A stretch of 64,000 nt of DNA from assembly GCA_021292105.1 (NCBI GenBank), contig CM037869.1:29155536-29219535 (forward strand), in the 5' to 3' direction. The position numbers and the translations under genes are program-made. The DNA comes from Anadara kagoshimensis (Eukaryota > Mollusca > Bivalvia > Arcoida > Arcidae). Position 1 is the stretch's first letter, and each line of letters opens with the position of its first letter. Below the pieces are notes generated by a model. It worked only from the letters and a program-made list of their open reading frames with translations, searched no databases and was not told the origin of the DNA. Of this stretch, positions 1-64,000 are shown one piece after another.

Positions 1-250
1 TGCAAGTAAATAGTGAATCGACTTGTGCTCAAATAAATCGACTGCGATTTTACACCATGGACGATCGGGAATGTCCGGTATCAACATTGGTTCTCTCTGG
101 TTTGAATTCGAGTTTAGTGTACATATACTACAAGTACGTACGCGTTCCTCTATGTCCTTTGACATATTGTTCCAAAACAGAACCTCGTGTGCTCGGCTAA
201 TGCACTTGGCAATACCCATATGAGAGTCATGTATTATGTTGAGCATTTCC
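1..250 (-). pseudogene. Ty3/gypsy integrase N-terminus (partial, runs off left edge)
   Basis: Translation of the minus strand gives an HHCC-type zinc-binding segment: DSHMGIAKC followed by RTCSICTLN. It continues into PDRPWCKIAVDLFEH, whose Asp fits the first catalytic residue of a retroviral-type integrase core. The rest of the core lies beyond base 1. Integrase inserts reverse-transcribed DNA into the host genome. It follows the RNase H segment at 250-1112 in the pol order RT-RNase H-IN. The frame differs from that of the RNase H piece, so the copy is broken. The family is secure from the motifs; activity cannot be judged on a partial domain. Confidence 0.75.
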
Positions 251-1112
251 GATGTAAGTGAATTCGGTACTACGAGCTTGTGAGATTTGTAATTTAAGCA
301 TGTATCTTGACGGCCAACCATCAAGTACAACATCTTGCAATTGTACCAATTTCATGAGATATTGGTAGATGTGAAATAAGATGTACATCATTAACATGCA
401 AGTCGGGAACCAATACTTCTTTGGTTTCTTTAAGGAATGCACGACTAAGTTGATAAGCCAGAAACAACTCTTTGCCAGGTTTATATTCAACTTTAAGATC
501 ATATTTTTGTAAAGCCAACACAAATCTCTGCAGTCTGGGCGGAGCTTGTAATAGTGTCTTGTTGAAAATAACTTGTAGTGGCTTATGATCCGATTCAACC
601 TTGACTTCATGACCATAGATATATTCATGAAACTTTGTACATCCATACAGTATGGCTAAAGTTTCTTTTTCTAATTGTGGATATCTCTGCTGAATCTCAG
701 ATAAAGCACGTGAGCCATAGGCAAGCCATCTTGTATAATGACAGCGCCTAAACTTTTCGAGCTTGCATCAACACTAAGAGTGAGTGGACGGTTTGGATCA
801 TAATACTGTAAAACAGGTGTGTTAGAAGCTAAATCTTTTAACATATTGAAACTATCGCCTTGTTCTTGGTTCCAGTGCCAAGTAGTGTTCTTTTCTAGCA
901 AAGAACGTAGAGGTGCACTAATATCTGACATGTTAGGGACGAATTTGCTCAGGTACTGAACAAAACCTATAAATTATTGGAGTACTTTTACGCATGATGG
1001 TTTCTCCATTAACTGAACTGCACGTACCTTTTCGGGGTCTGGTTTAACACCATCACTAGTCAGTCTATGTCCAACATAGGTTACCTCTGGTTTACCGAAC
1101 TCGCATTTACCT
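250..1112 (-). pseudogene. Ty3/gypsy RT C-terminus and RNase H (broken)
   Basis: The minus strand encodes the RT thumb/connection ([14 protein letters not shown] close to 1110, then DPEKVRAVQ) followed by RNase H: LTLSVDASSKSLGAVI, YPQLEKETLAILYGCTKFH and ESDHKPLQVIFNK. These are the usual landmarks of Ty3/gypsy pol after RT, with Asp and Glu of the RNase H active site visible. The frame changes at least twice (near 670 and 930), so no single ORF spans it. The upstream half of the same RT lies at 11286-11860. The two halves are separated by the BEL/Pao element whose left end is 1113. Confidence 0.8.
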
Positions 1113-1935
1113 TGTTACGTTTCCGGAATAAATTGCGTATAATTTCCGGATCTGTTAATCCTTTTTCTATTTTGTTTTTTAGTTTAAATTGTTCACTTCC
1201 CGTAGTTTTTGTATGGCCGAGTTGCCTCGTGCTTACGGCATTCTTATTCATTTGTTACATGTTTATGACGCCAAAGTGTAAGTTTAATAATCATAATATT
1301 ATGTTTTATCATGCGTATGTTCCGTGTGACTGACTTGCAGCATCTGATTGCCGCTTTTTAAGCATTACTAATTGCTGATTGTAAGCACTGTCACCGTGCA
1401 CGTGGCTTGGGGTTTCTGAAACCCGCATCTTTGACCTGTGTACTTCATCTCACATCTGTATTTTATACGGGCGCATCAGGTTCAAATCCCATTTAATGCC
1501 ATATATCTTAGGAAATCATGTTGGCATAATTGAACATCCCTTTTCTCATATGCTACATGTTCAGGGCCCGTCACGCTCATCTGTTCTTGGTTTAGGATGT
1601 TTATGCTCACCTGTTTTGGGCCTTCACGCTCACCTGTTTTGGGCCTTTTTGCTCACCTTTTTGGATTAAGGTACGTTCGCTCACCTGGGGCTATATTGTT
1701 ACTTGGGCAGGGTATTTTTTATTTTTCTTAATAATTTAAAATATAGTTTCTATGTTTGAAGTAGTACTTTTGTTGAGTAGTACACATGTTTAGATATATA
1801 ATCATTCATGTTTTAAGGAATATTAAATTTATATTTTGTAGTATTTTACCCTTTCCGGAGGTTATGTATTATCAAGTAAATAGAAGAAAATTACTCACGT
1901 CTTCAATTATTTATAGTCTTTCTTGAAACGCCACA
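1113..1935 (+). repeat. BEL/Pao 5' LTR
   Basis: This 823-bp repeat has TG...CA ends. It matches 7367-7955 plus 11070-11280 nearly base for base, with scattered substitutions (for example AAATTGCGTAT against AAATTGTGTAT) and small indels. A short ORF at 1067-1333 recurs at 7321-7587 only because the LTR is repeated. It contains two direct copies of a GCTCACCTGTTTTGGGCC motif around 1605-1650. Confidence 0.88.
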
Positions 1936-1949
1936 GTAAAATAACTTTT

Positions 1950-3640
1950 ATGGTCATGGCATATGATTCGAGGTATCCAAGACGTCTGAGGAATCTGACA
2001 GAGGGAGGCGACTCCATTTATGAGGAACGAGTGAATTGGTATCACAGACAATTGTCATTGTTGAAAGCGGACATAGACTCCACTCTTCTTAGTGTTCGAG
2101 AAAACGAAACTTGATTTTCATATTCTTGAAAGAAAAGCTAAGTCTGGTTTAGACTCATATGAAAATGTTTCGGCGGAATTCATTGGTTTCCTGAAGGGAA
2201 CAAGGACTTCGGAAAGTGATAACGACATAAGCTCTGATAAGCTAATTTTAGATACAGTTAGGTCTAAAGTGCTAAGTGTGTTAAATTATGTTAAACAGCA
2301 ACCACAGGACAGTAAAAGTGGTATTATCAAGGCTTCAAGTGTAACAAGTGTATTTTCCGTCAAATCATTAATGTCACGAAAGAAAGCAGAGTTGGAGGTG
2401 TTAAAAACAAAGCAGAAGTATACAAAAATGCAAACAGAACTGATGAAACAGAAAGTCGAGTTAGAATCAAAGTTGTCAGTGAAACAAGAGGATGAAGTAT
2501 TACAAACAGAACTTAAAATGATGGAAGATGGTCTTGACGCTGACTATGAAACTGCTTCTGAGACGGAAACAAGAAGGCAGCGGACACTTGATTATGTTCA
2601 TATTATCATCGACATAAACATTTTGATAATTGTTCATATTTTGATAAATGTTCTCATGATACCGTGAAATTTGTACCCCCCCCCTTGATTTTCAAGAAAT
2701 AGCACCTCCACCTGAATTTCAGGATTCGTTTTCACCTGATTTTCAGCATCCAGGTTCAAGTAATAATAGTCTGTCGAAGAGCGTGCTCCACAAGTGTATG
2801 ATAGTTCTATCATACATATACAATCTAATGTTTCTAACACAACACTGTGTACAATGACTAACTCTTGTTCACACAATGAACCTTTACACACAACTCCTCA
2901 CATTTGTGCAGAGTTGAATAGTGGTCAATTTGAAGAGTATCCTAATACTAAACAACCAGTCGCAACACCCAAGAAGTTTTCTCATTCGTTTTCGCGTGTG
3001 TCGGATGTTACATCGGTAGAACATTTCAACACTGCGTCATTTACTTCACCTCCAATACTTGCTAATGATAATACTCCAAATGTTCACGATCAGGATAATC
3101 AGACGTACTCAATAAGGCATGATTCAGAATCAATTGTTAATGGTAATAACACACATGAGTCTACACAATTAGAACTTTGTAAATTAATGACTAAAATGAT
3201 GGCTCGCAAAGATGTTGTGCTAACACGGCTTGTCAAGTATAATGACAGTCTGATGCAGTTTGTGTCTTGGAAGAGAACGTTTAAAGAGGTAACTCAAGAA
3301 TTAGGTGTAACTCCCGCAGAAGAAATAGACTTACTTATCAGGTGGCATGGGCCAGACTCTTCCAGGCAGGCAGACAGTATAAAGGCTGCTTGTGCCGGCG
3401 ATTCTGTCCGTGGTTTATATAATATTTGGGACAGATTAGACACTAGATATGGTAGTCCTAAGTTAGTTGAGGAATGTTTCCTATGCTTACCAATTCTACC
3501 AGTGAATATAAGCGTTTGTTTGAGTTGTATGATATTTTATGTGAGATCAATTGTGTTAAAAATGACTCTAACTATAGTAGGTTGTTCGCTCAGTATGATT
3601 CTTGTGTAGGTATTAACCAGATTGTATCACATTTACCTTA
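1950..3640 (+). pseudogene. BEL/Pao gag (frameshifted)
   Basis: The first internal reading frames follow the 5' LTR. The N-terminal piece (1950-2114) ends and reading continues in another frame at 2092-2667, which is rich in Lys/Glu and looks coiled-coil (QKYTKMQTELMKQKVELESK). A third frame at 2794-3609 includes YNDSLMQFVSWKRTFKEV and RLDTRYGSPKLVEE, the DUF1759-like segment typical of Pao gag. Gag forms the particle that packages element RNA. At least two frame changes and a stop near 3608 make this copy non-functional as read. The family call rests on the DUF1759-like segment and the downstream pol. Confidence 0.7.
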
Positions 3641-3963
3641 AATTTGCAAGAAAAATGGTCCAGTGAAGCCAACAAGTATAAGAAACACCATGACAGGGTA
3701 TATCCACCATTCACATTTTTTATTGATTTTGTGTACGATATAGCAAGGTGGCGCACTGACCCTAGCCTTCATTGTAGTGAACAAGTGAACAAGTCTATTA
3801 TCACTAGGGCTAATCATCCTACGGTAAGAGTAGCAACCAGGAAAACTGGAATACATTTGTATATGACAAAGATGAAAGGGTACCATCTGTATGTCCGATT
3901 CATGGTACAAATCATGACCTTAACCACTGTAGGGAATTTCGACGTAAGAGTATAGTAGAGCGG

Positions 3964-4209
3964 ATGGATTTATTGAAGAGGCATAAACTTTGTTTCCGTT
4001 GTTGTAGTTTGAAAACAAATATCAGAGCTAGGTGTAAGGAAAGAGTAGAGTGCTTCTTGTGTAAAAGTACATACCATCCTACAGCACTTCACGAGTCAGA
4101 AACCGTAGCTAAAGAGAAACCAGATGGAATTATAGGTGTGGGAAACCATGGAGGGGCTTTGCTTTGCCAAACAACAGAGTGCAAGCTTTACAACGAGCGA
4201 AATCACTAG
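3964..4209 (+). pseudogene. BEL/Pao zinc knuckle
   Basis: The translation includes KLCFRCC followed by CKERVECFLCKSTYHPTALH. These Cys/His pairs are typical of the nucleic-acid-binding knuckle before the protease in Pao polyproteins. The frame ends at 4209, where it overlaps the RT frame that starts around 4164. In intact Pao elements a peptidase A17-type protease of more than 100 residues lies between knuckle and RT. Here the two are almost abutting, so a deletion is likely. Confidence 0.65.
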
Positions 4210-5180
4210 ATCGCAGTCTTCAAAGGGATACTGTGAAACGAGAACATGTATTGGATATTATGCAGAAAATGATCGACAAGGGACATGCCGAAAAAGCACC
4301 TCCGCTTTCACCTGAAGTAGAATGTTGGTATCTACCATTTTTTGGGATATACCACCCCAAAAAACCTGGAAGTATACGTGTCGTATTTGACTCGTCGGCG
4401 AAGTTTAATGGAATCTCGTTAAATGAGGTATTAATGAAAGGGCCTGACCTTACTAATAGCCTGCTTGGTGTATTGCTGCGCTTTCGCAAAGAGTCCATTG
4501 CTATAACAGCAGACGTGGAACAGATGTTCTACAATTTCAAGGTAAAGAAGTCTCATAGGAACTATCTACGGTTTGTTTGGCACGAGGACATTGATATATT
4601 ACGACCACTCATTGATTATCGAATGACTGTCCATGTTTTTGGCAATAGCCCATCCCCTGCTATTGCTACCTATGCTCTCAGAAAATCGGTAATGAATGCT
4701 GACGAGGATGTGCAAGATTTTGTGCGAAATAATTTCTATGTAGACGATGGTTTAGTGTCTTGCTCCGATGAATTTACTGCAATTGACTTGATGAAACGCT
4801 CACAGACGGCATTAGCTAATGGTGGCCGACTGCATCTCCAGAAGATTGTGTCTAATAGTAACGTAGTTCTGGAAAGTTTTGATACCGAGGACTTATCTAA
4901 GGATCTCAAGAATTTAGACTTGGGTTCAGATATGCCTCCCATGCAACGTAGTTTGGGATTAACTTAGGACATCTCTACAGATCAGTTTGTATTTCAAACA
5001 TCTCCTGTCAGTAAACCGTTCACAAGAAGAGGCGTACTTTCGACAACAAATAGCTTATTCGATCCGATTGGCTTTGCAGCGCCAGTAACTCTGCGTGGGA
5101 AATTGTTATTGCGGGAATTAATGTCTACCTCTGGAACTGTGACGTGGGATGCTGAACTTCCAAAACATATCGGCCATAAA
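4164..5180 (+). pseudogene. BEL/Pao reverse transcriptase
   Basis: The frame reads through RT landmarks in order: KPGSIRVVFDSSAKF, ITADVEQMFYNF (first catalytic Asp), FGNSPSPAIATYALR and NNFYVDDGLVS (YVDD active-site box). RT copies element RNA into DNA. The ORF stops at 4965-4967 (TAG). The conserved continuation resumes immediately in the same frame (FQTSPVSKPFTRRGVL, LFDPIGFAAPVTLRGK) and meets another stop near 5180. The N-terminal part of RT seems shortened together with the missing protease. Pao assignment is strong; the copy is interrupted. Confidence 0.82.
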
Positions 5181-5192
5181 TAAAACGATTGG

Positions 5193-5897
5193 GTGACGTC
5201 TTTAGAGTGCCTCGGCGAAATTCGCATTCCTCAGAGGTTCTCGGATATATCGTATGAACAGGCTACACGCAAAGAAGTGCACATTTTCAGTGATGCTTCT
5301 AAGGATGGTATCGCTTCTGTGGCATATTTGAAGTTGTTCTACGAAAATACTAGTGACATTTCCTTCTTATTGGGAAAGGCAAAGGTTGCCCCGCCTCAGG
5401 GCCACACAATACCTAGACTAGAACTGTGCGCCGCTGTGTTGTCAGTAGAGTTGGCGGATATCATTAAGGAACATCTGGAAATGAATTCTTGTTCATTCTA
5501 CTTTTACACGGACAGTCAAGTAGTGTTAGGGTATATAGCCAATGAAACCCGGAGGTTTTATGCTTATGTCGCAAATCGAGTGAGCCGAATACGTGCATCT
5601 AGTTCAGCGCATCAATGGCATTTTGTTTCTACGGATGAAAATCCTGCAGACATTGCTTCCCGGGGTGCAAATCCATCAGACTTACTCAAAACTGCTTACT
5701 TCCGTGGCCCAGCGTTCTTGTGTGACGTTACTTCTGCACCAGTAGACAAGTTTCAGCTCGTTGAACCCGACAAGGATAAGGAAGTTCGTCCGGTGATCCA
5801 AACTGTTAAGACAAACCTGTGTGATTTTAGTACATGGACTGATAGAATAGCTCGATTTTCTAGCTGGGATAGGTTGATTGAGCACTACGTCTTTTGA
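5193..5897 (+). pseudogene. BEL/Pao RNase H
   Basis: This is a 234-residue frame with the RNase H signature HIFSDASKDGIASVAY, then PRLELCAAVLSVELAD, FYFYTDSQVVLGYIAN and ENPADIASRGANPSDLL, giving the Asp-Glu-Asp-Asp set of the active site. RNase H degrades the RNA strand during reverse transcription. It follows RT after a stop and precedes the integrase fragments, the expected pol order. The domain itself is uninterrupted; only its links to neighbouring domains are broken. Confidence 0.8.
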
Positions 5898-5931
5898 AAG
5901 GAAAAATTAGGAAGCGTCACCACCATCACGA

Positions 5932-7239
5932 TTGGATGTAGAGCAATTTGTTATCCGCACTGTACAACATGAAGTTTATTCATCTGAGATCAAAGCTGTA
6001 AGAGCAGGGAAACAGTGGCCGGTTAATTCTAATATTTCACCATTATCTCCATTTTTGGATACACAACACATCGTGCGGGTTGGCGGAAGACTTAAAAACG
6101 CAAGCCAAAGTCAGTATTTTCAGCCGATTATTGTTCCCAAAAAAACATAACGTTTCTGTTCTGTTGGTGAGATCGGTGACATCGCATCAAGGGAGACATT
6201 TGACAGAAGGAGCTTTAAGGTCAGCTGGATATTGGGTTATTGGCAGTAAACAGTTATTCGCATCGATAATCAGACAGTGTGTAACGTGCAAGAAGTTGAG
6301 AGGTCAATTTTGCACTCAAAGAATGGCTGACCTTCCGGAAGAAAGATTGCAGCCATGTCCATCCTTTACGTTCGTGGGTGTTGATGCTTTTGGCCCGTGG
6401 CCAGTAGTTTTTCGCAAGACGAGAGGTGGTGGTGCTAACCAGAAGAGATGGGCATTATTATTCACATGTTTAGTGTCAAGAGCGATACACATCGAGGTTA
6501 TTGAGGAGCTTAGCAGTGCATCTTTCATCAACGCGTTTTGTCGCTTTGAGAGGAGCTGTAAAGCTTATGAGATCCGACAGAGGTACAAACTTTGTGGGAT
6601 CAGTGGAAGAACTAGGTATTCAGTCTTGAGTTTGTAGAAAACGGATCGGTGGATAAAGCCCTAGTTCAACACGGCACGACATGGAAATTTAATCCACCCC
6701 ATGCTTAACACTTCGGGGGTAGTTGGGGGCGGATGATCGGTGTATGTAGACGGATCTTGGAGAACATGCTTCTACAAGAAAGGAACAAGCTTACTCATGA
6801 AGTACTTACCACTCTAATGGCAGAAGTATGTGCTATAGTAAATTCACGACCTTTATTGCCCGTTTCGTCACACCCTGAGTGTCCTGACATATTGTCACCT
6901 TCTCTTCTCTTAACGCATAAGTCACCGCAAGAAAGTTATTTCTTTCCACAATTCGGAACGAAAGATATGTTACGTAGTGAATGGAAGTTGGTCCAAGCAC
7001 TGGCGAATGAATTTTGGTCTAAATGGAGCAAGGAGTATACACACACTCTTCAAACAAGAAGGAAGTGGGAGACACATTCTAGGAACTTAAAACCGGGTGA
7101 TGTAGTTCTCATGAGAGACCGAAAGTGTCATCGGCTCCAGTGGCCGTTAGCGATTGTGGAACGAGTATTTCCAAGTGATGATAATAGGGTGCGTAAAGTA
7201 GAGATTAGAACGGTAAATAAGGACAAGCGTGCTACTTAA
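5932..7239 (+). pseudogene. BEL/Pao integrase and C-terminal domain (fragmented)
   Basis: Three frames together cover the integrase. 5932-6150 is the linker (HIVRVGGRLKNA). 6080-6637 has the zinc-binding HQGRHLTEGALRSAGYW and CVTCKKLRG plus the core start TFVGVDAFGPWPV. 6733-7239 holds the end of the core and a DUF5641-like tail (NLKPGDVVLMRD, QWPLAIVERVFP). Frame changes occur near 6130 and between 6570 and 6730, so this copy could not yield one polyprotein. The polypurine tract and 3' LTR follow directly. Confidence 0.78.
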
Positions 7240-7355
7240 ATTAGGCCAGTAGTAAAACTTGTTTCACTCGTCGAAACTGATTTAGTTTGCGCATATATGC
7301 AAAATGGTGGTTAGTAATATGTGTTTTTAATATGTAGTGATTTTTTCCTCGAAAT

Positions 7356-7366
7356 CAGGAGGGGAG
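7356..7366 (+). other. polypurine tract of the BEL/Pao element
   Basis: The short purine-rich stretch AATCAGGAGGGGAG lies immediately before the TGTTACG start of the 3' LTR. This is the expected primer site for plus-strand DNA synthesis. Confidence 0.6.
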
Positions 7367-7955
7367 TGTTACGTTTCCGGAATAAATTGTGTATAATTTC
7401 CGGATCTGTTAATCCTTTTTCTATTTTGTTTTTTAGTTTAAATTGTTCACTTCCCGTAGTTTTTGTATGGCCGAGTTGCCTCGTGTTTACGGCATTCTTA
7501 TGCATTTCTTACATGTTTATGACGCCAAAGTGTAAGTTTAATAATCATAATATTATGTTTTATCATGCGTATGTTCCGTGTGACTGACTTGCAGCATCTG
7601 ATTGCCGCTTTTTAAGCATTACTAATTGCCGATTGTAAGCACCGTCACCGTGCACGTGGCTTGGGGTTTCTGAAACCCGCATCTTTGACCCGAGTGTGTA
7701 CTTCATCTCGCATCTGTATTTTATACGGGCGCATCAGGTTCAAATCCCATTTAATGCCATATATTTTAGGAAATTATAATGGCATAATTGAACATACCTT
7801 TTCTCATATGCTACATGTTCAGGGCCTGTCACGCTCATCTGTTCTTGGTTTAGGGTGTTTATGCTCACCTTTGGGCCTTCACGCTCACCTGTTTGGATTA
7901 AGGTACGTTCGCTCACCTGGGGCTATATTGTTACTTGGGCAGGGTGTTTTTTATT

Positions 7956-10900
7956 AGCTCACCTGACCGAAGGTCATGTGAGCTTATGGCATAGCGCAGC
8001 GTGTGTATGTGCGTCGTTAACACCTATTTTCGACTTCTCCTCTGAAACTACTGGACAGTTTTTAATGAAACTTTGTCAGAAGTATATATGGGCCGGTGCA
8101 ATTCAGATTTGTTCGTGGCGTTGCCATGGCTACCATAACTAGGTCAAGGTGACCTAGGGGTTCAAAAATCTTCTCCGAAAGTACTGATTGGAGAAAAAAT
8201 CTGATGTGATATTTGGCTTCTCTAGGGTCTTAAGCCTATAGTTTGTTCATTTTGTAAAATTCGGATAAAAAATAGGTTACGCGTTTTTGCGTTTAATTTT
8301 GAAAAAATCGTAAAATAGCTTCAAATTGTTATAACTTTACTATTTGACCAGATAATGACATGGGGTTTTCAGTTTTGACATCTTGTTAGTATCTTCAAAA
8401 TGAGGTCAAGGTCAATTGTGAAGGTCGTGACCTATTTTTTTTTACTTCTGATTATAATTATTATCTCGAAAACTATAAACTTTTTGTATAGGCATGTATA
8501 TTAGAATGTTGTAGGTATTGATACAACGATCATTTTGATGTATAGAAAAAGGTCATGGGTTCAAAGGTCAAGGTCACAGATGCGAAACAATACCAAAATG
8601 GTTAATGGTTAATTATCTCGAAAACTATAAACATTTTGTGTAGGCATGTATATTAGAATGTTGTAGGTATTGATACAACGATCATTTTGATGTATAGAAA
8701 AAGGTCACAGATGTGAAACAATACCGAAATGGTTAATTATCTCGAAAACTATAAACATTTTGTATAGGCATGTATATTAGAATGTTGTAGGTATTGATAC
8801 AACGATCATTTTGATGTATAGAAAAAGGTCATGGGTTCAAAGGTCAAGGTCACAGATGTGAAACAATACTGAAATGGTTAATTATCTCAAACACTATAAA
8901 CTTTTTGTATAGGCATGTATATTAGAATGTTGTAGGTATTGATACAACGATCATTTTGATGTATAGAAAAAGGTCATGGGTTCACAGGTCAAGGTCACAG
9001 ATGCGAAACAATACCGAAATGGTTAATTATTTCGAAAACTATAAACTTTTTGTAAAGGCATGTATATTAGAATGTTGTAGGTATTGATACAACGATCATT
9101 TTGATGCATAGAAAAAGGTCATGGGTTCAAAGGTCAAGGTCACAGATGCGAAACAATACCAAAACGGTTAATTATCTCGAAAACTATAAACATTTTGTGT
9201 AGACATGTATATTAGAATGTTGTAGGTATTGATACAACGATCATTTTGATGCATAGAAAAAGGTCATGGGTTCAATGGTCAAGGTCACAGATGTGAAACA
9301 ATACCGAAATGGTTAATTATTTCGAAAACTAAACTTTTTGTATAGGCATGTATATTAGAATGTTGTAGGCATTGATACAACAATCATTTTGATGTAAAGA
9401 AAAAGGTCATGGGTTCAAAGGTCAAGGTCACAGATGCGAAACAATACCGAAATGGTTAATTATTTCGAAAACTATAAACTTTTTGTAAAGGCATGTATAT
9501 TAGAATGTTGTAGGTATTGATACAACGATCATTTTGATGCATAGAAAAAGGTCATGGGTTCAAAGGTCAAGGTCACAGATGCGAAACAATACCAAAACGG
9601 TTAATTATCTCGAAAACTATAAACATTTTGTGTAGACATGTATATTAGAATGTTGTAGGTATTGATACAACGATCATTTTGATGCATAGAAAAAGGTCAT
9701 GGGTTCAATGGTCAAGGTCACAGATGTGAAACAATACCGAAATGGTTAATTATTTCGAAAACTAAACTTTTTGTATAGGCATGTATATTAGAATGTTGTA
9801 GGCATTGATACAACAATCATTTTGATGTAAAGAAAAAGGTCATGGGTTCAAAGGTCAAGGTCACAGATGCGAAACAATACCAAAATGGTTAATGGTTAAT
9901 TATCTCGAAAACTATAAACATTTTGTGTAGGCATGTATATTAGAATGTTGTAGGTATTGATACAACGATCATTTTGATGTATAGAAAAAGGTCACAGATG
10001 TGAAACAATACCGAAATGGTTAATTATCTCGAAAACTATAAACATTTTGTATAGGCATGTATATTAGAATGTTGTAGGTATTGATACAACGATCATTTTG
10101 ATGTATAGAAAAAGGTCATGGGTTCAAAGGTCAAGGTCACAGATGTGAAACAATACTGAAATGGTTAATTATCTCAAACACTATAAACTTTTTGTATAGG
10201 CATGTATATTAGAATGTTGTAGGTATTGATACAACGATCATTTTGATGTATAGAAAAAGGTCATGGGTTCACAGGTCAAGGTCACAGATGCGAAACAATA
10301 CCGAAATGGTTAATTATTTCGAAAACTATAAACTTTTTGTAAAGGCATGTATATTAGAATGTTGTAGGTATTGATACAACGATCATTTTGATGCATAGAA
10401 AAAGGTCATGGGTTCAAAGGTCAAGGTCACAGATGCGAAACAATACCAAAACGGTTAATTATCTCGAAAACTATAAACATTTTGTGTAGACATGTATATT
10501 AGAATGTTGTAGGTATTGATACAACGATCATTTTGATGCATAGAAAAAGGTCATGGGTTCAATGGTCAAGGTCACAGATGTGAAACAATACCGAAATGGT
10601 TAATTATTTCGAAAACTAAACTTTTTGTATAGGCATGTATATTAGAATGTTGTAGGCATTGATACAACAATCATTTTGATGTAAAGAAAAAGGTCATGGG
10701 TTCAAAGGTCAAGGTCACAGATGCGAAACAATACCGAAATGGTTAATTATCTTGAAAACTATAAACTTTTTGTATAGGCATGTATATTAGAATGTTGTAG
10801 GTATTGATACAACGATCATTTTGATGTATAGAAAAAGGTCATGGGTTCAAAGGTCAAGGTCACAGATGTGAAACAATACTGAAATGGTTAATTATTTTGA

Positions 10901-11069
10901 AAACTATTAACTTTTTGTATAGGCATGTATACTAGAATGTTGTAGGTATTGATACAACAGTTATCATGATGAAAAAAAAAGTCATTGGGGTTTAGTATTT
11001 ATGTTTTCGTTAAATCTATCAGCTAGCCATTAGTTATCAGGTGAGCGTATCAGGCCCATGGGCCTCTTG
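7956..11069 (+). mobile_element. Helentron-like non-autonomous element with internal tandem repeats
   Basis: The left end starts AGCTCACCTGACCGAAGGTC. The right end finishes with a short palindrome, AGGCCCATGGGCCT, then CTTG. Comparison with the uninterrupted 5' LTR shows insertion within a run of T. Related ends occur at 27713 (reverse orientation), 29096 and 51838-51867. No ORF of note is inside. Hairpin near one end, insertion in T-rich sequence and a tandem-repeat core fit the Helentron/pearl class of non-autonomous elements known from bivalves; this class name is inference. Confidence 0.65.
8463..10960 (+). repeat. ~145-bp tandem repeat, about 18 copies, with higher-order structure
   Basis: The motif GTAGGTATTGATACAACGAT recurs with spacing mostly 145 bp (8787, 8932, 9077 and so on) and shorter where a copy has lost about 21 bp. 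Variants repeat in blocks: a three-unit block of 433 bp is duplicated (from about 9028 and 9461), and a nine-unit block recurs at an offset of 1287 bp (8601 and 9888). A diverged version of the same unit lies in reverse orientation at 27960-28600. Confidence 0.88.
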
Positions 11070-11285
11070 TTTTTCTTAATAATTTAGAATATAGTTTCTA
11101 TGTTTGAAGTAGTACTTTTGTTAGTTGAGTAGTACACATGTTTAGATATATAATCATTCATGTTCTAAGGAATATTAAATTTGTATTTTGTAGTATTTTA
11201 CCCTTTCCGGAGGTTATGTATTATCAAGTAAAGAGAAGAAAATTATTCACGTCTTCAATAGTCTTTCTTGAAACGCCACATACCT

Positions 11286-11860
11286 ATACCAAGTTTCAAA
11301 CTGTATTCTCTAGCACGATTGAGCACTTTTTTGAGACGTAGGTCATGTTGTTTACGGTTTTCACCCCACACCAGGATGTCATCAATTATGGCTTCGGCAC
11401 CATCGATGTCACAGACCATATTAGAGATTACTTTCTGAAACACTTCACTAGCGTTTTTTATTCCGAACGGAAGTCGCACAAATCGATAGCGTCCGAAAGG
11501 AGTATTGAATGTACACAGAAGTGAGCTAGGCTCATCGAACTTAATTTGCCAAAATTCGCTTACGGCATCAATACGACTAAAAACTTTCGCGTTGGGCATT
11601 TGAGCAATTACTTCATCAACCGTTTTAAGTGGGTAATGTTCACGTATTATGGCTTTGTTGAGATCGTGCGGATCGATGCAAATACGAATTTTGTCATTGT
11701 TTTTATTACCGTTACCATTGAATTTACCCATCGAGTTGGCTTGCTTTGTTTTTTAATGACACCCATATTTTCCATTCTGTCAAGTTCGGCCTTGACACGA
11801 TCTCGAATCGTATCTTGCGCGGTGGATGTATGACAGGGGTAACAGATTGGTCTGTTTTAT
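11286..11860 (-). pseudogene. Ty3/gypsy reverse transcriptase, upstream half
   Basis: The minus-strand frame gives IRICIDPHDLNKAI, FSRIDAVSEFWQIKFDE (catalytic Asp), FGRYRFVRLPFGIKNASEVF and AIIDDILVWGEN (the xDD box), then REYSLKLG where it meets the BEL/Pao insertion. Further upstream, ELDRMENMGVIKKQ and RWVNSM are readable in another frame near 11740-11800, so there is at least one frameshift. The downstream half of the domain continues at 1112 in the same strand sense. Confidence 0.85.
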
Positions 11861-12049
11861 AGAGTGGGTACCAGGTAGACAACCAAGACCTCTAAACAAG
11901 TCTAAGTATTCTTTTTCAATCTCCTCGGACAAAACAGTAACCGACTGTGTGGACATACGCGACTGTACTGACGGAGTGACAGTATGTACACGTTTAATGA
12001 GACTAAGGTCTTTACAAGTCTTAGCACCAAAAACTGACTGTACATCATC

Positions 12050-12530
12050 ATTTACAATGTAAAATTTTACATTATGACCCCGATTTTTGTAAGAACATGG
12101 AATGAAAGCATAACCTAATGTGTTAATAGTGTGACCAGAGTAAGATTTTAAAGGGAGGCTTACGAATGGGCAATTTCAATTTTGCAAGTTTGAACATCTT
12201 AAGAGACAAAACATTGCATTTTGCACCAGTGTCTAATTGAAAACAAATGTTTTTATCATTAATAGTTATGCTGTGTTTACACTATTAATGTAGTTGATCA
12301 TTCCTACGAATAGTCCATCATCTGACGAGTCTTCAATTTCAAGTAAGTTCATCTTCTTATGTCTTGTGGATATACAAACAGATGCAAAATGGTTCATCTT
12401 TAGACATTTTCTGCATTTTCGACCGTATGCAGGGCACTTGTTTTTCGGATGACTTGCCACAATTTCTGCAAGACTTTACTTCAGAATGCTTCTTCGAGTT
12501 ATTATGACGGGTTTTTTGTGTCCGCCGGTT
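12050..12530 (-). pseudogene. Ty3/gypsy zinc knuckles and aspartic protease (broken)
   Basis: At 12266-12530 the minus strand reads CRNCGK, then CPAYGRKCRKCLKMNHFASVC in a shifted frame, which are two adjacent CCHC-type knuckles. Downstream, ICFQLDTGAKCNVLSLKMF carries the DTG active-site triplet (codons at 12225-12233) of a retropepsin. Stops follow at about 12140. The protease would cut the gag-pol polyprotein. The order gag, knuckles, protease, RT agrees with Ty3/gypsy. Confidence 0.75.
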
Positions 12531-12549
12531 GCTTGGACATTTGTTGTTT

Positions 12550-13070
12550 ATGTTTTTGAATTACACTGCATATGGCACAATGGTGATCAATTTATTCATG
12601 AGCTCACAATCACGTGACCGTGATTCATTAATATTCATGATCAAAGTTTTAAACGCGCCGCCATTCAAACGTGATGCCGGTAACGCAAATTATCCATTTT
12701 TAACTTACCCGGGCCGAAAATTGTCAAATCTTCACAGAAGAAGGTCATTATATTCTAGTAGTACAATTTCCGTAGTCACCGGTGCCATCAGCAAATCGAG
12801 TAAGATCTTTAGTTTTAGAATTGAAATTGTGCTTCGAATTTGCAGAAAATGTAGATTTTGAATGTAAATTAACATCTTTTATAATGAGAACTCAACCATA
12901 ACACGCTTCGGATTTTTAATTTGAAAGGGCCGGTTTTTTAGTTAAGTAAATTTATGTTGTTACCACCCAAACAATGCCAGGCGGTGTACAGTGAAAGTAT
13001 GTATCAGCAAATTTTATCCTACTTCTCGAGGAAACTTGTACAGGACAGATTTTTCATCACTGGTCTATAT
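12550..13070 (+). other. non-gypsy insert or unassignable sequence inside gag
   Basis: About 500 bp between the gag frame (ends near 13075) and the zinc knuckles do not read as gag in any frame. A plus-strand ORF at 12529-12861 has no recognisable features. I see no clear terminal repeats or target duplication. It could be a small insertion or a heavily decayed gag C-terminus. Confidence 0.35.
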
Positions 13071-13074
13071 AAAG

Positions 13075-13659
13075 TCATTTATATTTTAACCATATTATGA
13101 ATCCAATATGGCCGCTATGCAAATTTACAAACTGACCATGATTTTGCATATGGATAGTTTTGTCTTCATCTGCATTCATACATTTGAGTTGTGTGTGTGA
13201 AAGTTCAAAAGTTCTGGCAATGTTTAGAACTTTTTCCAAGTCAAGTTCCGATCCTTCATTTATACATTTTTCGCGCACTTTTGTTTCACGTATGCCAAAC
13301 ACAATAGTATTGCGCAACATTTCATCAATGTTTGTGTAACCACAATCTTTAATCAGGATTTTCAGCTCCGTGAAATATTGTTCAAATGTTTCAGTTTCGC
13401 TTCGGTGTAGCTTCCAAAATTTGTATCGTGAAAAAATCTTTTTCGACTTGGGACGAACGTGAGCTTCAAATTTGTCCATCAGAATTTTAAGTTTACCTTT
13501 TTGGGTTTTCCTCGGATGTCAATGTCGAAAAAATGTTGCGACCTTTATCGCCAATCCATATCATAAAGTAGTTGCACAAGATTTGTTCTTGTTTGCCACT
13601 AAGAGGCCGACTGCATCCCAATCCATTTTTGGTGTGTTACCAACGACAGAACTATCCAT
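13075..13659 (-). pseudogene. Ty3/gypsy gag, N-terminal part (frameshifted)
   Basis: The main frame, 13075-13479, has FEAHVRPKSKKIFSRYKFW and SETETFEQYFTELKILIKDC, the usual gypsy gag core. A possible start codon is at 13657-13659. Between there and 13480 the reading shifts frame (WIGDKGRNIFSTLTSEE is in a different frame from the start) and crosses stops. The part from 13459 upward is also the first piece of the 1.7-kb tandem unit, so this gag N-terminus exists in six copies in the window. No 5' LTR or primer-binding site is recognisable beyond it. Confidence 0.75.
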
Positions 13660-13689
13660 AACGCGTTATGGTGAATCAACGAATTCTGG

Positions 13690-13830
13690 TCAACTCGCCC
13701 CCTAACCAACTCGCCCCCACTATATACCAACTCGCCCCCATGCTAACTCGCCCCATTACCAACTCGCCCCCACTTATTTTAAAGTCAACACCAACTCGCC
13801 CCCAACTTATACCAACTCGCCCCAATATAT
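13690..13830 (+). repeat. ACCAACTCGCCCC minisatellite, variable in each unit
   Basis: Irregular repeats of CCAACTCGCCCC are separated by short spacers (ACTATATA, ATTA, ACTTATTTTAAAGTC). The same block recurs in every unit near 15415, 17095, 18830, 20535 and 22257, with copy number and spacers differing. It is the least conserved part of the unit. Confidence 0.85.
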
Positions 13831-13843
13831 ATAATAATTAAAA

Positions 13844-13925
13844 AATAATGAACAGAATAAAAATTTATTATCATGATTATAATAATCATAAAATTAATTT
13901 TTATTCTGTTCATTAAAAAAATAAT
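13844..13925 (+). repeat. hairpin (inverted repeat) in each array unit
   Basis: AATGAACAGAATAAAAATT is followed about 30 bp later by its reverse complement, with ATCATGATTATAATAATCAT in the loop, which is itself palindromic. It recurs in all six units (near 15530, 17246, 18965, 20688 and 22410). It may be a small MITE-like insertion amplified with the unit; this is not shown. Confidence 0.75.
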
Positions 13926-14318
13926 TTTTGCATTTTCCCGTGTTTATTGTTTGTACAATCCATCAAACAACGTTGTCACAGTGAACTTAATTTGTTGTTT
14001 TTTTTTTAAATATTATTGTAATAATAATAATAATAATAACAATTATCGGCACATTTTATCACCGGAAATTGCCGTGTGTTGACAGTGTGTTATGGCTTAG
14101 TGTGAATTTATGCAAACATGTTTATTTTGACTAAACGATACACAAGCAGTTTACGGGACATGTGTGTACTATGATCACACGACCTTTGGCTTCGTTTTTA
14201 TTTTCGAAAGTTCAAAAGATATTCAAAGAAAAATATTTTGACCAATAAGATTATCGACAACGATTAGATACATGTATAAATGTGCTGAGATTAGAAATGA
14301 AATTCATAAAACGTTACG

Positions 14319-15178
14319 ATGGACACGGCAAACAATTGTATTGTTTGTCAAAAACGTGTAAAGGTGAAGCAACATGCATTGCAGTGTGATAAATGTGATC
14401 GTTGGACCCACAGACTTTGTGATACTGGTAAGTTAAACGTTAATCTCATAAATGCACTATATCACTGTCATTCAAAAATAATCGTAACGCTTTCTCAGTG
14501 GTTATTTTAGAGCAAATACGCTTTAATTTCTCACAGTATTCCACGTTTTTTCCGATCTGGAGAACTTTCATTTAGCGAAATATAAGCGTTAGGATTAAAA
14601 AATAATATTTAATCAAAATCACGAATCTTTGTTAATGTTTCTATTTTGGAAATGAAATTGAAAAGATTACTGAATTAAATATATAGTTCATATTTGTAAA
14701 TTGATTGTAAATGGATTAAAATTCACTATCGCATATTTAAGTAAAAACTTTATTATTATAATGTATTTAATCAAAAGTAATCATGTTATCTACTTAGCAC
14801 TGATGCATAAAAATATCTGTGTAAATATATAAACAACATGGTTTAAACATTATTTCAAGTTATTCATGCATGTATATGGATGGTAAATTGATTTCAGGCA
14901 TATCGCTTAAATGTATTTTAAAGGTATTTTATTTTTATTTATATTTCTATTTTCTTTCCAATCATATACTGCAAGTTAAATGTATTTTATTCTTGATTTA
15001 AATCCCATGCTTTTTGGCATTTATTATTTCCTTTTAAAATTATTTCAGGTTGCATACCAGAATGATGACAACGTTTTCAATTTTGTACGGAAAGTTATGG
15101 CTCTTCCTTTTTTTGCCAGAAGAACACATACTCCCAGCTTTCCAGAAGTTAAAAGGAAAAGCAAATGCTGAGCAAATT
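14319..15178 (+). pseudogene. MULE transposase remnant, unit 1 (zinc-finger exon and late exon)
   Basis: Exon 1 (14319-14427) begins MDTANNCIVCQK and has C7-x2-C10-x12-C23-x2-C26-x4-H31-x2-C34, a PHD-like zinc finger seen at the N-terminus of animal MULE-type transposases. It ends at GATACTG|GTAAGT. The second exon (15049-15178, after TTTCAG) reads NVFNFVRKVMALPF and then LPEEHILPAFQKLKGKAN, a segment that normally lies after the DDE core. The two halves are in different frames, split at the T7 run 15108-15114. Splice phases do not fit direct joining of the two exons, so the intervening catalytic exons were lost before amplification. Confidence 0.75.
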
Positions 15179-16002
15179 GTGAGCTTCAAATTTGTCCATC
15201 AGAATTTTAAGTTTACCTTTTTGGGTTTTCCTCGGATGTCAATGTCGAAAAAATGTTGCGACCTTTATCGCCAATCCATATCATAAAGTAGTTGCACAAG
15301 ATTTGTTCTTGTTTGCCACTAAGAGGCCGACTGCATCCCAATCCATTTTTGGTGTGTTACCAACGACAGAACTATCCATAACGCGTTATGGTGAATCAAC
15401 GAATTCTGGTCAACTCGCCCCTAACCAACTCGCCCCCACTATATACCAACTCGCCCCCACTTATTTTAAAGTCAACACCAACTCGCCCCCAACTTATACC
15501 AACTCGCCCCAATATATATAATAATTAAAAAATAATGAACAGAATAAAAATTTATTATCATGATTATAATAATCATAAAAATTAATTTTTATTCTGTTCA
15601 TTAAAAAAAATAATTTTTGCATTTTCCCGTGTTTATTGTTTGTACAATCCATCAAACAACGTTGTCACAGTGAACTTAATTTGTTGTTGTTTTTTTTAAA
15701 TATTATTGTAATAATAATAATAACAATTATCGGCACATTTTATCACCGGAAATTGCCGTGTGTTGACAGTGTGTTATGGCTTAGTGTGAATTTATGCAAA
15801 CATGTTTATTTTGACTAAACGATACACAAGCAGTTTACGGGACATGTGTGTACTATGATCACACGACCTTTGGCTTCGTTTTTATTTTCGAAAGTTCAAA
15901 AGATATTCAAAGAAAAATATTTTGACCAATAAGATTATCGACAACGATTAGATACATGTATAAATGTGCTGAGATTAGAAATGAAATTCATAAAACGTTA
16001 CG

Positions 16003-16862
16003 ATGGACACGGCAAACAATTGTATTGTTTGTCAAAAACGTGTAAAGGTGAAGCAACATGCATTGCAGTGTGATAAATGTGATCGTTGGACCCACAGACT
16101 TTGTGATACTGGTAAGTTAAACGTTAATCTCATAAATGCACTATATCACTGTCATTCAAAAATAATCGTAACGCTTTCTCAGTGGTTATTTTAGAGCAAA
16201 TACGCTTTAATTTCTCACAGTATTCCACGTTTTTTCCGATCTGGAGAACTTTCATTTAGCGAAATATAAGCGTTAGGATTAAAAAATAATATTTAATCAA
16301 AATCACGAATCTTTGTTAATGTTTCTATTTTGGAAATGAAATTGAAAAGATTACTGAATTAAATATATAGTTCATATTTGTAAATTGATTGTAAATGGAT
16401 TAAAATTCACTATCGCATATTTAAGTAAAAACTTTATTATTATAATGTATTTAATCAAAAGTAATCATGTTATCTACTTAGCACTGATGCATAAAAATAT
16501 CTGTGTAAATATATAAACAACATGGTTTAAACATTATTTCAAGTTATTCATGCATGTATATGGATGGTAAATTGATTTCAGGCATATCGCTTAAATGTAT
16601 TTTAAAGGTATTTTATTTTTATTTATATTTCTATTTTCTTTCCAATCATATACTGCAAGTTAAATGTATTTTATTCTTGATTTAAATCCCATGCTTTTTG
16701 GCATTTATTATTTCCTTTTAAAATTATTTCAGGTTGCATACCAGAATGATGACAACGTTTTCAATTTTGTACGGAAAGTTATGGCTCTTCCTTTTTTTGC
16801 CAGAAGAACACATACTCCCAGCTTTCCAGAAGTTAAAAGGAAAAGCAAATGCTGAGCAAATT
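16003..16862 (+). pseudogene. MULE transposase remnant, unit 2
   Basis: This is the same structure as unit 1. The zinc-finger exon is 16003-16111 with intact Cys/His positions and GTAAGT donor. The late exon is 16733-16862 with the same T7 frame break. It ends exactly where the next gag fragment starts. Confidence 0.72.
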
Positions 16863-17733
16863 GTGAGCTTCAAATTTGTCCATCAGAATTTTAAGTTTAC
16901 CTTTTTGGGTTTTCCTCGGATGTCAATGTCGAAAAAATGTTGCGACCTTTATCGCCAATCCATATCATAAAGTAGTTGCACAAGATTTGTTCTTGTTTGC
17001 CACTAAGAGGCCGACTGCATCCCAATCCATTTTTGGTGTGTTACCAACGACAGAACTATCCATAACGCGTTATGGTGAATCAACGAATTCTGGTCAACTC
17101 GCCCCCTAACCAACTCGCCCCCACTATATACCAACTCGCCCCCATGCTAACTCCCCATTACCAACTCGCCCCCACTTATTTTAAAGTCAACACCAACTCG
17201 CCCCAACTTATACCAACTCGCCCCAATATATATAATAATTAAAAAATAATGAACAGAATAAAAATTTATTATCATGATTATAATAATCATAAAAATTAAT
17301 TTTTATTCTGTTCATTAAAAAAAATAATTTTTGCATTTTCCCGTGTTTATTGTTTGTACAATCCATCAAACAACGTTGTCACAGTGAACTTAATTTGTTG
17401 TTGTTTTTTTTAAATATTATTGTAATAATAATAATAATAATAACAATTATCGGCACATTTTATCACCGGAAATTGCCGTGTGTTGACAGTGTGTTGACAG
17501 TGTGTTATGGCTTAGTGTGAATTTATGCAAACATGTTTATTTTGACTAAACGATACACAAGCAGTTTACGGGACATGTGTGTACTATGATCACACGACCT
17601 TTGGCTTCGTTTTTATTTTCGAAAGTTCAAAAGATATTCAAAGAAAAATATTTTGACCAATAAGATTATCGACAACGATTAGATACATGTATAAATGTGC
17701 TGAGATTAGAAATGAAATTCATAAAACGTTACG

Positions 17734-18593
17734 ATGGACACGGCAAACAATTGTATTGTTTGTCAAAAACGTGTAAAGGTGAAGCAACATGCATTGCAGT
17801 GTGATAAGTGTGATCGTTGGACCCACAGACTTTGTGATACTGGTAAGTTAAACGTTAATCTCATAAATGCACTATATCACTGTCATTCAAAAATAATCGT
17901 AACGCTTTCTCAGTGGTTATTTTAGAGCAAATACGCTTTAATTTCTCACAGTATTCCACGTTTTTTCCGATCTGGAGAACTTTCATTTAGCGAAATATAA
18001 GCGTTAGGATTAAAAAATAATATTTAATCAAAATCACGAATCTTTGTTAATGTTTCTATTTTGGAAATGAAATTGAAAAGATTACTGAATTAAATATATA
18101 GTTCATATTTGCAAATTGATTGTAAATGGATTAAAATTCACTATCGCATATTTAAGTAAAAACTTTATTATTATAATGTATTTAATCAAAAGTAATCATG
18201 TTATCTACTTAGCACTGATGCATAAAAATATCTGTGTAAATATATAAACAACATGGTTTAAACATTATTTCAAGTTATTCATGCATGTATATGGATGGTA
18301 AATTGATTTCAGGCATATCGCTTAAATGTATTTTAAAGGTATTTTATTTTTATTTATATTTCTATTTTCTTTCCAATCATATACTGCAAGTTAAATGTAT
18401 TTTATTCTTGATTTAAATCCCATGCTTTTTGGCATTTATTATTTCCTTTTAAAATTATTTCAGGTTGCATACCAGAATGATGACAACGTTTTCAATTTTG
18501 TACGGAAAGTTATGGCTCTTCCTTTTTTTGCCAGAAGAACACATACTCCCAGCTTTCCAGAAGTTAAAAGGAAAAGCAAATGCTGAGCAAATT
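17734..18593 (+). pseudogene. MULE transposase remnant, unit 3
   Basis: The zinc-finger exon is 17734-17842 (one synonymous change, AAGTGT for AAATGT). The late exon is 18464-18593. Upstream in this unit, GTGTTGACAGT is duplicated near 17480, a unit-specific marker. Confidence 0.72.
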
Positions 18594-19440
18594 GTGAGCT
18601 TCAAATTTGTCCTTTAGAATTTTAAGTTTACCTTTTTGGGTTTTCCTCGGATGTCAATGTCGAAAAAATGTTGCGACCTTTATCGCCAATCCATATCATA
18701 AAGTAGTTGCACAAGATTTGTTCTTGTTTGCCACTAAGAGGCCGACTGCATCCCAATCCATTTTTGGTGTGTTACCAACGACAGAACTATCCATAACGCG
18801 TTATGGTGAATCAACGAATTCTGGTCAACTCGCCCCCACTATATACCAACTCGCCCCCATGCTAACTCGCCCCATTACCAACTCGCCCCCACTTATTTTA
18901 AAGTCAACACCAACTCGCCCCCAACTTATACCAACTCGCCCCAATATATATAATAATTAAAAAATAATGAACAGAATAAAAATTTATTATCATGATTATA
19001 ATAATCATAAAAATTAATTTTTATTCTGTTCATTAAAAAAAATAATTTTTGCATTTTCCCGTGTTTATTGTTTGTACAATCCATCAAACAACGTTGTCAC
19101 AGTGAACTTAATTTGTTGTTGTTTTTTTTAAATATTATTGTAATAATAATAATAATAATAACAATTATCGGCACATTTTATCACCGGAAATTGCCGTGTG
19201 TTGACAGTGTGTTATGGCTTAGTGTGAATTTATGCAAACATGTTTATTTTGACTAAACGATACACAAGCAGTTTACGGGACATGTGTGTACTATGATCAC
19301 ACGACCTTTGGCTTCGTTTTTATTTTCGAAAGTTCAAAAGATATTCAAAGAAATATATTTTGACCAATAAGATTATCGACAACGATTAGATACATGTATA
19401 AATGTGCTGAGATTAGAAATGAAATTCATAAAACGTTACG

Positions 19441-20301
19441 ATGGACACGGCAAACAATTGTATTGTTTTGTCAAAAACGTGTAAAGGTGAAGCAACATGC
19501 ATTGCAGTGTGATAAATGTGATCGTTGGACCCACAGACTTTGTGATACTGGTAAGTTAAACGTTAATCTCATAAATGCACTATATCACTGTCATTCAAAA
19601 ATAATCGTAACGCTTTCTCAGTGGTTATTTTAGAGCAAATACGCTTTAATTTCTCACAGTATTCCACGTTTTTTCCGATCTGGAGAACTTTCATTTAGCG
19701 AAATATAAGCGTTAGGATTAAAAAATAATATTTAATCAAAATCACGAATCTTTGTTAATGTTTCTATTTTGGAAATGAAATTGAAAAGATTACTGAATTA
19801 AATATATAGTTCATATTTGCAAATTGATTGTAAATGGATTAAAATTCACTATCGCATATTTAAGTAAAAACTTTATTATTATAATGTATTTAATCAAAAG
19901 TAATCATGTTATCTACTTAGCACTGATGCATAAAAATATCTGTGTAAATATATAAACAACATGGTTTAAACATTATTTCAAGTTATTCATGCATGTATAT
20001 GGATGGTAAATTGATTTCAGGCATATCGCTTAAATGTATTTTAAAGGTATTTTATTTTTATTTATATTTCTATTTTCTTTCCAATCATATACTGCAAGTT
20101 AAATGTATTTTATTCTTGATTTAAATCCCATGCTTTTTGGCATTTATTATTTCCTTTTAAAATTATTTCAGGTTGCATACCAGAATGATGACAACGTTTT
20201 CAATTTTGTACGGAAAGTTATGGCTCTTCCTTTTTTTGCCAGAAGAACACATACTCCCAGCTTTCCAGAAGTTAAAAGGAAAAGCAAATGCTGAGCAAAT
20301 T
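19441..20301 (+). pseudogene. MULE transposase remnant, unit 4 (extra frameshift in finger exon)
   Basis: The finger exon, 19441-19550, has one additional T (TTGTTTTG instead of TTGTTTG), which breaks the frame after the second residue of the first CxxC. The late exon is 20172-20301. Confidence 0.7.
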
Positions 20302-21161
20302 GTGAGCTTCAATTTGTCCATCAGAATTTTAAGTTTACCTTTTTGGGTTTTCCTCGGATGTCAATGTCGAAAAAATGTTGCGACCGTTATCGCCAATCCA
20401 TATCATAAAGTAGTTGCACAAGATTTGTTCTTGTTTGCCACTAAGAGGCCGACTGCATCCCAATCCATTTTTGGTGTGTTACCAACGACAGAACTATCCA
20501 TAACGCGTTATGGTGAATCAACGAATTCTGGTCAACTCGCCCCCTAACCAACTCGCCCCCACTATATACCAACTCGCCCCCATGCTAACTCGCCCCATTA
20601 CCAACTCGCCCCCACTTATTTTAAAGTCAACACCAACTCGCCCCCAACTTATACCAACTCGCCCCAATATATATAATAATTAAAAAATAATGAACAGAAT
20701 AAAAATTTATTATCATGATTATAATAATCATAAAAATTAATTTTTATTCTGTTCATTAAAAAAAATAATTTTTGCATTTTCCCGTGTTTATTGTTTGTAC
20801 AATCCATCAAACAACGTTGTCACAGTGAACTTAATTTGTTGTTGTTTTTTTTAAATATTATTGTAATAATAATAATAATAATAACAATTATCGGCACATT
20901 TTATCACCGGAAATTGCCGTGTGTTGACAGTGTGTTATGGCTTAGTGTGAATTTATGCAAACATGTTTATTTTGACTAAACGATACACAAGCAGTTTACG
21001 GGACATGTGTGTACTATGATCACACGACCTTTGGCTTCGTTTTTATTTTCGAAAGTTCAAAAGATATTCAAAGAAAAATTTTGACCAATAAGATTATCGA
21101 CAACGATTAGATACATGTATAAATGTGCTGAGATTAGAAATGAAATTCATAAAACGTTACG

Positions 21162-22020
21162 ATGGACACGGCAAACAATTGTATTGTTTGTCAAAAACGT
21201 GTAAAGGTGAAGCAACATGCATTGCAGTGTGATAAATGTGATCGTTGGACCCACAGACTTTGTGATACTGGTAAGTTAAACGTTAATCTCATAAATGCAC
21301 TATATCACTGTCATTCAAAAATAATCGTAACGCTTTCTCAGTGGTTATTTTAGAGCAAATACGCTTTAATTTCTCACAGTATTCCACGTTTTTTCCGATC
21401 TGGAGAACTTTCATTTAGCGAAATATAAGCGTTAGGATTAAAAAATAATATTTAATCAAAATCACGAATCTTTGTTAATGTTTCTATTTTGGAAATGAAA
21501 TTGAAAAGATTACTGAATTAAATATATAGTTCATATTTGTAAATTGATTGTAAATGGATTAAATTCACTATCGCATATTTAAGTAAAAACTTTATTATTA
21601 TAATGTATTTAATCAAAAGTAATCATGTTATCTACTTAGCACTGATGCATAAAAATATCTGTGTAAATATATAAACAACATGGTTTAAACATTATTTCAA
21701 GTTATTCATGCATGTATATGGATGGTAAATTGATTTCAGGCATATCGCTTAAATGTATTTTAAAGGTATTTTATTTTTATTTATATTTCTATTTTCTTTC
21801 CAATCATATACTGCAAGTTAAATGTATTTTATTCTTGATTTAAATCCCATGCTTTTTGGCATTTATTATTTCCTTTTAAAATTATTTCAGGTTGCATACC
21901 AGAATGATGACAACGTTTTCAATTTTGTACGGAAAGTTATGGCTCTTCCTTTTTTTGCCAGAAGAACACATACTCCCAGCTTTCCAGAAGTTAAAAGGAA
22001 AAGCAAATGCTGAGCAAATT
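21162..22020 (+). pseudogene. MULE transposase remnant, unit 5
   Basis: The finger exon is 21162-21270 and intact; the late exon is 21891-22020 with the shared T7 break. Single-base losses in the intervening intron (for example near 21560) distinguish it from other copies. Confidence 0.72.
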
Positions 22021-22883
22021 GTGAGCTTCAAATTTGTCCTTTAGAATTTTAAGTTTACCTTTTTGGGTTTTCCTCGGATGTCAATGTCGAAAAAATGTTG
22101 CGACCTTTATCGCCAATCCATATCATAAAGTAGTTGCACAAGATTTGTTCTTGTTTGCCACTAAGAGGCCGACTGCATCCCAATCCATTTTTGGTGTGTT
22201 ACCAACGACAGAACTATCCATAACGCGTTATGGTGAATCAACGAATTCTGGTCAACTCGCCCCCTAACCAACTCGCCCCCACTATATACCAACTCGCCCC
22301 CATGCTAACTCGCCCCATTACCAACTCGCCCCCACTTATTTTAAAGTCAACACCAACTCGCCCCCAACTTATACCAACTCGCCCCAATATATATAATAAT
22401 TAAAAAATAATGAACAGAATAAAAATTTATTATCATGATTATAATAATCATAAAAATTAATTTTTATTCTGTTCATTAAAAAAAAATAATTTTTGCATTT
22501 TCCCGTGTTTATTGTTTGTACAATCCATCAAACAACGTTGTCACAGTGAACTTAATTTGTTGTTGTTTTTTTTAAATATTATTGTAATAATAATAATAAT
22601 ATAACAATTATCGGCACATTTTATCACCGGAAATTGCCGTGTGTTGACAGTGTGTTATGGCTTAGTGTGAATTTATGCAAACATGTTTATTTTGACTAAA
22701 CGATACACAAGCAGTTTACGGGACATGTGTGTACTATGATCACACGACCTTTGGCTTCGTTTTTATTTTCGAAAGTTCAAAAGATATTCAAAGAAATATA
22801 TTTTGACCAATAAGATTATCGACAACGATTAGATACATGTATAAATGTGCTGAGATTAGAAATGAAATTCATAAAACGTTACG

Positions 22884-22992
22884 ATGGACACGGCAAACAA
22901 TTGTATTGTTTGTCAAAAACGTGTAAAGGTGAAGCAACATGCATTGCAGTGTGATAAATGTGATCGTTGGACCCACAGACTTTGTGATACTG
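22884..22992 (+). pseudogene. MULE zinc-finger exon, unit 6 (partial unit)
   Basis: This is the same 109-bp exon with its GTAAGT donor. The following intron matches other units only to about 23041 (CTGTCATTCAAA) and is then replaced by the left terminus of the integrase/HECT element. The late exon is therefore absent. Confidence 0.72.
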
Positions 22993-23041
22993 GTAAGTTA
23001 AACGTTAATCTCATAAATGCACTATATCACTGTCATTCAAA

Positions 23042-23133
23042 CAATTTCTTTTTTTTAAAAAAGGAAAATTTGTCCTTCAAAATTCGACCTATCATTTTTA
23101 AATTCCATGAATGTTTGTTATCGTTTAGGTCAC
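23042..23133 (+). repeat. left terminal inverted repeat of the candidate transposon
   Basis: The sequence begins CAATTTC, has a T/A run, then AAATTTGTCC, ATTCGACCTATC and GAATGTTTGTTATCG, ending GGTCAC. Its reverse complement matches 45230-45316. It starts where the partial sixth array unit ends, so the element appears to have inserted into the MULE-derived intron. Confidence 0.7.
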
Positions 23134-23340
23134 AGTGAAAGGCTAAGTGGTTATTGCCTTTGATAAACGTATATTATTTCACAGCCTTCATGAGTATAAC
23201 GACTAACGGTTTTTTACAATTCATTTCTCGCCGTCTTCCCTCTTTTTTCTTAACGCGCATTTCATTTTACGAAAGAAAACCCGTGACATTGACTGAATTT
23301 GTTTTACAATCACTGTTCCTGCAACAAGCTCTTTGAGATA

Positions 23341-25991
23341 ATGGATAAAAGGGGTAAGTATTTGAACGCAATGTGTATCTGGCATCTTTTAATGTATGGA
23401 GTTGTTTCAATGGAGAGGATTGATAAGGTGGTTTAAGTTATTTCAGAATTAAAATTAAAATCGATTATTCTATTTCAAATTGATGATAAATACATGTGCA
23501 ATCGTTTTGACATTTTATAATTAATCTTTAATTTCAGTTATGGATTTCCTTCTATATTATGGACAGCAAGGTTTGACATATAAGGAAATCTCACTTATGT
23601 TAGAGAAAGTATTTGGGATAAAAATGAGGCAAGTTGATATTTTATAAATACTAGGTGATTAAATAGTCTTTTATATTTTTTTATCTTGAAGTAACACTGA
23701 TAGAAAATTTGGTATATATTTTCTAACTATTTATTATGATGTATAAAACTAATGCTTAGGTTTATCATTTTCGATTTTTTTAAATAAAAACAGTTTAAAA
23801 TACATTTTAATGATTGTGTTTACCTTAACTCTACACAAATCTAGAACTAGAACATATAATTTGGACAAAATTTCATGTTTGTAAGTTTTATTGACTATGG
23901 ATATCTAACTGCAATCAATAATAACGATGTCGATTTGTTGTTGTTTGTATGTTTAATGCTTTCTCAATATTTAATACTTCAAATACACCAAAATAAAAGC
24001 AGTCAATTTTTTAGATTGTTCATTATTGTATTGATAGTGCTAATGCTATTGGAAAAAGACTTAGAACATTAGGACTGTTTTCAAGAAAAGGATCGACTAT
24101 TCATACAAGGCACGATATTAAAGAAGCCATAAAGGTAGGAAATATATCACCAGAATTCATTAAAAGTAAATATTTAAGACCACTTTACAAAAAAGTGCTA
24201 TGGATTTTAATTTATTTTGCTTTACCGGTATATCATATGTATACAGTCATAGGATTTTACAAAGATTTGCACAACACCCTATATTCAATTTTTTTAATTT
24301 CATTAATTTGCCCTTTTAAAGGCATACCAGGTATCAGTTGACGTTGGCAATAGGCCTATAGGAGGATAAAGACTTGTCAAGTCGGCATTTTTACCGACGA
24401 GTTAATCCTTGATTTTGATAGTAAATGGGCTTTTTTAGGAGAAAGCTACCTAAATTAAATAAATTAAATACAGGGGCTAAGTCTAGATTTTGTAATAAAT
24501 AGATGCATATATGAAATCGCTGATGATACGACACAAATCGATTTTTGTGGAAAACGTATTAAATTGAAGTTCTATGATTAATTCAGATGTAAAAATAATA
24601 ACCTACAACTGAGTGAGATAAGATTATTAATTGCCACACAAAAAGATATTTGAAAATGAAATATTGCATAGTTATCTTTATAGGGTATCTTGGAAGATGT
24701 TTCAAAAACAGTTGGATATCGACATATGTTTGGAATTTTGAGACAAGGGATTTCACGTTCGAAGGTTTGCTATTTTCGAAATATTGACAGGCGACTTTTA
24801 GGTCACAAAAGATTTCCATCTTTCCTGTTAAAACGTAACACAAATGCCTTCTCGTTTAGTGTTAACTTGACGTATTTTGTAAGAAAAGTCCTTCAGCGTT
24901 AAGGAGATAAAATAGAAGAAATAAATTAACATTTCAAAAAACATAAAAACAAACGTGCATTTATTCTGCTATGAGACCAAATTAGTTATCGGTGCACAGG
25001 TTTATAAAAGAACAGATATGAAGTTACACGAATTAGCTTCTTGATGTTTACCCCTTAATGCACCATTATTAATACCTCTGTTATGAATTTCAATTCTAAG
25101 CAAATGGAAACAAAATTACACATTATTTCTTAAAGGGACACTGTTATGAATCTTATGAAAGAACTTGACATCGATGGAGTTAAATTTCGCAGAAGAAGGA
25201 GAATAAATCGAAGACTTTATCGGTCTTTTGGACCAAACTTTGTATGGCATTTGGATGGGTAATATAAACATAATCTAATTAAAAATTATATTGACATTTA
25301 AAGGTTATGTAGTGTATAGTTCTTTTCATGCTGTATATAAAACTGTGTTTTGCTTTAAGGATTTTGAAAAACTCCCATTACCATTCCACTTCTTTTAGAG
25401 TAACGGATAAATACCACAGTGCGCAAATGAATTCTCTCTTTAGCCTTTTTAAAATACATGTAATGAAAGCAGACCGTTTTTTGAAAATTTAAATTTTCAA
25501 AAGAATAATATTAAAGATTATTTTTCCAATTTTTCCGGCTGAACATAATTAGGCTGTCACTTCTATTTCTTTAATCTCCTTGAGTTTGTGGGTTGTGATA
25601 AAATAAATTGACTTGTCCTTAAACGCTTATCCTAAGTAACGGAATTCTAGAAATGTATTGGGTAGAAAAAAGGCAAAAATCTAGATTTTATTACCATTGC
25701 TCTTCTAACCATTTTTCAAAAAATAATAAAATTACTACTATTTTTTATCAGGTATGATAAGCTGAAACCATATGGTTTTCCAATACATGGTTGTATTGAT
25801 GGGTGAGCAAGATTGTTTTTAGTGAATGAATCATTTTGTCATGTGGAATTTTGTTATTTTTATTATTTATAAATGTAATTTATTCATTTCAATATCTACC
25901 CGAAGATTTGATGAAGTTAACATTTAATTTCCTTTTTAAATGTGGTTTAATTGTATTTAAATGCCATTTTTCGACTTTATAACAAATATAC

Positions 25992-26032
<41 letters not shown>

Positions 26033-29000
26033 CATGACAAAGTTGATTTATTCTTTTACAGATACTCTAGAAAAATAATGTGGTTGAATGTTAATTGTAC
26101 GAACAACGACCCGGCTGCTGTGGCTTGTAATTTTGTAAATTGTGTTCAAAGAGTAAATGGTAAGTTAACCATTGATGATAAAAATAAATGGATGCTCCCA
26201 TGAACCTGCAATCGCTCACCTAGTATCCACCTACGTTATCTTCTTTGAAAATGGACTGCTGTTTGGACAAATGTAACCACCGTTAGCAAGCATCGCACAA
26301 GAAAGTATATTGATTTCAAGTGTTATGTTATAGATATCAGGAAGAAATTGTATTATCAAAGTTAAGCTAGGATGCAGTAATGGCCAGTGCGGATGACAGA
26401 TGAGCATACTCAAGTATCAACATACAGTACATTTTGATAATTATTGTACATTTGTTTTGAATCCATTGAGCTAATGTAGGAATTTTTACGAAATGCTACT
26501 TTTGAATTGTATTATTTCACAAAATTTCAAAAGTAGCACATGACAATTGTACTACTTTTTGAGAACGACATAATGATTCCTAAGAAGGAAAAGAAAAATA
26601 TTTACTATGACATCTGATGGGATCGATATAATATACAATAAATAAATAAATAAAAACCAACAGCAACAACGAAGTTATAATATAAAATGTCTCATCCTTT
26701 TTTAAATTCACACGTGAAATATCTTGTTTTTTTTCTGTATTTAAGGTTTAAAAAGTATTGCAAAATAAAAGTTCTTTTGTGTACGTTAAGGAAACCATAT
26801 GAATAAGGGTATCGGATACAGTAAAGGCACAAAAACGTAAGGCTTTGTTGTAATTTTTCCTGCTAATTCATATATCGCATAATTTCAGGATGTCCACAGA
26901 TATTACAAGCTGATCCTGGTACAGAGAATACTGTTTTGGGAGCAATACAATGTGTTTTTAGGAATAACGCCGAAGATTTATTTTGTGGTATAAAAAGTTT
27001 CCGGATTGTTAAGTCTAAACTTAATCAGGTGAATTCTTAATTAAAGTTTTATATTATTTTGCTTTAATATGTCATATTTTAATTTTCAAGAAGGATACTC
27101 GAAGAACTGTCTTATACTTCATATTTTGAAGATTCAAAGTAATGAAATAAAATACATGCATGCGACTGTCAAACTCGAAAATAGTAATACTACACGTACC
27201 TAAATAACTTGGAAAAATAATTCAAATTGTAGAGAATTGAAGCTTGGTGGAGTATGTTGCGACGAAATACGAGTGACTGGTGGATTAATCTTTTTAAAGA
27301 CCTGGAAGCATTTGGTGAATTTCGACGGGGAAATGCTAATGATATGTGAGAAAGTGTTTATATTGTCAAAAGGAATGTAACAAATAATCAAAGTACTGAA
27401 AGTACTAAAATTCGCGAAAGATTAGAAAGACAGGGAGTTCAGTGTCTCCATCAATGTAGTGTCAGGTATATGAAGTTGTCAGGTAACTGAAAGGAGGTTG
27501 TTATGTTCACCTTGCATTGCTCCCAACACAACATAGTGGGTTCATGTAGTGTGCAATGTGCAGACTATGAGCATGGGGCTGTTTTAATATTCACACAATG
27601 GACCAATATTAAGGATTCATGTAGGAAATAGTTCAATCCGAATAAATGCATGTATGGAACCATCAAGGATGGTCAAAGTTACTTCCATCGTCATGGAGAC
27701 CCTAATATTAAACAAGAGGTCCATGAGCCTTAATGCTCACATGCAGCTGAGTACATATCTCATGCAGAGGTTCAATGGTCATTGACATTAATTAAAGAGA
27801 ATGTCCAAATAAATTTTCAGCAGTAAGGGCCAATTATATGTAAGGATTTTTTGCAAATGTATTATAACATAACTAGTCATAAGAGTGCTACATATAATAT
27901 ATCTGAAATCTAGCTACAATATATGTTTATAAACAACTAAAAAGGTAAAGAAAAATTTGAACCCATGACATTAATCTAAATATCGCAATGAATATTAGGT
28001 CAATACCTACAATTTAGAAGCCTATACAAAAAGTTTATAGTTTTTGAGATAATTAACCATGTCAGTATTTGTTTGCATCAGTGACCTTGACTTTTAAACT
28101 CATGTCCTTCATTCATATATCAAAATGATTGTTAGGCCAATACCTACAATATTTTAACATATATGCCTATACAAAAAGTTTATAGTTTTTAAGACAATTA
28201 ATCATTTCAGTATTCATTTGCATCTATAACCTTGACCATTAGACCTATGACCTACATTCATATATCAAAATGAACATTGTGTAAATGCCTATAACATTCT
28301 GATATACATGCCTATAGAGAAAGTTTATCATTTTTGAGATAATTCACCATTTCAGTATTTGTTTGCATCTATGACCTTGACCTTTGAACCTATGACCTTC
28401 GTTCATATATGGAAATGACCGTAAGGCAAATGCCTACAATATTCTAATATACATGCCTACACAAAGAGTTCAAAGTTTTTGAGATAATTAACCATTTCAG
28501 TATTCGTTTACATCTATGACCTTGACCTTTGAACTTATGACCTCTATTCATATATCAAAATGACCGTTGTGCAAATGCCTACAGTATTCCAATACACATG
28601 ATGATGATGCCCATACAAAAAGCTTATAGTTTTCAAATATATTGACAAATACATTAATTTTGCAATTTCCCCTCAAGTACCTTGCCATTATCTCATTTTG
28701 GCCCCTAAAGCTACAATATGTGCAAATCTAAAACTAGGTGCCCATAGTGTTTTACATGAAATATCTAAGTTATATCTCTTGTAGGTTCAGGGCAGATGAT
28801 TTTTAAAGATTTTCACAAATTTCCCCTTTATGGGGCCCCAAGGGGACATAATCCTTGCATTTGTGCAAATCTGAAAACCCCTTACTTGACCATTACTGTC
28901 AAATATCATCCAATTTGGCTCTGTAGTTTTGGAGGAATTGATAAAAAATGTGAAAAGTTTATACATGACGCACATCGGACGAAGATAGATGGCAATTGCA

Positions 29001-32000
29001 CATCTGAGCCTTTGGCTCAGGTGAGCTAAAAAGTTTATACAAGACGGATGAAGATAGATGACAATTGTTCATCTGAGCCTTTGGCTCAGGTGAGCTAATA
29101 AGCTTCTGATATCTTTCATGTCATAATTGAGGATATTTTTTAAATAAATTAATAACTTGAAAAAATTAACTATTATTTTATTATTATTTATATCACCAGA
29201 GTTGTGTTTTAAGAATTCGATAATTTTTGGAAGACTTTTTATTCCCGAGACCAGCATAATTTTAGTAAATCTTGTAAACAACAATTTACTCAATCGGGTG
29301 GCCGTTAGGATCCCCGCTGACTGGGTTTGACAGGTGACCCCTCTACAAAGGTTCTGTACATGATAAAAATGTAGTTGACAGATGACCACTCTACAAAGTG
29401 ATAGCTATCCCAGATTTCACTCTAATCAATTTATAATTTTTTAAGGATGACTTCACGGAATGCTTTGAAAAACGGGAAAAGCAGTATGATAGCACAAAAT
29501 TCCAAAATTTTTGTCTTAATATGGGGAGACTCCTAACATCAGCAGGGATTGAGCTTAACTTTTCGATGAGCCATACAATGAACTGTCAAGAGTGATGGTT
29601 GATCTGAATATATCAGGCATATACATTTGGATTATTCTATCCCTTGCTTTACTTTTCGATATTCAACATCTGCAATTACATTGACGAATGGTTTTGCAGA
29701 AAATGTTGATCTATAGGTACTGCCAATGTCAATGACTGTATAATTTTGGCAGATTTTGATTTATTAGCAGGAACTTGTTTTGCATTACTAAAGGCTTGGG
29801 CCTGTTTGTGAGATTCAGAAATGTCATGTTTATTTACACTGTCAAGTTTATAACTAGTGCAACCCTCGGTAAATACAGATTTTTTTCCTGTCGAACTCTA
29901 CACAATCGGCACACTTCATTCCGTCCTGCGTATCATACAACCAAGGCCTGCCATCTTCCCATGGCTTTTTATATGCTCCGATGCGTTTGGACTTATCATA
30001 CTCTTGATAGTACTTTCGTTTTTCCGCAGGTCCTTGTTTAGCCTTTGGAGTCGATGCTCCTAAAAATTTCCACATGGCAGAAAGCCGGAAGTATCATTTT
30101 ATACATAATTATCAGAAAAGGAAACGAAATGGCACCGTATTTGAATTCCGGTCGGAACACCGGTCCATTTACACTTGTTAACTATATGATACCCATTTTT
30201 CAATTTTACTATTATTGTCGCCAGTCAGAAATATAAACAGGAAATCGGTAAACGGGTCGGAATGTCAAATACACCGAACTGAAAATTCTAATCGCCACCT
30301 GGCAGCCCTGGGCGACCTGTGTATGATACATTTATCGCCCAGAGCGAAAAACTGGGCGCCCGTTAATCTCAATCCCTGATCGGGAGGGTTGGCAGGTATG
30401 ATAAAGCGGAGAATATAGTTGGGGCGGAAAATATTAATATTGGGGCGAAACGTCCATAACCCGCATTCAAAATTTGAGTTATCTACCTTTATTTCAACTT
30501 TGAACCTACATACGAGAGAGAGTTGATTATCTGTAACGGAAGAATATTCGGGTTGAGAAATCTGCATGTAACAGCTAAATTCGAGAATGATCAAGATCAT
30601 TCGCGAATAAAAACGCATTGTTATTTATATTTCTCCAAAACCAGATAATATCACAGCTACAACTTATCGGAAATACTCTTGATTCCAACCTTTTTGTCCA
30701 TCAGTGAACCCGTCCATTCTTCTGTTTGTGTAGGGTGGATGTGTCGTTTTTATACAACATTTTGCTGCAATTAATTTAGTTTGTGGTCTTAAGGTTCTTA
30801 GATGTGTACTTATTGAATACATGTGCTATTTTAATAATGAACATTATCATTTTTACGCAATGCAAAAGTGATTCATAGACTGTCTTTAAAAACACTTGCA
30901 TCAGATTTAAATTGATTTTTGGTCCTCTATAAAAACATATTCCGGTTGCCACTTATTTTATAACGATTTCAGAAAACGATACAATTTGTTTTCAGATTAT
31001 GCTTGAGATACTGTTTTATGCCGTTAATTCAGCAAGAACTAGACAGGACAGTTGAAAGGTGGAATAAGCATTTGATATCACATAGCAGAAATGCCGGATG
31101 TCCTCATGGTCGTCCTAATGTGTTGTATACAGTACCAGAAGAAACGGGTAAGGACATATCTAGGATGGTCGATAACATAGGTTGTACATATACAATTTAC
31201 TCTGTCAAACTTCATGCTAGTATATATGATAACTCCATCTCTACATTTGCCCAGGGTCTTTCGGATGAGATGGAGGTGAAAGTTGTCATATAACAAATAC
31301 TGCTCTGTTTGAACTTTACAGTGAAAATATAAAAGCCTTACATGGATATTGTTGTGTCACATCATGATACATAAATGAGCTATATTTTGTGTTCCTGGTC
31401 AGTATTGTTATTAATTAGTATTATTGATTTTGTTATCACCATTTTCATAACACTTACAACTTTTATACAGTGTTACTAAAATATTTTAATATAAATATAC
31501 TCCACAATAAATTCAAACAGTTATGAAAATGTAGACTTGTTTATATATGCATTTATCTTGTATAGATAGTAATTATTTCAATGTTTCTTTCTCTACGCTG
31601 CAGATCCCAACCTCTCATATGGGCAAAGTGTAAAATGTGGACTGGATTGGATTATTGGATTGGATTGGACTCTTGGACTGGACTGTTGAACTGGACTTAT
31701 GGATTTGACTCTTGGACTGGACTTATGGATTGGACTCTTGGACTGGATTGGACTCATGGATTGGACTCAATCCTCATGGATTGGACTCATGGACTAGACT
31801 TAAAAAAATGGACTTATGAATTTTTTTCATAATTTTAAATTGAAAACTGAAAATATCAAACACTACAAATGTTTTACATATATCTGAACTGATGAATACC
31901 CTATAAAACAGAAAAAAATATAGCTATGGTAATTCTTTCTTGCTTGCTTTATCTGGAAAATATCAAACGTTGTCAAAGGTCGCATATTTTTCTCCTTAAA

Positions 32001-34363
32001 GCTGTAGTATTTGTTTTACAAGCTCTTAAATGCTTCAAATGAAATGATGACAGATTGTTGGTCTCATCTGCAGAAACTTAAGAACTACAGTATCTGACAC
32101 TAAGTAAGATAAAAGTACTATGTTGATTTAAGAATAACATTAACTATGATATACATAATAGCGCAGTAACAATTAATACATACTGACAAAATGTGACAAA
32201 ATACATACTACAATTATTTATATACTTTAAACACAATAAAAATACACACACACACACACACACACACACACCATTTAAAATCGGTTCAAATATATGATCG
32301 ATGTACTATATAAAACAATACTTTTATTACTGTAACAAATAGGTTTTGAAATATGAAATGAAGTAGTAATGATCATAAATGCAAACAGTTATCATTATAT
32401 TATTGTAATGGAGAGAAAAAGTGAAGAATTTAAACATAATTAATGACAGAAAAAAAATTATTTTTGGCCAGTATTTCTTTAAATTTAATTCTTATAACCT
32501 AGACTTTTACTTCATAAAAGATGTGCACAGAACTTTCAAAGACTTTTTTTAAATAATTTTTTCCCTCAAAATTAAAATTGGCATAGTTCAATGATAAATG
32601 TATGTACAAGTTTTATCAGAATTTTTTTCTGTTTAGGATGTTAAGTGTCACCTACTTCATTCATTGTATATACATTATCATGTAAAAACAATTCAATAAA
32701 ATCTTATAGACCTAAAAGACAAAATTTGAATGTCAATTTTAATTACCAGATCAGATAAGTTTATTAGAAAAATAATTTTCTACAACTGTTGTTTACAGTT
32801 ACTCCTGATGTAATCTGATATAATCTCCCCAGCTTAAAGTGAAAAATGCCACAAAGACACGGTCTATCATCACCTTCAATTTTTTAAACTAACATGAGTT
32901 AGTTGTCAAATGTCACAAACTCTCTTCAGAAAATGAAACAAAACATTAACTTGATAAGAGACAACTGATAACCACCCCTTTAGATATTAAATAACAAATA
33001 CATTATAATAAAGATAGGTTAAAATTCTGCAGTAATATTATAAAAAGTAATAACAAACCAATCACATCTGTATTTGTGATTACAAAGGACAATCCAAGAG
33101 ACTAGTCCATGAGTCCAGTCCAATCCAGAGTCCAGTCCAAGAGTCCAATCCAATCCAATCCACATTTTACACCAAGAGTCCAATCCAATCCAGTCCACAT
33201 TTTACACTTTGCCTCTTTTTTCAAGAACGCGCGAAAAGCAATTTTATCCTAATCTTATGTTCTTGTTATCATATTTGATTTATGATTTTTATTATCAGTA
33301 ACACTGTATTCTGTTTCTGTTACATCTCAATAAGTTTAGTCGAGTTTCTATGTCAAGTATTGCTTTAAACAAAAACATTATCAGGAGAAAAATCTATTAA
33401 TATGTATACTGGCGATGCGTGATAAAAAAGTCTTATATATATATATATATATAACGCTAATCGTTAATTTTAATCCATAGTGTGAGCGCCCTATTGTTTA
33501 ACGTCTCACTAGCAGTATTCTATTCCAGTTCCTCGTGAATTAAATTACACACAAGTTTTTTGAGATGCAATTTCATGGGGTGCTACTGTTTATAATGCCT
33601 TCCTTAGCCACCCGGCCACTGCTGTCCCCGTTTAGATTAAGTTGATAGTAGCATGTAGGTTGATAAAGTGTATATGCACAACATACATACTAGAAAACAT
33701 GTAGGTTGACAATAAAGTGTACATTTATTGTACAACCTACATACTTAAAAGCATGTAGGTTGACGGCTGATATCAGCTATCGTACATATCGCAGGTGTTG
33801 ACAGCTTTAGCAGGATCTTTTTTTTGTCTTTCATTTTATGTCTTAAAATTGCTTTTTCCAACTATAAATGTTTCCCGATTGCATATGACAATTATTTCAT
33901 TCAATATTTCTACGAACGACCATCGCATGAACAATATGCATTTTGAATGTATATTCAGAAAATGCTTCATGACGAAAGAAACAGCCTGAAATGATAGCAA
34001 AGATCATGATTAATAATACCAAAAGTATGAAGTGTCTAGAAGAATGTCTTCATGAGGTCATTGACTATAAGGTTGTAGAATTGATGGGTGTGCGACATTT
34101 TTTTCTTCAGAAACTCATAATTTTGATTTAATTAATAGTTATGTAATCTTCAATTATTAGGTGGGAAAAACTGCTTACAACCAGTTGATGAAGAAGACCT
34201 TCAGTTTGCATTTACACAATGTAGTGATACACCAAGATCAGGCTCAACTAATTTTGATTTATGGGCGTATGCAGTTTTTACCAGAAATAATTGGACAGAT
34301 GCAACAACATGGAGAGATGCTCTAAAACAATATTTCCATTTGATTGAGCTGTACACCCAATGA
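23341..34363 (+). CDS. rve/DDE integrase-like transposase gene, 11 exons
   Basis: Exons: 23341-23353, 23538-23628, 24038-24134, 24684-24764, 25136-25258, 25752-25802, 26062-26159, 26889-27028, 27233-27345, 30996-31147, 34161-34363; about 386 residues. The start ATGGATAAAAGG gives the HTH-like N-terminus MDFLLYYGQQGLTYKEIS. The core has WHLDGYDKLKPYG (Asp about 134), ILQADPGTEN (Asp about 193) and NQRIEAWW (Glu about 234), a DDE triad with normal spacing. LIQQELDRTVERWNKH and HGRPNVLYTVPEE follow. This resembles the integrase-core family found in many copies in fish and invertebrates; relation to IS3EU-type transposons is possible but unproven. Splice phases agree except at exon 5, where GGG (25135-25137) leaves one base too many. 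Exon 2 uses a GC donor. Convergent with the HECT gene. Confidence 0.82.
27346..27712 (+). other. integrase intron 9, first part: no gene seen
   Basis: This is AT-rich intronic sequence after the exon-9 donor (GATAT|GTGAGA). It includes a direct AAGTACTGAAAGTACT repeat and a diffuse stretch with TGTAGTGTGCAATGTGCAG. Nothing coding is visible up to the insertion at 27713. Confidence 0.5.
27713..29096 (-). mobile_element. Helentron-like element with tandem repeats, in integrase intron 9
   Basis: Reverse orientation relative to 7956-11069: it starts CAAGAGGTCCATGAGCC and ends GGCTCAGGTGAGCT. The core has about five diverged ~150-bp repeats of the same family (CCTATACAAAAAGTTTATAG, ACCTTGACC, CCTACAAT). 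The terminal block with hairpin GAGCCTTTGGCTC occurs twice, near 29003-29030 and 29070-29096, separated by about 65 bp. No coding capacity is evident. It is older than the copy at 7956, judging by repeat divergence. Confidence 0.65.
29100..30075 (-). pseudogene. hAT-like transposase relic (TTF-type zinc-finger N-terminus)
   Basis: The minus strand starts MWKFLGASTPKAKQGPAE at 30075 and reads RPWLYDTQDGMKCADC, then, after one frame change, GCTSYKLDSVNKHDISESH. This is the N-terminal zinc-finger layout of hAT-derived proteins of the ZNF862/KIAA1586 type. The frame break lies in a seven-base homopolymer (29880-29886). A stop follows near 29712. Further on, LLTVHCMAHR is readable near 29580, matching the conserved HC-AHR segment of hAT cores. 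It sits antisense inside integrase intron 9. Clearly decayed; the family call is moderate. Confidence 0.6.
30076..30995 (+). other. rest of integrase intron 9: no gene seen
   Basis: Positions 30260-30470 are relatively GC-rich, with repeated TTGGGGCG and GGGCGCCCG-like stretches, possibly the edge of another old repeat. No coding frame is convincing. The exon-10 acceptor TTTTCAG is at 30989-30995. Confidence 0.4.
31622..33213. mobile_element. inverted-repeat element with TGGACT-type minisatellite arms, in integrase intron 10
   Basis: The left arm starts GGCAAAGTGTAAAATGTGGA and continues as irregular TTGGACTGGA repeats to about 31800. The right arm (33090-33213) is its reverse complement, ending ACACTTTGCC. 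About 1.3 kb of AT-rich DNA lies between, with a CA microsatellite at 32243-32272. A related single arm lies at 34784-34889. The outward-facing GGCAAAGT ends suggest a non-autonomous terminal-inverted-repeat element. No target duplication was found. The ORF at 31581-31832 is just the translated minisatellite. Confidence 0.6.
33640..33765 (+). repeat. short tandem repeat CATGTAGGTTGA, ~2.5 copies
   Basis: CATGTAGGTTGA followed by TAAAGTGTA and ACATACTAGAAAA-like sequence occurs at about 33653, 33699 and 33751. Some copies also form a hairpin with ACAACCTACATAC. It lies in integrase intron 10. Confidence 0.6.
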
Positions 34364-36909
34364 GATTTTGAAATGTACTACTTTTGATCAATACTTAAAT
34401 TGCGTATACACCCTGAGATTGTAGCTTGAAAACTATGACAACATGTCCATGTTCATGTTCAGTCATCTGTGCTTTAATAAAATCCGACAGCAGACAAAAC
34501 CATTTTATTTGGAAATACAGAAAAAAATAAACAAAGCTTGAAAAATGGGCACGCCACGGTAGTAAGTTTGTTCCTTCAACTAAATATCAAATGCGGTTTT
34601 ATGGAGAAATATAATTATATATAAACATCTATTTTTTTTCAAGTGGTATGATCTATTGTACAAATATTTGTTTCTAGGTTTATTTATTAGGCAATGAAAT
34701 ATTGGACCATATTTTAAAAAAAAAATCATAAGTATTGGTATAAATGGTTTTGATTTTAAAATAAAATGATTATCGATATATATAGTCAGTAGTCCAATTC
34801 ATAAGTATAATCCATGAGTCCAACTGTCCATAACATGAGTCTAGTCAAAGGTTTCAATCCTCCAATCCAATCCACATTTTAGACTTTGCCGCATGAACTC
34901 GATTGCTTCTTGCGTATGGATATTCAGTTTCGCAATAATCACGTGACAATTGCACTGCTGAGTGAGAAAGTGTAAATTCTAAACTTAATTGATGCCATAT
35001 TCTTAAACGATCAGTTGAAAGATCCTTTTACGATAAAACTTGGATGAACTTGACAAAAACATTAACCCTCCCCCCCCCCCCCCCCCCATTTAAATCGACT
35101 ATGGAGTGAACTATATTGTGCGAGTTCAAAATTAATTGTCACTTAACTAATTAATTTCTGGATAATGATTATTCTGTTACTACTCTTCCGGTCAACAAGC
35201 ACGCTATTGTCGCAAATTAATGAGAGTTCACAAATTACATAGCTTTTCCGAACACGCTCACTCCATCTTGACACAAATATAAACCTTAATCTCATCTCAA
35301 ATGCGACGAAAACACAATTACAACATCATATATACATGCATTTAGTAGTCCTCGGTGGCCGTGTGGTGTAAAGCGTGTGCTAACGTATCTCATTGCCTCT
35401 CGCCCAGGTTCAAATTCACTCGCGACAGACCTTAATGTGAAAAGTTTGTCAGTGGGCTTGCCTAAGGTCGATGGTTTCCTCAAACATACCTGAACTGAGT
35501 GCCTCGATAAAAGTGAAAGTTGAATGTTGGCTGGGGCGTAAATCAAAACATATACTTAACAATATATTTAAAAGTTTTCATAACAATAAGAAAAAAAAGC
35601 GAATTTAATGTATTTGTTTCTTTATACATTCGACACTAAAATCACATTTAATATTGATAATCATGACGCAAAACGAATCCATCATATGGTTTAGTAATTT
35701 GACCACGAGTGACAAATTATCAAATGTGGTGGGATTATACTTGAGGATAACAATAAAATGAAACATTCTAAACACACACACACACCACATGGGTTACATT
35801 ATCGTTGAAGTATAAGTCTATCCCGTTAACTGGTTAATGGCTTACTAGTTATTTACACTGTCGTAATGATTACTTATTGTTTCCTTATAAACTTGACTTT
35901 TTGGGCGATTTTTAATCAAGTTCTGAAAAGATGATTGAAAACTTCAATAAGTTTAAATCCTTCTTTATTCTCTGGTCACGCATGAATGCAATTAAAATAC
36001 ATTGTGTATTATAAAAGTAACATATTAAATAGTTCTGTAATAGGAATGTAAGTACATATAACTGCAATCTAGAAAAAAAACTAAATTGCAATCTTGTGAT
36101 TAAAAGATCTGTATGAATCTACACGTTGTTTTTACATATAAGTTTTTAAATTTCAACAGTAAGAATATTTTTGAAACCAATTATAAAATGAAAGAAAACA
36201 AATAATATTTTAATTCTGTTGACTACTTAAGTCCTAAAAATAGCTTAAGAATTGTGAGGGGAATTGAGCTCAAATGGAGGGTGCAAATCTTGTTTTGAAA
36301 CAACAGTGTTTGGATATATTAAAACAATTTTATATAATTAATAAAAGAAAACATGAATCAAAAGCAAGACACAGGTCTCAATGGGAATTCCCGTTTTTGT
36401 TTGGCCACGAACATTTGTGACGTCACGCGTAAACATTTACACGTACTTGTAAATGGGGGGGGGGTTTCGCATGAAAATAGTTCAAAATACTAGAAATGAC
36501 AGTACTCATAAAACTTGTTAATGACGCGTGATAACTGTGAATTCTGCAATTGAACAGTACATTACTTTAGGATGAATAAGTGAAAACAATTACTGAATCT
36601 GATTTAAATATGACACATATTTAACTAGTGTCATAAATGAAAAAAATATTAAATGACTGCAGAAAAAAATTAATAAAATGATTTTTTACATTTTGAATCT
36701 AAAACATTTTAAATAAAATGAAATTTGAAGATTTGCTATTATTTGTATTACCAAAATATTCTACAAAGTGATTTTAAAAAATATACATATATACAATAAA
36801 GATATGAAATAGAAATCATTACACTTATCATTTCAAAGAGACATCTTTGATTTAAGAGATAAAAATTATACACAGATTTTGCACTGTCACATCTTTATAA
36901 GACCTTTAC
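34364..36909. other. spacer between the convergent integrase and HECT genes
   Basis: No gene is visible. It holds one minisatellite arm (34784-34889) ending TTTTAGACTTTGCC, a C homopolymer around 35070-35087, a SINE (35344-35545), a short CA run near 35776, and a G homopolymer near 36456. Transcription terminators of both genes should lie here; AATAAA-type sequences are too frequent in this AT-rich DNA to assign. Confidence 0.5.
35344..35545 (+). repeat. tRNA-derived SINE (Meta/V-SINE-like)
   Basis: A box-like GTGTGGTGTAAAGCGTGTGC and B box-like AGGTTCAAATTCAC have normal tRNA-promoter spacing. The 3' part GATAAAAGTGAAAGTTGAATG and GGGGCGTAAATCAA resembles the conserved tail of SINEs widespread in molluscs. 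It is not a functional tRNA gene: the acceptor stem does not close. Confidence 0.6.
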
Positions 36910-39900
36910 CTAACACAACCCAAAATATTGGTTTGAAAACGCTAGATCAAATTTTTCAAATAAAGCTTTCTGTTCCATCCCTGTGTTCACCGGAAGGTTT
37001 AACACGTTTATACACGTCGATGCAGACGGGTAGTTCAATGAAATCAACTGTTGGTTGTATCGAAAAACCTAACACTGGTTCTGATGTTAATCCTGTGCAA
37101 AATCGATGTATGTCCGGTAATGAGATGTTACGTCTTCCTGCTAAAATAATATTGTTATAATTAGTGATGCAAAATCATACCTTATATTGTTAATAATTAC
37201 TTTTTAATTGTTTAATTAACAACAGAAAAAACAAACACGTCCTTTAAACCCCACAAAAACACATGTAGCTTATTTGTGCGAAACATGGTCGATGCCTGAA
37301 ATGATACATTAAGAATCAAATGTAATTTTCACAAGCTACTGGGACATAAACCGTTAAATTACATGAAAAAGAAAAAAGAAAATACAAACAGAAAAAATAT
37401 AATCTAATTTTACCTGCAACCTCTCGCACATATTTAACAAAATGCGAGTAACTTTCTTCCTGATGCATCCTATCATTTGAACCAGCATCGCTGAAGTTAG
37501 GCTTCAGCATTCCAAGCAACCGAGCTACTGTTAGGGTAACCCGGTTGCTTGGAGTGAAAAGGTAGGTACCCCAGTGTTGGTTTCTTTTGTATAAACTGAA
37601 AAAAATAAAATGAAACACTTTTCAACTGCAATGAGACTAACATAACATATTTTATTAATATTTCAACGAGAATGTACAATATTGTCAATGGTAGAATGTT
37701 CAGCTTTCTGGTGTTTGTTAGGTCACAATGATATCTAAAATATTGTTGTTATTACGGTGAATAGTCGAGTGTCCTTTGGTCAAGTACAAAAATCAGATAG
37801 AATTACACAAAAAATTAATTACATCATAAAAAAAACTGTAAAAAAGATAAGTATGGGATATGCAAACGTACTGTTTTGATAGTTTTCTACGTTCTTGTTA
37901 CAGTGACGGATAGTAAGAGAAGATCTATGCGTTCAATTGTAATCTTTAGACCTCATTGTGGGATATATACTATAGTAATATCTATGTAGTAAATCGGGAA
38001 ATATTTGCGTTAGCTCCTAATAGAATTGCTTTTTATTAAGATATTCGTGTACTTTTATTTCTGTGACTTGTTATTGAGGCAAATCTGAGAGAAATTGTAC
38101 CAAACTACAGTTAGATAAACATTAATACCGTTAATAGTCCGGTTTGATCCAATCCCTGTCTAAACTGAGTATAGCACTCGCTCGTGTCGGTGCTTTCTAC
38201 TATTCCCATTAAAAAAGTTGGACATGGACCACCCTGTATTGCACTCAGTCCTACAACATAATAAAATAGAAATATTTCTATATTGTTGTATATGACATGT
38301 ATAAGGTTTATAGTATGCCCGCAGTCAGAGATACAGAGATGTGTATGTGTGTGTGTGCCTGATGCTGACTTCTACAGTCATGCGCAGTGCACACTTAGGA
38401 TATAGTGTATAACTCTGTTGGTTGAGACACCATTGACTAATATTTCACATGTCATCAGGTATTATAAATAGAGCCTCATGAGGCCCAAACTAAGGAGTTA
38501 TTTGCAAGAGATGTTGAAATATCATTTAATTAAAATCAGTCTAAAAAGTTTTGGGAATTCCACATCCAGCCAATCATTTTACACTAAACTTACCACACAT
38601 TATATTAGAAACTATACTACTCGTAAGTGTTTTGATACACATAGTACGGTACACTAAATGTTAAACATTTACATTTGTAATTAGAAAAGTGAAAAATAAG
38701 TATCCAAGGCACAAATACAACTGACACTATAGATTTATGATCCTCCAGTTGTATTATAAAAAGGTCGAAAGTTATATGTAAAATTTTGTGATCGAACAGA
38801 TAAGATTAATATTCGTTAAGCTGCAGGGGGTCGCATGATAAGATGTTTCATTTGTCTGGCCCTACCCAGATTCACATTGAGTGTACACTGAACTAAAATT
38901 AAGGAATATTTCAATGTCAATTTTTTAAACCATTACAAAATTAGAATTAAATATCTAATGTTATATTTAGTTGTTAAGGGTAGGTTTATTAAACAAAACA
39001 ACACATTATCTCATAAAACTTAAATTTTTAACAATATTGATAAGAGAAAATTGAAAATATTTGAATTGAGTGTACACTCAATTGAGTGAATGATTGTGAA
39101 ACTGGGGCCTGGTCAGTAACTTGTCTCGTGCTCTGTATAGACATTACATAGATGTGATTGTCAAATATTTACATTGAGTAATTTGTATTACTGAATAATT
39201 ACATTCTGTTTAAAAGTAATTATATTTAAACTTACCACTAATTATTCCGGCAGCCCAATATATTCCGGCAGCCCAATAATGTCTCTGGACCAATACACTT
39301 GTAATTTTCTTCAATTTGACGCTATTTTCGTCGGTGTCTAGAACATTTTCTTTAAAATAATTGATGTAGAGTTCAAAGAACTCTCTCCTTGGACCTCCTA
39401 AATCTTCTGCCTCTTCCCCGTAGAATGTTACATTTAAGGGATATCGTACATTTTGAATTGCAAGAATCTCATTTGATCCATCAATAAATATGGAATTTCT
39501 CCCAACAAATATCTCGTTGGTTTCTCCTTCTAAATATTCCCCTGGATCTTGTAAATCCAGAGGACGACCAATAAGAAACTTTCTAGAATAACGTGTCAAG
39601 AGCTCTGTGGGTTCTTCATTGTCCTTGCTGAAAGAGACATAGACTGCATAAACAACAAATTTATAATTTAATTTATATTATCTAATAATTATATAATCTA
39701 ATATTTTGGTAATTTTCATGGAAATAAATTTACTTTCAAAAACTGACACTCAAATTCTGTCATTGACGTTGCTATAGGCAAATCTACGATGGTCAATATA
39801 AGCTTATAAAAATGTATGTGAAATTACATTTGACCTCTCGCAACTTTTAACTGAGGTCTAATCTTTATATAAAAATGCAATATTTGTATCACTTAAGAAC

Positions 39901-42389
39901 AAATTTGTGTAAAAGAATGAAAATATGTCGTTTAGAGTTTCGACTCCGAAAAAACTAAGGCATGATATAAATATTTCAGCATATGAAATAAATATACCTT
40001 GATGTAATAAGAAATAGTTATATATTATCCTTAAAATCTCTAGCAATAAAAGAAATAATCTAGGAGTGATTTCAGCTGTACATGATAATGAGAGAGAGAG
40101 AGAGGGTAATAACCATATAAAAAATTCGTTAGTTCACGTAAGCTAAGAAATATATATATCAAATAAAAATATCCAATCCGCTTTTGTTTTTTACTTTAAC
40201 AATGACGACTATACCATTTTGGAGACTTTCTTCTATCCTGGAATATCAATATGAGTGAAAGCGTGTCGTGCTGATTTGGAGTGAATTAACAATTTTGATT
40301 TTGAGTATTATTTATTTCTTCCTAAATACAAGGAGACAGTAAAAATCACATAAATTCTGTTCTGTGATATTTATTTATATACTTACACCTCTTTTAGAGT
40401 TTCATTCACTACACTCTCGACACAGTTCTCAGTTTCACTGAAAGGAAGAAAATCTTTGGATGTAAATGGTCAAATTGTATGTGAATATAGATGAACATGC
40501 ATTATAGATCTAGATATGTTTTTTTTTTTTTTTTTTTTTTTGAATATGTACATAAAAACTTTTTCTTAAATAATTTATGACCGTTTTCCATGTAAAATAC
40601 ATAGAAAAATCAAAATCGTTATAAGTGTATTTGATACTAGAACTCTGATTCAATAAATAATTACCTTTTCTCTTGTGAATGTGAATATAAGGTACCCATG
40701 TTATAGACAATGATTTAAACTTTCTAAAACTTGTATTTATAAAGAATCTTGATAGAATTGTATTTTCCCACACATTAATATATAATGACACATACTTTTC
40801 TATCACTTCAACATCAGCTGTGTTGGTATCACTACCAAAAATCTCTAAAAGTCTATGATTGTGTTGAATGATGCTTTGTTTATAATTTAATAAAAAGGGA
40901 GATGTCATATTTGGTAATCCCGAGATGAAGTCAAACAATGCCTAAAATGCAAAAAACAGAATTGCGACTAGTGTCTGGTATACATTATTTCAACATTTTA
41001 TTTGTCACACATGTTTTTTATATTAGAGAAAAAAACTTAAGACAACTTTTGGAAAAAGATAAACTTAGATTGAATAGATCCACGTGTTTTCAGTCAGAAT
41101 CTAAATTAGGCAGCGATATGTTAATCGCATTTTCTGTGGCGTTCACGGGTCAAAGGTAAAGAAAAGTCATTAACGTGAGCTTGTAAATGAGTTCCTGTCA
41201 TTAAATTAGATAAAACACACATTTCATAAATTCGTTTTTCTTATTTATGAATGTGTCTGATAAACGAAAAATCAAATATTAATTATAGAGTAAAAATAAT
41301 AAAATATAACTATCTTAATCCATATTTTTTATTTATTCATTTTATAGTCAATAAAACATTGCATACATTTTGAAATGTGTTGATTTTTAATTCATAGTTT
41401 ATTCTTACCTCACTTCGGGTGTTGTGCGGAAAAGACTGTACAAAAACGTTGTCATTAATCTTAAAAGTAATAGTTATAACAGGGTCGTTTTCTTTGTGAA
41501 AAGACAACGTTTTGTCCTTATCCGAGAATAAATCGGGAAGGTCGTCATCCGATGAGCTTTCACTGACAATCTCAATTTCTTCATTGTTCATGTAAAAATT
41601 GGCTGTAAAAAATAAATGAACACATTTACTGTAATAGTCAAACAATAATTTGTTTCATCAATAAAGGCCCACAAAGGAAATTTCATAAATATGAATTTGA
41701 TTCCACGTGCATCATGAAACAGAAACGTTTAATTGGTACAAAAAAAAAAAAATTAAAGCAAATTGCATACTTCGTATTCTTAATCAACTAACACACACAC
41801 ACACACACACACTTTATTGCCGTAAATTGAATGTGTAAGTTTTCGCTTTTTTTTATAAATGTCTGTGTCTCATAAGTCATTTAGGCTAAATATTATATTT
41901 TATATTTAAATTATATATTTCATTGTGTTTATGGCATGTGGCACGTTAATAAAACAAAATTATATATATATATTATATGAGTATCTCAAGCTGTGTCTGT
42001 ATCTACAGGGCTTTTACTTACATTTCTCGCATAAATATAGACGAAGCCGATCAAATTTCATCTTTGGATCCAAAAATTTCCTATAGCCGTCTATAGAAAA
42101 TTCAGCTGATTCATCGGGCAATGCATTGACCGGCGTTCCATCGGGGTACACCAAGACAAAATTGTCACTGCTTTTGTATTTTTGCCTGAATAATCTGTTC
42201 AAGGAACAGAATTTGCTGTAAGCATCATCTTTTATCTGGTTCTTATTGTTATCATTCCTGGAATATGGGCCTACCACTACTAGTCTTCCACATGCCGATG
42301 ATGAGCTAATTTTGGAAAACTTACTATTTTTAAACTGGCCATGACCAACTCGTATCTGCGAAGAAAATTTTGAATTATAATATGTATAG

Positions 42390-42423
<34 letters not shown>

Positions 42424-45153
42424 GCTGTTTTTGTTAAGCTTTTGGTTTTAGCAGATACTCGACATATTATTTTTAAAAGAATGGTGACATTCGATCTTTT
42501 AATCCTGATTGTATAAAAGAAAAATACATTTCATTAATTTTAAAATTCTTTTATTATATAATTATCTTACATGAATTGGTAAAGTAGATGTTCTTGATGA
42601 TGAGGCAACATGTGTAATTGAATCAACTCCTATTGGTCTTCTATGCATTTGTTGTCTAAATGCTTGAAATCGATCAAATCTGGCTGTACTTGTATCTATA
42701 AGTAAAAACAAAATTTCTAGCTTTACCAAAAGAAATCTGATTCTGAGACATATATATGTAAACATATAACTTCGGTGTTGGATATAGACTTTAATTAATA
42801 TTCTGAATAATACTCAATTATTTTTATTAAGTCTCCCAAACAAAGTTAATGGAGACTTATTGTTTTACCCCCATTTTTTTATAATAATAATAATAATTAT
42901 TATTATTATTATTATTATTAGACTAAATTTTCCAAAATGGCCGCCTTGCCATGGAAACAAAATGGAGTTAACTTTAATACAATTAAAATCGCAAGCTCGT
43001 TCAAATGTCGAGTAAACAAGGGGGAAATTTTTAACAATATCAGTTTAATATTCCAAAAATACATGGACCGGATTCTTTCCAATTAGTATAGGGATACAAG
43101 GATACAAATAATTTATTTAGGGGCTGACTTAGGTATACGATGGCCAGTATGAGCCAATAAAAACCTTTACAAAGTTGAATTTTGTCCCTCGAAATTTCTG
43201 TAACGGAGACAAAATTGTAGACGAAAATTCAAAAGATTAAAATTCTCTCCCTCTCTTCTAATCCCGCTCGCGTTGTATTTATCCTGCAATTAATGCCTAT
43301 AAAGGGCATGCTATAAAACATTGATTTAAACAGAAATAACGAGAAGGGTTTAAAATAACACTCCATACTTAGTGTTCTAAGTCATCTAAGAGTATTCTAT
43401 TAATTCTGTTAATCTGGTATCTCATTTTTCTGTATCTCGTTTCAAATGAAAATGAGTTAAATAAAATGGACTTCATATAAACTGATAATCATAAAATACC
43501 GAAACAAGGATCTAGGTTACCTGTTCTTGGCACTCCAGTAACAACAATGTATATCCTGTTTTCCTTAAACCAGCCACCAGCTGGTTGTACAAAAGTTTCA
43601 TTTCTGCATAAAACATGGTGACATCGACCATTTTCTTCATCACGATATCGAAGTGAAGTAGCAGTTGGAAAAGCGCTACCTGCAAAGATAAAAAAGAAGC
43701 TAAATAAGCACAGAAAACTGCGAGGCAACAATCTTTAAAAGACATAGTATTTTTAATTATTTATTTTTATTATTATTTTTTTTGTATATCATCAAGATTC
43801 TGTATATCAGTAGACCCAAAGAAATATTAAATAAAAATATTCTTTGTTTTTATATAAGGGAATATTTTCTATCGGATATGGACTTAAAAACTTGAAGTGA
43901 TTCACAAGTTAAGGGCGTAGCAAAAACAACTCAACGATAAAAATTGAAATTATACAAGATCTCGCAATTGATTGACATAAGCAAAAATATAGCAATGGGT
44001 ATGAAGTTATACGCTGTTTTGAACCTACAACCAAAGATCCGTAATACAATAACCCAACTAAAACGCACCAAATCCAGAAAGTTGATGTTTTACATTATAC
44101 TCTCACATTATCGACATTAAGTTGTCACCAGTATTGATAATAACTAACAGGAACACTATATCAAATATCTAAATAATTTAACATGATAATAAACATTTTG
44201 AATACTTGTTTTATTACTAATACGTAAAAAGTCCTCAATTACAGTCATGTTTCCGTGTATTTAATTACAATTTTTTAGAGAAAATTCGCTTTTTTTTCGA
44301 GAGAGATATTCTTCTTCTTTATCTTCTTCTTCTTCTTATATTATTATTATTATTATTATTCACATTACTGATAAGATGTGATGCTCATATTTATTCTTGA
44401 TGGTTCAGTGTAGATGCGACGGCCTCGAGAGCGGGAGGTAATGGGTTCGAACCCCGCTCGGGTCATACATAGAACTTAAATTTGAGATACTGCTTTCTCG
44501 CCTGGCGCTCTGGAGGTCAGAGTATCAACTGATTCACGCGGTGTCAGGATAATATGACTGAGGGAATGGTATGCTTGTCTGTAGCGCACTCTGTGAACTA
44601 GCACGTAAAAGTCTCTCCGAGTGCGCGTTATTACAAGACATACCAAAACACACTTGCACATCTTCTGTATACATGAACTTGTTCTTAGATTAATCCAAAC
44701 CTAATTAATAAACTTGTGCTTGTCGCAAAAAGCTTAAAATTACCGATGTGATGTAAACTACACCAAACACAATTACCAAAGAAGATTATAAAAAAAAATT
44801 ACATTAAAAAGAGTAAGAAAATTCTGTAATTGATTTCAATTCTATAAAACATTAAATTATTATCAACAATTAAAAAAATGACGTTTTTGTCTATTTCAAA
44901 ACAAAAGCTATCTACTTACGCAAGTCAGAAAGCGTTATTTCTTCAGCAGGTGGGATAGGAAACCAAATTGGATCAGTATCCTCCTCACTGGCTTTTATTT
45001 TAATAGATGTCCTATTTAGATATTTAAAAATATTATAAGATTATAATAATTACAAAAATCTCGGGAACTATAATAACAAAAAAGTCAGTAAAATAAACAG
45101 AGTAAAACTTACATGTTTTCTCTGTTCCTTCGCACAATTTCCCTCTGCGACAC
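36910..45153 (-). CDS. HECT-domain E3 ubiquitin ligase gene, 12 recognised exons, 5' end not found
   Basis: Exons (descending): 45113-45153, 44920-45011, 43521-43679, 42571-42695, 42022-42355, 41409-41602, 40796-40941, 40387-40437, 39236-39627, 38129-38250, 37414-37595, 36910-37137; about 687 residues plus an unseen N-terminus. The HECT domain starts with PLNVTFYGEEAEDLGGPRRE, then LSAIQGGPCPTFL, RLLGMLKPNFSDAGSN and ISLPDIHRFCTG. The active-site segment is STCINVLNLP (Cys codon 37012-37014), with the C-terminus FDLAFSNQYFGL. HECT ligases pass ubiquitin from E2 to substrate through this Cys. It resembles the multi-copy G2E3-like HECT genes of molluscs and fish. Two single extra bases (37540-37542, 37028-37030) break the frame, so it may be a young pseudogene. 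An 18-bp in-frame duplication lies at about 39241-39276. Confidence 0.8.
40516..40541 (+). repeat. T homopolymer (~24)
   Basis: A long T run lies in the HECT intron between exons 40796-40941 and 40387-40437. As the A tail of a minus-strand retroposon it would be suggestive, but no SINE body is recognisable next to it. Confidence 0.6.
42826..42965 (+). repeat. AGTCTCCCAAACAAAGTT dispersed repeat with ATT microsatellite
   Basis: TAAGTCTCCCAAACAAAGTT is followed by GGAGACTTATTGTTTT, a short inverted pair, then (ATA/TTA)n and CCAAAATGGCCGCC. This head sequence looks like a dispersed bivalve repeat. It lies in the HECT intron between exons 42571-42695 and 43521-43679. Confidence 0.5.
44398..44680 (+). 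repeat. tRNA-derived SINE
   Basis: GAGAGCGGGAGGTAATGGGT runs into a canonical B box GGGTTCGAACCCCGC, then TCGGGTCATAC and TACTGCTTTCTCGCCTGGCG, the layout of bivalve tRNA-SINEs. The A box region is diverged (ATGCGACGGCCTCGAG). It lies in the HECT intron between 43521-43679 and 44920-45011. Confidence 0.65.
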
Positions 45154-45229
45154 CTGCACAATTTCAATTTAAATTATGTTTAAAACTATTCACGTTGTAA
45201 GCCATTATATTATCTAATTAACTCTCTTC

Positions 45230-45316
45230 GTGACCTTAACGATAACAAACATTCCTGAGATTTTGAAAAAAGGTAGGTCAAATTTTACTTTTTTAAAAAA
45301 AAAATTGTCCCAGGGA
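45230..45316 (-). repeat. right terminal inverted repeat of the candidate transposon
   Basis: The sequence begins GTGACCTTAACG and reads AACGATAACAAACATTC, then AGGTAGGTCAAATTTTACT and a T/A run with ATTGTCCC. It is the inverted counterpart of 23042-23133. It lies about 75 bp beyond the most 5' recognised HECT exon. Confidence 0.7.
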
Positions 45317-45460
45317 GAAATTTTTGTGGAGGCAAATTTTACTTTTTTGTATACAAATTTGTCCCAGGGACAAATTTTTTAAGAGACAAATTTTAGTTTT
45401 TTATATATAAATTTGTCCCTGGTACAACATTTTTGAGAGACAAATTTTAGTTTTTTTAAT
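45278..45460 (+). repeat. subterminal tandem repeat with TGTCCCAGGGACA palindrome
   Basis: Three to four irregular ~65-bp copies of GACAAATTTTA, T run and AAATTTGTCCC occur. TTTGTCCCAGGGACAAA forms a perfect short hairpin. It overlaps and extends the right inverted terminus, which blurs the true end of the element. Confidence 0.65.
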
Positions 45461-45669
45461 ACTTTTTTCTCGGCTCATATCGGCCATCGTAAAGCTTTGA
45501 TGCATTTTTTTGAGTCTGAACATGAAATGGTATATTATTAATTTCCTTCAAATTTAATTGTCGATGACATATCTCCTCGTGTTTGATTTAAGTGTGTAAG
45601 CGTTGACAAATTCATAGTCGATCAAATTTGTATTAGCTGGGCAAGGTCTGTATATTTAATTTCTTCTAG

Positions 45670-46676
45670 CCTTTCTAAGTTACTAAAAATTGCTAGTGCC
45701 AATTCATTGAATGAACATAAGATCTCCAAAGTTAATCTCATAATAAAATTTGTTGATAATAGGGAACCATATGTAGAGGGAGATTTTGTATTGATAAAAA
45801 TACCAGTAGGCAAACGCACTAAGGAATATGCTGCAGAGGTATAATTTTGCTTGAAGAAATTTTAGTTAATTTGAATGTTATAGTTGATTATTCTGTATAT
45901 TCATGTACATTGTCATTCAAAAATAACAGCTTTTGTTGTATTTCTTTGATAATTTAAATTTCATACATTTGTTTGGCAATAAAATAAAATTTAATTTTAA
46001 AACCATTGGAAAATCTTAAAATTTCATATGCATTGCAGCATATAAACTTATTTATGGATGCCAGTGTATGTGATTTATTATTGTTTATTTTGTAAAATTT
46101 TTAATTTTTAATTGGACAAAAAATTCAATTGGTTTGTTTCCTGACCAGTGCAGGGCTTAATGCTTATTCAAGTTTGTTTGTTTGAAACTTTTAACCTTGA
46201 TCATAACTTTCTCTCCTTTGAGCTAGGACTTTCATATTTGGCAAATATATTCCTTGTTACAAGACCTTCCTATTCATACAGAAATATTAGACCTCTTGAC
46301 CTTGATCTTTGAGAAAAAAATGCAACTTATATATATATATAATATATATATATATATAGCATTTATACATGTAAGGATTCTCATTTATATTTTGTCAAAA
46401 TTTAATAATTAAATAAGCATTTTTGTAGAATTTGGACTTTTCCTTACAATATCTACAAACTGAAAGAGACAAAACTTTGTAACTGCATTAGATATATTTT
46501 ACAATAATGTGTTTTCTTTTGTGTTTTAATAGATCAAGGAGATTTCTGCAAATGGCATTTTGCTCCAGTATATGTGTGAGGACAAAGGGATGTATATATG
46601 GCCCGCTAAGCCAGATTTATCAACTGAAGATCCAAGTAGCATTATAAAAAAAACTGAATCCACCAAGATTAATTGA
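45670..46676 (+). CDS. C-terminal two exons of an unrecognised protein
   Basis: Exon 45670-45838 follows the acceptor TTTCTTCTAG and reads SLSKLLKIASANSLNEHK, then EPYVEGDFVLIKIPVGKR. After GAG|GTATAA it joins, in phase 0, exon 46533-46676 (IKEISANGILLQYMCED, GMYIWPAKPDLSTED), which ends at TGA 46674-46676. The GDFVL-(x)-YAAEI-(x)-QYM pattern resembles a small beta-rich C-terminal module I associate with transposon-derived invertebrate proteins, but I cannot name a family. No upstream exons were found; the gene is likely truncated by the element ending at about 45316-45460. Confidence 0.5.
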
Positions 46677-46746
46677 AGAATTAAGCTCAACACGAGTCCA
46701 GATTTTCAGTTTTGAATAACCATCATATTGTTTGTGGTTTATATTG

Positions 46747-47001
46747 TTTGTGGTTTTTTGTTCAAAGACTTTTATTTAGACATTTGTCATTTCAGACTGT
46801 ATTTTCATTGATCATGTTTGATCTCTCACCAGTGTGTTCAAGTTAAGATTTAATCTACAAGTTTGTTTTTGGTTTTTTGTTGTAATTTTCCAAACAATTC
46901 AGAAAATAAATTCAGAGACTTTTATTTAGACATTAATTTTGTCATTTCAGACTGTATTTTCATTGATCATCTTTGATCTCTCACCAGTGTGTTCAAGTTT
47001 A
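46747..47001 (+). repeat. direct duplication, ~150-bp period, two copies
   Basis: GACTTTTATTTAGACATT with the following TTCAGACTGTATTTTCATTG and TCTCTCACCAGTGTGTTCAA occurs from 46767 and again from 46917. The second copy has a 6-bp insertion (AATTTT). It lies just after the stop of the 45670-46676 gene. Confidence 0.75.
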
Positions 47002-50000
47002 GAGGTACATGATGTTATTATTTTTGACATGTACTTTGTAACTGATTAAGGTCAAGGTCGTAATTTTTGACTTTCGCCTTTTCTGCTATGTATTGGCCAT
47101 TATTGCATGTAGCCATACATGATTTGTACAAATCATACTGCGCTATCGTGCCTTATTCAGTTTGCCTCGTACTTTGATGGCAGTTATTAACACAATAACA
47201 ACTATTAATCAAGTGTTCAATGTTTAATTAACATCCCAGTCAAGAGTATGGTTGGAAAACAGAATCATTTAAATTGTTTTAAATAATTTTTTTAATAAGG
47301 TGAGCTATAAAAATATAAAAACAAAATTTATTACTAATCAATAATAATATAACAACTTGTTTCTGCATTCAGACAAGCAAGCTGTTGCTAAGTTGTCTGA
47401 ATAGAGTGTAGTTACAAAATATAGATAAATATCAAAGAAATGATATGATATGAAAAAGTATAAAGGGGTAAAAGAGAAATTGTCTAAATACAGATTTATA
47501 TGTTACGGACATTATATGTTTGACAGATTTTTAGTCAATTGTCAAACCATAACATCCGTATATTCGTTCTTTTTCAAGCCATTTGCATATAATTGGAAAT
47601 TGTTTTTTTTGGAAACTTTCTTTTCTTCATTTATTTAGTAACATCCGTAACCATTTTTCACAGGTTCTGCAATAAAACCGCTCAGCATGATTTCTTAATT
47701 TTCCTGTCAAAAATGTAAAACACTGTTTCTGAAACAAATAAAATGTTTTCTTATCAATATTAATGGGAGTAAAGAAATATAAAAGCCTTGTCAATTTTTC
47801 AAATGTAACGTCCGTCACATTATTATAGCCCCTTAAATACCTATTGCTGTAAATTTTCTATGGGTACAGTTATGTTGGTATTGACAGAAATGACAAAAAT
47901 ACATATTTCAACATTCAATTCAGTAAAAAAAACACTATTATTGATATTTTTAAAATCACTGTTCTCTGTCACACCTTTATTACTTGATATCTCGGAAGTA
48001 CCCTAATGTCCTCGATGGCAGTGATCGACGGCAGATAGAGTGGATTTCGAAAACCACTTCAGGCACCATGTTATATGACAACTCTCATGTCCGAGTTCAA
48101 ATCTTTATTCTGATTTCTAATTTTGGAGAGATCCAATATGTTACAATCTAGATCTGAATCGGATACAATACGGAATCGCACACAACACTCATTATGTAGA
48201 CAAAATAAACCTGTGCCTATAAAACGATGCAGTCGTCCATAAGAATTTGTTTTAATTAAAGGTCAAAGTTGCCTATAAATATGTATTGTTTTTATTGCAA
48301 TGTTTTTGTAACGCATGTTTGGGTATGATTGTTTTTTACTTGTTTTTTTACTTGAACACTTCTATGGACGAGTTGATAGTAGATGGGCGTAGTTCATTTA
48401 CTGTCAAGTCGTTCTTTGTCATACTGCACGCCATAAATGATAAGACAGGTCCTAGAACAATCACATCATGAAATCCCAAGATTGCATAAAGATTATGTCA
48501 TCTTTAAACAGATGCACAATGTTTAAAGTCTTTTAAACCATCGTTATGCACGAAAATATTTTATAAACGTAACTTTATAGTGATTTTTCTATAAAGAATA
48601 TGTGATTTCGGAACCGTGAATAGTAATGCCAAGGTATTACAAATACCATCTTTATGCCGTATTATGCTATTTACCCTTGTAACACACTTAAAGCCATATA
48701 TGTATATATAATAATACAGGATGGCAGTACATATTGTGACCTCGAGCAATCATTGTTTGCCGAGAGTTGACAATGCTTTTCGAGAGGTGACAATATGTAC
48801 TGTCACCATGTCAGACTATGATGTAATATTTATTTTATTGCACCGCATATTTGGACTCCATTTGGTGGAATATATGTGGAGGTGTTTTAATGAAAAAAAA
48901 ACTTGTTAAAAATATTCTTGGAAAACATTGTAGAAACATACTCTTAATTAAATTAAGTAAATTTATTATACAATGAAATATGAGCAATATGTTAAATTGT
49001 AAGTGGGGGTACAAAGGAAATCTTACCTTTTATTTTACCAATATATTTTAACGTGTATGCGAGATTACGAATCATAATTCAATCAATCCCACAAAGAAAC
49101 GTCTAAACAAGACGTGGGTAAAGTCTTCCCTTTAAGAAATCTACTAATAATACCAACAAGGTTCGTGTTCTAATGAAGATGAACGACAGAAATATTTATC
49201 ACGCGATAAGTGCTTCTGAACCTATCCAAACTAGGGATGTAGGTCTTATCTCAAATTAATATTTCAATGAAACATTCAAATAAGTGTCAGATACATTTCA
49301 CATGGATCTAAATTTATAATCCAGAAGAATACTTCATCTTATAAACCCTAGTCATTTCGACACTTGGCAAGTCATATCGGCACCTTGCTAATATACTTCC
49401 TATTGATCGTCAACACTTAAAATCATTGGTTATCTGTAACTTTGCTTTACTTCTGAGGACATACAGTGCTTACGGCAATAGCGGATATTTTATTAAAAAA
49501 ATAAAAAATCATTACAACTGTCACAAGCGTCTCAGCGACACTGATGTGTTTTCCACGGATGTACTTTCGACAATGGGGATTCGTTCAATGATTGAAAGAG
49601 TTTAGAAATGTCAATTAATTGCCAAAAAAATACAATTGGCAGTGACGTTTTTTTTAGAGAATAATGAATATTGCACTAATGACCCGTTACTGTCGTAAGC
49701 ACTGTATAATAATTCCCGTACGCGACCCAGTATGAACAAATGACTACAATAACTTCTTTATATCAATGAAAACACACTTTTTCAGAAAATTGTAAAAATA
49801 TATTCTTGACTTGTTGCAAAAGTGAAATATTCTTGAGTGGCTATACTATACTACATGTGACGTCTACAAATAAGTGAAATAATCTTGACAGGAACATAAA
49901 AATCCATTCAAAGAATTAAATGAAATAATATATAAAATAAATTCTGATTCATACAATTTGTTTTCAATAAAAAGCACTAAATCCTTGATCATAAATACAT

Positions 50001-50256
50001 ATTATTACTCTCTCATCTACAGGCTGACCAATTCGATTGATTTATACCATAAAACAAATAAACAGATTAAATGAAAACAGACAAGTAGACAGATTTTTAA
50101 TCAAAACTATTAAAACTGGGACTTCTTGTATGAAAATTGTATCAAAATTTAACAACAAAAAAGTACCTAAATGGCAACCTTGCACTCTAAAATGTACTGA
50201 ATTAATAAATTTGATTGGTCAACCTGTACAAATATTATCCAGCACTAAAACCAAGA
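47002..50256. other. no gene seen; hairpins only
   Basis: No convincing coding sequence. Two imperfect hairpins occur: arms at 47505-47522 and 47536-47555 (TATGTTTGACA against TGTCAAACCATA), and arms at 48726-48744 and 48784-48802 (CAGTACATATTGTGACCTC and its inverse with one mismatch). Short ORFs at 47450-47638, 47627-47818 and 48721-48909 look like chance frames. Confidence 0.45.
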
Positions 50257-51394
50257 TCACAATATATTATATACACATGACGTATCTATATGTTTATCAT
50301 ATTGTCTAGTTAAAGAAACATGGCACAAATCAGTTGATGGTCCATATACTGATGCACATAATCTCAAAAGTTGACTTGCAGATATCTCATGTCGACAATA
50401 TCGGTCCCAAGTTGAAAAAAAATCTTCCCTTGTACATGACGGGTCTTCTTGCGTCGGTGCCTAAAATAGATAATTTTAAATGATAAAATGTTAAACTATA
50501 GCTGAAATAAATATACTTGAAAACAGTTAGATCAGACATTATGGAAAAATTATGTTCAGTAGTGTATTTCATACTTATTCTACAATAGTTTTTCATTCGG
50601 TATTGTCATATATTCGGTACGTTATGGCATATTTTTTTCTAAGACGTGCAAACCAAATAAAGAGAGTATACACACCTACAGAGTTTTCTCTCAGAAACAA
50701 GTTTCATCTGTGCAGGGATGCTTTCTGATTCTGCATACAACTCTACTACCAACAAGTAAAATGGCACTGGAGCTCGAGTGAGTAGCTTCGAATTCAGTCG
50801 GTTGTGACATCCTTCCACGTCGTTGTTTGTTCTAATGCTGGACATAAACACTGACCACTGGTCAACTTTGAAGACATTGCTATTTATCCAGGTTCTCTCT
50901 ATGTAGTTTACTATAGCAGCGAGTTGTGGACTGTTGGCTTTCTCGCTAAGCTGGTGAAACATGCCCACTACATGTTCTGGAGGCAAGAACTGTCTCAGGT
51001 ATTTGTAGACGTCATCTATACTGTTGTAGGATGCCTGAAAGTTAAAATGTAAAATGTGAAAATTTGTAGTTTACACAATAAATAATCAGTAAAATTTTGT
51101 AATAAGTTAGGAGCAACTGGGGATTTCAAACAAAAACAAGGAGTTTGTGAAGGTACAGACATGCCTACAAATTAAAGACAAACATGTTTTTGAACTTAAA
51201 AGATAACATTACAAGTATTCTGATACATGCTATACTTTATTTTGCTGATATCATTGGAAGAAAGTAATATTAAATTATCACCTGCAAACCATGTTTCTGA
51301 ATCTTGCGATACACAGCTTGTGCCCAGTGAAATATACATCCTTGTATGGGAAATCTTTCCTTAATTGCACACCACAGTGCAGCCTCGACCGCGG
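50257..51394 (-). pseudogene. MULE transposase, C-terminal exons
   Basis: Exons (descending) 51282-51394, 50676-51034 and 50257-50460. The first reads VEAALWCAIKERFPIQGC and FHWAQAVYRKIQKHGLQ, the end of the MULE DDE core. The second has LPPEHVVGMFHQL and VDQWSVFMSSIRTNNDVEG, the conserved W-S-F/RTNNDVEG motif, then PFYLLVVELYAES. The third ends ASQLLRLCASVYGPS before a TGA at 50257-50259. It is broken by one base in the A8 run (T8 on the coding strand) at 50415-50422. Upstream exons (finger, DDE start) were not found. It belongs to the same transposase family as the exons in the 13.5-23 kb array. Confidence 0.75.
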
Positions 51395-51639
51395 CTAAAA
51401 CAATACTGTAGTAATTTTATTGATATGAAAATTATTAAGAAATTAGACCTCAAAAAGTATTTTATTTAAATGAACCAAAGAATAAAAAAATTAAAAGTAT
51501 TTTATTAAAATAAATAAATAAATGAAGGTGCCGAAGTGACCGATCATAGATGCCGAATTGACTTTTTGTAGGTGCCGAAATGACCTTTTACTGGTGCCGA
51601 AATATCTGCACCCCATATTATGAAGCCGAGGTGCAAGAA

Positions 51640-51867
51640 CATCAAGTTAATAAGGGAGCTTACCAAGAGTATACAAGTTAATAAGGGAGCTTACCAAGAG
51701 TATATTAAACAACTCAGTTCTCCACTCGAATACTTATCACTAAATGTGGTCTCCAACTAATACTGCTATGTATGGCTCAGTAGGATATCATGTTGAATAA
51801 TGATATATAAATGAGGGTTATGGGGTCAAGGTCACAGGTGAGCGTTAAGGCCCATGGGCCTCTTGTT
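51640..51867 (+). mobile_element. truncated Helentron-like terminus
   Basis: GTCAAGGTCACAGGTGAGCG is followed by TTAAGGCCCATGGGCCTCTT, the same terminal palindrome as at 11050-11069. A 24-bp direct repeat (GTTAATAAGGGAGCTTACCA) sits at 51653 and 51688. The opposite end is not identifiable, so the left limit is approximate. Confidence 0.55.
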
Positions 51868-52082
51868 TCGTAGTATCCATCTGTTTGATCTGAACGACAT
51901 CCAATTAATTAGTAAACCTACATAAACTATTAGTGATTTGGCATTAATGTCTCGGGTGGTAGTTCTGAAAATGCAAGCAACAGACTGTTACCTCTTAATT
52001 CAAAGTTACTCTGGGTATAACTGAGATCATTTTTTTAGCATTCTTAATTTTGGTGACACATAGCTGGTATCTAAACAAGAGA

Positions 52083-52205
52083 TGCTTACCTTTCTGGAAC
52101 ACCTAACCTCTTATATAACGTAATTTGCCATCTTCAAAGTTTTTACTTTGCTTTGAGATTGTGGTTTACACTTGAAAAGGTATTTTTATTTTTGATTAAC
52201 TGTTA
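52083..52205 (+). repeat. dispersed repeat, copy 1
   Basis: It shares CAAAGTTTTTACTTTGCTT, GATTG, and TATTTTTATTTTTGATTAAC with 63217-63352, along with TGCTTACC and GGAACACC near its start. A diverged dispersed repeat of unknown class. Confidence 0.5.
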
Positions 52206-53426
52206 CCGGATAGTGTCCATGCAAACAATGAAGTAATCTGCCTTTTATTTCCAAGTACGCTAATGTCAAACCAAGTTTCCTGGTGCAATTACAAAGTGGA
52301 ATAACGCTTACCCTAACGCGATCCAAAATAATAATAATTTTGACGGAATATTTAGCTTTTTTCTTGACTGGCTACTATAGTAGACCTAGTTGTTACTTTG
52401 TCTGTGGCGGCGAGTCAAAATTCAAAGTTGTATACTCTGAAGACATTCCAGTTTTTAACATAAGGTGTTTATTTAATTTCAATAGAAATATTTCTTCTCT
52501 TGATAATCTGCTGAGCTTTGTTTCTATGGTATTTTCAGACACAAAATGATTTCCTATTTTTGAAGTAAATAAATCTGGGATATCATTTTTACTTGGATTT
52601 TCATTCATTAGAATTTATTTGGTCTCACTTCATTTGAAGAGGTATCCTGTGTTTGTATTTTTCCGCTTGTGTGATTGTTTTTTCATCCATTATGAGAGAA
52701 TCAAATAAATTGAGTTTTTCTGGCTAATTTTAATTCAGTTTACTCTCTTTAAAACTGTCACTTCTGAGTTTTTCCTCCACAAATGTTCTTTTCAATATTG
52801 TACTTTCTTTGTATATAAAGACAAGTTTGCCATGATAAGACCTTAGTTTTGATGAATATTGTCAGTTGTCTTGCTAATTATTGCATCAATTCTGATGTAT
52901 AGTTATAAGCTTAATATAGGCAAGTGCTTGTTTTGATACAGTAATGCATGTATAGCGACTGCTTTTCGTCTAATTGAATCCATGTTCCGAAAAGGATTGG
53001 GATTTCCTAATTACATAGAGCACGATATGACTTTGGCAAAACAGACTGCATTAAATAGCTGCGGTTGCAAGAAAGCTGTTGAAAGGAATTACCCTTTAAA
53101 CTCACGGCGTCATAGAGAAGAGGGCGTAATTCTTCTAACAATCAGATTAATCGTGTGATAGTGAATCACAAAAGACACATTGCTCCAGAGAATCTGTACA
53201 ATATTTGCTAACATCTAACTGAATAATATAACAAAATTAAAATACAAAAATGCAGCTGAAAAGTATCATATTTAATACAAAAAAGATCAAAACACATAAT
53301 ATATATAAGCACATTCTTTCTCTGTACGAACAATTTCATATATTGATTGTTTTAAGAGAATCAAGTATTCAACAATAATCTTTCTCTCGCATACACACAT
53401 AACCTGCGCTCATTTGCCATAGCGTT

Positions 53427-53690
53427 TTACTGGTCATGTTTGTATTTTCGCGATATAGCCCATGTTGGTGTCTCTTTTGGTGGTGGACTTTCAGTGGTGG
53501 AATTATCCCGAGCATCTTCTACAATGACTAGGTGGCGCCTGGCAGATGGTGAGAGCTTGCCTTCGTAAGCCTGGTCTAGTTTTTTCTTCCTTATCGTTCG
53601 TCCTCCACTCTCATCTTCGCTTTTTTCTGGTGACATGAATTCTGGTTTCAATATCAGTTTTATTTGTATCATCTAAATCCTCCAGCGCTG
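53427..53690 (-). CDS. isolated exon of an unrecognised protein
   Basis: The minus-strand frame includes MSPEKSEDESGGRTIRKKKL, YEGKLSPSARRHLVIVE and ETPTWAISRKYKHDQ before its stop. Composition (acidic Ser/Asp patch, basic KKK patch, SARRH) looks coding and is reminiscent of C-terminal tails of invertebrate transposon-derived proteins. Reading upstream toward 53700 (RRQSALEDLDDTNKTDIE) requires a frame change. No neighbouring exon was identified. Function unknown; it may be a decayed fragment. Confidence 0.35.
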
Positions 53691-53699
53691 ACTGACGTC

Positions 53700-56340
53700 G
53701 TTCTAGATTCTAAATATACACATTAAAGATACTTATACGATATTATTTATAGACTAAGGTACGTGCACTTTATAATGGTATATATTAATGCTAAGACTTC
53801 ATTAGATTGAAAAAAAACCACACAAAACCTTACACACACTCACTGCATTATATTTTACACCTTTAGACATGTAAAATGTCTCCAGACACCAAAGTACTAC
53901 GACTTACTTTTGTTAGTGATTTTAACAATCTATTGTTTTAAGAAAATGTTATCTAGTTGAATATTAGACTTTCATAGATGACAGGTAAATAGCAAATGTC
54001 TAAGTATATTATTTATTTGCTGCCCTCTAATGCATTGTCAAAGATATACCACAATTGACAAATACTTAATATCTTACAGAATGAAGACTTACCACTCTCA
54101 GTCTCTTTTAGTCTTTGCTATCTCTCTTGTGTTTGTCATATTTTCCATTCTTGTATTTTGGTCCCTAATATTAAATAAATACATGTATAATAGTATCAGC
54201 TATGTCAAATATTTATATTAAATGTATTCCGGCGAATCACTGACGTAGCGAGTTTGTCGTTTTATTTCTATACAATACAGCAGCCAATTCATAAAACGAT
54301 CGCCTCCAAAATGAATATAGCACAAATGCTTATCGTTGTTCTAGGAATTAATAGTTAGATTAGGTCTGTCAAGTTTAAGAGAGAGAGAGATGATTATTAT
54401 CTCGTTATTTTGCAATTTCATTGTATCTAAATCTTTCCAAACTTTACAAAAATGATACCGTATCACCTTTTTTCTGGAACCAATTTAACAATACTAACAA
54501 ATACCTTAAATTACGCCAGATGCTATACATGCCTCTGAAAAAATCACTAATTGGTTAATGAAATGGAGGGATGCTTGATAGATTTCTTTAAGCTATATTT
54601 ATATTTAACAATATTTTAAAAAGGATTGGACAGCAGGCATTGTCTATATAAGTCATCTCTTATTTTAGCTATAATGTTTTATTTGGTTGAAATAGGGTAC
54701 TTTACTATCTAAGGACACCGCAAATAAACTACCTTGTTCTGTTTCCTTATCAAATATTCCTGAAGCTCGTGAGACTTTAAAAAGTCTTTATCGTACTTAG
54801 TCTTAGCATGAATTTAGGGAAGGTGCCCTGACCTATGGCGTTAAGATACAAGTGAAGTGATCATTACCGAGTCGCGGTTAATCCTGGTTTTCTGGCGCAG
54901 TAATTTTACTAAACGAATTATTCGTATTGAAATCAAGATCTTCAACAAAAGTGAATTACCACGGCAGTGTATTCAAAACATGCTATTTTTAACATACACC
55001 GATCAACATTATATAACCACATGTTACAGTATATTACTGGTACATGTTACAGTATATTGCTGGTACCAGTGATGTTTTGCACATTAATATATCGGTTTAA
55101 TAAAAAGATTTCTTGGTTATTATATTAATTGTAAAAGCCACACCATACGGATGTATATATAACACAGGGTTCTCGTATTTTATGATAAAAACTAACGACG
55201 ATGTCCTCAGGTACATATACATGTATATTTATTCGACGGCTTTAATTACAACAAAAGAAAAAGTCAGATGTTCGTTCTAATTAGAACATAGGTGCTGTTA
55301 GTTTGATGATTTGCTGTTTAATGAAATAAGAAAAGAGTTTCATGCAAAAAGAAAATTCGCGAGCGCGACCAGAATGCAACGGATTTCGTGCGTGATTATA
55401 GAACCGTGAATAACATATATATATTAGTAAACAAATGCACATGGACAGAGATACGTCACAACACATTACGCATGTTCACTATACACAAAACGTACATAAA
55501 ACAAAGATTTACATACTACGGACAGAGAATTCAACACTATATGAAACCTGGGTTACATATATACATCTTAATTTCAAATAATTTACAGAAGAATGTCGAT
55601 ATTGATCATTGTAAGTAATATCCTAAGCCTAAATAGGCATCCCTTACCAGTTATTGTTCCTGCTCTCCATATTCTGTCATTATACAGCCTTTTCACTTCC
55701 GCTACAATCCGTTTAATTGCATCTGTATTGTTTTTGAAACTATTAAATAAAGAAAAATAAACTGTATAATTCAGAGAGAGAGAGAGAGGTAGTTAATGTG
55801 TCGCTACTAAGAATGATTCATAAACCATGTCTTGATATAAAAAACCACCGATACCGATGTTATGTCCTGATTTTGAATTGTTTTTAAAGAAATAATGCGT
55901 TCAAAATCAGCGCATGGCAATTTAATGCATTCAAAATCAGCACATGACACCAACTTAAAGAGTTTGAAACTTAGTGTTTTAGTGTCATTTACTCCACCCA
56001 CTGGATTCGGACTTAAATGTTTAACCGCGGTTTGATTTGTCGAATAACAAATGACACAGTGATGTGACAATCGACAGTCTTAACGAAAACAGTCCCCTGT
56101 ATTGAATCGTCGACCTGGTCATCCGGGAAGAACGGACCTTTTTCCTTTCTTTTTATTGAAATAAAATTTTGTGTTAGTACGTGCCTGCGACGAATTCTGC
56201 AGTTCAGACATAGCTTGTAATGTAACGTTATCAACCTTCGGAATAAAGTGAAAATCTCTAAGATCGGGCTCAACGGTACCCCACTTAAATTGAGCTCGCG
56301 TTTCTCTCTCTCTGTATTCCATGTCGTACACCAAAACACT
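53700..56340. other. no gene seen
   Basis: AT-rich sequence with short GA repeats (54382, 55776) and one member of a dispersed pair at 54590-54655 (ACAGCAGGCATTGTCTATAT, matched by 58195-58220). At 55880-55950 two tandem copies of a GCATTCAAAATCAGC motif occur. ORFs here look like chance frames. Confidence 0.4.
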
Positions 56341-56349
56341 AACCAGCAT

Positions 56350-56760
56350 AATTGCTTGACTTAAATTCTTTGAGTCAATACGGATTTTGTTTGGTTTCAC
56401 AACAACCACGCTGTTAACACACTGAGTTGGCTCAGTTTGTTTACAATGAATTCTAGTCTTTCCATGCGATCGAGTTCATCGCGAACTTTGCCTTGTAACG
56501 CTATCGGAATTTTCTTTGGAGGTTAACGACGGGTTCTACCGATTCTTCTAACGTAATTGAATGGGCATAAAAAACAGCCTTAACCATAAAATATACTAGC
56601 AGTCTTATGATGATCGAAAACGGATCCCGACCGCGATGTTTGAACGGTGTTAACGCGTTTCACTAAACCTAACGATTTACATGCATCGTCACCCAATATA
56701 TTGTGTACATCATTATCTACACTATTCAATGTTAACAATTGTTCATTACATGTGAGTTTG
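56350..56760 (-). pseudogene. Ty3/gypsy pol relic (protease-RT junction)
   Basis: The minus strand gives, in changing frames, CKSLGLVKRVNTV near 56680, ITLEESVEPVV and PKKIPIAL near 56510-56560, VRDELDRMERLEFI near 56470, then VVVVKPNKIRI and DSKNLSQAIM near 56380. These are the segments before and at the start of gypsy RT. Several frame changes show it is a fossil. It is a different, more diverged copy than the gypsy element at 1-13.66 kb. Confidence 0.65.
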
Positions 56761-56769
56761 GCCTTACCT

Positions 56770-59716
56770 TAAATTTTGATATGATCTGAATATGATTTCA
56801 AAGAAACATGACATTTTCTGAATATGTTAAGTGTTGCTTTTGAAACAAATTAACTCCCTTTTGTGAGATTTTATATTGATTCTGACACCATGTCATGAAC
56901 ACAACAACAACTGGCTGATTAAAAAGTCTTTGTTGATGACGTCACAACATGCATGTGTAATACGTAACTATGACGTAGCATGTCACAAGTATAATATTCT
57001 TAGTTAATACATAACATCAAATCACTAATACTTGAACTATTTTTTCTTCAATCCGGAAAAAAATAATATGCTAAAGAAATAATGGTACTACCATATATAA
57101 ATACCAGTATCATGAATTAAACGAAATGAAAAAAAGATACGATTGTCATGGTATGAAATGACTAGGTAGTGTCAAATCTTCCCCATTTACCACAAAAAAC
57201 GCTCCCACTTTTTGCAATATTGCCCTCTGTCAAAATTGTCCCAACTTTAAATAATCCTGTTTTCGGTATCACAACAGTTATCTTGAATAGTTTAGGCACA
57301 GTTGATTTTTTTTCGCGATCTCAAATGTGCGTTTAACCTTTTGTGTTTCTGTTTCTAAATATTGAACATGTATATTGTCACATAAAAATATCAACTTAAA
57401 AAGTCACACATTCTATCAACTTTAAAAATGACGTTTAAGACATGCATGGTAAAACAAGAAATGTGCCTTTATCCAGACAAAACGAAGTTTTTTATTTATT
57501 ATCAAACGTCAAAAAATTAAAATAATAGTTTTAATAAAACAAGAGAATCGCAAAATGATGTCACTAGAAAAACGGCCACTTTCGTAAAATTGGCTGCAAA
57601 CTCTGAATCGGTTTTTTATAATTAATAATACTTAATGTGGTTTTGCAAAAAACAAAAATTATATAATTACACCATATTTTACACTTCTTGCACAATTTTT
57701 ACTGGTTCAAAAGCTTTGTTTGTTATATCAAACGTTGCATCTGACGGTTCAACATGCACATCTGATTCAAAGTCACTTTCATTATGGTAACTTTCGTCGA
57801 TAAAAGGACTTAGGGTTCTGTTTTATTGTCTTAGCAGTGATATAATAGGGTGCTAGAAGGAATGCTTGAAAAACTTCCAATAGAAGTTTCCCAGAGGAAT
57901 GAAATCATCAGCCATCGGTGCGACTAGAATTATAAAACACGTTTATAATAATTGTAATAAAATTTTATTTTATATGTATAAGCTAATTAGCGAAAAGGAA
58001 ATAAAAGTGAGCTTTGATTACGTACTCAATTTTATTAGTCAAGTAAAATATAAGTGGTATGTTTTCATAATCTGGATCCAGTTTACAATTTCTTAAGTAA
58101 AAATTTACTACGGCAAAATTGATTTTTGAATCACTTTTAAGACATTCTTGAATTTAATGTAATTTAAACATATATTTTATTCAAAGATTTTAAAGAGGAT
58201 GAACAGCAGACATTGCCTATATAAGCCCTCTCCTTGTAGTCGGACTACATATGATAATATATATATAATATTAATTCCAAAAAACAGGTATCGCAAAAAT
58301 AACATTCATAATAATAATACTCAATGTAATGATAATAATAATAATGACCAGTCTTGCACCCATAATTATGATATAATTGGAACTGTACTACTATAAAATG
58401 AAAAAGTCGTATTTGTTAGAATAATGAAAAATAAATGTAAAAAAAAGAAGGGAAAAAAGAAAACAACAAAAACAAAGAACAAGAAAACAAAATTGGAAGG
58501 AAAAAAGTGAAAGAGAAATATATATATACAAAAGAAAGTAGCTAATAGCTAGCAAAGTTTAACAACAAAAAGAGGTTGAAAATAATAGAACAAAAGATCT
58601 AAGTTATCATGGTTAAGAAAGTGATAGTAATATGTACAAAAGAGTGACTCGGTTGGAATTTCTAGATTTAAACCGTTGAGAATCCTTAGTGAAGGTAATA
58701 CTGCTTGAAACAATAGAGTGTTTTTACCATATAAGTATCCTGGAGAACCATGGAGAAGAATTTGAAGGTCTATAGAAGGTAAGCCAGTTATAGAATAAAT
58801 AGTATTGACAGAAAGCTACTCAGTCAAATAAGAAGTGCTGATTATCCTCAGATGGGGATCCACTCTTAGGGCAGGATGGGTCATTTGAATTTTATGTGTC
58901 ATTTTGAAGACTATAACAGTAATATATATTGATGTTTCATTTTTATCAGTTTGATACCATACCTGTAATCACTTATTCTGGTGCATTCTACTTCAGATTG
59001 ACTGGGTCCTTTCCTAATATAAATTCTATCCCAATTTCCCCGCAAACAGCTTTTCTATAATCTTCTATACTCATCCCTATACAAAAACAATTTCTTAAAA
59101 AACAAAAATTGAGCGAACATTTATTAAATTAATAGATAATTTCTAAACAACAAAAAATTAATACGTCTCTAATGTACGATGGCCGATATCAGCCGTACAA
59201 AAACGCACATCACTAACTACAAACTACTTAATTTTTAAATAATTATGTACAGAAAATACCTTTACTAAACATAAACTTTATATAATAAAAACATTATGTA
59301 CAGTTTTTGTTGTTACTAACGCCAACTTGTACCAAATAAATCATTTTGTCATTTTGTCAATTCTTAAATCTGGGTCGGTTCATTTAGTAAAGTATTTGAT
59401 GAAGAGCCTGCAGATTAAAATGTGACATTTTATCAGAACCTTATAATTGGGACATCAGCTAAAGAAAAAAAGGTGTGTAATTTATTGCCACATACTCATA
59501 TTAGAAGAATAGGAAAAATGAAAATACAGTTATTGCTCACGTAAAGAACGAACATAAATTAAAAGTTCGGTGCTCCGGAGGGCATTTGACATTGTTTACT
59601 TTGTGTTTACTTTGCAAAAATGTATAACCCCTCTCTCTCTCTCTCTCTCTCTCATGTGTTTATAGACACTCGACTTGAATGTATGGTTTTTAAGTTTATG
59701 TTTAATGCTCTTTCAG
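56770..59716. other. no gene seen; repeats only
   Basis: This span contains the second copy of the dispersed pair (58170-58235), a GGCCGATATCAGCC palindrome at about 59180, and a CT microsatellite at 59631-59653. Upstream exons of the integrase relic that follows are not detectable here. Confidence 0.4.
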
Positions 59717-61537
59717 ATTTTCTCGTCGTTTAATGTGGCTCAAAGTTGGGACAACAAACAACAACCCTAGAGTAGTGGCATCTTACTTCATAAATTGTGT
59801 ACAAAGTGTAGGAGGTTATATTATGTGCTGTAGGGACATTTAATAGTTTCATTTGCAGTTGTAACACTGTGTGTGTGTGTGATATTTAAAATTAAAAAAT
59901 ATATTGTAATGTAAGTAATTGCATGATTTAAAAACATTTTCCATTTCAAAATGGATAGGTTCAAGTTGGATGATAATTTTCACAGAAATCCATAATTTCA
60001 CATAACTTCACTTCCTATTTGACCTAGAAATTCGATATATACCTCGCATCTGTCACAATAAAAACTTTAGAATGGTAGTCGACATATAATATATCATGGC
60101 CACCGTAAGGGACATATTTTGCATGAAAAAAGATTTATTATTAATCATTACATTTACATAACAGCATTTTATTCAAACCAAGATAATAAGTTATTCGTTT
60201 TGATAATTTTTTCTGATATCTGTTAGAAGGAAGTCTCTAGATAATCACATGCCTTATAAAGTGGGGTTTTCACTGTAAGACGTATTTTATATGATAAATC
60301 TTATAAGATTTTACGTTTAAACTTACGATTTTTTTAAATACCCGTGTTTGCATATAACTGTACATTTGGATAACAGGTTATTTATAATAGACTAATAGGT
60401 TTATTTTTGCCTGTTATTTATTTATTCATTCATTTAATTACATGAATAGACCACAGTAGGATTTATTTATTCATTCATTTAATTACATGAATAGACCACA
60501 GTAGGATATTTTGTTCAACATTTTATTTTATTTTAATTTATTTTACTATTGTTCATTTTTTTATTCATAATTTCTCAAAATTTTTATTTGTTACTTACTA
60601 TTTTGACCCTGAATGACCTGTGTGGCCTTTTTTTGATTCGTCAATCGCTATTTTTGGATAAGACTAGTCATGGCATATAGAACATGTTCTATTTTGCCAT
60701 GAGAAATCATGCCGGCAATTATTTCCAGTCATAAGGGGTTTTACATGTCTTAAATGGCTAATCTTATATGACAAATTTTACAGTGTAAACGGACCTTTAG
60801 TATTTGCGAAATGTTTCAGAAGGTTATTAAAAAGACCAAAATAACATTATTGTTTATTTTCATGCCATAACATAGTTTTTAATGATATTATATCTTCAGG
60901 TTGCCCAACTATTTTACAGGCTGATCCCGGTACAGAAAATATTTTAATTGGTGCTTTGCAGTGCACATTCAGACGAAACGCTAAAGATGCTTTTGGGGCA
61001 GAAAAAAGTTTTCAAATTGTTAAATCGGTGTTTAATCAGGTATATCTTCAAGATTGCTTAAAGGTTACTATTCTATTCATAATTATACTCTTAGGTGCAA
61101 GTAATATGAGCGACATGTGATTCGCTTTCAATTGTTAAAGATTTGAACTACATGTATAATAACTACAACACCATCAAAATACTGGTTAGTTTGAAAAAAA
61201 TGTCGCACTGTACAATCATAGGGATTGGATGGTCAAAACTTGCATGGTTATAAGATAATCGCTAACTTCATCATTCCCGAAAATATTTTGCACAAATTCA
61301 GATGTGGCACTTCTTTAATGTAATAGGTGTTGGTGATACAGGTATCGCATTTGAGGGAAAGAAGTAATTTAATATGAGTTGGCTACAAGCATTTTGAATG
61401 AAATTTAGATTTTACAATTGATAGAGAATCGAGGCATGGTGGAGTTTATTCAGAAGACAGAAAGCACAGTTCTGAATAGATCTGTTTCAGCAATTGGAAT
61501 TATTTGGAGCCTTCAAAAAAGACAATCTATTAGATAT
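59717..61537 (+). pseudogene. second integrase-like copy, three exons left
   Basis: Exons 59717-59814, 60900-61039 and 61425-61537 correspond to exons 7, 8 and 9 of the gene at 23341-34363, with the same intron phases. Readable landmarks: FSRRLMWLKV, CPTILQADPGTEN (Asp) and RIEAWWSLFRRQ (Glu). An in-frame TGA at 61473-61475 replaces the Trp codon of the first copy. Exons 1-6 and 10-11 are missing. Protein similarity to copy one is clear but far from identical, so the duplication is old. Confidence 0.78.
60416..60508 (+). repeat. 45-bp tandem duplication
   Basis: TTATTTATTCATTCATTTAA followed by TTACATGAATAGACCACAGT and AGGAT occurs twice head to tail without mismatches, in the intron between the first two exons of the integrase relic. 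Confidence 0.8.
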
Positions 61538-62978
61538 GTAAGCTAATATATTAATAATTTTTATTTGATAAAATAGTGCATGCTAAAGTAGCACACGGCA
61601 ATTAAATGTATAAATGCACCAACTCATAAATATCGGAAGTAGCACATGACACCTCTATTGTAACAAAGAGTTTGAATAGCATGCTAAATTGTAGCTTAGT
61701 AAGCTTATTCAAGATGTATATTATTTTTTTTTAAAAGTAACTGGGTGAAAGATGAATATGGATTAAGAAGGATGGGATAGAAAGTATCCGCTTTCTTGAG
61801 TTGATTTGTTCCTTCCGCACTGCATCTCATACTTTTTAACGTTAAAGGGATCGTTTGGATATACACGTTTGAACGTTTTTTCTGTGATCAACAAGGACAT
61901 TCAATTCTGTGATATAAAATGTGTAAATCAGGTTCAACTAATTGTTACAAAGTGGAGAGGTTGATGAAACGTAAAAAGTATAAATTTACCAACAAAATCA
62001 CCACCATTGTGTCGGACCCGTTTTAACGTGTTTGATTTTACGAAAAATTGTTTACTTACCCACGGCTATGTTATTGCTGGAGTTACGAAAATATTACAAA
62101 TATGTGATGCGTGATGTTTGTTTTCTATGCATGTATAATAATCTAGTGTAATCATTATCTGCCACTTCTCTCAAAGTATTGTATGAATTATTTTCCTTTA
62201 ATCGCCTGTTTGACCCATCTTCGGAGAAATTTGGCTGTAGGCAGTTTATCAGTTTTGAGACTGTGAGCATCCCTTCCTTTTTTTGGGAAAGGAATCTCAA
62301 CGATGGTTTTCTCTCCAGTAACTAAAATATAAGACAAAAATAGTGCAATGACAATTACTAATCTGAGTATTCAGATATTTGTGGCGTATTCTATCGAAGT
62401 AAACGAGATGATTATTATGGATACAGGAGAATAATCTGACAGGATTACTAATCGGATACTTAAAAGGGGAAAGCAACAACTGGAATTCTTTGTAAAGCGT
62501 TGTTATGTATCAATTTTGTGAGTTATACAATATGGAACTTTCTTTGGTAATTTCATCCATAAATACACAGTATGTTTATCTTTAGACACCTTAAGCTTCT
62601 AATTTTACCAAATATCACGCGACGGGTATCAAAAGAGAACCAGGAAATGCAAACTGTTCAAAAGGAACCCGCTTCTCATTTGCTTCAATATGTGTTTATT
62701 AAGTCAAAGTAATTAAATTACAAACTCAGTTAGAAAGATAAACAATGGGCACCATAAGGCGATAATGACTAAAATATTGTGAATTTTGGGTAACCAGAAT
62801 ATGAGTAACTACTTGAAGCAATAATATTTGTTATAAACTTGAAAATAACTTGTGTAGTTTTGTAAATACTATGCATTTTATCGATTAGGAGATATCCTTA
62901 TGATACAAAATATTAAATATTAGTAATGGTTGTTTTAATTATACTTCGAACAAATTTATATACCATTTTTTTAAATTT

Positions 62979-63042
62979 AATCATAAAATACATTAAAAAA
63001 TGATATATGACAATACCATTTTTTGAATGTATTTTATGATTA
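62979..63042 (+). repeat. hairpin TAATCATAAAATACATT
   Basis: TAATCATAAAATACATT plus AAAAAATG is followed by an almost exact reverse complement ending ATGTATTTTATGATTA. AAAAAATGATATATGACA also repeats directly. It lies in the decayed HECT intron; possibly a small MITE. Confidence 0.65.
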
Positions 63043-63216
63043 ATATAAAAAAATGATATATGACACATGTATCATTTGTGAAATCAAATATTCAGTAAAA
63101 TGCTTATGAACAGAACTTATTAATACTAGTATTAGAAATTTAGCATTATTGGGCTTCTAATACGAGATATACCACTTACTTAACTTGGCAGGTGTAGCTA
63201 GCTAAACAGGAGGTGC

Positions 63217-63352
63217 TTAACCTTCCGGAGCACCCACCCTCACTTCCCTGGTGGAAGTTCACGTGTCTTAACCTAACTTGTCGGTTCCAAAGTTTTTACT
63301 TTGCTTCTGGATTGCGATGGGCATGGATTGGTATGTTTGTTTTTGATTAACA
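63217..63352 (+). repeat. dispersed repeat, copy 2
   Basis: This is the counterpart of 52083-52205: CAAAGTTTTTACTTTGCTT and GTTTGTTTTTGATTAAC are shared. The first half, GGAGCACCCACCCTCACTTC, is better preserved here than in copy 1. Confidence 0.5.
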
Positions 63353-64000
63353 TGGTTCAATGCCCGTTGTATGTCATGCTTATTTGAATTTGTTTTACTA
63401 GACCGTTTAAATTCTCCACCAAACCTTTTCTAAATTGTTGGATCTTGTGGCTTAATGTGTAGGGTTTGGATAGCGATTTAATGGTTATACCGACTTAGTG
63501 TGCAAGATTTGGATAGCGGTTTATGGTTTTACCGAGGTCATTTTTCAGATCATTTACTAGTGTTACCGATTTCAACAACTGGGTGGGTATCTGTGCTGAT
63601 GAACTAAGCATTCCCGATCGTATAAACCCATGTATTTTCGGAAATATAATGATATTTAAATTGTCTGCTAGCGCATATCTTAAATTCCTCAAAAACTGCC
63701 GGATTTGGTTAAATAAGGTTTGTTTCATAGGATTGTTATATTGAAAAATTTGACTGTCGTCAAACGTTTGGTCAAAAGCACTACTGAAAAGGAGGACCGT
63801 ATAAGGTTAAACACATAATTAGTAATTACTTTATTTTTTATGTAAATGTTTTTCAATACCTGTAATAGTCCCGTATTTTTAAGGCCTAGCTAGAACATCT
63901 CTACATGTTCTTGGCCTTCAACCCATGTTTCAGATCGTATTAGGAAGTCGGCACACGGTCCATTCTGTATTGCACTTAGCCCTGTAATATACATGTAATT

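What the first reader, a model, noticed from the sequence alone, without database searches (positions are those of the whole stretch)
23042..45316. A ~22-kb candidate transposon that pairs a DDE integrase with a HECT ubiquitin ligase
Seen: inverted termini (23042-23133 and 45230-45316; 24 of 25 bases identical in the best block) enclose just two genes, both multi-exon and convergent. One has a complete DDE triad, the other a HECT domain with its catalytic Cys segment. Known: transposases of this integrase-core family and G2E3-like HECT genes are both multi-copy in aquatic animals. Inference: the HECT gene is cargo or an accessory of the same mobile unit, for example acting on host or transposase stability. 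I do not know of a described eukaryotic cut-and-paste element with an E3 ligase, though a prior description cannot be excluded.
Basis: partly seen in the sequence, partly recalled or inferred. Interest (0 to 1): 0.87.

Follow-up and report, generated by a model that had tools for sequence, protein, structure and literature searches.

The report
Bivalve jumping gene carrying ubiquitin ligase
A bivalve genome holds a 22-kilobase stretch in which matching inverted ends enclose a DNA-cutting transposase gene and, facing it, a gene for a protein-tagging ubiquitin ligase; the same two genes are found together again in the window and on scallop chromosomes, so they likely travel as one jumping element whose ligase would help it get past the host's defences.

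Summary
Inverted repeats (23041-23133 / 45230-45308; local score 55.5, maximum of 500 random resamples 44.5) enclose an 11-kb multi-exon IS3-like DDE transposase gene (+) and a convergent 8-kb HECT ligase gene (-). The left end meets the base where a 1.7-kb tandem array stops matching. Pairing is not accidental: the window holds a second, diverged, decayed pair in the same tail-to-tail order at 59.7-64 kb, and in Pecten maximus two near-identical transposases and two near-identical HECTs share two chromosomes, with locus numbers 1 and 4 apart. An Argopecten pair shares a contig length. So this is very likely a two-gene DNA transposon family of bivalves. Against: no target-site duplication; right boundary unproven (the array does not resume); frame breaks in both genes here; one Pecten HECT model lacks its C-lobe; Argopecten lists five transposases but one HECT. 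The ligase has a TDP-43_N domain, a predicted ubiquitin/SUMO-like fold and a HECT domain; its target is unknown. Fungal IS3EU elements carry other cargo (alpha-kinase, TET/JBP); the listings of eight literature searches showed no DNA transposon with an E3 ligase.

The parts
23041..23133 (+). left terminal inverted repeat; outer end coincides with the end of the tandem-array match
45230..45308 (-). right terminal inverted repeat (outer end less certain; 54-bp repeats of the outer motif continue to about 45440)
23341..34363 (+). transposase gene; homologous exons about 23538-23628, 24038-24134, 24684-24764 (frame break inside), 25136-25258, 25752-25802, 26062-26159, 26889-27028, 27233-27345, 30996-31147, 34161-34363; a short ATG exon at 23341 is possible but has no homology support
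   Evidence: PF24764 rva_4
25136..25258 (+). transposase exon ending WHLDG: probable first catalytic Asp (the equally invariant Asp of YDK in the next exon is the alternative)
26889..27028 (+). transposase exon with QADPGTEN: probable second catalytic Asp
27233..27345 (+). transposase exon starting RIEAWW: probable catalytic Glu
36910..45011 (-). HECT ligase gene, about 12 exons (limits approximate, first exon uncertain); frame breaks near 37560 and 37031 in this copy
43521..45011 (-). exons about 44920-45011 and 43521-43679: N-terminal TDP-43_N domain when spliced
   Evidence: PF18694, 1.8e-11, 44.2 bits against a cut-off of 27.1
40797..41602 (-). exons about 41409-41602 and 40797-40941: counterpart of the part of P0129 predicted to have a ubiquitin/SUMO-like fold
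   Evidence: by sequence alignment to P0129; fold seen on the P0129 model only
36910..39640 (-). HECT domain exons: about 39236-39640, 38129-38250, 37414-37595 and, with the Cys segment, 36910-37140
59718..61538 (+). second, decayed transposase: exons about 59718-59816, 60899-61039, 61425-61538 (one stop codon)
62160..63988 (-). second, decayed HECT: pieces 63851-63988 and 62160-62321, 78% and 81% identical to T. granosa P0130; may run on beyond the window
13459..23041 (.). about 5.6 copies of a 1720-bp tandem repeat, broken at the left end of the element

Best explanation
Inverted ends enclose an IS3-like DDE transposase gene and, facing it, a HECT ubiquitin ligase gene; the two likely move together as one DNA transposon, and the ligase is predicted to tag host proteins that restrain the element, which would favour its transposition. 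Shown: the inverted termini, both genes and their tail-to-tail order, a second diverged pair in the same window, and near-identical pairs on two Pecten chromosomes. Inferred: cut-and-paste movement by the transposase acting on the termini. Inferred and untested: the ligase is an accessory protein; its TDP-43_N domain would let it oligomerise, its ubiquitin/SUMO-like part would recruit it to a target, and the HECT domain would ubiquitinate that target (most likely a host silencing or restriction factor, less likely the transposase). This copy has frame breaks in both genes and, unless they are assembly errors, cannot do either job now. Confidence is about 0.88 for one mobile unit and about 0.35 for the anti-silencing role.
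Against: No convincing target-site duplication and no TA..TA ends. Had the element simply inserted into the array, the rest of the unit should follow the right end; it is not in the window. Copies in the window's own genome could not be examined. In Argopecten 5 transposases but 1 HECT of this family were listed, so pairing is not obligatory or HECTs are lost or missed. Of 11 named bivalve transposases among the 120 listed of 1339, 3 have a listed HECT on a contig of the same length. One of the two Pecten HECT models (P0124) loses the HECT sequence after residue 488 and has no C-lobe, and the second Pecten transposase model (P0015) lacks 41 residues, so one Pecten pair may be broken too. Same-contig linkage in Argopecten alone is weak. 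That close LOC numbers mean neighbouring genes is my knowledge of NCBI numbering, and distance and orientation in Pecten were not seen. Both genes of the window copy have frame breaks. Nothing here bears directly on the ligase's target.
Confidence: 0.72

Rival explanations
1. The HECT ligase acts on the element's own transposase: it sets transposase levels, or strips the very stable strand-transfer complex off DNA after integration by ubiquitin-dependent unfolding, as ClpX does for phage Mu (recalled).
For: The two genes recur as a pair, and the best Foldseek matches of the transposase model are TnsB, IstA, MuA and retroviral integrases, recombinases known to make stable complexes (recalled). 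In convergent RAGL transposons the second gene's product is predicted to contact the transposase (PMC7204232, passages).
Against: No interaction evidence; relatives of the transposase in cnidarians and others were not shown to have a HECT; transposases outnumber HECTs in Argopecten.
Confidence: 0.3
2. Passenger: a host HECT gene was captured by an ancestral element and rides along without helping it.
For: Accessory and cargo genes of host origin are known in large eukaryotic transposons (PMC6431247, passages); HECT diverges faster (41% for window against Pecten in alignment A3) than the transposase (53%); broken copies exist: the window copy, copy 2 and the Pecten model P0124.
Against: P0122, P0123 and P0129 keep the HECT with its Cys in three genera at 45-47% identity, with a domain make-up of its own (TDP-43_N); a neutral passenger should be lost or broken over that span.
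Confidence: 0.2
3. Chance neighbours: transposases of this type and HECT genes are both multi-copy in bivalves and lie side by side by accident.
For: 1339 transposase relatives were found, so the family is abundant; HECT counts are lower bounds, as only about 8000 candidates were scored.
Against: Few HECTs of this family were found (8 and 6 hits), yet pairs recur twice in 64 kb and twice in Pecten with near-identical partners on two chromosomes.
Confidence: 0.05
4. The unit is larger than 23041-45308: the repeats at 45230-45440 are subterminal and the true right end lies further right or was deleted.
For: The array does not resume after 45308; no convincing target-site duplication; 54-bp repeats of the outer motif continue to about 45440.
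Against: The inverted pair brackets the two genes closely, and its outer limit on the left coincides with the array break.
Confidence: 0.3

Closest known systems
IS3EU / GingerRoot DNA transposons (Repbase superfamily)
   Same: IS3-like DDE transposase; TET-bearing fungal members carry extra genes (alpha-kinase opposite to the transposase, TET/JBP between them; PMC12730594, passages)
   Different: HECT ligase instead of kinase or dioxygenase; bivalve host; TA..TA ends and 6-bp duplication (PMC10045372, passages) not found here; about 22 kb with long introns
RAGL transposons (ProtoRAG type)
   Same: two-gene DNA transposon, also in bivalves, with the accessory gene convergent to the transposase between inverted repeats (PMC7204232, passages)
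   Different: another transposase (RAG1-like against IS3-like) and another accessory gene; 5-bp duplication there, none seen here
KolobokP
   Same: animal, bivalve-rich DNA transposon with a second enzyme gene (PMC9587614, abstract)
   Different: His-Me nuclease, long terminal direct repeats, other transposase superfamily
Burro giant Gypsy-like retrotransposons of planarians
   Same: mobile element with ubiquitin-pathway and SUMO-like domains (PMC6431247, passages)
   Different: LTR retrotransposon; the word HECT does not occur in that paper's main text
G2E3-like HECT ligases of animals
   Same: HECT C-terminal half of similar type (resemblance to G2E3 recalled, not tested)
   Different: N-terminal TDP-43_N and ubiquitin-like parts; no PHD finger found by Pfam in P0129, P0122, P0123

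Membership tests
IS3EU | IS3-type DDE transposase | tested here: met
   P0002 against NCBIfam transpos_IS3 2.8e-12 and IS481 4.2e-7, P0001 6.1e-10 and 3.4e-6, all under the curated cut-offs; PF24764; D153, D212, E253 of P0002 listed as invariant in the 30 rows of A5
IS3EU | TA..TA termini | tested here: inconclusive
   inferred ends read ACAATTT..AAATTGT; no TA..TA pair with an exact 5- or 6-bp duplication in 22991-23140 x 45201-45560, but the ends are not fixed by a second copy
IS3EU | 6-bp target-site duplication | tested here: inconclusive
   the 6-bp candidates (TTTAAA, AAATTT, CTTTTT) are palindromes or T runs
IS3EU | placement in a transposase tree with Repbase IS3EU consensus sequences | not testable with these tools
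   Repbase sequences not held
HECT E3 ubiquitin ligase | bilobal HECT fold | tested here: met
HECT E3 ubiquitin ligase | catalytic Cys in the C-lobe | tested here: met
   Cys column in the 7 of 9 rows that reach the C-lobe (P0124 and P0125 end earlier and align there by accident); window segment PSASTC present but out of frame with the upstream part
HECT E3 ubiquitin ligase | ligase activity | not testable with these tools
   needs an assay
G2E3 | N-terminal PHD/RING-like fingers (recalled) | tested here: not met
   none in P0129, P0122, P0123 by Pfam up to E 1
RAGL transposon | RAG1-like transposase and RAG2-like kelch partner | tested here: not met
   Pfam gives rva_4 and HECT instead
DNA transposon (any) | several copies sharing termini, with target-site duplications | tested here: inconclusive
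   two gene pairs in the window and two near-identical pairs in Pecten, but termini seen for one copy only; own-genome search unanswered

The most novel reading that the evidence does not exclude
An old family of bivalve DNA transposons carries its own ubiquitin ligase and uses it as a weapon: an oligomerising HECT enzyme with a SUMO-like module that is drawn to the SUMO-dependent silencing machinery and destroys it, so that the element escapes piRNA/chromatin repression. It would be the first cut-and-paste element known to encode an E3 ligase.
Probability: 0.15. Interest if true: 0.88.

Novelty: new variant of a known kind. Interest (0 to 1): 0.66.

Why it matters
DNA transposons with a second gene show how selfish DNA recruits other functions; RAG1/RAG2 is thought to have begun that way. 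A ubiquitin ligase as the second gene would point to protein destruction as a transposon strategy in animals, would reassign some HECT genes of bivalve genomes from host to transposon, and gives a directly testable system: count paired copies, express the pair, mutate the Cys.

Full report
WHAT IS THERE. The window is 32.8% G+C and comes from an ark clam very close to Tegillarca granosa: the HECT exons match the T. granosa predicted protein P0121 at 342 of 351 residues over the six longest of eleven pieces, and even stretches that are intronic here match it. The local alignment of the end regions scores 55.5; 500 pairs of first-order resamples reach at most 44.5, and the next best place to the right scores 32.5.

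TRANSPOSASE. With homologs from scallops and oysters as guides, ten exons with GT-AG introns (one possible GC donor) can be placed from 23.54 to 34.36 kb on the + strand. A stitched protein matches PF24764 (1.3e-22). The two relatives tested score best against the NCBIfam IS3 transposase model (2.8e-12 and 6.1e-10, below its cut-off). The model of P0002 (pLDDT 87.8) resembles TnsB, IstA, MuA and retroviral integrases in Foldseek (TM-scores are low, so this is a resemblance of the catalytic core). Three acidic residues (D153, D212, E253 of P0002) are invariant in the 30 rows of A5 and present in the window. The frame breaks once, in the exon around 24744.

ONE UNIT. First, the window itself contains a second pair: three transposase exons at 59718-61538 (+) with the same limits as in copy 1, then HECT pieces at 63988-62160 (-), again tail to tail. 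It differs strongly from the first: 69 of 117 identical residues in the transposase; 19 of 41 and 19 of 44 in two HECT pieces. In the tree of 27 transposases copy 2 groups firmly with P0012 (unnamed source) and weakly with Argopecten P0003, copy 1 is unresolved within the same 13-row clade, and the three HECT-linked scallop transposases group together; so the pairing was likely present in the clade's ancestor or arose repeatedly. Second, in Pecten maximus two transposases and two HECTs lie on contigs of the same two lengths, with locus numbers 1 and 4 apart. Both partners are nearly identical between the two places (272 of 280 and 363 of 364 ungapped positions), although the P0015 and P0124 models are incomplete. 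Duplication of both genes together is what a mobile unit does; a segmental duplication would look alike. Third, in Argopecten one pair shares a longest-contig length, which alone could be chance, since the five listed transposases occupy four large contigs and one small one there. Pinctada has a HECT (P0123), but no Pinctada transposase is among the 120 listed of 1339. Of 11 named bivalve transposases listed, 8 have no listed partner.

BOUNDARIES. A 1720-bp tandem array (13459-23041, about 5.6 units) matches itself up to 23041 and no further; the inverted terminus starts at 23041. Two independent signals at one base make the left end credible. The right end is weaker: the rest of the array unit does not follow it, no convincing duplication flanks the unit, and 54-bp repeats of the outer motif run on to about 45440. 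A deletion after insertion, or a larger unit, would explain this.

HOW IT WOULD WORK. By anatomy the transposase gene starts just inside one end and the ligase gene just inside the other, transcribed towards each other, as in RAGL transposons, which bivalves also have (PMC7204232, passages). I infer that the transposase cuts and joins the inverted ends. For the ligase I commit to an accessory, host-directed role: TET-bearing fungal IS3EU elements carry TET/JBP genes that are proposed to counter silencing (PMC12730594, passages). Retention of a HECT with its Cys in three genera argues against a mere passenger. Action on the transposase is the main rival.

KNOWN OR NEW. Complete IS3EU families end TA..TA and usually have 6-bp duplications (PMC10045372, passages); neither was seen, so I do not file this as an IS3EU member, only as IS3EU-like. 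The listings of eight literature searches showed no paper on a DNA transposon with a HECT ligase.

Noticed in passing
window 13459-23041: About 5.6 tandem copies of a 1720-bp unit, 98-99% identical, with an exon-like start MDTANNCIVCQKRVKVKQHALQCDKCDRWTHRLCDTG (PHD-finger match 2.2e-5, just above the cut-off) followed by a GT.
   Followed up: partly
window 8460-10988 and 27956-28639: A 145-bp satellite occurs as a long array outside the element and, inverted and about 74-80% identical, inside a transposase intron.
   Followed up: no
window 31622-31803, 33090-33213, about 34790-34890: GGATTGGACT-type minisatellite blocks, some in inverted orientation, inside the element; the predicted N-terminus of the T. 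granosa HECT P0130 looks like a translation of the same repeat, so the repeat may lie near more than one HECT gene.
   Followed up: partly
window 33761, 39784, 43134, 45461, 59174: Dispersed motif resembling GGCTCATATCGGCCATCGTA, in places beside GGGACAAATTTT-like palindromes: perhaps a small non-autonomous repeat family, present inside and beside the element.
   Followed up: partly
window near 37031, 37560, 39255: Three small length differences between the window HECT and the near-identical T. granosa protein P0121; polymorphism, decay or assembly error.
   Followed up: partly
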